Shown in pieces: positions 1 through 36,994 of a DNA stretch of 36,994 bases. How positions within the stretch are numbered: position 1 is the first letter of the stretch; every line of letters begins with the position of its first letter. The DNA is taken from positions 1-36,994 of the IMG/VR virus record IMGVR_UViG_3300037041_000297, one strand, 5' to 3'. Source of the stretch: a virus. The position numbers and the translations under genes were made by a program. Below the pieces are notes generated by a model. That model did not search any database, had not been told where the DNA came from, and worked only from the letters and a program-made list of their open reading frames with translations.

Positions 1-210
1 CAGATAGGCAATAGACAGCCTGCTAGATTGGCAGATGGTGAGTTTGTTATCCCAGCAAGAATAGTGTCAGAGCTAGGTAATGGCTCTACTGATGCAGGAG
101 CTAGAAGGCTTTATGCAATGATGGATAGAATTCAGAAAGCGCGTAGGAAGACAATAGGAAAGCGCAAGATAGCGGTTAATAGTAGAGCAGATAAGTACTT
201 GCCAGCTTAA
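1..210 (+). CDS. C-terminal end of a phage tail/structural protein (5' partial)
   Basis: The frame is open from the first base, so the start lies outside the window; 69 residues are visible. The segment reading LADGEFVIPARIVSELGNGS, followed by a basic helix (RRLYAMMDRIQKARRK), resembles a C-terminal signature I associate from memory with tail or fibre-region proteins of aquatic phages. It lies just upstream of other virion genes on the same strand, which supports a structural role. An internal ATG at 28 is probably not the real start. The exact function is not known. Confidence 0.6.
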   Translation, partial: QIGNRQPARLADGEFVIPARIVSELGNGSTDAGARRLYAMMDRIQKARRKTIGKRKIAVNSRADKYLPA

Positions 211-225
211 TCAATGGAGTAAGAC

Positions 226-1500
226 ATGAGTCATATCAACTTTGAGTTTTATGAGTTACCGCTAGAAGCTTTTAAACCAGTTGGCAAGCGGATGAGTCTG
301 CATAACACTGTATCAAGTGCAACCCAGACAAACCTTAGCTATGGACCAGATGCGGCACCAGTAGCAAAAGAGGTTCTTAATAGGGCCGTTACTCTAGCTA
401 GTACCCCATATCAGCAGTATAAGGGTCAGCAAGTAGCGGGTCCAGACGCTCTGCAGCTGCAAGCGCAGCAGGGGGCGGCTAATCTTAAAACATCTCAAGG
501 GTTGGAGCAGGCTCAGCAATTAACTGGGATGGCAGCTCTTAATGCCATGAATACCCAGTATGACCCCATGAATTATGCTGGGCAGCAAGTAAGTGCACCA
601 AGGCTGCAAAACTATCAAATGACTGGTCCAGCTAATGTTACTACTGGTCAATTCACTGATCCTGGAACAGCCGGTCAGTACATGTCTCCTTACCAGCAGC
701 AGGTTATTGATAACCAAAAGTATCAGGCTCAAAGACAATCAAACATGCAGCAGGCCGCAATACAGGGGCAGGCTACTCAGCAAGGTGCATTTGGTGGGGC
801 TAGACAAGCCATTATGCAGGCAGAGCAGAACCGCAATAATGCTTTTAACCTACAGCAGATACAGTCTACAGGGAACCAAACTGCCTATGAGCAGGCAATG
901 TCTCAGTACAATGCTGATCAGGCAAGGAGGCTAGCTGCTGGTCAGGCTAATCAATCTACAGGTCTTGCTACAGGACAACAGAATCTTCAGGCTATGCTTG
1001 GAGTTCAGCAGCTAGGGGCGGGTCAAAGCCTTGCTGCACAACAGGCTAATCAACAAACTGCATTAGCGGCACAACAGGCAAATGAACAGTCTAGGCAGTA
1101 TGGATCAGGCTTTATGCAGGCAGCAAATCAGCAGGCTCTAGGGGCGGCGGCACAATTAGGTAGCTTAGGTCAGGCAGAGTTTGGGCAACAACAAAATATA
1201 ATCACTGGTCAGGCAGCAGCTGGGGCAGAGCGTCAGGCGCTTCAGCAGCAAAAGCTATCAACAGACTATAATAACTTCTTGCAACAGCAGCAGCACCCAT
1301 ACCAACAGGCTGCTTGGTTAAATGAAATGGTTAAGAGTGCGCCTACCCAAACTACACAGGCAATATACGCACCTCCACCCTCAATGGCTGGACAGTTAGC
1401 GGGTGTTGGAGCGGCGGCTATAGGTGGTGCAAAGGCTGGATACTGGGCAAATGGCGGCTTAACAGGATTGAGCTTATATAACCTAAGCAGGGGAAGATAA
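226..1500 (+). CDS. Gln/Ala-rich virion structural protein (possible ejection protein)
   Basis: A protein of 424 residues, very rich in Gln and Ala, largely helical with no clear enzyme motif. A conserved-looking core near residues 150-200 has YMSPYQQQVIDNQ followed by QGAFGGARQAIMQAEQNR, which I recall in uncharacterised structural proteins of aquatic phages. The C-terminus (about 383-424) is Gly/Ala-rich and hydrophobic, possibly membrane-interacting. The ATG has a GGAG ribosome site, and the stop overlaps the next ATG as TAATG. Its place directly before two other virion proteins fits an internal/ejection or tail-needle component. That role is inferred. Confidence 0.6.
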   Translation: MSHINFEFYELPLEAFKPVGKRMSLHNTVSSATQTNLSYGPDAAPVAKEVLNRAVTLASTPYQQYKGQQVAGPDALQLQAQQGAANLKTSQGLEQAQQLTGMAALNAMNTQYDPMNYAGQQVSAPRLQNYQMTGPANVTTGQFTDPGTAGQYMSPYQQQVIDNQKYQAQRQSNMQQAAIQGQATQQGAFGGARQAIMQAEQNRNNAFNLQQIQSTGNQTAYEQAMSQYNADQARRLAAGQANQSTGLATGQQNLQAMLGVQQLGAGQSLAAQQANQQTALAAQQANEQSRQYGSGFMQAANQQALGAAAQLGSLGQAEFGQQQNIITGQAAAGAERQALQQQKLSTDYNNFLQQQQHPYQQAAWLNEMVKSAPTQTTQAIYAPPPSMAGQLAGVGAAAIGGAKAGYWANGGLTGLSLYNLSRGR

Positions 1501-2894
1501 TGAGTTTAAAAACTCTTAATGGTGAGTTGGATAAGGTAAGGGAATACGCCACCAAGTATAGTAAGCAGCAGATGGCATCTCTAGTTCAGAGTCAGGAGAT
1601 GAGTCTGGAAGATGCAACTATGGCTGGTGCCATGATAGATAGGATTACAGCTACTGCAAATAAGCCACCTATTCAAGATGTAGCGCATGATATTAACCCT
1701 GATCTTCCAGGTGGTGCGCCCCCACCCCCACCACAAGGGATGCCCACACCGCCTCAAAGTATGCCCCCAGCGCCACCTCAAGAGATGCCACCACAGCAAC
1801 CACCAATGGCTGCTGCTGAAGGTGGATTAATGAACTTGAATCATGGTGGATATCATGCGCCTTCAGGTCTGGCAGGTCTACAGTCAAACATCCCAGAGAT
1901 GGCAGGTGGCGGGATAGTTGCGTTTTCTGAAGGTGGGGATAAGGGTACTCCTGTACCAGGACAAATTATGCCAGGCATCCCAGGTCAAGGATATAGCGTC
2001 AAGCTTCCTTTTGGTGCTGTACCTCAGCAGCCTTTTCAAATTCCACAAGAGGAAACGCTAACCAGTATTGCAGCAGCAAAGAAAATAGCAGATCAGGTAG
2101 CTGGAGTTGACCCTAACTTCTTTGCACAGCAGCAAGAGGAGAACGCTAAGCAGAAGGCATCCCTATCTAAAGAGAAGGATGTTGCTTTGGGTGAGGGATT
2201 GATGTTATTTGGTGCAAAGCTAATTGGCGCTAGAAAGGGATTTGAATGGGCAGCGGCTAGTGAAGGAGCGCAGCAAGCACTTCTTTCTATTCAAGGGGCA
2301 AATAGAGAAATCAAGGCGCAAGAACGTGAGTATAACAAAGCTTCCCAAGCATTAAAGGTGGCTGAGCAGCAGTTCAAGCAGAACCACTCCAGTGATATGA
2401 TGGAGAAGGTTCAGGCTAGCAAAGATAGGAAGATGAATGCAGAGAACGCTCAAACAGCTGCTGATAACACGCTGCAAAAGGGATACTTTGATGCATACAT
2501 TGACCTGAAGAAGCATGATTCAAAGCTGGCAAATGAATGGGCCATTGCAGAGATGAAGAAAGCCAGTCCAGACTCAACTGCTGAAGAGCGTAATAGGGTA
2601 ATATTGGAGAAGATAAGAAGCCCAGCAGGATGGAAGAATCCAGTAACTGGTCAGGTTGAACAGGGTGAAGCGGCAGAAGCTAATTTCATTGCAAGGTTAG
2701 CTGTAGCAGCAAATAAAGGTAAGAGGGATACACACTCCTCAGCATCTTTAACTTCACTGATTAGTTCAGATAGAAATATTTACAATGATCAGGCTGAAAA
2801 GTTGAGTGCCAATAAAAAACTTTATGAATCCCAATTTGCCCCACAAGGAGCAGCTACAGCACCTACAGGTAAATTTCTTGGTTTTGAAAATTAA
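1500..2894 (+). CDS. Proline/glycine-rich structural protein
   Basis: A protein of 464 residues starting in a TAATG overlap with the preceding gene and ending in a TAATG overlap with the next, so the three are translationally coupled. Residues about 70-100 are a Pro/Met/Gln-rich low-complexity linker. Residues about 105-150 are Gly-rich with repeated GG-(L/Y/I) turns such as MAGGGIVAFSEGG. Residues about 195-440 are charged and helical, probably coiled coil. No enzyme motif is visible. The context suggests an internal virion or tail-associated protein that works with its neighbours. The family is familiar from aquatic phages, but I know no function for it. Confidence 0.6.
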   Translation: MSLKTLNGELDKVREYATKYSKQQMASLVQSQEMSLEDATMAGAMIDRITATANKPPIQDVAHDINPDLPGGAPPPPPQGMPTPPQSMPPAPPQEMPPQQPPMAAAEGGLMNLNHGGYHAPSGLAGLQSNIPEMAGGGIVAFSEGGDKGTPVPGQIMPGIPGQGYSVKLPFGAVPQQPFQIPQEETLTSIAAAKKIADQVAGVDPNFFAQQQEENAKQKASLSKEKDVALGEGLMLFGAKLIGARKGFEWAAASEGAQQALLSIQGANREIKAQEREYNKASQALKVAEQQFKQNHSSDMMEKVQASKDRKMNAENAQTAADNTLQKGYFDAYIDLKKHDSKLANEWAIAEMKKASPDSTAEERNRVILEKIRSPAGWKNPVTGQVEQGEAAEANFIARLAVAANKGKRDTHSSASLTSLISSDRNIYNDQAEKLSANKKLYESQFAPQGAATAPTGKFLGFEN

Positions 2895-5800
2895 TGCCAA
2901 TAGCTAGAATTCAACTTCCTGATGGGCGCATAGGAAGATTTGAGGTTCCTGAAGGCACTACGCCAGACCAAGCAGTGGAAATGGCACAGGGTCAATTTGA
3001 CTCATTGCCTCCTCCGCCCACAGACAGAACAATTGGACAGGCAGCTACAGATATAGGTGCCGGTGTACTTACAGGTCTTGGCAAGGTTGGGCAGATACCA
3101 GGTCAGCTCTATGGGTTGGCTACGGGTGACTTTAAGCCTGGAGTTCTAACTCAGAATGCTAAGGCATTAGAGACAGCTGGTGCATATCTAGAGTCTCCAC
3201 AGCTAAAGGCTGCTAGAGCAGACCGCGCCGCAGCTGAGAAGCTTGCCTCACATGAGGGCGTGTGGGAAGAGTTCAAGACTACATTTCAAAAGACCATTTC
3301 AAATCCAGCTCTGCTAACTAACTTCTTGGCAGAGACTGCACCTCAATTACTCCCCAGCTTTCTGGCTGCTAGAGCATTTTCTGCTAGCACTATGGCAGGC
3401 AAAGAGCTATTCACAGGCGCAGCTAGGGAAGCAGCCTTGAAGAGTGCTGGAGCTGCTGGAACAAGGGCAGCTATCTACACAGGAGCTGTTCAACAGGGTG
3501 CGGATATTGGGGCGCAGACATACAAGGATATCAGTGACCACCTAGTAAAAGAGGGGATGAGCCAGCTTGAAGCAGATGGGGTCGCTCTTGGGTACGCTCA
3601 AGCCACTGGTGCTACTGCTGCAGTTATCTCAAGAGTTGCTCAGATGCTTCCAGGTGCTAGCAAGATGGAAGAGGCATTTGCTGGCATTAAGGGTACTAGC
3701 AAAGGCGCTGCTGGAAGGATGTTATCAGCAGCCAAGACTGCTACTGGTGAAGTAATTGGTGAAGTTCCAGAAGAAGTTGGCGGCAAGTTTGCCCAGAATG
3801 TAGCTATGCAGCAAGTTAGCCCTGAGACTAGCTTGAAAGAGGGTCTAGGAACAGCCGCTGCAATGGCAATGATTGGCGGTGGTGGTGCAGGTGCAGCTAC
3901 TGGCGCACTGAGCCCACAAGGTGCAGCGCCTATTCCTGGAGCTGAGCCTGTTACTCCAGAAGCGGCTCCAGAAGTAGCCCCAGTAACTCCTCCACCCACC
4001 CCCCCAGCTGCACCAGTTGAGCCAAAGAAGGCGGCAGAAGCAGCCCCAGGAGATTACTACACTGGCTCAGTAGAAGACCAAGGACTGTCTCTGAAGGACA
4101 TACAGAATAGAGATAGAAGTGGTCCTGCTTCTATTGCACAGATGCAAGCAATAGCAGCAAAGCCTGACTATAACCAAGTCAGCGTATCCAGAACATTATC
4201 CAGTGGAGCTCCAGTAGTTATCACTGATACGCCAATCCCAGAAAATAGAATGGGTAAGGTAAGCAATGTATCTGCTGGTGACGGCAAGGAAATTCCAATC
4301 CAGTATGCAGTTGTAGAGGCTGCAGATCTGACCCCCTCACATGATGCATCAGGCAGTCCTAGTAAGGACTTTGCCAATAATGATGTGGAAAGTATTCGCC
4401 CTGTAGTGGGCAATGGGCGTGTTGCTGGATTACAACAGGCTTACATAAATGATACAGCTGCAGATTACAAGGCAAATTTGCTCAGAGATGATGATCATGG
4501 AATAGATCCTGTTGCTATATACACAATGGATAATCCTATCTTAGTTAGAGTAATGCCTAAGAAGTCTCTAACTCCAGATATAGCTGATGTGGGCAATAAG
4601 AAACAGGCGCTGGAGATGTCAGCACCAGAGCAGGCCAAGATTGATATGGGCCGCTTTGATATGCAGGGCGTGGACTTCAAGGCTGATGGAACCCCCACAA
4701 GGGAGTCATTGAATGGCTTCATTATGGCTATGCCACAGACAGAACATGGCAATCTAATAGAGAGTGGCGGCATCCCTAGTAAGCAGGCTGTAGAACGCTT
4801 GAATAATGCAATGTTTGCTAAGGCATATGACAGTGATGCGCTGATCAATATGCATACAGAAACAGCAGATCCAGAAGCTCAGCAAGTTATGAGGGCGCTG
4901 GCTATAGCTGCTCCTGCTATGGCTCAGCTGGACAATGCTGGTGAATATGATATACGCCCTGATGTAATCAAGGCAGCAGAGATGGTGGTTAATGCCAAGA
5001 GAAGTGGTGTCTCTTTAGATGAGTATGCTAGGCAAAGGGACATTGGGGATAGTGAAAATGCGGGGCGTATTGTCCAGATGTTTGCTGACAATATCCGCGC
5101 ACCAAAGAAGATGGGTGCTGCGCTAACAGAGCTAGCTAATACTGCTGCAGCTCAGACTGACATTAAAGAGGATATGTTTGGTGAGAAGCAAGCGCCACTG
5201 CCCCTTAACCAAGTCTATGATGTATTGGGTAAGCCGGAGGTAGTAGAGCCTCCTAAGAAAGTAGAGAAGACTATACCAAAGCAGGAAGAGTTAGGCACAA
5301 GCCGTATTGGAATGGGGCATAAAGAGGCAGCTAAGCGCATTCCAGAACTAGAGGCTGGCGCTAAGAAGGTTGCAGCTGGTGAGATGACTAAACCAGAATA
5401 TGAAGTTCTGGTTAATAAGTACAAGAAAATAGAACCATATGAAGATGTCCCAGTTCCAGCTACACCTGAAAAGGCAGTTGAGATTCTTAAAGAACCACAA
5501 AAGGCAAAGTTTGGAATACCTTCTGCCACCTTAAAAGATGGTGATAGCGTTGGGATTAGATTAGATATTCCGGCCTATACAAATCATGGCGTTTGGATAT
5601 CAACAGTACACAGTGAAGGAAAAGGAGTTAAGCCTGGAACAGTAATTGGCTATGAGGGTTCTACTGCCATTACAAATCCAAAGTTTGTTATGTCTGAGAA
5701 GGGCGCACTTTCAATAGCTGAAGGTGGGAATAAGGGTGTACTGGCAACCATAAATGGGTCATGGAATCCACTGTCTAAAGAGGAAATAGCGGCTCAAGCT

Positions 5801-8800
5801 AAGGCTCACTTAAAAGATCCTGAGTGGGCTCAAGTTGGGATGGACCCAGAAAGGCACAGCTACTACTATGACAAGACTACTTTGGAGCCAATTGTAAGTG
5901 GCTCTGAAATGCTGCAAGTAGGGCCACTGATCCTAGTAAAGAACCCTGTATACGCCCCTAAGGAAAACTTTCTCTTTTCTCTAGGCAAAAGTACGGCAAG
6001 CAACTATGTGATGACTGAGGATGATTATGGCGCTATGGCGGTTAGCCCAATAGTTAAGGTGAATGCACTTTACAAGCTAAAGAAAGCAAGAAAGCTAAAG
6101 GAAACAAATAAGATTAATGATACTCAGTTTGAGGATCAGATATCAAATGTTATTAGTCTTCTAGAACAGGCAAAAGAAAGAGGTAGATACAAAGGTAAGG
6201 TGCGCGGTCCAAACTGGATAAGAGCTAAGCTCCGCACAGGTGTGCACAATGGAACCATATCAGAGGGGGAAGCTAGATTTGTAGAGTGGTTATTAGATCA
6301 GAACCCTAACTTAGCTCATGATCTAGCCATAAGGATTACAACAAAGGAAGGTAAGGGCGCGGCTGGTCAGTATAGTGCTGATGGGCGTTTGATGACTCTG
6401 TTTGCCTCTAATATGAATGAGGGAACAGCAGTACATGAAATCCTGCATCACACTGAAAGAATGATGCCAGAAGATGTGCAGGAAGGGATTAAAAAAGAAT
6501 GGGCCGCAGCTTGGACAAAGGCATATAAGAATGCAACTCCAGAAGTGCAGGCTGCGCTAGATGATATGTTACTTGCTATTGCTGGTGATACTAAAGCAAA
6601 AGAAAGAACAATGCAGGCGTTCCAAAATGGGACGCTAGATATAGATACTCATTACCAGCTGTTTGGGCCATCAGAATATTGGGCAGTAAATGGTACAAGA
6701 ATACTTGCAGCTAGAAACAAGGCAGATACTTGGGTAAAGAAAGCTTGGCAATGGCTGAAGGAGCTTGTTCAAAGGATTAAAGGTCTTCTTGGCCTTAGAT
6801 CAGATACCCCTATATTAAAGGCGCTCTCAGCAATACTTAAATCAAGTGGGGAGTTTGTTTCTAAGAATACCCTTACTCAGTCAGAGATCAATTTTTCTCT
6901 TGCTGAGGGTGATCCTGCAAAGTCTAGTGCGTCCTGGAACTCACCAGAACCCACCCAGCTGGATAACATAATCTTCAAATACCAGAACAAGTTCATTGAT
7001 CTGAAGCGTGTACAGGAAGAGATTTTAGAGTCTGGCGCTACCATCCCAGACAGAATAAATGTCTACCAAAAAGAGACTCTCTATCATGGGGCAGTTGGTA
7101 CAAAGACAGATGAGTTTGTTAATAAGGAACTTGGTCCACTGATGCGGGAGATGAAAGCCCGTAACGTAACCACAGATCAGCTGGAGACTTATCTACATGC
7201 GCGGCATGCAGAAGAAGCTAACATACGCATAGCCACAATAAACCCAGATGATAAGGCATTGCAAGATGGTGGTAGTGGTATGTCTACTGCTGATGCCAAG
7301 AAGTATTTGGCTGGACTGGGCAAGTCAGAGAAGGCTAACTTAGAACCTTTGGCTGCTAAGGTTGACGCAATACTTGAGAAGACTAGACAGCTATATGTAG
7401 ATGAGAAGCTAGTCTCTGCTAAGCAGGTGGATAGCTGGCGGAATATGTTCAAGCACTACATCCCACTAATGCGCGAGGATCATGATGGCGGCATGGGAGT
7501 GGGCCAGGGTATCTCTATTAAAGGTAAAGAGGTTAAGCACCGCGTTGGGGCCAAGACTAAGGTAGTTAATATCTTGGGCAACATTGCCTTACAAAGAGAG
7601 CGTGTAATTACTAGAGCTGGCAAGAATGACACTGCCAAGGCGCTAGCTGGATTGGTTGTTATGAATCCTAATCCAGAGTTCTGGACCTTTGATAAGACCC
7701 CCATGAAGAGGGAGTTGATTAAGGCTGCTACCTTCTATTCTGTTTTGTATCATGGCAGCGTGGTCCAAACATTTGGAACAAATAGAACTGAGGCTCTGAG
7801 GTTCATTGCTCATCAGGGGGATGATGCCTATACCCTACACAAAGAAGCCATCCCAGAACATGTTGCTGAGGTTGCAAACACAAACTACAAGCAAGCAGAC
7901 AATGTAGTTGTAACCAAGATTGAAGATGCTGATGGTCAGATTAATGAGCATGCCATCATATTCAATGAAAAGAATCCAAATGCAATGCGTCTTGCCAGAA
8001 CCCTAAAGAATTTAGATGGAGTTCAGCTTGAAGGAATCATGGCTACCTTTGCAGCGGTAACTAGATACTTTGCCTCAATCAATACCCAGTACAACCCTAT
8101 CTTTGGGATCATCAATTTGCTTAGGGATGTTCAGGGCTCACTAATCAATCTATCTTCTACCGCATTGGCTGGGAAACAGAAGGAAGTTCTATCCCACGCA
8201 ATCCCAGCATTGATAGGTATCTACAAGTCTGTACGCGCAGACAGGCGTGGCGAAGATACTACCAATGTTATGGGCAAGAAGTTCAAGGAGATGCAGCTAA
8301 CAGGTGGGATGACAGGCTATAGGGACTTATACAAGAACAGTGATGATAGGTCAAAAGCTATAGAGAATATGGTTAACCCACAAGGGTGGCAGCAGAGCAA
8401 GACAGGAAAGATAGTTACTATTAATGGAAGGCTTAATGTTCCTACCGCTATAGCTCAGAAGAACCTCAAGATAATATTTGATTGGCTCAGTGACTATAAT
8501 CTGGCAATGGAAGGGGCTATTAGGTTATCTGTGTATCAAGTAGGTCTGGATAATGGATTGAGCAAAGAGCAGTCTGCCTACACAGCTAAGAATATCTCAG
8601 TTAACTTTAACCGCAAGGGTGATGTAACCACCCAAGCATCTGCACTATTTGCCTTCTTTAATGCGTCTATGCAGGGTACTGCGCGGATTGCAGAGACACT
8701 TACCTCTATGGACAAGGGTGATATAAAGACCCTTAAACTAAGCAAGATTGGGAAGAGGGCTATTGCCGGTGGTCTGATACTTGGATCAGCGCAGGCTGTT

Positions 8801-9751
8801 CTATTGGCTCTAGCAGGGTTTGATGATGAAGATCCTAAAGAGTTTGTGCGTGAGAAGAATCTTATCCTTCCTATTGGTAACAAGAAATATGTAATGTTGC
8901 CTATGCCACTTGGGTTCAATGCAATCCCTAACATGGGCAGGATAACAACTGAGTATGCACTTGGTGGATTTAAAGACCCAGGTAAGTACACCACCAAAGT
9001 ATTTTCTATGCTAGCAGATACCTTTAACCCATTAGGTAGCGCTGGCTTCTCTCTGCAAACCGTTGCTCCTACAGCGATTGATCCTCTAGCCGCATTGGAC
9101 TCAAACAAAGACTGGACAGGTCAGACCATAGCCAGAGAAGAGTACAACAAGATGGCCCCTACTCCTGGGTTCAAGCGTAACAAGGATGTAGCTAGTGGTG
9201 CTGGTATAGCTATTGCAGAGGCTATTAATATGCTGACTTTTGGAACAGACTACACGCCTGGAAAGCTAAGTCCTACTGGTGATCAGATAGACTACCTAGC
9301 CGGTCAGGTAACGGGCGGCATTGGCAGGGAAATAGGTAAGCTGTTTACTACAACAAAGTCAGCCGTTACTGGAGAGGAGATTCCTGTGCATAGAATTCCT
9401 CTAGTAGGTAGGTTCTATGGTGATACAGGTGCACAGTCTAGCCAAGCAAACACTTTCTACAGTAACCTTAAAGGTATCAAGGAAGTAGAGGGTGAGGTCA
9501 AGGGTAGGCAAAAGGACAAGCTTCCTATTAAAGAATACTTGGCAGAGAATCCAAAATATAAATTGATTGATATGGCGGGTATTACTGAAAGGTCTGTTAG
9601 TGAGCTAAGGACCCATAAGAGAGCGCAGGTTGCAGCCAAGAAGCCAAGAGAAGAGATAAAGAAGACAGAAGAAAAGATTACTAAGATAATGACTATGTTC
9701 AACAACCGCGTCAGGCAAGCAGAGAAAGATGAAATCAGAGCCAAAAAGTGA
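2894..9751 (+). CDS. Giant polyvalent internal virion protein (ParB-like, HExxH and LPD38-like regions)
   Basis: A protein of 2285 residues, the largest gene here. The N-terminus MPIARIQLPDGRIGRFEVPE is a short module seen on phage virion proteins. Hydrophobic Ala/Gly-rich helices follow (150-350), then a Pro-rich linker near 355-385. Residues about 425-640 look like a DdrB-type ParB-superfamily domain, with NGRVAG at 507-512. Residues about 875-1030 carry the motif DPERHSYYYDKTT, known to me only as a recurrent phage domain. Residues 1181-1185 are HEILH, an HExxH zincin-like motif. Residues about 1700-1850 (QYNPIFGIINLLRDVQGS) resemble the large polyvalent protein-associated domain LPD38. 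A membrane-like segment lies at about 1956-1980. Such proteins are thought to be packaged and injected with the DNA to act early in the host. The peptidase activity is inferred from the motif only. Confidence 0.75.
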   Translation: MPIARIQLPDGRIGRFEVPEGTTPDQAVEMAQGQFDSLPPPPTDRTIGQAATDIGAGVLTGLGKVGQIPGQLYGLATGDFKPGVLTQNAKALETAGAYLESPQLKAARADRAAAEKLASHEGVWEEFKTTFQKTISNPALLTNFLAETAPQLLPSFLAARAFSASTMAGKELFTGAAREAALKSAGAAGTRAAIYTGAVQQGADIGAQTYKDISDHLVKEGMSQLEADGVALGYAQATGATAAVISRVAQMLPGASKMEEAFAGIKGTSKGAAGRMLSAAKTATGEVIGEVPEEVGGKFAQNVAMQQVSPETSLKEGLGTAAAMAMIGGGGAGAATGALSPQGAAPIPGAEPVTPEAAPEVAPVTPPPTPPAAPVEPKKAAEAAPGDYYTGSVEDQGLSLKDIQNRDRSGPASIAQMQAIAAKPDYNQVSVSRTLSSGAPVVITDTPIPENRMGKVSNVSAGDGKEIPIQYAVVEAADLTPSHDASGSPSKDFANNDVESIRPVVGNGRVAGLQQAYINDTAADYKANLLRDDDHGIDPVAIYTMDNPILVRVMPKKSLTPDIADVGNKKQALEMSAPEQAKIDMGRFDMQGVDFKADGTPTRESLNGFIMAMPQTEHGNLIESGGIPSKQAVERLNNAMFAKAYDSDALINMHTETADPEAQQVMRALAIAAPAMAQLDNAGEYDIRPDVIKAAEMVVNAKRSGVSLDEYARQRDIGDSENAGRIVQMFADNIRAPKKMGAALTELANTAAAQTDIKEDMFGEKQAPLPLNQVYDVLGKPEVVEPPKKVEKTIPKQEELGTSRIGMGHKEAAKRIPELEAGAKKVAAGEMTKPEYEVLVNKYKKIEPYEDVPVPATPEKAVEILKEPQKAKFGIPSATLKDGDSVGIRLDIPAYTNHGVWISTVHSEGKGVKPGTVIGYEGSTAITNPKFVMSEKGALSIAEGGNKGVLATINGSWNPLSKEEIAAQAKAHLKDPEWAQVGMDPERHSYYYDKTTLEPIVSGSEMLQVGPLILVKNPVYAPKENFLFSLGKSTASNYVMTEDDYGAMAVSPIVKVNALYKLKKARKLKETNKINDTQFEDQISNVISLLEQAKERGRYKGKVRGPNWIRAKLRTGVHNGTISEGEARFVEWLLDQNPNLAHDLAIRITTKEGKGAAGQYSADGRLMTLFASNMNEGTAVHEILHHTERMMPEDVQEGIKKEWAAAWTKAYKNATPEVQAALDDMLLAIAGDTKAKERTMQAFQNGTLDIDTHYQLFGPSEYWAVNGTRILAARNKADTWVKKAWQWLKELVQRIKGLLGLRSDTPILKALSAILKSSGEFVSKNTLTQSEINFSLAEGDPAKSSASWNSPEPTQLDNIIFKYQNKFIDLKRVQEEILESGATIPDRINVYQKETLYHGAVGTKTDEFVNKELGPLMREMKARNVTTDQLETYLHARHAEEANIRIATINPDDKALQDGGSGMSTADAKKYLAGLGKSEKANLEPLAAKVDAILEKTRQLYVDEKLVSAKQVDSWRNMFKHYIPLMREDHDGGMGVGQGISIKGKEVKHRVGAKTKVVNILGNIALQRERVITRAGKNDTAKALAGLVVMNPNPEFWTFDKTPMKRELIKAATFYSVLYHGSVVQTFGTNRTEALRFIAHQGDDAYTLHKEAIPEHVAEVANTNYKQADNVVVTKIEDADGQINEHAIIFNEKNPNAMRLARTLKNLDGVQLEGIMATFAAVTRYFASINTQYNPIFGIINLLRDVQGSLINLSSTALAGKQKEVLSHAIPALIGIYKSVRADRRGEDTTNVMGKKFKEMQLTGGMTGYRDLYKNSDDRSKAIENMVNPQGWQQSKTGKIVTINGRLNVPTAIAQKNLKIIFDWLSDYNLAMEGAIRLSVYQVGLDNGLSKEQSAYTAKNISVNFNRKGDVTTQASALFAFFNASMQGTARIAETLTSMDKGDIKTLKLSKIGKRAIAGGLILGSAQAVLLALAGFDDEDPKEFVREKNLILPIGNKKYVMLPMPLGFNAIPNMGRITTEYALGGFKDPGKYTTKVFSMLADTFNPLGSAGFSLQTVAPTAIDPLAALDSNKDWTGQTIAREEYNKMAPTPGFKRNKDVASGAGIAIAEAINMLTFGTDYTPGKLSPTGDQIDYLAGQVTGGIGREIGKLFTTTKSAVTGEEIPVHRIPLVGRFYGDTGAQSSQANTFYSNLKGIKEVEGEVKGRQKDKLPIKEYLAENPKYKLIDMAGITERSVSELRTHKRAQVAAKKPREEIKKTEEKITKIMTMFNNRVRQAEKDEIRAKK

Positions 9752-9884
9752 GCTGTGTTATCTGATTAAACCAAGGAAGCCTGTGGAGAAAGCAGGCTTA
9801 TCTTTTCTGGCAAAGGTGTTTACCAGTAAGTACAGTGATGAGAAAGTTGGTATACTCACTAAGCACAAATCTTTAGGACAATGA
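9729..9884 (+). CDS. Small basic hypothetical protein (51 aa)
   Basis: A 51-residue frame starts at ATG 9729 inside the last codons of the giant virion protein (23-base overlap) and ends with TGA. It begins MKSEPKSELCYLIKPRKPVE and is Lys-rich, with a short amphipathic helix (AGLSFLAKVFTSKYSDEKVG). The upstream purine stretch GCAGAGAAAG could serve as a weak ribosome site. It fills an otherwise empty gap before the lysis cassette, and the overlap is typical of this genome. No family is recognised. Confidence 0.45.
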   Translation: MKSEPKSELCYLIKPRKPVEKAGLSFLAKVFTSKYSDEKVGILTKHKSLGQ

Positions 9885-9902
9885 CATGGACTACCTTGCA
9901 TA

Positions 9903-10139
9903 ATGGATCTCCAAACACTAATTAACATTGGCGCTGCAGCCAGTCTAACTGTCATAGGGTGGTTTGCTAGGCAGCTATGGGATGCAGTAGAGAAGCTAAA
10001 GAATGATGTGAAAAGTATTGAGATAGCATTGCCTACCAACTATGTCAGGAAGGATGATATGGAGTGTAGGTTTGACAGGATAGAGGCTATGTTAGGAAGA
10101 GTCTTTGAGAAGCTTGATAACAAGGCAGACAAATCTTGA
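9903..10139 (+). CDS. Small membrane protein with coiled coil, lysis cassette
   Basis: A protein of 78 residues. One N-terminal membrane segment (about 6-25, INIGAAASLTVIGWFARQLW) is followed by a charged coiled coil up to the C-terminus. It is the first gene of the lysis cassette, and its TGA overlaps the TTG start of the next gene. Proteins of this shape commonly precede phage holins and endolysins; it may be a holin partner, an antiholin or a type III-like holin. Topology and position are seen in the sequence; the role is inferred. Confidence 0.6.
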   Translation: MDLQTLINIGAAASLTVIGWFARQLWDAVEKLKNDVKSIEIALPTNYVRKDDMECRFDRIEAMLGRVFEKLDNKADKS

Positions 10140-10369
10140 GCCTAGAATCTAGGTATGCAAAGAAGGAAGTGGTGTCTGTAGTTAAGAGGGCGCACAAGTC
10201 AAAGACACTGTGGTGGAATGGCGCCTTGATTCTAGCCCTTGGTCTACTTGAACTTGCTGCCCAGTCATTTTCCACAGTCTTGCCTCCAGTGGCATATGCT
10301 GGCCTAGTATTTGTTAGCAGTGCTGGTAATATGATTCTCAGATTTAAGACTACAGAGCCAATAGAATGA
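10136..10369 (+). CDS. Putative holin (two membrane segments)
   Basis: A protein of 77 residues starting at TTG 10136 in a TTGA overlap with the preceding stop. A basic N-terminus (KRAHKSK) leads into two hydrophobic segments, about residues 26-43 and 48-66, joined by a short turn with PP, followed by a short charged tail. This matches small class II-like phage holins that permeabilise the inner membrane and release endolysin. It ends in an ATGA overlap with the M15 endolysin gene. A GTG about 30 bases downstream is an alternative start, but it lacks the coupling. Confidence 0.65.
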   Translation: MSLESRYAKKEVVSVVKRAHKSKTLWWNGALILALGLLELAAQSFSTVLPPVAYAGLVFVSSAGNMILRFKTTEPIE

Positions 10370-10770
10370 TCACACTACAAGATTACTTTGTTGATAAGCC
10401 TCATCCTACAGAATATAATCTGAACGCCTTAACTCTTCTGTACAGAGTTAACAATCTATTGGCTGCGTACACAACTGATACCGGCCTAATAATTCCTAAC
10501 AATCCAGCTACCGGCAGTCAAGTATCAGGCAGTGGTGATGGCGGTTTTAGGCTTCCGACCTCTACCACAGGCTCTTCAAAGTCAGCACATAAGGTTGCCC
10601 AAGCTGTAGATATTGCGGATCATGGTGAGCACCTAGATAAATGGCTGGATAAATATCCTGACGCGCTCATTAAATATGATCTATACAGAGAGGAACCCAG
10701 TGCAACTATTAACTGGTGCCATCTTGGAACTAGGAAGCCGCTCTCCGGCAAGAGAACATTCAAACCGTGA
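10366..10770 (+). CDS. Endolysin, peptidase M15A-like
   Basis: A protein of 134 residues, the usual size of single-domain M15 phage endolysins. The metal-binding pattern is visible: S73-x-H75 ... D82 in SAHKVAQAVDI, and a C-terminal W117-C-H119-L. These are the Zn ligands expected in the peptidase M15A family, which cleaves peptide cross-bridges of peptidoglycan. There is no signal peptide, so it should depend on the holin encoded just before it. Coupled starts on both sides (ATGA upstream, GTGA downstream) place it firmly in the lysis operon. Confidence 0.8.
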   Translation: MITLQDYFVDKPHPTEYNLNALTLLYRVNNLLAAYTTDTGLIIPNNPATGSQVSGSGDGGFRLPTSTTGSSKSAHKVAQAVDIADHGEHLDKWLDKYPDALIKYDLYREEPSATINWCHLGTRKPLSGKRTFKP

Positions 10771-11264
10771 TACCGTTTATAGCAGGAATCCAGGCTTTAT
10801 CTCTTAGTACTAAAATTGCTATCGCTACAACGCTCTGTGCTGCATTGTTTTCTGCTGGTCTATACGTTGGTCACAAATGGGGAGTTAGTGCTTGCTATGA
10901 GGCTACAATTGAGGCGCAGAGGCATACCATTGAAACAGGCATCAAACAGGCTGTGGTTTCAGATCAAACGGTCACAAAGTATGTGGACAGAGTACAAATT
11001 GTGCAGGGAAAGAGCAGAGAAATAATTAAAGAGGTAAAAGTTTATGTTCAGGATACTTGTACTTTGTCTGGCGGTTTCAGGTTGCTCCACGATAGCGCCA
11101 TCTACAATGAACTTCCCAGCCCCTCCAGAATTGCTGATGCGGAAACCATTAGCGTTGAAGCCGTTGCCCAAACTGTTATTGAAAACTACCAAGCCTGTAA
11201 CATCAACTCAGAAACCTTATCAAGTCTCCAGTCCTGGGTCAAAGAACAATCAGCAATTAGATGA
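10767..11264 (+). CDS. Rz: Rz-like inner-membrane spanin
   Basis: A protein of 165 residues starting at GTG 10767 in a GTGA overlap with the endolysin stop. An N-terminal membrane anchor at about residues 16-35 (KIAIATTLCAALFSAGLYVG) is followed by a long periplasmic helical region, as in i-spanins. A second gene with a lipobox lies inside its 3' part in another frame, the classical Rz/Rz1 arrangement. The pair would fuse inner and outer membranes at the end of lysis. Sequence identity to lambda Rz is not evident; the call rests on topology and context. Confidence 0.75.
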   Translation: MIPFIAGIQALSLSTKIAIATTLCAALFSAGLYVGHKWGVSACYEATIEAQRHTIETGIKQAVVSDQTVTKYVDRVQIVQGKSREIIKEVKVYVQDTCTLSGGFRLLHDSAIYNELPSPSRIADAETISVEAVAQTVIENYQACNINSETLSSLQSWVKEQSAIR

Positions 11265-11271
11265 GGAGTAA
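11044..11271 (+). CDS. Rz1: Rz1-like outer-membrane spanin lipoprotein, nested in Rz
   Basis: A protein of 75 residues in the +1 frame relative to Rz, starting at ATG 11044 and running 7 bases past the Rz stop. It has a lipoprotein signal (MFRILVLCLAVSGCS) with lipobox LAVSGC and lipidated Cys14. The mature part is Pro-rich (FPAPPELLMRKPLALKPLPK), typical of Rz1. It should sit in the outer membrane and bind the periplasmic end of Rz. The embedded position, lipobox and Pro content together make this a confident call despite the short length. Confidence 0.8.
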   Translation: MFRILVLCLAVSGCSTIAPSTMNFPAPPELLMRKPLALKPLPKLLLKTTKPVTSTQKPYQVSSPGSKNNQQLDEE

Positions 11272-11281
11272 TACTCCCTCA
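11262..11281. terminator. Weak hairpin after the lysis cassette
   Basis: TGAGGAGT-AAT-ACTC(C)CTCA folds into an 8-bp stem with one bulged C and a 3-base loop, right at the Rz and Rz1 stop codons. It lacks a T-tract, so it is at most a weak or factor-assisted terminator. The following bases up to 11431 lie between convergent operons and contain no gene I can support. Confidence 0.3.
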
Positions 11282-11431
11282 GAACCAATAAGTATACTGA
11301 TTTATACCTGTTTTGGAGTATAGATGGGTATAAAGTACCGATTAAGTTGGGCTAGGGGCATGGCCTGAAAACGGTAGATAGGGTTGGATTCGCAATACGT
11401 CTTTAACTCTTCTATACGCTGCCTGACTTAT

Positions 11432-12196
11432 TCATATTGCACAGCCACACCCACCAAAGTCCAGCTGCTCATCCAAGGTAAGCTGCTTACCATCTTCAAT
11501 TGAAAGTCTGAAGTCCTTTAAGGTTTTGTAAGTAAGCTCACCATTAATAGTCTCCCTTAGGAATGGCTTGGCGTTAGGAACTGCGGCATAGACTGCCTGC
11601 TCCTTAGCTTCATGCTCTAGGTACTGATCTCTATCACCTGCCAGAAGCTTTGCATAATGCCCCATCCCCGCCTTAGGACAGAACCCACCACAGTTATTAT
11701 GGCCCAGTCCAAATGAGTATAGCCTTGGTGGAGTTATCCCATGCTGCTTACTATAGTCCTTTAGTATCATCCTGCCATCTTCTACCAGAGTGGACCTGTA
11801 GATGTATGGGAGCTTTCTAGGTTGTAGTCTTGTAAGTCTGTGCTCTTCAGTAATATCTATGCCAAGGTGGATCTCAACCTCATCAAAGTTCCAATGCCTT
11901 GTAATGAACTTGTCTAGGTAGTCTCTCTTTAAGATTCTACTACAGGGGTCTATCCTAGAATTCCCCATGAACTTCACATCCTCAAATACCTGGAACGGTG
12001 TGCGCCCCTCTGCAATGGTGATGTGCTGGCAGCCTAAGAATGCACTGCACTCCTTCATAAAGCGGTATAGATCTTTGTCCTCTATAAGCGTGTCAGCAAA
12101 TAGAGTAACCACATTCTCCTTGCCATACTTAGAGACACAGGCCTCTGCCTCTGCAAAGGAGCCCATTCCGCCTGAGAATGAGATGACATGGATCAC
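11432..12196 (-). CDS. PP-loop ATPase of the PAPS reductase / adenine nucleotide alpha-hydrolase family
   Basis: 254 residues from GTG 12196, chosen because it overlaps the preceding TGA as GTGA and places the PP-loop SFSGGMGS at residues 6-13, as usual. Further Cys-containing motifs follow (DPCSRILKRDYLDKF, NNCGGFCPKAGMGHY) and a C-terminal FGGCGCAI. The PP-loop binds ATP and activates a carbonyl or sulfate by adenylation. Phage members are usually annotated PAPS reductase, but the Cys-rich layout would also suit nucleotide or DNA modification, or sulfur transfer. It is the last gene of the 11-19 kb minus operon. The specific substrate is unknown. Confidence 0.75.
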   Translation of the reverse strand: MIHVISFSGGMGSFAEAEACVSKYGKENVVTLFADTLIEDKDLYRFMKECSAFLGCQHITIAEGRTPFQVFEDVKFMGNSRIDPCSRILKRDYLDKFITRHWNFDEVEIHLGIDITEEHRLTRLQPRKLPYIYRSTLVEDGRMILKDYSKQHGITPPRLYSFGLGHNNCGGFCPKAGMGHYAKLLAGDRDQYLEHEAKEQAVYAAVPNAKPFLRETINGELTYKTLKDFRLSIEDGKQLTLDEQLDFGGCGCAI

Positions 12197-12318
12197 ATGA
12201 ACATCCAAACAACAACCATTATTACTGTACCCAAGACAGCAAATAGTGGGGTAATGGCTAGCATTAAAAGCAGCCACTCATGGTGGGAGAATCTGTGCCT
12301 GTATTTATTCTTAATCAT
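12193..12318 (-). CDS. Single-pass membrane micropeptide (41 aa)
   Basis: 41 residues starting at ATG 12318. The N-terminus is basic and His-rich (MIKNKYRHRFSHHEW), followed by about 25 strongly hydrophobic residues (LLLMLAITPLFAVLGTVIMV and on), ending WMFM. It overlaps the stop of the preceding zinc-ribbon gene by 8 bases and overlaps the PP-loop gene start as ATGTGA, so coupled translation is likely. No family is recognised; an inner-membrane peptide of unknown role. Confidence 0.6.
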   Translation of the reverse strand: MIKNKYRHRFSHHEWLLLMLAITPLFAVLGTVIMVVVWMFM

Positions 12319-12490
12319 TTGGTTTCCTATATACACCTGTTGAATCAAACTTCTTCCTGCCAGCAGTACACTCAGGGCAGATCCGCCTAGTTACTTTACC
12401 AAGCTTATTATATATAGCTTTCCACCCCAGCAAGATCTCCTCTGTTATAAACTTAGACTTGCCGCATTGCATACAGAACTTGGTTGTCAC
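12311..12490 (-). CDS. Small zinc-ribbon protein
   Basis: 59 residues from GTG 12490, chosen because it forms a GTGA overlap with the preceding stop; an in-frame GTG 9 bases upstream is the alternative. Two CxxC knuckles (CMQC near the start, CPEC about 30 residues later) form a zinc ribbon. The remainder is basic (GKVTRRI, AGRKK). This suggests nucleic-acid or protein binding. Small zinc ribbons of this type are common in phage early operons and have no assigned function. Confidence 0.6.
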   Translation of the reverse strand: MTTKFCMQCGKSKFITEEILLGWKAIYNKLGKVTRRICPECTAGRKKFDSTGVYRKPND

Positions 12491-13011
12491 TTGCCCCACT
12501 CCTCTCTCTTAGCCCTAACAGCATCCCAATGATCATCAATAGTCAAACAAGCAAAAGTGTACCTAGAATAAGCAGCATCTATAGCACGAATATCATCCCC
12601 AGCCTCATCCAGCGCAGCATCTCTAACGGCAGCACAAGCAATCCTATCCTCAGACCAAGCGGCTTCATCTGCTTTCTTTTGATCTTCTTTGCTTCTGCTC
12701 TCTACTTCGCCTTGCTCATAGAGATGCGCCTCCCATGCTTCTTGATTCTCTTTCTTATAGTCCTTATAGATATGTGCTTCCCATTCTTCTTGAGTTCTAA
12801 TTAGATCTTTCTTATAGAACCCTGCGCTGTTTAATACAGCCTCAAGATTTGGACCCATGATTTTAGTAGGGCTAGACATTTCTCTTCTGGTCTTATCAGC
12901 AACCATCTGTGCAAACGTCACTAGATGTTTAGTGTTAACGTGCCAGACTGTACCTTCAGGATTTTGGTCAATCGCTTCACGCAGCATTTGCTTTACCTCA
13001 TCCTCACTCAT
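12487..13011 (-). CDS. Acidic helical protein of unknown function
   Basis: 174 residues, rich in Glu, Asp, Ala and Lys, with long helices and many Trp/Tyr spaced through the C-terminal half (EEWEAHIYKDY repeated in variant form as QEAWEAHLYEQ). The near repeat EWEAHIY / AWEAHLY suggests an internal duplication. The start is in an ATGA overlap with the preceding gene, and the stop overlaps the zinc-ribbon start. Not recognised. Confidence 0.55.
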   Translation of the reverse strand: MSEDEVKQMLREAIDQNPEGTVWHVNTKHLVTFAQMVADKTRREMSSPTKIMGPNLEAVLNSAGFYKKDLIRTQEEWEAHIYKDYKKENQEAWEAHLYEQGEVESRSKEDQKKADEAAWSEDRIACAAVRDAALDEAGDDIRAIDAAYSRYTFACLTIDDHWDAVRAKREEWGK

Positions 13012-13025
13012 GTGTTCTTCTCCTT
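13004..13025. repeat. 22-bp direct repeat at a gene junction, copy 1
   Basis: A 22-base sequence (+ strand TCACTCATGTGTTCTTCTCC then TT) identical to 13255-13276. On the minus strand it holds the ribosome site AAGGAG, the codons for C-terminal KEKNT, and the ATGA stop/start overlap. The two copies flank the gene at 13008-13262. Confidence 0.85.
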
Positions 13026-13262
13026 TAATAGCTGTTCAATGGCACGGGCATAGTCTGAATCTCCTACATCATAATTATCCATTAAAGTTTCAATCTCATC
13101 ATCCGTCAGCCCTACCCATTCTCTAGCAGCCCTATAATGCCCCAGCACATCTCTTAACTCTGACTCAAGCGAATCTAGTAGCTCATCCAATGTATCAGCA
13201 TGACCTGTTGCCAAGTCAAACGTACCCATGATACGAATAAGCCTTTCCTTTGGATCACTCAT
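13008..13262 (-). CDS. Small acidic hypothetical protein (84 aa)
   Basis: 84 residues, acidic and helical. The C-terminal half contains GLTDDEIETLMDNYD and DYARAIEQLLKEKN, the sort of short helix pair seen in many phage small proteins. It is bounded by two identical 22-bp junctions that each carry a ribosome site plus an ATGA overlap, so it could be gained or lost without disturbing its neighbours. Function unknown. Confidence 0.6.
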   Translation of the reverse strand: MSDPKERLIRIMGTFDLATGHADTLDELLDSLESELRDVLGHYRAAREWVGLTDDEIETLMDNYDVGDSDYARAIEQLLKEKNT

Positions 13263-13276
13263 GTGTTCTTCTCCTT
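13255..13276. repeat. 22-bp direct repeat at a gene junction, copy 2
   Basis: Identical to 13004-13025. On the minus strand it ends the zinc-finger gene (C-terminal KEKNT) and provides the ribosome site and ATG of the next gene. Confidence 0.85.
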
Positions 13277-13777
13277 ATTTTTTGCCCTTGACAATACTCT
13301 GCGCTCAGTTGCAACAAGTGCCGCAACTTCTTTGCTGTAAACAGCCTTGCCCATTTTTATGATTTTCCAAATAGCATGCCCCCCCATCCCTATCTCACGC
13401 TTTACATCAGCCAGCGTTTTCTTTTCTTTAAGTATTTTCGCAACAACTGGTGCTAATCTATTCAGCCTATCAGCATGATTTTTTCTGTTTCTATCAGCAA
13501 CTTTATCTCTTCCAGCCTGAGAATATTCGGCTGGTGATATGCCAATTCCGTTAGCTGCATTTTCTTTGCATCTTGCTGTTGTTTCTGCAAGCCAATCAGG
13601 ATCAAGAAGCCTCTGCTTCATAGATTTACTCAGGCGATGCGATAACGATTCATCAACCAATGGGGTGGTCTTCATCATGCCAAACTGTTCTTTGTAATCA
13701 GCTGGATCAACATGGTGCTTGTGGCGCAAATGAACCCCAAGGTTTATATAATCCTTATCACATAGCAAGCATTTCAC
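13259..13777 (-). CDS. Ros/MucR-like zinc-finger DNA-binding protein
   Basis: 172 residues. The N-terminus has C3-x2-C6 and a histidine cluster at 16-22 ([20 protein letters not shown]), close to the Ros/MucR finger pattern in which the His pair is followed by xPxxYxxxxG. The C-terminal part is basic, and [20 protein letters not shown] may be a helix-turn-helix. DNA binding is therefore likely, either as a transcription regulator or as a homing-endonuclease-like accessory domain. It overlaps the sigma-like gene upstream by 20 bases. Confidence 0.6.
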
Positions 13778-14453
13778 GATTCACTCTCCTCTCTTCAGCC
13801 AAACGCTCACGATCTACTCTAATCTCCTCAGCCCAACGCTCACTCTCTCTTATCCTCTCTTCATTCTTCTCATATTCTTCTGGATCAGTAGCTAGAAGTA
13901 GAGGCTGTGATCTTGTTGGGTGGCGCAGCTTCCTCAGCGCCTTTGCTTCAATCTGCCTAACCCTTTCGCGGGTCACTCCAAATATATTAGCTACCTCCAG
14001 TAGGCTGTGTTCTTTTCCATCGATGCCAAACCTAAGGTTTATAATTTTCTTCTCCCTTTCTGTCAGCTCTTCTAACACAGTTCCAACTGCACCCACTATA
14101 TCTTGGCGCTCCAACCTCAAAGATGGATCTTGTGTTGGATCATCTAGCATACGGGATATATCTTCAAACCCTAGATCAACAGTACCCTTATTAGTTTTAA
14201 GTGGTGTCATCTGCTCCTGTGAGAATAAATCAGTAGGCATCACAAATAGATACTCACATACCTTGAGAACACATGGAATCCATTCACCCTTCCTATCAAC
14301 TGGAGCTTTCTTTAGATTAATCACATCACCAAAGGTAGCATTACAAGTCTGTGCATTGCGGCATAACTCTGAGACAGTCTTGATTCCGCGCTCTTCCATT
14401 AAACGTAGGATATTTGCATTCCTTACTCTTACCTCTACTCTATAATCACTCAC
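13758..14453 (-). CDS. Sigma-70 region-4 protein fused to an Xre-like N-terminal domain
   Basis: 231 residues from GTG 14453 (GTGA overlap with the preceding stop). Residues about 12-80 ([20 protein letters not shown] ... VMPTDLFS) look like a helix-turn-helix/Xre-type domain. Residues about 118-180 match RpoD region 4, including [20 protein letters not shown] and [18 protein letters not shown], the -35 recognition helix. Region 2, needed to melt the -10 element, is absent. A charged Arg/Glu-rich helical tail (190-231) follows. It probably contacts RNA polymerase and -35-like sequences to redirect transcription, possibly as an anti- or co-sigma factor. Region 4 is seen; the regulatory role is inferred. 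Confidence 0.8.
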
Positions 14454-14674
14454 GCATCCTCCTTGAGCTTAGCATCAACCCTCCAAGCATTATAAGCATT
14501 AGCATTAGCAGCATTATAAGCATCCTCAACAAGGACAAAGTCAGCCCAAGCATCATTAATAGAGGCATTATAAATGCGCTTAGTAGTTGCCCTAGCCTCA
14601 TTCCTGGCAACATCAGCAGCAATCCTAGCAGTATCAAAAGTTTCAAAAGCCTTTCTGTATTCTTCTTTGTTCAT
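14450..14674 (-). CDS. Ala/Asn-rich hypothetical protein (74 aa)
   Basis: 74 residues, helical and Ala-rich, with a short low-complexity run ([14 protein letters not shown]) encoded by an imperfect GCATTA-type DNA microrepeat around 14485-14525. The start ATG overlaps the Xre gene stop, and its own stop overlaps the GTG of the sigma-like gene. Possibly a coiled-coil partner of the sigma-like protein, judging only by adjacency. Not recognised. Confidence 0.5.
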
Positions 14675-14868
14675 GACTCCTCCTTAAATTTATCTATTCT
14701 CTGATTACATACAAAGAGCATATGTATCCAGTCATACCCATCCATCATGCGCTCACCAGTCTCAGCCTCATGGATAGTGACTGGGCATATCTTGGTTAAC
14801 ATACCCAGCTCTACTTGAGTAAGGCCAGCCGCCAGTCTTAGCGCCTTAACTGCTTCAGGGGTTTGCAT
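14671..14868 (-). CDS. Xre/Cro-like helix-turn-helix protein
   Basis: 65 residues. ALRLAAGLTQVELGMLTKIC followed by VTIHEAETGERMM matches the Cro/C1-type HTH (helix 2 LTQVELGML, recognition helix around VTIHEAE). It is a stand-alone DNA-binding domain with a short tail. A GGAGGAGAAGC ribosome site precedes the ATG. Without a lysogeny module it more likely controls early operons than lysogeny. Confidence 0.7.
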   Translation of the reverse strand: MQTPEAVKALRLAAGLTQVELGMLTKICPVTIHEAETGERMMDGYDWIHMLFVCNQRIDKFKEES

Positions 14869-15055
14869 GCTTCTCCTCCTGGAATTGATCTAGTGCTGCG
14901 TCTTCTTCTGCTTTGATTCTCTTCAGCTCACTTGGGGGAATCCAGCCCATCTTCTTAAACGTACTTAACAAATCAGTAGAAACATCGTTGATATATACAA
15001 AGTCTTTATCAGTGATACCTCTGTGTATTATTACGCTATCATCTTCCTTACCCAT
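14855..15055 (-). CDS. Hypothetical protein (66 aa)
   Basis: I chose ATG 15055 because GAGGT lies five bases upstream; an in-frame TTG at 15067, coupled to the preceding stop, is the alternative. The protein begins MGKEDDSVIIHRGITDKDFV and ends in a charged helix (ELKRIKAEEDAALDQFQEEK). Not recognised. Confidence 0.5.
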   Translation of the reverse strand: MGKEDDSVIIHRGITDKDFVYINDVSTDLLSTFKKMGWIPPSELKRIKAEEDAALDQFQEEKHANP

Positions 15056-15063
15056 AAAATACC

Positions 15064-15441
15064 TCAACTGTAAAAGTGGTGCTCACCACAGGTTGTTAGC
15101 AATCTAAGCTTACTCCAGCTCTTTGGCTTTTCAATCCAGGTTGCGTGGAAGTGAGTGCCAGCAAACTTACCTCCACCATATAGCGCAGTCTTAGCCGCCC
15201 TCTCAGACTTAATCCAAGCCGCGCTTTCCTTATTAGGCCTGTGCTCTGGCCTTACTACCCCACCAGCCATCTTCTCAGGCACCCAGCTAAACTGTGCAGG
15301 CGCTAGGATAACCTTGGATATATCCCCATCTGGCCCCATGCGATTTAAGGCCACCTGTGCAATCTTGGTCATGCAAACCTCCTCCTGATTGCGCCCTTCA
15401 AACCAGACCGTAAGCGTTAACCACATCAATAGTTCAGTCAT
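15064..15441 (-). CDS. SleB-like cell-wall hydrolase
   Basis: 125 residues from ATG 15441, which overlaps the preceding stop (ATGA) and has GAGGG just upstream. The SleB/hydrolase_2 pattern is clear: a catalytic-type Glu in WFEGRNQEE (E15), then AQFSW (50-53), THFHATW (96-102) and C-terminal GEHHFY (119-124). The family cleaves peptidoglycan glycan strands as a lytic transglycosylase/amidase-like enzyme. It lies in the early minus operon, not with the lysis genes, so it may serve another step such as wall remodelling during infection or virion assembly. The hydrophobic start (LLMWLTLTVWF) belongs to the domain fold and is not a signal peptide. Confidence 0.8.
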   Translation of the reverse strand: MTELLMWLTLTVWFEGRNQEEVCMTKIAQVALNRMGPDGDISKVILAPAQFSWVPEKMAGGVVRPEHRPNKESAAWIKSERAAKTALYGGGKFAGTHFHATWIEKPKSWSKLRLLTTCGEHHFYS

Positions 15442-15710
15442 GTACCCTCCAGTAAATGAGTAGTGCAATCTAACAACAGATCCTCTGATATACCATGATA
15501 CTTAGTAAAGCCCCTGCTACCCATGCCATGCACACCTGTGGCCCCTCTGTGGTGCTCAGGACATAGAGGAATTACTGGTGCGTTATCCCTCTTGCCGCCC
15601 TTCCTGATGTGATGCAATTCTGCTGGCGTATCCAGTACACCTTTGTAGATACACAAGACACACCCAAGTCTGGCGGTCCTGTCATACCTAAGCTTCTGCT
15701 CCTTGGTCAC
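15438..15710 (-). CDS. Ref-like HNH nuclease
   Basis: 90 residues from GTG 15710 in a GTGA overlap. CVLC (17-20), ELHHIRKGGKRDNAPVIPLC with H33/H34 and C50, and PEHHRGATGVHGMG (H53, H54, H61) match the small HNH family related to phage P1 Ref, a RecA-dependent nuclease. Such proteins often travel with phage recombination genes, as here next to Sak3-type and SSB-like genes. It probably nicks or cuts recombination intermediates. Confidence 0.75.
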   Translation of the reverse strand: MTKEQKLRYDRTARLGCVLCIYKGVLDTPAELHHIRKGGKRDNAPVIPLCPEHHRGATGVHGMGSRGFTKYHGISEDLLLDCTTHLLEGT

Positions 15711-15988
15711 TTAGCCAAACAGGAGATTTGATCATTCAGAATGTCTGCTATCTTCTGACCGTCAAAGGATACTGCATTGGCAATCCTGTCATTATTGATT
15801 ACCTCTGATGCATCCCTCAGCCCCTTGTTATAGCCACTGGCATACTCTCCATGCCCCTCTATAATCATGGTCAATGCATCACGCACCATAGCTGAGGCCT
15901 GTCTCTTCTGGGCCAGCTTCTTCAGTGCTTCATATATTCCTCTAGTCAGATTGACTGAGTAAGGGACTAGCTTGTTGTCGCTTTCCAT
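15707..15988 (-). CDS. Ribbon-helix-helix-like DNA-binding protein
   Basis: 93 residues. The N-terminal part PYSVNLTRGIYEALKKLAQK, followed by QASAMVRDALTMIIEG, has the strand-helix-helix pattern of Arc/CopG proteins. The C-terminal half is helical with no clear motif. It overlaps both neighbours. Likely a small regulator. Confidence 0.55.
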   Translation of the reverse strand: MESDNKLVPYSVNLTRGIYEALKKLAQKRQASAMVRDALTMIIEGHGEYASGYNKGLRDASEVINNDRIANAVSFDGQKIADILNDQISCLAK

Positions 15989-16389
15989 AAATGGAACTCC
16001 TGTTTGATAGATAAGAACCTTGATTTAGCAATGGCATTGGTGGCAATTTCAGTCCTGGACTCAACTCCCAGCTCATGCTTTAGCCAGCTAGTTGCGTCCA
16101 ATTCCCTTGCCTCCAATATCACCCCAGACTCCAGCAAGAACTGCCAGAAGGCTGAGTCCCTGCATAAGATTGCAGCAGATCTAACTGTATCCCTGCCCAG
16201 CTCCTGATCCCTATTCATGGGGCTGCTGTCATCAGCTATCCTGACAACAACAACCTGATACCGCGCCCCAACAAAGTCCCTTAGTATTGGCTCAGGTACT
16301 TCATCAGGGTGCATCCTTAGGGTAAGAATATATCCACTGCTATCTTGTTTGATGGCAACTTTTATAGCCTCAAAGTTACTGGTTTCCAT
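15967..16389 (-). CDS. Conserved phage protein of the recombination cluster, unknown function
   Basis: 140 residues. The first half is strand-rich (IKVAIKQDSSGYILTLRMHP, then DFVGARYQVVVVRI), and the second half is helical (AAILCRDSAFWQFLLE, ESRTEIATNAIAKSRFLSIK). I recall similar proteins beside single-strand binding genes in other phages but no assigned function. The ATG overlaps the SSB-like stop as TAATG, and the gene overlaps the RHH gene by 22 bases. A role with the neighbouring recombination proteins is an inference from position. Confidence 0.6.
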   Translation of the reverse strand: METSNFEAIKVAIKQDSSGYILTLRMHPDEVPEPILRDFVGARYQVVVVRIADDSSPMNRDQELGRDTVRSAAILCRDSAFWQFLLESGVILEARELDATSWLKHELGVESRTEIATNAIAKSRFLSIKQEFHLWKATTS

Positions 16390-16655
16390 TAGAACGGTAT
16401 ATCCGCATCATTGGCTTGTGGCTTCTGCTGCTGGGCTGGCTTGTAGTCATTAACCTTCATTGAGAAGTAGTCACCATTGGTGCCTTGCTTGGTCCAGCCA
16501 GATAGCTTGATAACAATGTCATCCTCATCTGTCTCATTCAATGCCTTCTTCAGCATCTCACGGGTGAAGGACATATCCCCACTCAGATCTGGTGACTTAG
16601 GGTTAACCTTGTTACGGGCGTAGAAGAGTGCTCCTGTGTTTGGATACTTATTCAT
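16389..16655 (-). CDS. SSB-like protein with acidic DIPF tail
   Basis: 88 residues. The body (KLSGWTKQGTNGDYFSMKV) looks like part of an OB-type strand pattern. The protein ends with a Gln/Pro-rich linker and the tip NDADIPF, the C-terminal signature that SSB proteins use to recruit partners. It lies between the annealing protein and other recombination genes. It is shorter than bacterial SSB, so it may be a minimal ssDNA-binding protein. The tail is seen; ssDNA binding is inferred. Confidence 0.65.
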   Translation of the reverse strand: MNKYPNTGALFYARNKVNPKSPDLSGDMSFTREMLKKALNETDEDDIVIKLSGWTKQGTNGDYFSMKVNDYKPAQQQKPQANDADIPF

Positions 16656-17391
16656 TTGGTAATTTCTCCTTGGTTTCTGTCATTGCAACGATTAACTTGT
16701 CATAGCATTCTTTATCATGCAGCTTGATGTACTCATAGATGTTCTGGTTGGACCTGTACAGGGTCTTGCAATCACTCTGAGTCTGAGCCATCTCCAAAGA
16801 GATTAGGGATGCCTCATAAGCTACAGATATCCAGTCAGCCATAGTCCCATCAGGCAGCGGAGTTACAGATATTGCCCACTGACCTGAGCCCTTCATTGCA
16901 ACAGGTTTGATTTCTGCAACACTTTCTTTGATTTCTGCAACACTTTCTTTGATTTCTGCAACGGTTTCTTTGATTACTGCAACACTTTTAATGGGAACAA
17001 CCTTAGCTTTGTTGTCATCATCCTTGCTAACATCTGGCAAGTCTTCACCTGCATAGATGTACAAACCAATACCAAAGCAGGCTATGCACTTAGCCAAGCA
17101 GCGCATCATTGCATCTGATATCTGACGCGAGGATGGGTCTATTACAGAGTTATTCTTGTAGTCCATAACAGGCAGGTGCATACGCACAGTCTTACCAAAG
17201 GCATAGACTAGGCAGTGAACCATTACAGATCCGCCCTTGTAGAAGGTGGGCTCAGGAAACTCCCATACAGCACCAGGATCATTCTGCAGCATTACATCTA
17301 CAGCATGAGTCCATGAGAGGTAGCTTAGGTTGCCCTTCTTCTCAATAAACTCATTTACATTGAGCTCTCTTAACTCTAGGAAAGTCTTCAT
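16648..17391 (-). CDS. Sak3-type single-strand annealing protein (DUF1071)
   Basis: 247 residues. The core at about 20-120 matches the SSAP_Sak/DUF1071 family: NLSYLSWTHAVDVMLQNDPG, VMVHCLVYAFGKTVRM, LPVMDYKN and the final CFGIGLYIYAGEDLP. These proteins anneal complementary single strands during phage recombination, usually with a partner exonuclease. A candidate nuclease (18025-18897) and an SSB-like protein lie in the same operon. Residues 136-164 are a VAEIKES heptad repeat made by a 21-bp tandem DNA repeat, linking the core to an extra C-terminal region (165-247) of unknown role. Confidence 0.8.
   Translation of the reverse strand: MKTFLELRELNVNEFIEKKGNLSYLSWTHAVDVMLQNDPGAVWEFPEPTFYKGGSVMVHCLVYAFGKTVRMHLPVMDYKNNSVIDPSSRQISDAMMRCLAKCIACFGIGLYIYAGEDLPDVSKDDDNKAKVVPIKSVAVIKETVAEIKESVAEIKESVAEIKPVAMKGSGQWAISVTPLPDGTMADWISVAYEASLISLEMAQTQSDCKTLYRSNQNIYEYIKLHDKECYDKLIVAMTETKEKLPNE
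16909..16986. repeat. 21-bp tandem repeat inside the annealing-protein gene
   Basis: About 3.7 copies of GATTTCTGCAACACTTTCTT plus T, starting at 16909, 16930, 16951 and 16972, with a few substitutions in the last two. Each unit encodes seven residues (VAEIKES on the minus strand), so copy-number change would keep the reading frame. Confidence 0.9.
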
Positions 17392-17606
17392 TTGGATACC
17401 TTTCTTGGGCGGCCTGGTTTAGCTAGGGCTTTACTTGCACGTTCAGCATCAGCTACAGCCTTCTCATACATAGAGTCTTCTCTAACCAGATCCATTGCTA
17501 ACTTCTCTTCTAGCTCATCCATAATCCAGGACACTTCTTTCCAAGGGGAGTTCATTAGTATCCGTTGAAGTTGTAGGTTCTGTTCTTGGTTCATCTCAAT
17601 ATTCAT
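17388..17606 (-). CDS. Hypothetical protein with AT-hook-like tail (72 aa)
   Basis: 72 residues, mostly helical and acidic, ending KPGRPRKVSK, where GRPRK resembles an AT-hook that binds the minor groove. A good AAGGAG site lies before the ATG, and the stop overlaps the annealing-protein ATG. DNA binding is possible. Not assigned to a family. Confidence 0.55.
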   Translation of the reverse strand: MNIEMNQEQNLQLQRILMNSPWKEVSWIMDELEEKLAMDLVREDSMYEKAVADAERASKALAKPGRPRKVSK

Positions 17607-17615
17607 GTTATCTCC

Positions 17616-17762
17616 TTATACGCAGGTTGTATTGCAGTTGCCAGATGTGCAGCAGGTGGTGCAAACCGTCAGCTTACCCCCAACAAAGACGCTGTTAGTG
17701 GTGCATGAGGCATACGCCATGCTTGCTATTAGAAGCATATAAACTCCTAGTATGTATTTCAT
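17616..17762 (-). CDS. Secreted Cys-rich micropeptide (48 aa)
   Basis: 48 residues, ATG 17762 overlapping the preceding stop as ATGA, ending TAA just before the next gene's AAGGAG site. It starts with a clear signal peptide (MKYILGVYMLLIASMAYA), with likely cleavage after AYA. The mature part is about 30 residues with six Cys (20, 34, 37, 38, 43, 47), rich in Thr, with VCTTCCTSGNC in the middle. It is probably a disulfide-bonded periplasmic peptide. I recall similar peptides in other aquatic phages with no known role. Confidence 0.65.
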   Translation of the reverse strand: MKYILGVYMLLIASMAYASCTTNSVFVGGKLTVCTTCCTSGNCNTTCV

Positions 17763-18028
17763 GATTTCTCCTTTGCTAACTCTTCAGCTATTAGATCGTG
17801 GCAATGTGCTATTACTTCACCCTTATTAATATCCGCCCAATTACTTCTTTTTTCTGCCGCCTGCATATACTTCACAATATATTCTTCCTTGCTGAAGTAG
17901 ATGTTCTCACCATATGTTCCAATCTTATTTAAGAACTTCTGCTCATCTGCTGTTGTATGGCTCTTGATTGCTTGCCTTACAATCATTACTGGTTTCTGCT
18001 TGGTAGGGTTTGCCGGTAGTAATTTCAT
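17759..18028 (-). CDS. Hypothetical protein (89 aa)
   Basis: 89 residues, basic N-terminus (MKLLPANPTKQKPVMIVRQA) then helical. It contains EEYIVKYMQAAEKRSNWADI and ends AEELAKEKS. ATGA-type overlaps occur on both sides, with the nuclease gene upstream and the Cys-rich peptide downstream. No family recognised. Confidence 0.55.
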   Translation of the reverse strand: MKLLPANPTKQKPVMIVRQAIKSHTTADEQKFLNKIGTYGENIYFSKEEYIVKYMQAAEKRSNWADINKGEVIAHCHDLIAEELAKEKS

Positions 18029-18897
18029 TTGCTCTCCTTGTATTGTTTAAATTGATCACAGAATGTTGAGACTGGGCAGTACTTCTCACACCTAGTCCTC
18101 TCTCCTTCTCTTACTTCTATTTCAAACGCATCACCTAAGTCCTCCAGCAGACCATAGGCTTCCTGCTTATCACCATAAAGATGCTTGGCCCTAGCTGCAC
18201 CCTTCTTCTTTATGGCATATACAGTCTGCTTCTCCCACATCTCAGCAGACGTACACTCTGGATACTTTGCCCCTGTACCGGCAGCAAAGAACCCATCATT
18301 GTGGTGCTCAAGACGTTCCTTGACGTACTGCTCCCTCTTCTCAAAGGGCCACAACTCTATATCTAAGACAGCTACAGGAGACTGTGGGTATCCCTCCTTC
18401 CTATCTACTTCCCTAGCCTGCCAGTCCCTAACTATGGCTACAATCTGTAGCTTCTTTACTGGCATACCCTTGCAACGCTCAACTAGCCATGCGTACATGT
18501 TCAGCTGACTAACCCACTCCTCCTTCTCTGCCATGACAGACCAAGCACCAGTTACCTTATAGTCAGAGACTATGATTCCATCCGGCTCAATCTCTTGCAG
18601 ATCTATAGCACCTGAGATCTTCCAATCATTCAGCTCTGTGTGTAGGCGCTCCTCTACTACATGGTTATCACCCTTGCCATGCTCTAGGATGTTATGTATA
18701 GCCGTTCCAAACAGGCTCCAGATCATCTCAGATACATCAGATGTTATGTCTGAGCCATACTTAGCGCGTAGCTGCACCAGCTGGGTGGGGGAGAGTAGTT
18801 CAGTAACGCTTATCTGTGAGTCACCCCTGCTATACTGTGGGCGGCGTATTACATTTACAAATGTTTCAGGTAGATTAAACTTGTTAGTTAGTTTCAT
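18025..18897 (-). CDS. Cas4/RecB-like PD-(D/E)XK exonuclease
   Basis: 290 residues. The RecB-nuclease motifs are in order: H68 (GTAIHNILEHG), D99 in SGAIDL, D112-Y-K114 in IVSDYKVTG, and QLNMYAWL (131-138). A C-terminal cysteine set, C270, C274 and C280 (RCEKYCPVSTFC), could bind an Fe-S cluster as in Cas4/AddB; the fourth ligand might be C141 or C215, because no N-terminal Cys is present. It is the first gene after a strong promoter and starts with GGAGGAA before ATG. With the Sak3-type protein it likely forms the phage recombination pair. There is no CRISPR array or other cas gene in the window. Confidence 0.8.
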   Translation of the reverse strand: MKLTNKFNLPETFVNVIRRPQYSRGDSQISVTELLSPTQLVQLRAKYGSDITSDVSEMIWSLFGTAIHNILEHGKGDNHVVEERLHTELNDWKISGAIDLQEIEPDGIIVSDYKVTGAWSVMAEKEEWVSQLNMYAWLVERCKGMPVKKLQIVAIVRDWQAREVDRKEGYPQSPVAVLDIELWPFEKREQYVKERLEHHNDGFFAAGTGAKYPECTSAEMWEKQTVYAIKKKGAARAKHLYGDKQEAYGLLEDLGDAFEIEVREGERTRCEKYCPVSTFCDQFKQYKESK

Positions 18898-18916
18898 ATT
18901 TCCTCCAGGAGATACA

Positions 18917-18946
18917 AGTGTAGTCTAAGGAATATCTACATGTCAA
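18917..18946 (-). promoter_or_regulatory. Sigma-70-type promoter for the 11-19 kb minus operon
   Basis: Read on the minus strand, a perfect TTGACA (18946-18941) is followed after 18 bases by TACACT (18922-18917, 4 of 6 to TATAAT). The nuclease ATG is 20 bases further, preceded by GGAGGAA. The short leader suggests direct host-polymerase transcription early in infection. Confidence 0.65.
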
Positions 18947-18980
18947 GTATTATTATCCCAGGGGATTCAACTATTGTCTT

Positions 18981-19271
18981 ATGAGTAAATATGCCAGAAG
19001 AGTGGATGACAACCAGAATGAGGTAGTAGCAGCTTTAAGGGCGTGTGGCGCTACTGTCAGGATCATTAACCAAGGTGGTGGTATCCCTGACCTGTTGGTT
19101 GGTTATAGAAAGCACACTATCTTGATTGAGGTTAAGGATGGGGCCAAGGTGCCCAGCGCACAGAAGCTAACTGAGGCAGAGCAAGAATTCTTTGATACAT
19201 GGCGTGGTGGTACAGTAGTTATTATTAATAGTGTTGATAAAGCTTTAGCCCTACTAAAGACTTTGTTATAG
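18981..19271 (+). CDS. VRR-NUC-like PD-(D/E)XK nuclease
   Basis: 96 residues, the size of stand-alone phage VRR-NUC domains. GIPDLLVGYR gives D37, and TILIEVKDG gives E50 and K52, the PD-(D/E)XK catalytic set; Q61 and the helix after it also fit. Proteins like this act as structure-specific or resolvase-like nucleases. The gene is divergent from the minus operon and has no strong ribosome site (ATTGTCTT before ATG), so a nearly leaderless message is possible. Confidence 0.75.
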   Translation: MSKYARRVDDNQNEVVAALRACGATVRIINQGGGIPDLLVGYRKHTILIEVKDGAKVPSAQKLTEAEQEFFDTWRGGTVVIINSVDKALALLKTLL

Positions 19272-19280
19272 AATATATAT

Positions 19281-19931
19281 ATGAAGATTATATCCCCCAG
19301 CAATACACTTGCCTATGTTGGTTTAACGCATGGAAGCAAGGAGGAAATACCGGCCAAGATTAAACAGATAGCCAGTAAGCATGGCGCTTGGTATGAAGGT
19401 GATGGGGGTGATAAGCTCCCAGGCATTGAGTATCGTGGCTCATGGGATGAGCTAGCCAGCAAAGAGGTTAAGGGCTATCCCAAGGAATTCCTGTATACAT
19501 TGTTCACCAATAGTAATGAGAATGACCAGAAGCATATCCTTACAAGCCCTGACAAGACTATATTTGATAGTGCCTTAGGCGCACAAGGCAAGTGGGGATA
19601 TTTCAAGGGCAGGAAGTTTGACGCTAATACTTTAAAGGAATTTCTGAAGTCTGCCGGAATGCTGGAGGATAGTGGCAGGCCAGCTACAAAGCAGAATGTA
19701 GAGAAGTTTATAGATAAGGGAGAGGCTCTAATGTGGCCCAAGAACTGGGAAGAGTACCCTAACCCAGCTGGAAAGTTAGCCCAGCTAGCTAATGGCTATA
19801 GGGATAAGTGGCTTAGATCCAGAACAGATGGCGTTTACTTTGTTGGTTCTGATCACATAAAGTCTCTTGGCAAGAGTGCAGAGATTAAGATGCCAGAGGA
19901 ATATTCTAAAGGAAGCTGGAAGCTGATTTAG
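19281..19931 (+). CDS. Conserved hypothetical protein downstream of VRR-NUC
   Basis: 216 residues of mixed composition, soluble, with no signal peptide or membrane segment. Visible stretches are AYVGLTHGSKEEIPAKIKQI, GAQGKWGYFKGRKFDANTLK and GYRDKWLRSRTDGVYFVGSD. The start is ten bases after the nuclease stop in an AT-rich run (ATATATATG) without a ribosome site. Sharing a transcript with the nuclease suggests a DNA-related role, but I do not recognise the family. Confidence 0.6.
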   Translation: MKIISPSNTLAYVGLTHGSKEEIPAKIKQIASKHGAWYEGDGGDKLPGIEYRGSWDELASKEVKGYPKEFLYTLFTNSNENDQKHILTSPDKTIFDSALGAQGKWGYFKGRKFDANTLKEFLKSAGMLEDSGRPATKQNVEKFIDKGEALMWPKNWEEYPNPAGKLAQLANGYRDKWLRSRTDGVYFVGSDHIKSLGKSAEIKMPEEYSKGSWKLI

Positions 19932-19938
19932 ATCATGT

Positions 19939-19944
19939 TATAAT
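19939..19944 (+). promoter_or_regulatory. Candidate -10 element upstream of a possible small RNA
   Basis: A perfect TATAAT in GTTATAATCTC just after the preceding stop codon. The -35 at 17 bases (CTGGAA, 19916-19921) is weak, 3 of 6. Transcription would start near 19951, immediately at the first hairpin. Confidence 0.45.
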
Positions 19945-19950
19945 CTCACC

Positions 19951-20015
19951 TCTTCTTGGTAGAAGAGCCTGCAGTACAGAGAGCCGCGCCCTCCAGCTAC
20001 CGGCTCTCTTTTTTT
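19951..20015 (+). ncRNA. Putative phage small RNA ending in an intrinsic terminator
   Basis: A consensus -10 box is followed about 6 bases later by a perfect 7-bp hairpin (CTCTTCT-TGGT-AGAAGAG, 19950-19967), a 10-base single-stranded linker, then a strong terminator. There is no reading frame between promoter and terminator. The predicted transcript is about 65 bases, with the classic 5' hairpin/linker/terminator design of regulatory small RNAs. The alternative is that the first hairpin merely belongs to the 3' end of the upstream mRNA. Inferred from sequence only. Confidence 0.4.
19978..20015 (+). terminator. Rho-independent terminator
   Basis: A 9-bp perfect stem AGAGAGCCG / CGGCTCTCT (19978-19986 and 20001-20009) with a 14-base loop, followed by seven T (20009-20015). 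It ends transcription from the VRR-NUC pair and any small RNA, and isolates the noncoding region to the right. Confidence 0.85.
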
Positions 20016-20077
20016 GTCCCCATTTTCCCCAGCGGTGGGAAAGTGGGATTCCCAGTGTTTCCCAGATTCCCATGACA

Positions 20078-20112
20078 TGTCACGATAGGCGCTGACTTGT
20101 CACGCTGGGCGC
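20078..20112. repeat. Two 15-bp direct repeats, 20-bp spacing
   Basis: TGTCACGATAGGCGC (20078-20092) and TGTCACGCTGGGCGC (20098-20112) share 13 of 15 bases. Their starts are 20 bases apart, close to two helical turns, so a dimeric protein could bind both on one face. Confidence 0.75.
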
Positions 20113-20122
20113 AAGACGTACC

Positions 20123-20153
20123 TTAACTTAACAATGCGGCTTGTTTAAGTTAA
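20123..20153. repeat. AT-rich inverted repeat
   Basis: TTAACTTAACAA (20123-20134) and TTGTTTAAGTTAA (20141-20153) are complementary except for one extra base, around a TGCGGC centre. The surrounding DNA to about 20165 is AT-rich, a possible unwinding element. Confidence 0.7.
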
Positions 20154-20164
20154 CAATTATTACC

Positions 20165-20252
20165 TTAGAGATAACAAACCAACAGAACCCATATAGATAC
20201 TGGCCTCTATCACTATAATTAGAGATAACAGTTCTGCCAGTTAGAGATGTTA
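20165..20252. repeat. Three TTAGAGAT direct repeats
   Basis: TTAGAGATAACA occurs at 20165-20176 and 20219-20230, and the related TTAGAGATGTTA at 20241-20252. Their starts are 54 and 22 bases apart (multiples near 11), suggesting protein binding sites. Confidence 0.6.
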
Positions 20253-20268
20253 TGGCACAAAACTTACC

Positions 20269-20315
20269 TTGTTCCACGCTTGTGCCACTTGTTCCATTTG
20301 TTCCACTTGACAATC
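20269..20315. repeat. Iteron-like tandem 9-mers (TTGTTCCAC)
   Basis: Units start at 20269 (TTGTTCCAC), 20280 (TTGTGCCAC), 20289 (TTGTTCCAT), 20298 (TTGTTCCAC) and 20307 (TTGACAATC, degenerate). Spacing is 11, 9, 9 and 9 bases. The same TTGTTCC core recurs at 30257 and 30268 before the packaging genes. Confidence 0.7.
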
Positions 20316-20365
20316 CAGTACAGTCCAGATATTCTGCGCTTGTCAGAGTTGGCACTCTGGTTCAT

Positions 20366-20428
20366 CACCCGATTAAACCCCAGTCTATTTAGGTGGGGCA
20401 TGTGTGGTCTAGTTCCATTCTAATCGGG
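20366..20428. repeat. 10-bp inverted repeat around a 43-bp centre
   Basis: CACCCGATTA (20366-20375) and TAATCGGGTG (20419-20428) are perfect reverse complements. The centre contains AGGTGGGGCATG. It could be an extruded stem or a pair of operator half sites. Confidence 0.65.
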
Positions 20429-20673
20429 TGGTGTTAACTAGGTTGCCCATGCCAAGGGCCATGCCCCTCCTAAGTCTTCTGGGGTTTTTCTTTGGGCGCT
20501 CTGTCCGTGCTGACCACGTTAGTTAATGGGCCTGAATGGGCTGCTGTCAAGAATACACAGGCATAGGTACACCCCCTTTAATGCCGCGTAGCCTGTCAGA
20601 GAGGGACTACACAAAATGCAGGGTCCAGTGGTGAGACAAGCCCAGCATTGATGAATCTCTGCCTTAGGGAATA

Positions 20674-20739
20674 CTAGGATACCTCAGTTGGTATCTGGGT
20701 AAGTGCTAGCCCACAGCTATCACCCTTGGGGACCTATAG
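20674..20739. other. Compact multi-hairpin element
   Basis: Three short stems lie side by side: GATACC/GGTATC with loop TCAGTT (20678-20695), TGGGT/GCCCA with an 8-base loop (20696-20713), and CCC/GGG within CTAT...ATAG (about 20717-20739). The outer TAGG and CCTA could close a cloverleaf-like fold. It does not satisfy tRNA geometry. Seen as base pairing only. Confidence 0.35.
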
Positions 20740-20779
20740 AATAAATTAACAATAGATGGTATAGCAGAGAATATAAGTA

Positions 20780-20808
20780 TTGACAGCTACCTGGAATAGG
20801 AATAAGGT
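20780..20808 (+). promoter_or_regulatory. Promoter for the replication operon
   Basis: A perfect -35 TTGACA (20780-20785) is followed after 17 bases by TAAGGT (20803-20808, 3 of 6). A strong ribosome site AAAGGAGGA follows, and the first ATG is at 20829. Confidence 0.5.
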
Positions 20809-20828
20809 ATGGTTTTAAAGGAGGATAT

Positions 20829-20987
20829 ATGACTAGAAACTTTTGTGGTACTACGTTAGAAGAGGCAACAGCAACAGCGGAGAAGTACATAAAGGATTGG
20901 ATGCAGCACCAGCAGGCAGTGATAGAAGGGCATTTTAAGAAGAATGATATTTACTTTGTAACAGTAAGCTACACCTCACTTGACTAG
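20829..20987 (+). CDS. Small hypothetical protein heading the replication operon (52 aa)
   Basis: 52 residues beginning MTRNFCGTTLEEATATAEKY and ending in a strand-like IYFVTVSYTSLD. The best ribosome site in the neighbourhood (AAAGGAGGATAT) precedes the ATG, and the promoter lies just before it. The ParB-like gene starts nine bases after its stop. No family is recognised; it may simply be an early expressed regulator. Confidence 0.6.
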   Translation: MTRNFCGTTLEEATATAEKYIKDWMQHQQAVIEGHFKKNDIYFVTVSYTSLD

Positions 20988-20995
20988 GAGACACC

Positions 20996-21781
20996 ATGCA
21001 CATAGGCCTAAACACAATACGCATTGACTGCAACACGCAATCCAGAGAATCCATCAGCCCAGACGTTGTAGACCAGTACGCTGAGGATATGCAGGGAGGC
21101 AACATCTTCCCATCAGTCATAGTCTATTATGATGGCACGTTCTACTACCTAGTGGATGGGCACCACAGATACCACGCTGCCATGAAGATAGGTGCGCCTA
21201 GTCTGGAGTGTACGGTTGTTGATGGTACGCTGCGTGAGGCCGTCCTGTTTTCAATGACTGTTAACAGTAAGCATGGTCTTCCCAGAAGCCGCGCAGATAA
21301 GCGGTATTGCATTCTCCGTATGCTGGATGATATTGAGTATGGGGAATACAGTGATAACCACATAGCCAAGCTGTGCCATGTTGGGAATATGCTGGTCGCT
21401 GCAATTCGCGCAGAGCTTGGAAGGGCGGGGCCAGCTGTAAGAAAGTATGTTAGAGATGGAAAAGAAGTTTTGCAGAAAGTCAGGGAGAAGAAGGTTGTTG
21501 CCCCTGTTGAGGATAAAGAGACAGAGATGGAACTTCTAAGGGCTTCAGTTGTGGACCTGATGGATGACAATGCTTTGCTCAAGGATAAGATTTCTATTGG
21601 CTTGTCTGGCAGCTCTGATGAAGAGAAGGTTGCTGTAACAGAGACAATTAAAAGCCTAAGAGATGAGATTGTATTGCTCAATGTAACCATTAAGGCAATT
21701 ACTAAATCACGCGATGCATACCAGACAGAAAATGCAGAGTTGATGAAGCAAATTGCAAGAATGAAAAAAGCCAACCCTTGA
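20996..21781 (+). CDS. ParB-like protein with HTH and coiled coil
   Basis: 261 residues. The N-terminal ParB/sulfiredoxin-type domain has the signature LVDGHHRYHAAMKIG (D54-G-H-H-R58). Residues about 95-145 (SRADKRYCILRMLDD, SDNHIAKLCHVGNMLVAAIR) look like a helix-turn-helix DNA-binding segment. The rest is a coiled coil (170-258) likely to dimerise. Classical ParB proteins bind DNA sites and hydrolyse CTP; here the gene sits next to the repeat-rich region, so binding those repeats, as an initiator or regulator, is an attractive inference. No ParA partner is present. Confidence 0.7.
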   Translation: MHIGLNTIRIDCNTQSRESISPDVVDQYAEDMQGGNIFPSVIVYYDGTFYYLVDGHHRYHAAMKIGAPSLECTVVDGTLREAVLFSMTVNSKHGLPRSRADKRYCILRMLDDIEYGEYSDNHIAKLCHVGNMLVAAIRAELGRAGPAVRKYVRDGKEVLQKVREKKVVAPVEDKETEMELLRASVVDLMDDNALLKDKISIGLSGSSDEEKVAVTETIKSLRDEIVLLNVTIKAITKSRDAYQTENAELMKQIARMKKANP

Positions 21782-21803
21782 TTCTATTGGGTTATTTACT
21801 ATC

Positions 21804-21823
21804 ATCTTGCTGCTAAGCAAGGT
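21804..21823. repeat. Perfect-stem hairpin repeat, copy 1 (before the helicase gene)
   Basis: ATCTTGCT-GCTA-AGCAAGGT folds into an 8-bp stem (one T-G pair) with a 4-base loop, three bases before the GGAGAA ribosome site of the helicase. 19 of 20 bases match 31096-31115. Confidence 0.75.
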
Positions 21824-21837
21824 AGCAGGAGAACAGC

Positions 21838-23346
21838 GTGGCAGAATTAAGTTTATATGATTACCAGAATGAGGCTATTGAGGAGCTGAGGAAGGGCTTT
21901 GCTAATGGTAAGAGGGCGCAGGTCTTAGTCTCCCCTACTGGGTCAGGCAAGACTGAAATGGCAATTGCTTTGATGGCTGCTACTGCTGCCAAGGGTAACA
22001 AGACTGCCATGCTGCTAGATCGCATAGTGTTATGTAACCAGACCAGTGCGCGGCTTGATAGATATGGGCTAGATCATGGCGTATATCAGGCAGATCACTG
22101 GCGGAATAGACCTTATGAAAAGATACAGGTATGTTCTGCTCAGACTATGGAGGCGCTGGGGGTTATGCCTGATGTGACCCTGCTGATTATTGATGAGTGC
22201 CACACAATAAGAACTAAGACTGCCGCCTACATTAAGTCCAACCTCAAGTTAAAGGTAATAGGTTTGACAGCCACGCCATTCACTAAGGGCATGGGTAAAA
22301 TCTATGACAACGTGGTCAGCACTGTAACCACCAAGCAATTGGTAGCCAGGGAAGTGCTTGTCCCTCTCAGAGTATTCATAGCCAAAGAGATAGATATGGA
22401 GGGGGCTAAGAAGTCTGGGGGGGAATGGACTAACAGTGAGGCCACAGCGCGGGGCAAGAAAATCACAGGTGATGTGGTAGCTGAGTGGATCAAGGTAACT
22501 CACAAGATATTTGGCAGGCCAAGGAAGACGCTGGTGTTTTGTTCTGGCACTGAGCATGGAGTGGATCTGGCGCGTAAGTTCCAAGAGCAGGGTTATAACT
22601 TTATAGCTACGTCACACAAAGACCCAGATGAGTGGCGTAAAGAAATCCTGCGGGAGTTCGCTGAACCTGACTCCAAGATACATGGCCTGATAGCAACTGA
22701 CCTGTATACAAAAGGCCTAGACATCCCTGATGTGATGATAGGCGTGAGTGCGCGTCCATTTTCTAAGTCATTCAGCAGCCACGTTCAGCAGATGGGGCGT
22801 ATTACTAGGGGGAATCCTGGAAGTGATAAATCTTTTGCAGTCTGGCTAGATCATAGCGGCAACTATCTCAGGTTCAAGGATGACTGGGATGAGGTGTACC
22901 ACAATGGCGTGGATGAGTTGGATGATGGCAAGGAGAAGACCAAGACAGAGCCTACAGAGTTTGAGAAGGAGGCAGCTAAGTGTCCTAAGTGCCATGCTCT
23001 ATGGGCCAAGGGGTCTGATGCCTGTTACAACTGCGGATTTGTTAGGGAAAAGCAGAACACAGTTTACTCAGTGAATGGCATATTAACTGAGCTACAGGCA
23101 CCCGTTATTGTGAAGTGTGACTGGGATAAGCAGGAGTTCTGGTCAGCTATGGTGTGGAATATGCAGCACAAGGGTTGGAAGCAGGGCAGGGCAGCTAAGC
23201 TATTCAAGGATAGGTTTAGTGAGTATCAGGCCCCAGACTTAAAGAATATACCTGTTAAACCTAGTGCGCGTATTGATCTGTTTGCGAAAAACAATTTAAT
23301 TGCGTGGCAGATTAAGCAGAAGTATTTGCGTGGGCATGGCAGATGA
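21838..23346 (+). CDS. SF2 DNA helicase (DEAD/DEAH-type) with C-terminal zinc ribbon
   Basis: 502 residues from GTG 21838 with GGAGAA upstream. Motifs: Q-like YDYQNEAI (7-14), Walker A PTGSGKT (33-39), Walker B DECH (119-122), motif III LTATP (143-147), motif VI QQMGRITRG (317-325). After the helicase core, C382, C385, C396 and C399 (CPKC ... CYNC) form a zinc ribbon, and residues about 405-500 are an extra domain. This layout occurs in phage replicative or origin-opening helicases. The stop overlaps the primase ATG, so helicase and primase are probably made together. Confidence 0.85.
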   Translation: MAELSLYDYQNEAIEELRKGFANGKRAQVLVSPTGSGKTEMAIALMAATAAKGNKTAMLLDRIVLCNQTSARLDRYGLDHGVYQADHWRNRPYEKIQVCSAQTMEALGVMPDVTLLIIDECHTIRTKTAAYIKSNLKLKVIGLTATPFTKGMGKIYDNVVSTVTTKQLVAREVLVPLRVFIAKEIDMEGAKKSGGEWTNSEATARGKKITGDVVAEWIKVTHKIFGRPRKTLVFCSGTEHGVDLARKFQEQGYNFIATSHKDPDEWRKEILREFAEPDSKIHGLIATDLYTKGLDIPDVMIGVSARPFSKSFSSHVQQMGRITRGNPGSDKSFAVWLDHSGNYLRFKDDWDEVYHNGVDELDDGKEKTKTEPTEFEKEAAKCPKCHALWAKGSDACYNCGFVREKQNTVYSVNGILTELQAPVIVKCDWDKQEFWSAMVWNMQHKGWKQGRAAKLFKDRFSEYQAPDLKNIPVKPSARIDLFAKNNLIAWQIKQKYLRGHGR

Positions 23347-24173
23347 CCTTTGTAGACTTTTGCAGATTGCACGGTGTGATTATAAGTCACACCCCCAAGG
23401 TAGGTAACTGGGCTAGGTATCCAACAGAAGACCACCCTCATAGCAGGAATGGGGCTGTGAAGTTCATGCTTACACATGGATTTGTACAAAACCACGCCAC
23501 TGAGGATACCGTATCTGTATGGCAGCCAGATGTAGCCCCCACTATCAGGGCCGGTGATGTTATAGCCATAAAGAATGCCAGTTCTGATATAGCTAAGAAG
23601 CAGGGACAGGCAGCTAACAAGGCGGCAGTCCTTTTAAAACAGTCCAGGCTTGCCTATCACCCCTACCTACGCAAGAAGGGGTTTCCAGAGGATGAGGGCA
23701 ACGTAATAGATACAGATGAGGGGTTGGTACTACTTATACCAATGCGTGTCTCTGGGGCGCTTGTAGGGCTTCAGCAGGTCAGTCCTACAGGGGAAAAGCG
23801 TTTCCTGTATGGGCAGAGGTCAAATGGTGCGGAATTTGTATTTGATAATAGGGGAGTTAATATTCTGTGTGAGGGCTACGCTACCGCCCTATCTCTGAGG
23901 CTTGCCCTTAAAACTATGAAGAGGCGCTACACTTTGCACGTTTGCTTCAGTGCGTCAAACCTAGTGAACATTGCTAGCCAGCTGGAGGGGGGATTTGTTA
24001 TTGCTGACAATGATCTCAGCGGTGTGGGGGAGGCCAGTGCCAAGAAGACAGGCTGGCCTTATTGGATGAGTGAATCAGTTGGTCAGGACTTTAATGACTT
24101 CCACCTAGCGCGTGGACTATTTGCCGCCACTCAAGGCCTGACCACGCTGTTTATGCCGCCACGCCCTTTTTGA
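23343..24173 (+). CDS. Toprim-domain primase
   Basis: 276 residues. The C-terminal half carries the Toprim catalytic pattern: E177-GYATA (NILCEGYATALSLRLAL), D222-N-D224 (GGFVIADNDLSGVG), and a further acidic D249-FND. The N-terminal half (YHPYLRKKGFPEDEGNVID, VLLIPMRVSGALVGLQQVSP) matches the region preceding Toprim_3 in plasmid and phage primases. No N-terminal zinc finger is visible, so it is shorter than DnaG. It starts in an ATGA overlap with the helicase and likely makes primers for host polymerase. Its 3' end overlaps the convergent gene by 23 bases. Confidence 0.8.
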   Translation: MTFVDFCRLHGVIISHTPKVGNWARYPTEDHPHSRNGAVKFMLTHGFVQNHATEDTVSVWQPDVAPTIRAGDVIAIKNASSDIAKKQGQAANKAAVLLKQSRLAYHPYLRKKGFPEDEGNVIDTDEGLVLLIPMRVSGALVGLQQVSPTGEKRFLYGQRSNGAEFVFDNRGVNILCEGYATALSLRLALKTMKRRYTLHVCFSASNLVNIASQLEGGFVIADNDLSGVGEASAKKTGWPYWMSESVGQDFNDFHLARGLFAATQGLTTLFMPPRPF

Positions 24174-24411
24174 TTTGCTTGAGCATCTTCACTAGAGTTT
24201 TATTGACTACAACAGCATCACAGTAGCAGTCAGGCATAGAGCAAGCGCACCCCTTTAATGGGTATTCAATGCCTGTAACTAGGTCGGTCACAGTTGCTTT
24301 CCACTTCATTCCACGCTTAATTTTTAGTGCATCTGCATCAGAGATCAGCAGCTTGATTCTCTCATCACTGTTATCAGAAGTCTTAGGCGTGCAGATATTA
24401 GTACCCTTCAT
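24151..24411 (-). CDS. Hypothetical protein with Cys cluster (86 aa), end of the accessory train
   Basis: 86 residues from ATG 24411, chosen for the GGAG site and overlap with the preceding gene. A Cys-rich stretch CACSMPDCYC lies near the middle, possibly metal-binding, followed by a basic helix (NKTLVKMLKQIKKG). Its end overlaps the primase end tail-to-tail. Not recognised. Confidence 0.55.
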   Translation of the reverse strand: MKGTNICTPKTSDNSDERIKLLISDADALKIKRGMKWKATVTDLVTGIEYPLKGCACSMPDCYCDAVVVNKTLVKMLKQIKKGVAA

Positions 24412-24616
24412 TTTTCTTCTCCAGTAGTTTGCGTTCTGTTTCAATAAAATGCGGAGTCTCCTCCTCCACCAGCACTATGATGGTTTCAATTGCATCCCTG
24501 TCATCATAGTCAAAGGCGGCATGGAGGGCTTTGTTAAGGGCATTCATCTCAGTGTAGCCCTCAACACGCACCACAAATTCCACCCTCTTTTGCAGCTTGA
24601 TTCGATAATGTGGCAT
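24398..24616 (-). CDS. Accessory mini-protein, probable member of the beta-beta-alpha paralog set (72 aa)
   Basis: 72 residues starting MPHYRIKLQKRVEFVVRVEG, two predicted strands, then a helix YTEMNALNKALHAAF, and an acidic end. The strand-strand-helix layout with an Ala in the first helix is shared with several neighbours (24981, 25312, 26485, 26691). Start and stop overlap adjacent genes. Function unknown. Confidence 0.6.
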   Translation of the reverse strand: MPHYRIKLQKRVEFVVRVEGYTEMNALNKALHAAFDYDDRDAIETIIVLVEEETPHFIETERKLLEKKNEGY

Positions 24617-24984
24617 CAGCTTTCCAGTTTATGCACGGTTATATTAGTCAAACTGTACCTGTAGCGGCGTTTCTCTCCAGTGGTTCTGATCTCGCCAGCA
24701 GCCTTCAATCGGGTCAACGCCTTAGAAACCAGGTTTTCAGTTTGGTAATCCACGCCCACTGGCAGTATTTTTTGCTTGATTAAAAAACTGGTAGATGCCG
24801 GATTCTTTTTAAGGAATGTCAGAATTTGAGAAGAGATGCTAACCCCTTTCGGGGTCATATCCTTCTTGTACAGTTCTGATAGGTGCATACTGTGAGTGGA
24901 GGCCTCCATCAGGTCCGCTGCTATCCCATCCAACGTGCCTATGCCCGTCATATCAGCGTATTGACCACCTACAGGCCACCTCAT
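24616..24984 (-). CDS. Winged-helix-like DNA-binding protein
   Basis: 122 residues. Residues about 50-115 (SSQILTFLKKNPASTSFLIK, LVSKALTRLKAAGEIRT, GEKRRYRYSL) give helix-helix-recognition helix-wing, as in small winged-helix regulators. The N-terminal part is unassigned. It could regulate this operon. ATGA/TGATG overlaps occur on both sides. Confidence 0.6.
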   Translation of the reverse strand: MRWPVGGQYADMTGIGTLDGIAADLMEASTHSMHLSELYKKDMTPKGVSISSQILTFLKKNPASTSFLIKQKILPVGVDYQTENLVSKALTRLKAAGEIRTTGEKRRYRYSLTNITVHKLES

Positions 24985-25148
24985 GCTTCCTCCTTGGCAT
25001 CAAACCCCATATATTCACAGGTAACTTCATCGCCCTCACATTCAGGCTGGATATTTCCACATTCAAATAACTCCCAAGCCTCAGCTTCACTTGTTGCTTT
25101 AATCTTGGTCTTCTCGTATACCGTTTGCCAGAATATAAATTCCTTCAT
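24981..25148 (-). CDS. Acidic mini-protein, paralog family (55 aa)
   Basis: 55 residues: MKEFIFWQTVYEKTKIKATS, then EAEAWELFECGNIQPE and an acidic tail ending KEEA. Clearly related to the gene at 25312-25461 (shared I-x-A ... EAWE-x-F-x-x-G). The final codons GAG GAA GCA double as the ribosome site of the next gene (ATGA overlap). Confidence 0.65.
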   Translation of the reverse strand: MKEFIFWQTVYEKTKIKATSEAEAWELFECGNIQPECEGDEVTCEYMGFDAKEEA

Positions 25149-25315
25149 GCTGCCTCCTCAAGTTCTACCTCAAGAATATTAAAGTTATCCCCGTCATATG
25201 CCTCCCAGTTAACGCCGCCTTCATCTGCCATGCGCCTAGCATCCTCTGGATTCTCTGCCTGTACTGTTGCGCAGGAATAGACCGTCTCTGCTGCGTGTAC
25301 GATATATGTCTTCAT
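25145..25315 (-). CDS. Acidic mini-protein, paralog-like (56 aa)
   Basis: 56 residues: MKTYIVHAAETVYSCATVQA, ENPEDARRMADEGGVNWEAY, acidic end ELEEAA. It shares the strand-strand-helix plan and E-(D/E)-A helix start with its neighbours, though with no Trp in the helix. The C-terminal EEAA is encoded by the GAGGAGGCAGC ribosome site of the following gene. Confidence 0.65.
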   Translation of the reverse strand: MKTYIVHAAETVYSCATVQAENPEDARRMADEGGVNWEAYDGDNFNILEVELEEAA

Positions 25316-25461
25316 GATTCCTCCTCTGTCATTTCTGCATCTTCATAATCACATTCTTTGTGGCTTACGTCCCCGCTATTGAATATCTCCCATGCCTCCT
25401 CCTTTGTCTCTGCCTCAATAGGCGTGTACTCTGTCATTTTTTGAGTAAATACATATTTCAT
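25312..25461 (-). CDS. Acidic mini-protein, paralog family (49 aa)
   Basis: 49 residues: MKYVFTQKMTEYTPIEAETK then EEAWEIFNSGDVSHKECDYE. Paralog of the gene at 24981-25148. It ends EEES, encoded by GAGGAGGAATC, the ribosome site of the next gene, in an ATGA overlap. Role unknown. Confidence 0.65.
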   Translation of the reverse strand: MKYVFTQKMTEYTPIEAETKEEAWEIFNSGDVSHKECDYEDAEMTEEES

Positions 25462-25470
25462 GCTGCCTCC

Positions 25471-25914
25471 TTAAATAAAAACTGCGCTAGGGTGTTTCCT
25501 CAATATCTTAAACTTTAATAGTTCTGTATCGCCATTTTGCTTCACGCTCATAAAAGTACCTTTCTTGCAGTCATTAGTAGTAAATACAATAGAGGTCTTC
25601 TTCATCTTTGCTACACGCTTCTGCTTATTGTGAGCGTTAATAAGTTCATCCACTGCCATATCAATGGTCACGGGGATCAGGCCATCAGGGTATATATCGC
25701 GCCATGATTCATCCTCAATTGGGATGGGGGGCATTGCATTGACTATGCCTACAAATTCCGTAGCCGCAGCCGGACTAATAAAATCATAGTTAAATACACC
25801 GCCATTACCGCCATCCATAACAAATGCAATCTTTTTGCCGTTGAGGTACAGGTCAAGGTTAAATCCCTCGCCTTCCATACCTTGAAATAGTTTTAGCTTT
25901 TTAATAGTTAGCAT
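25471..25914 (-). CDS. Conserved hypothetical protein (147 aa)
   Basis: 147 residues. The N-terminal half is strand-rich, LKLFQGMEGEGFNLDLYLNG then KKIAFVMDGGNGGVFNYDF, a pattern I recall in other aquatic phages with no function. The C-terminal half contains a helix around AVDELINAHNKQKRVAKMKK and further strands. One of the larger members of this train, probably soluble. ATG 25914 overlaps the preceding stop by 7 bases. Confidence 0.6.
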   Translation of the reverse strand: MLTIKKLKLFQGMEGEGFNLDLYLNGKKIAFVMDGGNGGVFNYDFISPAAATEFVGIVNAMPPIPIEDESWRDIYPDGLIPVTIDMAVDELINAHNKQKRVAKMKKTSIVFTTNDCKKGTFMSVKQNGDTELLKFKILRKHPSAVFI

Positions 25915-26132
25915 GATTCCCCCGTAATTGAGACTGTTATCCCTTCTGGTATCAATATTGCGCTGTGATCGCTATAGTCTGAAGAAGTCCACATAACACC
26001 TACCTCCAAAGCTTTTAGGCCTTCTATATCTTCCAGCCTATAGCCGTTGTCCTCAGTGATGTCTGTCTCTGGGCAGACTCTTAGCCCTGTCTTGCAGAAG
26101 CTATAACCCCAAGTCATTAAGTACATTCTCAT
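25908..26132 (-). CDS. Hypothetical protein (74 aa)
   Basis: 74 residues, MRMYLMTWGYSFCKTGLRVC ... strand-rich, with EVGVMWTSSDYSDHSAILIP near the end. ATGA overlap upstream. No family recognised. Confidence 0.55.
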   Translation of the reverse strand: MRMYLMTWGYSFCKTGLRVCPETDITEDNGYRLEDIEGLKALEVGVMWTSSDYSDHSAILIPEGITVSITGESC

Positions 26133-26404
26133 GATTCCTCCTCCAGACGTTCACGCCATATATCTACATGGTGATTAATAGTGTCCCAACTCACCCCATT
26201 ATTGCAGTCATGCCTATACTTTAATTCTGCCAAAATGCCCTGTGCATCTTCATCACTCATTGGGGTGCAGTCTCCGGCACAATCCTGTACGTCAGAAATA
26301 TGCCAGTGCAGTGAAGCCCAATCTGGTGAAAATGCGCGGTTCAATTCATACTGTGCCTTCTCATCTGTTACGTCATCAGGTACGTCTAAAATTATTGCTC
26401 TCAT
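26129..26404 (-). CDS. Hypothetical acidic protein (91 aa)
   Basis: 91 residues, acidic: a strand MRAIILDVPDDV, then DWASLHWHISDVQDC, and a C-terminal helix QGILAELKYRHDCNNG ... DIWRERLEEES. The EEES end again supplies the ribosome site for the next gene. Four Cys/His-rich positions could be metal ligands, but no motif is recognised. Confidence 0.55.
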   Translation of the reverse strand: MRAIILDVPDDVTDEKAQYELNRAFSPDWASLHWHISDVQDCAGDCTPMSDEDAQGILAELKYRHDCNNGVSWDTINHHVDIWRERLEEES

Positions 26405-26475
26405 GATTTATCCCTTAAAAAAATCCACGCTATAAAAACTACTATCAGGGTGTACGCTACTTCATCTTCACACAT
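26401..26475 (-). CDS. Membrane micropeptide (24 aa)
   Basis: 24 residues: acidic start MCEDEVAY, a hydrophobic stretch TLIVVFIAWIFL and a basic end RDKS. Negative-outside/positive-inside charges fit a single membrane pass. AAGGATCAATT precedes the ATG, and the stop overlaps the next start as ATGA, which argues for a real gene despite the length. Confidence 0.45.
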   Translation of the reverse strand: MCEDEVAYTLIVVFIAWIFLRDKS

Positions 26476-26484
26476 AATTGATCC

Positions 26485-26694
26485 TTAATAACTTGATAGG
26501 GTTGCAGCTTCATATTCATCTTCTAAAGTAAAATAAGGTATTGGCACACTTTCCCCATCTTCAATAACTTGAATTGTTATACCTTCTTCCATTTCTGTGT
26601 ATTCAGTGGAACGCTGCTTAATCCACGCATCCTCCTCATTTTCTGCTTCAATCTCAACATACTGAATGACACGCTGCTCAAAATAGAATCTCAT
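26485..26694 (-). CDS. Acidic mini-protein, paralog family (69 aa)
   Basis: 69 residues: MRFYFEQRVIQYVEIEAENE, EDAWIKQRSTEYTEMEEG, then ITIQVIEDGESVPIPYFTLE. The second half aligns with the next gene upstream (26691-26885) around (I/V)QVIED ... PYFTL, and the first half with the 49-55 residue paralogs. An adjacent duplicated pair. Confidence 0.65.
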   Translation of the reverse strand: MRFYFEQRVIQYVEIEAENEEDAWIKQRSTEYTEMEEGITIQVIEDGESVPIPYFTLEDEYEAATLSSY

Positions 26695-26885
26695 GCCGCA
26701 CCCCCCAGAGTAAAATACGGCATGGACATGGGTGCATCTTCAATAACTTGCACACTTATGCCGCTGTCATAGACTACATCCTGTTCATTATCACGCCGGA
26801 GAAATTCTGCATCTGCCTGTTCTTGTGTTTCCGCTTTTATAACGGTTTCAAATGTCATGGTGCAGCTAAAAATGTATGTGTTCAT
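26691..26885 (-). CDS. Acidic mini-protein, paralog family (64 aa)
   Basis: 64 residues from ATG 26885 (preceded by GGGAGGC and overlapping the previous stop). MNTYIFSCTMTFETVIKAET, a helix QEQADAEFLRRDNE, then SVQVIEDAPMSMPYFTLGG. Paralog of the following gene at 26485-26694. Function unknown. Confidence 0.65.
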   Translation of the reverse strand: MNTYIFSCTMTFETVIKAETQEQADAEFLRRDNEQDVVYDSGISVQVIEDAPMSMPYFTLGGAA

Positions 26886-27133
26886 GATGCCTCCCATTCC
26901 TTTCTCATCTTGCGAAATTCTGCCTTGATTGTGGATAGAAGATGATCCCGATTAGACATTAATGTAGACCCTCTGCGCTTCAGCTTTTCGCATACTTGAG
27001 TGCCATCGGCTCTGCGGACGTATCCCCATTCACCTGTCCCCACTGAAAATATTTCTGCCCTGGCAATCCCAAACTCATCCATGTATCCCAGATATACAGA
27101 CCCATCTGCGAACTGCGTAAATTTTGTTCTCAT
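26882..27133 (-). CDS. Hypothetical protein (83 aa)
   Basis: 83 residues. The N-terminal half is strand-rich (FADGSVYLGYMDEFGIARAE, TGEWGYVRRADGTQ) and the C-terminal half is a basic helix (DHLLSTIKAEFRKMRKEW). It ends WEAS, encoded within the GGGAGGC ribosome site of the next gene. A possible nucleic-acid-binding protein, judged only by charge. Confidence 0.55.
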   Translation of the reverse strand: MRTKFTQFADGSVYLGYMDEFGIARAEIFSVGTGEWGYVRRADGTQVCEKLKRRGSTLMSNRDHLLSTIKAEFRKMRKEWEAS

Positions 27134-27318
27134 GCTGCCTCCTTGATGCTGGTTATTCTGAAATCTGGTTCAGCGTCATAGTTCTCACGGGTGCGGTCGG
27201 TATTGTGATATTGATGAAACGCATCCTGTGCAGCATCATGGATGTTGCCAGAATCGGTTTTAAATAAATGAGTAATTCTAAAAGTAATCACTTCCTCAAT
27301 TTCCACTTCATATTTCAT
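27130..27318 (-). CDS. Mini-protein, possible distant member of the paralog family (62 aa)
   Basis: 62 residues: MKYEVEIEEVITFRITHLFK, a helix NIHDAAQDAFHQYHN, then DFRITSIKEAA. The strand-strand-helix-strand plan matches the family, with low identity. GGGAGACA lies before the ATG, and the KEAA end overlaps the next ribosome site. Confidence 0.55.
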   Translation of the reverse strand: MKYEVEIEEVITFRITHLFKTDSGNIHDAAQDAFHQYHNTDRTRENYDAEPDFRITSIKEAA

Positions 27319-27333
27319 ATTGTCTCCCGTAAG

Positions 27334-27531
27334 TTAATTGTTTTGTTCCTTGTATCTCCTGCGTACCTCATCCACCCTGTCACTCCTAACTACGCCGTAA
27401 AGAAAGTTTGTCTTTGCTGCAAATTTACGCGCCTTTGAGTAGCTATCAAATCGCTCCCCATAACACGCTGGTTGAAGGTGTGTGTGTCTGCCGTTGGAGC
27501 AGACTTGCAAGACCGTATAATCCATGTTCAT
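27334..27531 (-). CDS. Hypothetical basic protein (65 aa)
   Basis: 65 residues from ATG 27531 (GGAGGAAGC upstream, ATGA overlap). MNMDYTVLQVCSNGRHTHLQ, then GERFDSYSKARKFAAKTNFL and a basic end DEVRRRYKEQNN. Not recognised. Confidence 0.55.
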   Translation of the reverse strand: MNMDYTVLQVCSNGRHTHLQPACYGERFDSYSKARKFAAKTNFLYGVVRSDRVDEVRRRYKEQNN

Positions 27532-27887
27532 GCTTCCTCCATCCACGTTGCCGGCAGTTCCACGCCTTCATTCTCTGCCTGTTCGCGTATATATCTCTCA
27601 TCTTCCCCGTTGTATTCATCTGGCGATTCTTGCAGCAAATCAGATAAAAATCCTTCTACTCCGTGATATGGTGTTGAATGGAATATCTCAAGGCTTCCAG
27701 TGTCACTGTTTATCATTGCACATTGATAATCCGCATTGACTAGGAAAACAAAGCCGCTATTCTGATTAAATGCAGGCTTCACTTCATCATCGGAAAAGTT
27801 ATCTGGTAAAGGCTTGGACAATATTTCACACAGCATTTTTCTCTCTCTTGAGCCAAAATCGCTTATATTCTCAGTGTAAAAACTCAT
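27528..27887 (-). CDS. Hypothetical acidic protein (119 aa)
   Basis: 119 residues, acidic. Strand-rich centre (GFVFLVNADYQCAMINSDTG) flanked by helices; the acidic end reads REQAENEGVELPATWMEEA. It is preceded by a 5' region carrying the first intercistronic hairpin (27931-27959). Function unknown. Confidence 0.55.
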   Translation of the reverse strand: MSFYTENISDFGSRERKMLCEILSKPLPDNFSDDEVKPAFNQNSGFVFLVNADYQCAMINSDTGSLEIFHSTPYHGVEGFLSDLLQESPDEYNGEDERYIREQAENEGVELPATWMEEA

Positions 27888-27930
27888 GGTTTATATCCTT
27901 TTGCACGTTGCCGGATCTGCCGGATCAGTT

Positions 27931-27959
27931 TATTTCCCTATGGGACTAAACCCATAAGG
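27931..27959. repeat. Intercistronic hairpin, copy 1
   Basis: Minus-strand CCTTATGGG-TTTAGT-CCCATAGGG folds into a 9-bp stem (one wobble) with a 6-base loop, followed by AAATA. It lies 20 bases after one stop and 44 bases before the next ATG. The stem and flank are repeated at 28376-28404. Confidence 0.8.
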
Positions 27960-27978
27960 CTATAAACTAATTTATTCT

Positions 27979-28089
27979 TTATAAGGGATAGTCACGCAAT
28001 ACCCAATTGGGTTTCCTCCCTAGTTTTGCAATATTTTCAAAATGTTGATTTTTGCCGCAATTTGTTTTCATCATTTCCTGGCTAGTCAT
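27979..28089 (-). CDS. Possible small protein (36 aa)
   Basis: 36 residues from ATG 28089 with AAGGGATAAATT upstream, partly made by the end of the preceding gene: MTSQEMMKTNCGKNQHFENI ... WVLRDYPL. It contains the DNA palindrome ACCCAATTGGGT. The good ribosome site and its fit between two genes support it; the short length keeps confidence low. Otherwise 27888-28092 would hold only leader sequence. Confidence 0.4.
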   Translation of the reverse strand: MTSQEMMKTNCGKNQHFENIAKLGRKPNWVLRDYPL

Positions 28090-28092
28090 AAT

Positions 28093-28347
28093 TTATCCCT
28101 TGAATGAGGCAAAAGAGCGCACGGGAGAGTCATATACTGCGGGTTTTAATTCTTTTACTTCCACTGGTTTGCCTAACTCATTCATGCGCGTTATGAAACG
28201 GGAATAATCACAATCTTCCTCCAGGTATACGTCGTCTCCCTTTTGGTATGAATAATGAGAGATTTTATCTAGGATGCCTAGGTCTATTAATTCTTGTCTT
28301 TTAACTTGCAGCCATCCATGCCCTGGATCGGTGTGAAATAAGTACAT
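28093..28347 (-). CDS. Conserved phage small protein with DPGHGWL motif (84 aa)
   Basis: 84 residues from ATG 28347, chosen because GAGGAAAATATC precedes it; the open frame extends further upstream, but that part overlaps the second hairpin. MYLFHTDPGHGWLQVKRQEL, then ISHYSYQKGDDVYLEEDCD. I recognise this as a widely distributed phage protein of unknown function. It is the first gene after hairpin copy 2. Confidence 0.65.
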   Translation of the reverse strand: MYLFHTDPGHGWLQVKRQELIDLGILDKISHYSYQKGDDVYLEEDCDYSRFITRMNELGKPVEVKELKPAVYDSPVRSFASFKG

Positions 28348-28375
28348 GATATTTTCCTCTTGGTAGTTTATAAAG

Positions 28376-28404
28376 TATTTCCCTATGGGATCGCTCCCAT
28401 AAGG
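28376..28404. repeat. Intercistronic hairpin, copy 2
   Basis: Minus-strand CCTTATGGG-AGCGAT-CCCATAGGG followed by AAATA. Stem and flanks are identical to copy 1 while the loop differs. It lies 8 bases after the preceding stop and 29 bases before the next ATG. Confidence 0.8.
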
Positions 28405-28411
28405 TAAAACT

Positions 28412-28594
28412 CTATGAATGGGTATACCCGTCTGGTTCAATACCTATCCACATATCGCACCATCTAAGCATTAAATAACCATAACTATATTGCACGGTTC
28501 TTCTAAATTGCAGATAAGTTAAACCTTGACTGTCCTGGGTGTACTTTCGTTTAATGGCTTGTTGTTGTTGTTTTGTTATCTTTTTATTAATCAT
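28412..28594 (-). CDS. Conserved phage small protein (60 aa)
   Basis: 60 residues: basic start MINKKITKQQQQAIKRKYTQ, then GLTYLQFRRTVQ and an end with WIGIEPDGYTHS. I recall similar proteins in other phages, with no known role. ATG coupled to the preceding stop. Confidence 0.6.
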   Translation of the reverse strand: MINKKITKQQQQAIKRKYTQDSQGLTYLQFRRTVQYSYGYLMLRWCDMWIGIEPDGYTHS

Positions 28595-28764
28595 GCCATT
28601 TCCCCTATATCTTCTAGGCTTGTGATTAGTCCGTCAAAATCCTCTGAACTTCCCAGGATACCCGCCAGGGTAAAAACAGTGTCCAGGTCAACGCCCATAT
28701 CATCAGCAAGCGTTTCTAGGTAGTCCCGTCTTGATGTATAGCCTTCATCGGTGTATATACTCAT
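28591..28764 (-). CDS. Conserved phage small protein (57 aa)
   Basis: 57 acidic residues: YTSRRDYLETLADDMGVDLD, TVFTLAGILGSSEDFDGLIT. All-helical, typical of a small family often seen in phage accessory operons. ATGA overlaps on both sides. Function unknown. Confidence 0.6.
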   Translation of the reverse strand: MSIYTDEGYTSRRDYLETLADDMGVDLDTVFTLAGILGSSEDFDGLITSLEDIGEMA

Positions 28765-28928
28765 GGCTTCCTCTGTAGTATTTGATTAATCTGATTAATC
28801 TCAATTTGCGCGTATTTTTTGGCATCTGATACAGTCACCAATGGATCGCCATATAAAACGCGAACAATGCCGTGTTTGTTGATTGCTGGTAGATAGTTAA
28901 ATCCGCTTTTCACATATGTTGCTTTCAT
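28761..28928 (-). CDS. Hypothetical basic mini-protein (55 aa)
   Basis: 55 residues: MKATYVKSGFNYLPAINKHG, then IVRVLYGDPLVTVSDAKKYA and a Gln/Ile helix. ATGA overlaps with both neighbours, and a ribosome site lies in AGAGGAAATCAGC before the ATG. Confidence 0.55.
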   Translation of the reverse strand: MKATYVKSGFNYLPAINKHGIVRVLYGDPLVTVSDAKKYAQIEINQINQILQRKP

Positions 28929-29239
28929 GCTGATTTCCTCTGATTAAGTGAAGCCGCTATTCTGGCCAATTGCTCCCAGTCCGCCGGAGTTAGTTCATCT
29001 TGCTTGTGCTTAGCTATTTCTTGCCAGTTAACCTCATCTAGGAAGGCCAGGGCGTAGTCCAGGGCAATTCCTCCCGTGTCTGGACAGCTATTCTCTACGG
29101 CAAGGATAGCTGTTTCTTTTAGGTATTCAGCAAGTTCATAATCTTCATAAGGTGTATCAGCATTAATTCTAAATCCGTCAATCAACTCTAAATTGACGCG
29201 CCAAGTGGCATAATTTGACCATCCGTTATATGTGCTCAT
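28925..29239 (-). CDS. Conserved phage protein with NGWSNYATW motif (104 aa)
   Basis: 104 residues. The N-terminal NGWSNYATWRVNLELIDG is the hallmark of a widespread phage family of unknown function. The rest is helical and acidic (AEYLKETAILAVENSC, WEQLARIAASLNQ). The ATG overlaps the stop of the third membrane micropeptide. Confidence 0.7.
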   Translation of the reverse strand: MSTYNGWSNYATWRVNLELIDGFRINADTPYEDYELAEYLKETAILAVENSCPDTGGIALDYALAFLDEVNWQEIAKHKQDELTPADWEQLARIAASLNQRKSA

Positions 29240-29307
29240 GATTTACTCCGTATTGATAAGATTAAAAGGATAAAAGAAAGCATTAATGGGAAAAGGATAT
29301 AAAACAT
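29236..29307 (-). CDS. Membrane micropeptide 3 (23 aa)
   Basis: 23 residues: MFYILFPLMLSFILLILSIR then SKS. One hydrophobic pass with a basic end. It starts in a TAATG overlap with micropeptide 2, whose last codons give the GAGGTAAATA ribosome site, and ends in an ATGA overlap with the next gene. Confidence 0.5.
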   Translation of the reverse strand: MFYILFPLMLSFILLILSIRSKS

Positions 29308-29399
29308 TATTTACCTCGCGTGATAAAGAACATCAATGACATGAAGCAGGCTTGAAATAAGGCGATACAGATAAAATAATCAAATATGTCATTAATCAT
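29307..29399 (-). CDS. Membrane micropeptide 2 (30 aa)
   Basis: 30 residues: MINDIFDYFICIALFQACFM then SLMFFITRGK. A single hydrophobic pass, acidic start and basic RGK end. Start and stop are both in TAATG overlaps, with the identical junction GAGGTAAATAATG at each. Confidence 0.5.
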   Translation of the reverse strand: MINDIFDYFICIALFQACFMSLMFFITRGK

Positions 29400-29509
29400 T
29401 ATTTACCTCTTAGACAATGGGCAAGCGGTATAAATACTGCCGCAGCGAACATATAGGCCAGGGCGGCAAGTGATAAATAATAGGCTGATAACGCTATTGC
29501 GTAGGTCAT
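29399..29509 (-). CDS. Membrane micropeptide 1 (36 aa)
   Basis: 36 residues: MTYAIALSAYYLSLAALAYM then FAAAVFIPLAHCLRGK. One long or two very short hydrophobic segments, with a basic end. AAAGGATAACC precedes the ATG. Confidence 0.55.
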   Translation of the reverse strand: MTYAIALSAYYLSLAALAYMFAAAVFIPLAHCLRGK

Positions 29510-29524
29510 GATGGTTATCCTTTA
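29507..29524. repeat. 18-bp junction repeat, copy 1
   Basis: CATGATGGTTATCCTTTA, identical to 29717-29734 and similar to 30001-30019. On the minus strand it is a ribosome site plus start codon (AAAGGATAACC ... ATG). Confidence 0.8.
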
Positions 29525-29719
29525 GTATGTAAAGCCGATATAAACAATGGTGCTACCTTTTAGGTATAGGCTGCGATTTATATTCATGGTATCGGTTAGG
29601 CAGAATGTTTTTGTAGAGCGATCATAAGATTCCCTTGTAAATACTGATTTAGAGTTAGGCTTGCGAATAACAAAGTCACCAGGCTTTACATCGCTTAGCT
29701 TGCAGGGTATTGAGTACAT
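29522..29719 (-). CDS. Hypothetical protein (65 aa)
   Basis: 65 residues, strand-rich and basic: MYSIPCKLSDVKPGDFVIRK, DTMNINRSLYLKGSTIVYIG. It resembles a small SH3/OB-like barrel in pattern only. AAAGGATAACC lies before the ATG. Confidence 0.55.
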   Translation of the reverse strand: MYSIPCKLSDVKPGDFVIRKPNSKSVFTRESYDRSTKTFCLTDTMNINRSLYLKGSTIVYIGFTY

Positions 29720-29734
29720 GATGGTTATCCTTTA
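29717..29734. repeat. 18-bp junction repeat, copy 2
   Basis: Identical to 29507-29524. It supplies the ribosome site and start codon of the gene at 29522-29719. Confidence 0.8.
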
Positions 29735-29745
29735 TAAGTAGTGGT

Positions 29746-30003
29746 TTATGCTTCAATTCCAATTGATGAAAAATACTCTATTGTCTCTGGCGCGTGATAA
29801 TCTGAACTTAGCAATGAGCGGATTGAGCCAATCCAATACACTAGATACATCGGATTTTCTTCCAGTTGCCATATATTGCTATATCTAAACCCGGACTCGT
29901 TGATGGTGGTGACAGCGTTATTCTCGCCAGACAAAATAATATCTCTGATAGCGCCGGTGCTATCATGTATCGCTGCTTCCAATTGCTGAACTGTAGGCAT
30001 CAT
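29746..30003 (-). CDS. Hypothetical protein, first gene of the accessory train (85 aa)
   Basis: 85 residues: MMPTVQQLEAAIHDSTGAIR, GFRYSNIWQLEENPMYLVYW, ending in a helix YHAPETIEYFSSIGIEA. Two adjacent ATGs are possible starts. It follows the strong minus-strand promoter, so it is probably the earliest made protein of the train. Not recognised. Confidence 0.6.
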   Translation of the reverse strand: MMPTVQQLEAAIHDSTGAIRDIILSGENNAVTTINESGFRYSNIWQLEENPMYLVYWIGSIRSLLSSDYHAPETIEYFSSIGIEA

Positions 30004-30042
30004 GTGGTTATCCTTTATATAGTAATGGCAGGTGAAGGCTTA

Positions 30043-30070
30043 ATTATCCCCCATCTATTGAGAGAGTCAA
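30043..30070 (-). promoter_or_regulatory. Promoter of the accessory train
   Basis: Minus-strand TTGACT (30070-30065, 5 of 6) with a 16-base spacer to GATAAT (30048-30043, 5 of 6). The first gene starts 40 bases downstream behind AAAGGATAACC. Confidence 0.65.
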
Positions 30071-30126
30071 TAGGTTAGTCAATAGATTATGAAATATATA
30101 TTGATATTCTAGGGGGTCAGTCAATG
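30065..30126. repeat. AGTCAATAG repeats over the -35 of the accessory promoter
   Basis: AGTCAATAG at 30065-30073 and 30077-30085 (12-base period), with AGTCAATG at 30119-30126. The first covers the -35 box; the array may be stacked -35 elements or operator sites. Confidence 0.6.
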
Positions 30127-30256
30127 CTATCCCATGCAAAAGTATTAAAACGCAGCCAGAGCGATTCTAGCGCGATCCAGGGCAGAATGAGGCTGGGCGT
30201 GGCTTCCAGGGTATGTGAGTGGTCACTATCATGGAATGGCGCATGAATAAAGGAAG

Positions 30257-30277
30257 TTGTTCCCTATTTGTTCCCTA
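30257..30277. repeat. TTGTTCCCTA direct repeats upstream of terminase
   Basis: TTGTTCCCTA at 30257-30266 and 30268-30277, 11-base period, followed by a -10-like TATATT at 30283-30288. The TTGTTCC core matches the iteron-like units at 20269-20306, so one protein might bind both places. Confidence 0.55.
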
Positions 30278-30326
30278 TGTGTTATATTCGCGGCATGAGT
30301 TTAATAGCGTAGCGAGACAGTCTAAA

Positions 30327-31061
30327 ATGGCAAAGTTATCTAGGGCATCAATAAAGGATAAATTAAAAGGTAATGCTTTACCTTCACCCGCACAAATGAT
30401 TAAACGTGGATCGCTTACTCATAAGCAGATGGAATTCAGTAAAGGTATCGCCCTGGAAGGTCTAACAGGTGCAGATGCTTACAGGAAAGCCTACAAATCT
30501 AAAGCTGCTCCCAATGTAGTTGCCAACAATGCCAGCAAGCTGAAAACTAAACATGCTGGTATTCAATCTACCATCGCTGCGATGGAAGCGGCTAAGATGG
30601 CGGAATCCTATAATACCGCTGCATCCTTGCGCTCGCTGGTTATCAATACCTTGGTGCAATGCGTCACTGATCCTGACATTAAACCTACAGCGAGAATAGC
30701 GGCTTGCAGAACATTGGGCCAAGTAACAGAGGTCGCAGCATTCACCACAAGGTCAGAGACATTAGTTATAAAAGATAGTGGTGAGCTTAGACTACAAATA
30801 CTAGATGAGCTTAGATCAATGATGCTTAGCTCTAATCAAACCATAACAGACATTGATACAGACTCACTATTGGCTGAATTAGTACCAGAATCAGCAATTG
30901 AAGAGGGTACAGTACCCCAATCACCCCTTTTTGATGAAGAGACAGTGCCTGGTTCTCTACATATTATTCCCCACAAACAAAGTATTCCCCCAGAGATTTG
31001 TACAACTCCACCTTCATCTGACTCAGAACGTGTACAGAAAAGGGCCCCCTATGTTAAATAA
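30327..31061 (+). CDS. terS: Terminase small subunit
   Basis: 244 residues from ATG 30327 (MAKLSRASIKDKLKGN); the frame is open back to 30219, but that part overlaps promoter-like repeats. LTHKQMEFSKGIALEGLTGA, then DAYRKAYKSKAAPNVVANNA is the HTH region of small terminases, which bind pac or cos DNA. A central helical region (residues about 75-155) probably oligomerises. The C-terminal third is Pro/Ser/Glu-rich and disordered. It heads the packaging module, followed shortly by the large terminase. The ribosome site is weak. Confidence 0.75.
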   Translation: MAKLSRASIKDKLKGNALPSPAQMIKRGSLTHKQMEFSKGIALEGLTGADAYRKAYKSKAAPNVVANNASKLKTKHAGIQSTIAAMEAAKMAESYNTAASLRSLVINTLVQCVTDPDIKPTARIAACRTLGQVTEVAAFTTRSETLVIKDSGELRLQILDELRSMMLSSNQTITDIDTDSLLAELVPESAIEEGTVPQSPLFDEETVPGSLHIIPHKQSIPPEICTTPPSSDSERVQKRAPYVK

Positions 31062-31095
31062 ATTGGTAGGGTGGGGGGGGTATATAAAAAATTCT

Positions 31096-31115
31096 ATCTT
31101 GCTGCTAAGCAAGAT
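31096..31115. repeat. Perfect-stem hairpin repeat, copy 2 (after terS)
   Basis: ATCTTGCT-GCTA-AGCAAGAT, a perfect 8-bp stem with a 4-base loop, in the gap after terS. 19 of 20 bases match 21804-21823. An 8-G run lies just before it (31073-31080). Confidence 0.75.
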
Positions 31116-31153
31116 GATACCAAATTCCTCAATGAAATCAATGGTAGGGTAAA

Positions 31154-31387
31154 TTGAAAAGATACATAAAGCCTACTACTGAGCAGCGTAATGAGGTCAA
31201 TGACATGGTTCTCCAAATACAGAAGCTACTAGATGGTAAGGAATGGGGACCTTCTTTAGCGGCCCTTACTATCTGCATTGGAGAAATGGGAGAGATGATT
31301 GACAGGGAGGACCAGTCTGACTTTGTATCTTATGTGTGTGGTGTCCTTAGTGGGATTATGCATGTAAAGAGCAAGGAGCTGCATTGA
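31154..31387 (+). CDS. Hypothetical protein (77 aa)
   Basis: 77 residues from TTG 31154 with GGTAGGGT upstream: MKRYIKPTTEQRNEVNDMVL, then GPSLAALTICIGEMGEMIDR. Helical and acidic. The stop overlaps a TTG of the next frame. Not recognised. Confidence 0.5.
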   Translation: MKRYIKPTTEQRNEVNDMVLQIQKLLDGKEWGPSLAALTICIGEMGEMIDREDQSDFVSYVCGVLSGIMHVKSKELH

Positions 31388-31452
31388 TTATTAATAGAGA
31401 GATGGCTGCCCACAAGAGGGACTTGAGTCGCGCTGTATGTATGGAGGTTACA

Positions 31453-31677
31453 ATGACACCTGCTCAGCGGGAGGTCTTTTTGTTTATAGATGAGTACTGG
31501 CTACAGTATGGGTTTGGTCCGTCTATTAGGGATATATGTGAGTTTAGGAATAAGCCTGGGCTTGGTAGTACTGCTAAGATAATAGACCGATTAGTAAGGT
31601 TGGGGGTTTTAAAAAGGGTTAAGGGAATGGGTAGGAGTGTTAGGCCTGTGTATATTAACTTTAGGACGCTGGACTGA
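31453..31677 (+). CDS. LexA-like winged-helix DNA-binding protein
   Basis: 74 residues from ATG 31453, chosen for its GGAGG site five bases upstream; a TTG at 31384 coupled to the previous stop is the alternative and would add 23 residues. MTPAQREVFLFIDEYWLQYG, FGPSIRDICEFRNKPGLGST and LVRLGVLKRVKGMGRSVRPV follow the LexA N-terminal domain, but the protease half is absent. It may regulate phage or host LexA-type promoters. The stop overlaps the large terminase ATG (TGATG). Confidence 0.75.
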   Translation: MTPAQREVFLFIDEYWLQYGFGPSIRDICEFRNKPGLGSTAKIIDRLVRLGVLKRVKGMGRSVRPVYINFRTLD

Positions 31678-33149
31678 TGGGTATTGCGGAAATGATTGCG
31701 GATCTGCCTCTGATAGAGCAGGAGAAGCTATTTGAGAACGTGGCCCAATATAAGGGGGCGTTAGTAAGAGAGAAAGCCCAACTAGACTTCCTATCCTTTG
31801 TTAGAGAGATGTGGCCTGGATTTATACATGGCAGACACCACGCCCTCATGGCTAAGAAGTTCCAAGAGATTGTAGATGGGAAATTAAAGAGACTGATTAT
31901 TAATATGCCACCTAGGCATACAAAATCGGAATTTGCCTCTAATATGTTGCCTGCTTGGTTCTTGGGTAAGTTCCCAGAGAAGAAAGTAATTCAATGTTCT
32001 AATACGGCAGAACTAGCTGTTGGCTTTGGACGTAAGGTTAGAAACTTAGTAGGTTCAGAACAGTACTCTAAGATATTCCCAGATGTAACCCTAAGGTCTG
32101 ATTCTAAGGCTGCAGGACGCTGGGCTACAAATCATGGGGGTGACTATTTTGCTATTGGCGTTGGAGGGACTGTTACGGGGAAAGGAGCAGATCTATTAAT
32201 AATAGATGACCCCCACTCTGAACAGGAAGCTAAGCTAGCCCAAGGGGACCCTAGTGTATTTGACTCTGTATACGAGTGGTATACGTCTGGCCCTAGACAA
32301 CGTCTTCAGCCTGGAGGCGTTATCATTATAGTAATGACGCGCTGGTCAGATAAAGATCTAACTGGCAAGCTCTTAAAAGATGATACAGAATGGGATATTG
32401 TCCAGTTACCCGCGATTCTGCCTAGTGGTAATGCTTTATGGCCTGAGTTCTGGGATATAAAGGAGCTGTTAGATCTAAAGGAAGAGCTCCCTGTATATAA
32501 GTGGAACGCCCAATATCAGCAAACTCCTACTGGAGAAGAGGGCGCTTTAGTAAAGAGAGACTGGTGGCAGAGATGGGAGGCTGATAGACCCCCTAAGTGT
32601 GAGTTTATAATACAGTCATGGGATACTGCGTTTACTAAAAGTCAGAGGGCGGATTATTCAGCCTGTACTACCTGGGGGATTTTTCACCTAAATGAAAACC
32701 CTGATGACGTTAATATAATAATGTTAGATGCGTGGAAGGATAAGCTGGAATTCCCAGATCTGAAGGACACGGCTAAGAGATTCTATGATGAATGGCAGCC
32801 TGATGCCTGTATTATTGAAGCTAAAGCTGCTGGAGCGCCACTGATATTTGAATTAAGACGTATGGGAGTGATGGTATCTGATTACACGCCTGTACGGGGT
32901 AATGATAAGTTTGTCCGTATTAACTCAGTAACTGATTTATTCAGGTCTGGGAGAGTCTGGGCCCCAGAAACTAAGTGGGCAGAAGAGGTAATAGAAGAAA
33001 TGGCTAGATTTCCCAATGCAGAACATGATGACTTGGTGGATTCTACAGTCCAAGCCCTTATTAGGTTTAGACAGGGTGGATTTTTAAGGTTAGATTCTGA
33101 TGAGGAAGATGATAATATTGGGTTTAGACGCAAAAAGACTTACTACTAA
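31677..33149 (+). CDS. terL: Terminase large subunit
   Basis: 490 residues, normal length. ATPase motifs: Walker A-like PPRHTKS (78-84), Walker B LLIIDD (173-178), coupling motif VMTRW (219-223). RNase H-type nuclease residues: D316 in SWDTA, E381 in IIEAKAAG, and D451/D452 in EHDDLVD. It drives DNA into the capsid and cuts it. It starts in a TGATG overlap with the LexA-like gene and precedes the portal gene by 9 bases. No intein or truncation is seen. Confidence 0.92.
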   Translation: MGIAEMIADLPLIEQEKLFENVAQYKGALVREKAQLDFLSFVREMWPGFIHGRHHALMAKKFQEIVDGKLKRLIINMPPRHTKSEFASNMLPAWFLGKFPEKKVIQCSNTAELAVGFGRKVRNLVGSEQYSKIFPDVTLRSDSKAAGRWATNHGGDYFAIGVGGTVTGKGADLLIIDDPHSEQEAKLAQGDPSVFDSVYEWYTSGPRQRLQPGGVIIIVMTRWSDKDLTGKLLKDDTEWDIVQLPAILPSGNALWPEFWDIKELLDLKEELPVYKWNAQYQQTPTGEEGALVKRDWWQRWEADRPPKCEFIIQSWDTAFTKSQRADYSACTTWGIFHLNENPDDVNIIMLDAWKDKLEFPDLKDTAKRFYDEWQPDACIIEAKAAGAPLIFELRRMGVMVSDYTPVRGNDKFVRINSVTDLFRSGRVWAPETKWAEEVIEEMARFPNAEHDDLVDSTVQALIRFRQGGFLRLDSDEEDDNIGFRRKKTYY

Positions 33150-33158
33150 GGAGTAAAT

Positions 33159-35663
33159 ATGTCAGCAGATTTTGATAAAGCTCTGTATCCCGCACCTTTA
33201 ATGGAAGAGGAAGAGGATAACCCAGAGATAGAGATAGAGATTGGTGAAGATAATGATGAAGAGTCAGTAGATAGCGAGTTTGAGTGCAATCTTGCTGAAG
33301 AGATGGATGAATCAGACCTAATTAGCCTGGCCTCTGACCTAATTCAGGACTATGAGGATGATGAAGCCTCAAGAAAGGACTGGATGCAGACCTATGTGGA
33401 CGGTCTTGAACTTCTAGGTATGAAGATAGAGGAAAGATCTGAGCCTTGGGAGGGAGCTTGTGGCGTTTACCACCCCCTTCTGGCAGAGGCTTTGGTTAAA
33501 TTCCAGTCAGAGACAATTATGGAGACATTTCCAGCGGCAGGACCAGTGAAAACTAGGATCATTGGCAAGGAAACTCCAGCACTAAAAGACTCTGCTGAAC
33601 GTGTGCGGGATGATATGAATTATCAGCTCACAGAGGTCATGGTTGAGTACCGCCCAGAGCATGAAAGAATGTTATGGGGCTTGGGTTTGGCAGGTAATGC
33701 ATTTAAGAAGGTTTACTTTGATCCTTCTCTTGATAGGCAAGTCTCATTGTTTGTTCCGGCAGAGGATGTTGTAGTCCCTTATGGAGCGTCAAATATAGAG
33801 ACATGTGACCGCGTAACCCATGTGATGCGTAAGACAAAAAATGAGATTAAACGCCTCATGGCTGCCGGTTTTTATAGAGATATAGACCTACCAGATCCTG
33901 TTACCTCATTAAATGAAATAGAGAAGAAGATAGCAGAGCAGATGGGCTTTAGGGCTACCTCTGATGACCGCTATAAACTTCTGGAAATGCAGGTATACCT
34001 AGATTTACCTGGGTATGAGGATGAAGAAGACGGTGAAGAGACAGGCATAGCTCTGCCATACATAGTTACAATTGATAAGAATACTCAAGATGTATTGGCT
34101 ATTCGCCGTAACTGGAGGCCAGAAGACTGCACTAAGCAGAAGCGTTCTCACCTAGTTCACTATGGCTATATCCCAGGCTTTGGGTTCTACTGCTTTGGAT
34201 TAATCCATTTAATAGGTGCATTTGCTAAGTCTGGTACCTCTATCATACGCCAGCTGGTGGACGCAGGCACTTTGTCTAACCTCCCTGGTGGATTAAAGAC
34301 TAAGGGCATGCGCGTTAAGGGTGATGACACTCCTATCGCCCCTGGTGAGTTTAGGGACGTAGATGTAGCCTCTGGCACCATTAGAGATAACATTCTTCCG
34401 CTTCCCTATAAAGAGCCTAGTCAGGTTCTATTCCAGCTAATGAACCAGATCATTGAGGATGGGCGTAGGTTTGCCTCTGCTGCTGATCTGAACGTATCCG
34501 ATATGTCAGCTAATGCCCCAGTAGGTACTACTCTGGCTATTCTGGAGAGGACTTTAAAGGTTATGTCTGCAGTTCAGGCCCGTATTCATTACTCTATGAA
34601 GCAGGAACTGAAGCTATTAAAGGCAATTATTAGGGACAATACCCCTAAAGAGTATGACTATCAGCCTGTAGATGGCAGTAGAAAGGCTAAGCAGGATGAC
34701 TATGATCACTGTGATGTAATCCCAGTATCAGATCCTAACGCCTCTACTATGTCTCAGAAGGTAGTTCAGTATCAGGCTGTAATGCAGATGGCTGCGGCGA
34801 ACCCACAGATCTATGACCAAGTGGAGCTAAACCGCCAGATGCTAGAAGTCTTGGGCGTTAAGAACATTGGCAAGTTAGTACCTAATGCCACTGATGCTAA
34901 GCCTAAAGACCCTGTATCTGAGAATATGGCAGTTGTTAATGGTAAGCCTGTTAAAGCATTTATTTATCAGGACCATGAGGCCCATATGAAGGTGCATCAA
35001 TCTTTCTCAGATGACCCACAAGTAGCGCAGATGATGTCTACAAATCCTCAGGCTCAGGTTCAGCATGCTGCATTGCTAGCTCATATTAACGAACACATAG
35101 CATTCCAGTACCGCAAGAACATTGAGGAGCAGCTTGGTATTCCATTGCCAGATATGGACAAGGAATTGTCTAATGATATGGAAACTGAGATGTCTAGGCT
35201 TATGGCTATGGCTGCTAACAAGCTACTACAGAAGGATAAGGCAGATATGGCGCAGCAACAGGCACAGCAACAGGCTCAAGATCCTCTGGTTCAGATGCAG
35301 CAGCAAGAGCTTCAGTTAAGAGGAAGGGAAGTAGCTGTTAAGGAAGAAGAGGTTCAGATCAAGAAGGGTCTGGCTATTGTGGCGGTCCAAGAGCAGCAGG
35401 ATAAGAAGCAGATAGAAACAGATAAGCTGAATGTTCAAATGCAGATAGCAGGCCTTCAAATTGGGGCAAAGATCTCTAAAGACAAATCTCAGCAAGAGGG
35501 AGATATGACTGTAGAGGGATTTAAGTTGGCTGCAAAAGAGCATGAGCTAAACGCTAACCTAGAGATGGAAGGTGCAAAGCTAGGAGCGCAAATCGGGGAA
35601 AAGGCAGATTCCGCGAACAGGGAAGATAGGAAGCATGAGGCGGCTAAAAAGGGTAACAAATGA
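33159..35663 (+). CDS. Portal protein
   Basis: 834 residues, following terL behind a GGAGTAA site. A very acidic N-terminus (1-60) is followed by the portal core: WEGACGVYHPLLAEALVKFQ, FPAAGPVKTRIIG, ERMLWGLGLAGNAFKKVYFD, then the long crown region. The C-terminus (about 690-834) is Gln-rich coiled coil (MAQQQAQQQAQ, LQLRGREVAVKEEE). The portal ring is the DNA entry channel and the head-tail joint. Size and tail resemble P22-like/podoviral portals more than siphoviral ones, which is a weak hint at morphology. Confidence 0.88.
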   Translation: MSADFDKALYPAPLMEEEEDNPEIEIEIGEDNDEESVDSEFECNLAEEMDESDLISLASDLIQDYEDDEASRKDWMQTYVDGLELLGMKIEERSEPWEGACGVYHPLLAEALVKFQSETIMETFPAAGPVKTRIIGKETPALKDSAERVRDDMNYQLTEVMVEYRPEHERMLWGLGLAGNAFKKVYFDPSLDRQVSLFVPAEDVVVPYGASNIETCDRVTHVMRKTKNEIKRLMAAGFYRDIDLPDPVTSLNEIEKKIAEQMGFRATSDDRYKLLEMQVYLDLPGYEDEEDGEETGIALPYIVTIDKNTQDVLAIRRNWRPEDCTKQKRSHLVHYGYIPGFGFYCFGLIHLIGAFAKSGTSIIRQLVDAGTLSNLPGGLKTKGMRVKGDDTPIAPGEFRDVDVASGTIRDNILPLPYKEPSQVLFQLMNQIIEDGRRFASAADLNVSDMSANAPVGTTLAILERTLKVMSAVQARIHYSMKQELKLLKAIIRDNTPKEYDYQPVDGSRKAKQDDYDHCDVIPVSDPNASTMSQKVVQYQAVMQMAAANPQIYDQVELNRQMLEVLGVKNIGKLVPNATDAKPKDPVSENMAVVNGKPVKAFIYQDHEAHMKVHQSFSDDPQVAQMMSTNPQAQVQHAALLAHINEHIAFQYRKNIEEQLGIPLPDMDKELSNDMETEMSRLMAMAANKLLQKDKADMAQQQAQQQAQDPLVQMQQQELQLRGREVAVKEEEVQIKKGLAIVAVQEQQDKKQIETDKLNVQMQIAGLQIGAKISKDKSQQEGDMTVEGFKLAAKEHELNANLEMEGAKLGAQIGEKADSANREDRKHEAAKKGNK

Positions 35664-35851
35664 GCCGCTCTATAGAGTCAGTATTAAAAGATATACAAGG
35701 AAAGAAACAACAGATAGTTGAAGTAGTTGCTACAAGCGCAGCTAAAGACTATGCAGAGTACCAAAAACTTTGTGGGGAGATCAGGGGTCTATCCATCGCA
35801 GAGGGTTATATCCTAGACCTTGTAAAACATATGGAGCAATCTGATGACTGA
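35660..35851 (+). CDS. Small helical head-module protein (63 aa)
   Basis: 63 residues: MSRSIESVLKDIQGKKQQIV, KLCGEIRGLSIAEGYILDLV, ending KHMEQSDD. It starts in an ATGA overlap with the portal gene and overlaps the next gene by 8 bases. Short proteins of this shape are usual between portal and scaffold in podovirus-like phages. Function unknown. Confidence 0.65.
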   Translation: MSRSIESVLKDIQGKKQQIVEVVATSAAKDYAEYQKLCGEIRGLSIAEGYILDLVKHMEQSDD

Positions 35852-36212
35852 AATCGCTACAGAAAGCGAAGAAACAAAGGCAACACAATTGCCTGTACCA
35901 AGTGGCTACCACATCCTGGTTAGCTTGCCTGTAATAGAAGAAAAGTATGATAGTGGCTTACTAAAGGCTGACTCAACCCGTCAGTTTGAAGAGGTGCTAA
36001 GTACTGTGTTCTTTGTAGTTGCATTGGGTCCAGACTGTTATTCTGACAAAAGCAGATTTCCAGGTGGGCCTTGGTGTAAGAGTGGAGACTTCATATTGGC
36101 TCGTCCTAATACTGGTACACGTTTAAAGATACATGGCAAAGAGTTTAGATTGATAAACGATGACACAGTAGAGGCAGTTGTAGAAGATCCAAGGGGAATC
36201 AGTAGAGCTTAA
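35844..36212 (+). CDS. GroES-like co-chaperonin
   Basis: 122 residues. Residues about 18-112 follow the Cpn10 fold: the entry strand VPSGYHILVSLPVIEEKYDS, a mobile-loop-like SGLLKADSTRQFEEV, VALGPDCY, then GGPWCKSGDFILARPNTGTR and the closing strand TVEAVVEDP. Phage co-chaperonins cap host GroEL to fold capsid proteins, as gp31 does for T4. Its place between portal and scaffold supports a capsid-assembly role. No groEL homolog is visible, so host GroEL would be used. Confidence 0.8.
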   Translation: MTEIATESEETKATQLPVPSGYHILVSLPVIEEKYDSGLLKADSTRQFEEVLSTVFFVVALGPDCYSDKSRFPGGPWCKSGDFILARPNTGTRLKIHGKEFRLINDDTVEAVVEDPRGISRA

Positions 36213-36246
36213 CAAAATACCGCAAGGTAACATTTAGGAGAAAGAC

Positions 36247-36994
36247 ATGAGTGAAGAAGCCTTTGAATTTCCAGATGAGAAGGAAGAGAAGGAGTTTGAA
36301 TTTGAAATAGAAGATGACACTCCACAAAAGGATAGGGGCCGTGAGGCTCTGCCCAAAGATATGGTGGAGGATCTTGAGAAAGATGAGTTAGAGGAGTACT
36401 CAGACTCAGTAAAGGTAAAGCTCAAGCAGTTCAAGAAGGTCTGGCATGATGAGCGCAGGGAGAAGGAAACTGCTGTAAGAGAGCAGAACGCAGCTCTAAC
36501 CTATGCTCAGACGGTTCAGGAAGAGAACAAAGCCTTAAAGAACCGCTTAGCTCAGGGCGAGAAAAACCTTATGGATACCTATAAGGGTGCTACTGAGGCT
36601 GAAGTTAGGGCGGCTAAGAGAGAGTATAAAGAAGCATATGACCTTGGAGACTCAGACCAATTAGTAGATGCCCAGGAGAAATTATCTGGCGCTCAATACA
36701 GATTGGCTAGAGCACAAGAGTATGTTGCCCCTTTACAAGAAGCAGAAACTCCTGTACATGTACAACCTGCAATTCCAAAACCAGACTCAAGAGCTATGGC
36801 GTGGCAAGAGCGCAATGGCTGGTTTGGTAAGGATGAAGAAATGACAAGCCTGGCTTTAGGGCTACATCAAAAGCTTGTGACTCAAAATGGTGCAAGTTAT
36901 GCATCCACAGATGAGTACTGGGGAAAAGTCGATGAGACAATGCGGAAACGCTTCCCAGAGAACTTTGAACAAGAAACGCAGTCCACAAACCGAC
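36247..36994 (+). CDS. Scaffold-like head assembly protein (3' partial)
   Basis: 249 residues visible; the frame runs past the right edge. TTTAGGAG precedes the ATG. A very acidic start (MSEEAFEFPDEKEEKEFEFE), a long charged coiled coil (about 60-165, KQFKKVWHDERREKETAV), then a less charged part (AWQERNGWFGKDEEMTSLAL). Composition and place after the portal and co-chaperonin match scaffolding proteins of podovirus-like phages, which guide capsid assembly and are then lost. The major capsid gene should follow outside the window. Confidence 0.7.
   Translation, partial: MSEEAFEFPDEKEEKEFEFEIEDDTPQKDRGREALPKDMVEDLEKDELEEYSDSVKVKLKQFKKVWHDERREKETAVREQNAALTYAQTVQEENKALKNRLAQGEKNLMDTYKGATEAEVRAAKREYKEAYDLGDSDQLVDAQEKLSGAQYRLARAQEYVAPLQEAETPVHVQPAIPKPDSRAMAWQERNGWFGKDEEMTSLALGLHQKLVTQNGASYASTDEYWGKVDETMRKRFPENFEQETQSTNR

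What the first reader, a model, noticed from the sequence alone, without database searches (positions are those of the whole stretch)
24151..30003. A train of about 27 tiny, mutually overlapping accessory genes
Nearly 6 kb on the minus strand is filled with proteins of 23-147 residues, read from one strong promoter and mostly joined by ATGA, TAATG or short overlaps. Few have recognisable domains. Such dense operons in other phages host early host-takeover and anti-defence factors; that role here is an inference.
Basis: partly seen in the sequence, partly recalled or inferred. Interest (0 to 1): 0.75.

Follow-up and report, generated by a model that had tools for sequence, protein, structure and literature searches.

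The report
Hypervariable early-type phage small-gene island
In a family of uncultured phages, the same spot between a primase-like gene and the DNA-packaging genes holds a backwards-running train of 8-27 tiny genes that are real but are swapped almost completely even between near-identical phages, a pattern typical of genes used against the host or its defences, though their function is not shown.

Summary
On the minus strand, 24151-30003 carries 27 ATG-started ORFs of 23-147 aa; 5,624 of 5,853 nt are coding and 18 of 26 junctions overlap (13 are ATGA). Twenty-four have relatives. Nearly all with orthologs in close relatives show low dN/dS, even 24-, 30- and 36-aa ones. The locus is a fixed address: 67 distinct relatives have such a train, 2.1-6.3 kb, between the Toprim and TerS genes. 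Contents turn over fast: 978 genes, 315 families, median pairwise Jaccard 0.06. A relative 94.7% identical across TerL keeps only five of the window's first 18 genes. Homology blocks end at gene edges and order is 94% concordant, so whole genes are gained and lost in place. A near-consensus sigma-70 promoter, overlaid by operator-like repeats, lies about 40-50 nt upstream of the first gene here and in many relatives. They mostly lack U-tracts and lack promoters, so they are neither typical terminators nor T4 PeSL cassettes. The early, anti-defence role remains inference: acidic proteins, genes shared with unrelated phages, but no known anti-defence protein in the window.

The parts
30043..30070 (-). 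sigma-70-type promoter TTGACT-N16-GATAAT, 39 nt upstream of gene 1
   Evidence: position and boxes matched by TTGACA-N16/17-TAATAT-like promoters in many relatives
30055..30085 (.). three operator-like heptamers (TCAATAG/CTATTGA) starting at 30055, 30067, 30079, 12 nt apart, overlapping the -35 box
   Evidence: relatives carry TATTGCA/TGCAATA at the same place, 6.9 per kb against 0.27 per kb overall
29746..30003 (-). gene 1, 85 aa
   Evidence: 46% homolog, also promoter-proximal, in an unrelated phage
29522..29719 (-). gene 2, 65 aa
   Evidence: 80% in L002, dN/dS 0.06 with L009
29399..29509 (-). gene 3, 36 aa, membrane-like
   Evidence: dN/dS 0.01-0.09 in four relatives
29307..29399 (-). gene 4, 30 aa, membrane-like
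   Evidence: dN/dS 0.03 with L005
29236..29307 (-). gene 5, 23 aa, membrane-like
   Evidence: homologs in 18 held loci; dN/dS uninformative
28925..29239 (-). gene 6, 104 aa, DUF7249-like, acidic
   Evidence: Pfam E 2.9e-5, 25.4 bits, below cut-off 27
28761..28928 (-). gene 7, 55 aa, no homolog
   Evidence: ORF only
28591..28764 (-). gene 8, 57 aa, acidic; in 25 of 67 islands and in unrelated phages
28412..28594 (-). gene 9, 60 aa
   Evidence: dN/dS 0.12 with L005
28381..28404 (-). intercistronic hairpin 1, 9-bp stem, 7 nt after the TAG stop of gene 9, before gene 10
   Evidence: covariation; model R1 E 3.3e-11 (in training set)
28093..28347 (-). gene 10, 84 aa; in 24 of 67 islands
   Evidence: confident model pLDDT 93.4, no PDB relative
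27979..28089 (-). gene 11, 36 aa (start uncertain), no homolog
   Evidence: ORF only
27936..27959 (-). intercistronic hairpin 2, before gene 12
   Evidence: shared with gene 12 as one block in L002
27528..27887 (-). gene 12, 119 aa, net charge -18
   Evidence: dN/dS 0.15; homologs in HTVC034P, BcepSaruman, virus Drs3
27334..27531 (-). gene 13, 65 aa; order with gene 12 swapped in L005
27130..27318 (-). gene 14, 62 aa
   Evidence: dN/dS 0.03
26882..27133 (-). gene 15, 83 aa
   Evidence: one weak homolog
26691..26885 (-). gene 16, 64 aa, acidic paralog family
26485..26694 (-). gene 17, 69 aa, acidic paralog family
26401..26475 (-). gene 18, 24 aa, membrane-like
   Evidence: dN/dS 0.05 with L005
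26129..26404 (-). gene 19, 91 aa, acidic; in 16 of 67 islands
25908..26132 (-). gene 20, 74 aa, no convincing homolog
   Evidence: ORF only
25471..25914 (-). gene 21, 147 aa, phrog_17767 (unknown)
   Evidence: PHROG E 3.6e-11; dN/dS 0.16-0.27
25312..25461 (-). gene 22, 49 aa, acidic paralog family
25145..25315 (-). gene 23, 56 aa, acidic paralog family
   Evidence: phrog_9642 E 2.4e-4
24981..25148 (-). gene 24, 55 aa, acidic paralog family
   Evidence: dN/dS 0.15 with L008
24616..24984 (-). gene 25, 122 aa, possible winged-helix regulator
   Evidence: phrog_1687 MarR E 1.9e-4, PaaX E 0.0038 below cut-off; low-confidence model
24398..24616 (-). gene 26, 72 aa
   Evidence: dN/dS 0.03 with L005
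24151..24411 (-). gene 27, 86 aa, last gene
   Evidence: dN/dS 0.04-0.13

Best explanation
This is a hypervariable accessory-gene island of a lytic-type tailed phage, fixed between the Toprim and TerS genes and read backwards from one, probably regulated, host-type (sigma-70) promoter. Shown by sequence comparison: most of the genes are real, the address is fixed, whole genes are gained and lost in place, and the larger spacers carry conserved hairpins. Inferred: one long transcript is made early by host RNA polymerase; ATGA and short overlaps couple translation; hairpins just behind some stop codons cap or separate cistron groups on the mRNA. The products, many very acidic and some single-helix membrane-like, most likely act on host processes or defences, with different phages carrying different sets for different hosts. 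Gene exchange probably uses short shared start/RBS sequences, perhaps helped by the phage's Sak-type annealing protein (inferred).
For: Real genes: dN/dS, homologs. Fixed address in 67 distinct islands, minus-strand ORF coverage above plus-strand in 66. Turnover: 315 families among 978 genes, median Jaccard 0.056, order concordance 0.938; L002 flanks 94.7% identical with few shared island genes. Homology blocks end within 15 nt of a gene edge in 84% of cases against 23% expected. Promoter and operator-like repeats. Hairpins. Acidic proteins: 7 of 27 at or below -0.15 charge per residue, 0 of 35 elsewhere in the window. Cargo shared with unrelated phages. Sak-type annealing protein in the genome.
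Against: No window protein matches a known anti-defence or takeover family. Among 99 family representatives across relatives only single hits point that way (a DNA methyltransferase, DUF6884/DpdC-like), and DpdC is itself a defence protein. Timing and operon unity are not testable here. The promoter in the window is a pattern match. Adjacent-gene order is partly conserved, so some genes may be ordinary replication or metabolism helpers.
Confidence: 0.6

Rival explanations
1. The small genes are mainly neutral or transient passengers (an ORFanage): gained and lost by illegitimate recombination, with no shared host-takeover role.
For: Very high turnover, 152 singletons among 315 families; no functional domains for most; loss of such a region in cyanophage S-PM2 was tolerated and even favoured in the laboratory (PMC4503421).
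Against: Purifying selection on most genes with orthologs; fixed address and, in many relatives, fixed promoter position; genes shared over large phylogenetic distances.
Confidence: 0.2
2. The hairpins are intrinsic terminators or attenuators that split the train into separate transcripts with promoters of their own, as in T4 PeSL cassettes.
For: Stem-loops are non-random and dispersed; a few gaps do show terminator-like U-tracts.
Against: Only 10 of 65 hairpins have 5 or more T in the next 9 nt; promoter scores in hairpin gaps are close to shuffled controls (7.81 against 7.61).
Confidence: 0.12
3. The hairpins are recombination sites (attC- or REP-like) that move cassettes of small genes.
For: The same hairpin sequence precedes different genes in L005 and L002; stop codon and flank TAGAGTTTT are shared between copies.
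Against: Adjacency across hairpin junctions is more conserved (0.76) than across other junctions (0.44-0.59); gene-edge breakpoints occur throughout, also where no hairpin lies; hairpins also occur between structural genes.
Confidence: 0.08

Closest known systems
T4-type hyperplastic regions with PeSL promoter/stem-loop cassettes (Arbiol et al. 2010, Comeau et al. 2014; known here through PMC4503421 and general knowledge, originals not held)
   Same: Variable clusters of small accessory genes, host-type early promoter, dispersed intergenic stem-loops
   Different: Unrelated phage group; promoter at the head of the train rather than in each cassette; hairpins carry no promoter and mostly no U-tract; hairpin junctions are not where adjacency breaks
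Cyanophage S-PM2 ORFanage (PMC4503421)
   Same: A contiguous run of orphan small genes behind a host-like early promoter, bounded by conserved genes
   Different: Here the locus is at the same address in 67 relatives and most genes with orthologs are under purifying selection
Early anti-defence gene clusters of archaeal viruses under conserved regulatory sequences (PMC11065993), and acr-aca operons
   Same: Small genes under a conserved strong promoter with operator-like elements; possible small DNA-binding regulator in the operon (gene 25)
   Different: Tailed phage of unknown, presumably bacterial, host; no known Acr, Aca or other anti-defence homolog found

Membership tests
T4 PeSL cassettes | intergenic stem-loop present in several dispersed copies | tested here: met
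T4 PeSL cassettes | early promoter inside the cassette | tested here: not met
   best promoter score 7.81 in hairpin gaps, 7.78 other gaps, 7.61 shuffled
T4 PeSL cassettes | stem-loop acts as terminator (U-tract) | tested here: not met
   5 or more T in 9 nt after only 10 of 65 hairpins
T4 PeSL cassettes | cassettes mark the sites of gene shuffling | tested here: not met
   adjacency more conserved across hairpins
phage early / anti-defence gene cluster | variable small genes at a fixed genomic address | tested here: met
phage early / anti-defence gene cluster | host-type promoter at the head | tested here: met
   sequence evidence only:
phage early / anti-defence gene cluster | contains a known anti-defence protein | tested here: not met
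   no such hit for the window proteins scanned against Pfam and/or PHROGs
phage early / anti-defence gene cluster | transcribed immediately after infection | not testable with these tools
   needs an infected host
acr-aca type operon | DNA-binding autoregulator encoded in the operon | tested here: inconclusive
   gene 25 weak MarR/PaaX similarity; model pLDDT 56.7
DpnD-PcfM family (PF14207), genes 16, 17, 22, 23, 24 | profile similarity to the family | tested here: inconclusive
   no direct Pfam hit; hhalign to a family in the islands taken as DpnD-like, probability 90, 27 columns

The most novel reading that the evidence does not exclude
The hairpins behind stop codons and the leader hairpin of the island transcript form a post-transcriptional insulation or control system of this phage group, recognised by a host RNase or a phage RNA-binding protein, which lets small genes be inserted or replaced without disturbing expression of their neighbours.
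Probability: 0.25. Interest if true: 0.65.

Novelty: new variant of a known kind. Interest (0 to 1): 0.5.

Why it matters
The locus can be collected from relatives by its flanking genes alone: 978 small genes in 315 families were gathered here, most without a known domain. If the early-island reading is right, this is a rich, address-defined source of new host-takeover and anti-defence proteins. The covarying hairpins give a testable handle on how phages keep dense operons expressed while swapping genes.

Tried and rejected
Nucleotide search of the island in named phages: no match. Rfam: no match in the window and four relatives. Named TerL relatives (023Pt_psg01, DSL-LC04, HTVC027P) do not show the same locus. 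An iterated HMM of the paralog family drifted into genes 19 and 25 and was discarded. Hairpins as terminators, PeSL cassettes or shuffling sites: tested and not supported. Hairpins as an island-only feature: rejected, since 8 of 20 structural-side gaps hold one against 1.5 expected from mononucleotide shuffles; but hairpin model R1 hits only islands, one or two sites each, in the window's clade, and leader model R2 hits the island leaders plus three weak matches (E 0.02 or more). Fold search for gene 10: three viral matches at E below 0.001 without function, no PDB relative. Gene 25 fold: too uncertain to search. Host identity was not determined, and the record, classed as linear, is probably incomplete.
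Full report
What is there. The window is a 36,994-base virus record from IMG/VR. Its TerL is at most 54% identical to named phages, the nearest being 023Pt_psg01, DSL-LC04 and Pelagibacter phage HTVC027P, whose corresponding region is organised differently. Between the Toprim gene (23343-24173, +) and the TerS-like gene (30219-31061, +) lie 27 minus-strand ORFs of 23-147 aa, all with ATG starts. They cover 5,624 of 5,853 nt, and 18 of 26 junctions overlap, 13 of them as ATGA.

Are they genes? Codon comparison with L005, L086, L009, L008 and L006 gives dN/dS below about 0.3 for nearly every gene with an ortholog, including the 24-, 30- and 36-aa ones. The 23-aa gene 5 is too short to tell, and values of 0.35-0.62 arise where paralogs were paired. 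Homologs exist for 23 of 27 in held loci and for gene 1 elsewhere. Genes 7, 11 and 20 rest on ORF and start signals alone.

A fixed address with changing contents. Relatives were found by TerL and by the helicase gene. In 86 islands (the window and 85 loci with both anchors), reduced to 67 distinct ones, the interval is 2.1-6.3 kb with 79-98% minus-strand ORF coverage, higher than the plus strand in all but L156, which is GC-rich and ambiguous. A coverage-based caller, run on the minus strand only, gives 978 genes, median 66 aa, in 315 families, 152 of them singletons; 181 of 911 junctions are exactly -4. Median gene-content Jaccard between islands is 0.056, yet shared genes keep their relative order in 93.8% of comparisons. 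The closest relative by TerL, L002 (99%), is 94.7% identical over 6 kb of flank but keeps only genes 2, 12, 14, 16 and 18 of the window's first 18, plus part of gene 19 where its contig ends. Homology blocks end within 15 nt of a gene edge in 84% of 97 ends against 23% expected (the relatives are not independent). So whole genes are gained, lost or replaced in place, with occasional rearrangement: genes 12 and 13 are swapped in L005, gene 10 is moved in L006 and L008. The most widespread families sit in 43 and 40 of 67 islands and are absent from the window; the second is always the last gene.

Promoter and operator-like repeats. In the window TTGACT-N16-GATAAT ends 39 nt before gene 1. Many relatives have TTGACA-N16/17-TAATAT-like boxes about 40-50 nt upstream of the first gene. 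Heptamers TATTGCA/TGCAATA are 26 times denser there than in the loci overall; the window instead has three CTATTGA/TCAATAG copies 12 nt apart across the -35 box. Regulation is an inference from these repeats. Twenty relatives have a leader hairpin between promoter and first gene with strong compensatory change (14 cells against 3.2 in shuffles); it was found once per record in three of four larger records and is not evident in the window.

Intercistronic hairpins. Of 173 gaps of 30 nt or more, 64 hold a stem of 7 bp or more against 7.8 in dinucleotide shuffles. The median start is 7 nt after the stop codon, and the median end 28 nt before the next start. The window has two, at 28381-28404 and 27936-27959. 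The window-type hairpin shows three pairs with compensatory change and no broken pair among eight sequences; a second type shows five pairs with change on both sides (there the arms were aligned by hand with loops masked). These sets are small and the sequences related, so the counts are supportive rather than conclusive. Model R1 finds the window type only in islands of the window's clade, and a scan of 2.9 million viral contigs returned 12 stretches. They are mostly not intrinsic terminators and carry no promoter, so they differ from T4 promoter early stem-loops as cited in PMC4503421. Gene adjacency is better conserved across them than elsewhere, which argues against a role as shuffling sites. 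Hairpins also occur between structural genes, so they are a habit of the genome rather than of the island alone. Their role as mRNA caps, processing sites or insulators is inferred from position.

What the proteins may do. Few have known domains. Gene 6 resembles DUF7249 below cut-off, gene 25 weakly resembles MarR/PaaX winged-helix proteins. Genes 16, 17, 22, 23 and 24 are acidic paralogs, with an N-terminal similarity to a family in the islands that I take to be DpnD/PcfM-like. Seven of 27 are at or below -0.15 charge per residue against 0 of 35 other window proteins, which suggests but does not show DNA mimicry. Genes 8, 10 and 12 have relatives in unrelated phages, including large Burkholderia phages and an archaeal virus; gene 10 also in a few plasmids. 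A gene 1 homolog is promoter-proximal between a primase and a terminase gene in an unrelated phage (gene identities there are my reading of the ORFs). Among 99 family representatives, single members match a DNA methyltransferase, NinX, DUF6884/DpdC-like and a peptidase. None of this proves an anti-defence role.

Verdict. It is a new variant of a known kind: a hypervariable early-type accessory island, with unusual promoter-less, mostly U-tract-less hairpins.

Noticed in passing
window 21804-21823 and 31095-31116: Two near-identical plus-strand hairpins (ATCTTGCTGCTAAGCAAGRT), one just before the helicase gene and one before the gene at 31154.
   Followed up: partly
L181:3001-3261: Homolog of gene 1 (46%) directly behind a near-consensus TTGACA promoter, between a primase-like and a terminase-like gene, in an unrelated phage.
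   Followed up: partly
window 2894-9751: A 2,285-aa protein with matches to giant phage proteins, among them a DarB-like antirestriction family (phrog_10089) and phrog_14770.
   Followed up: no
window 11432-18897: A second minus-strand cluster with a sigma-70 region 4 protein, a Sak-type annealing protein, a PD-(D/E)XK nuclease and a PAPS-reductase-like protein.
   Followed up: no
window 20996-21781: ParB-like protein (phrog_1033, E 1.7e-18).
   Followed up: no
L161 from 2660: In phage FtMidnight the gene 8 homolog is followed by a GC-rich inverted repeat and about 930 nt without annotated genes.
   Followed up: partly
first gaps of the L029, L057, L089, L093 and L090 islands: A further hairpin type followed at once by a second palindrome-like stretch (GATTATCACTTGATAATC and variants) near the start of the train.
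   Followed up: no
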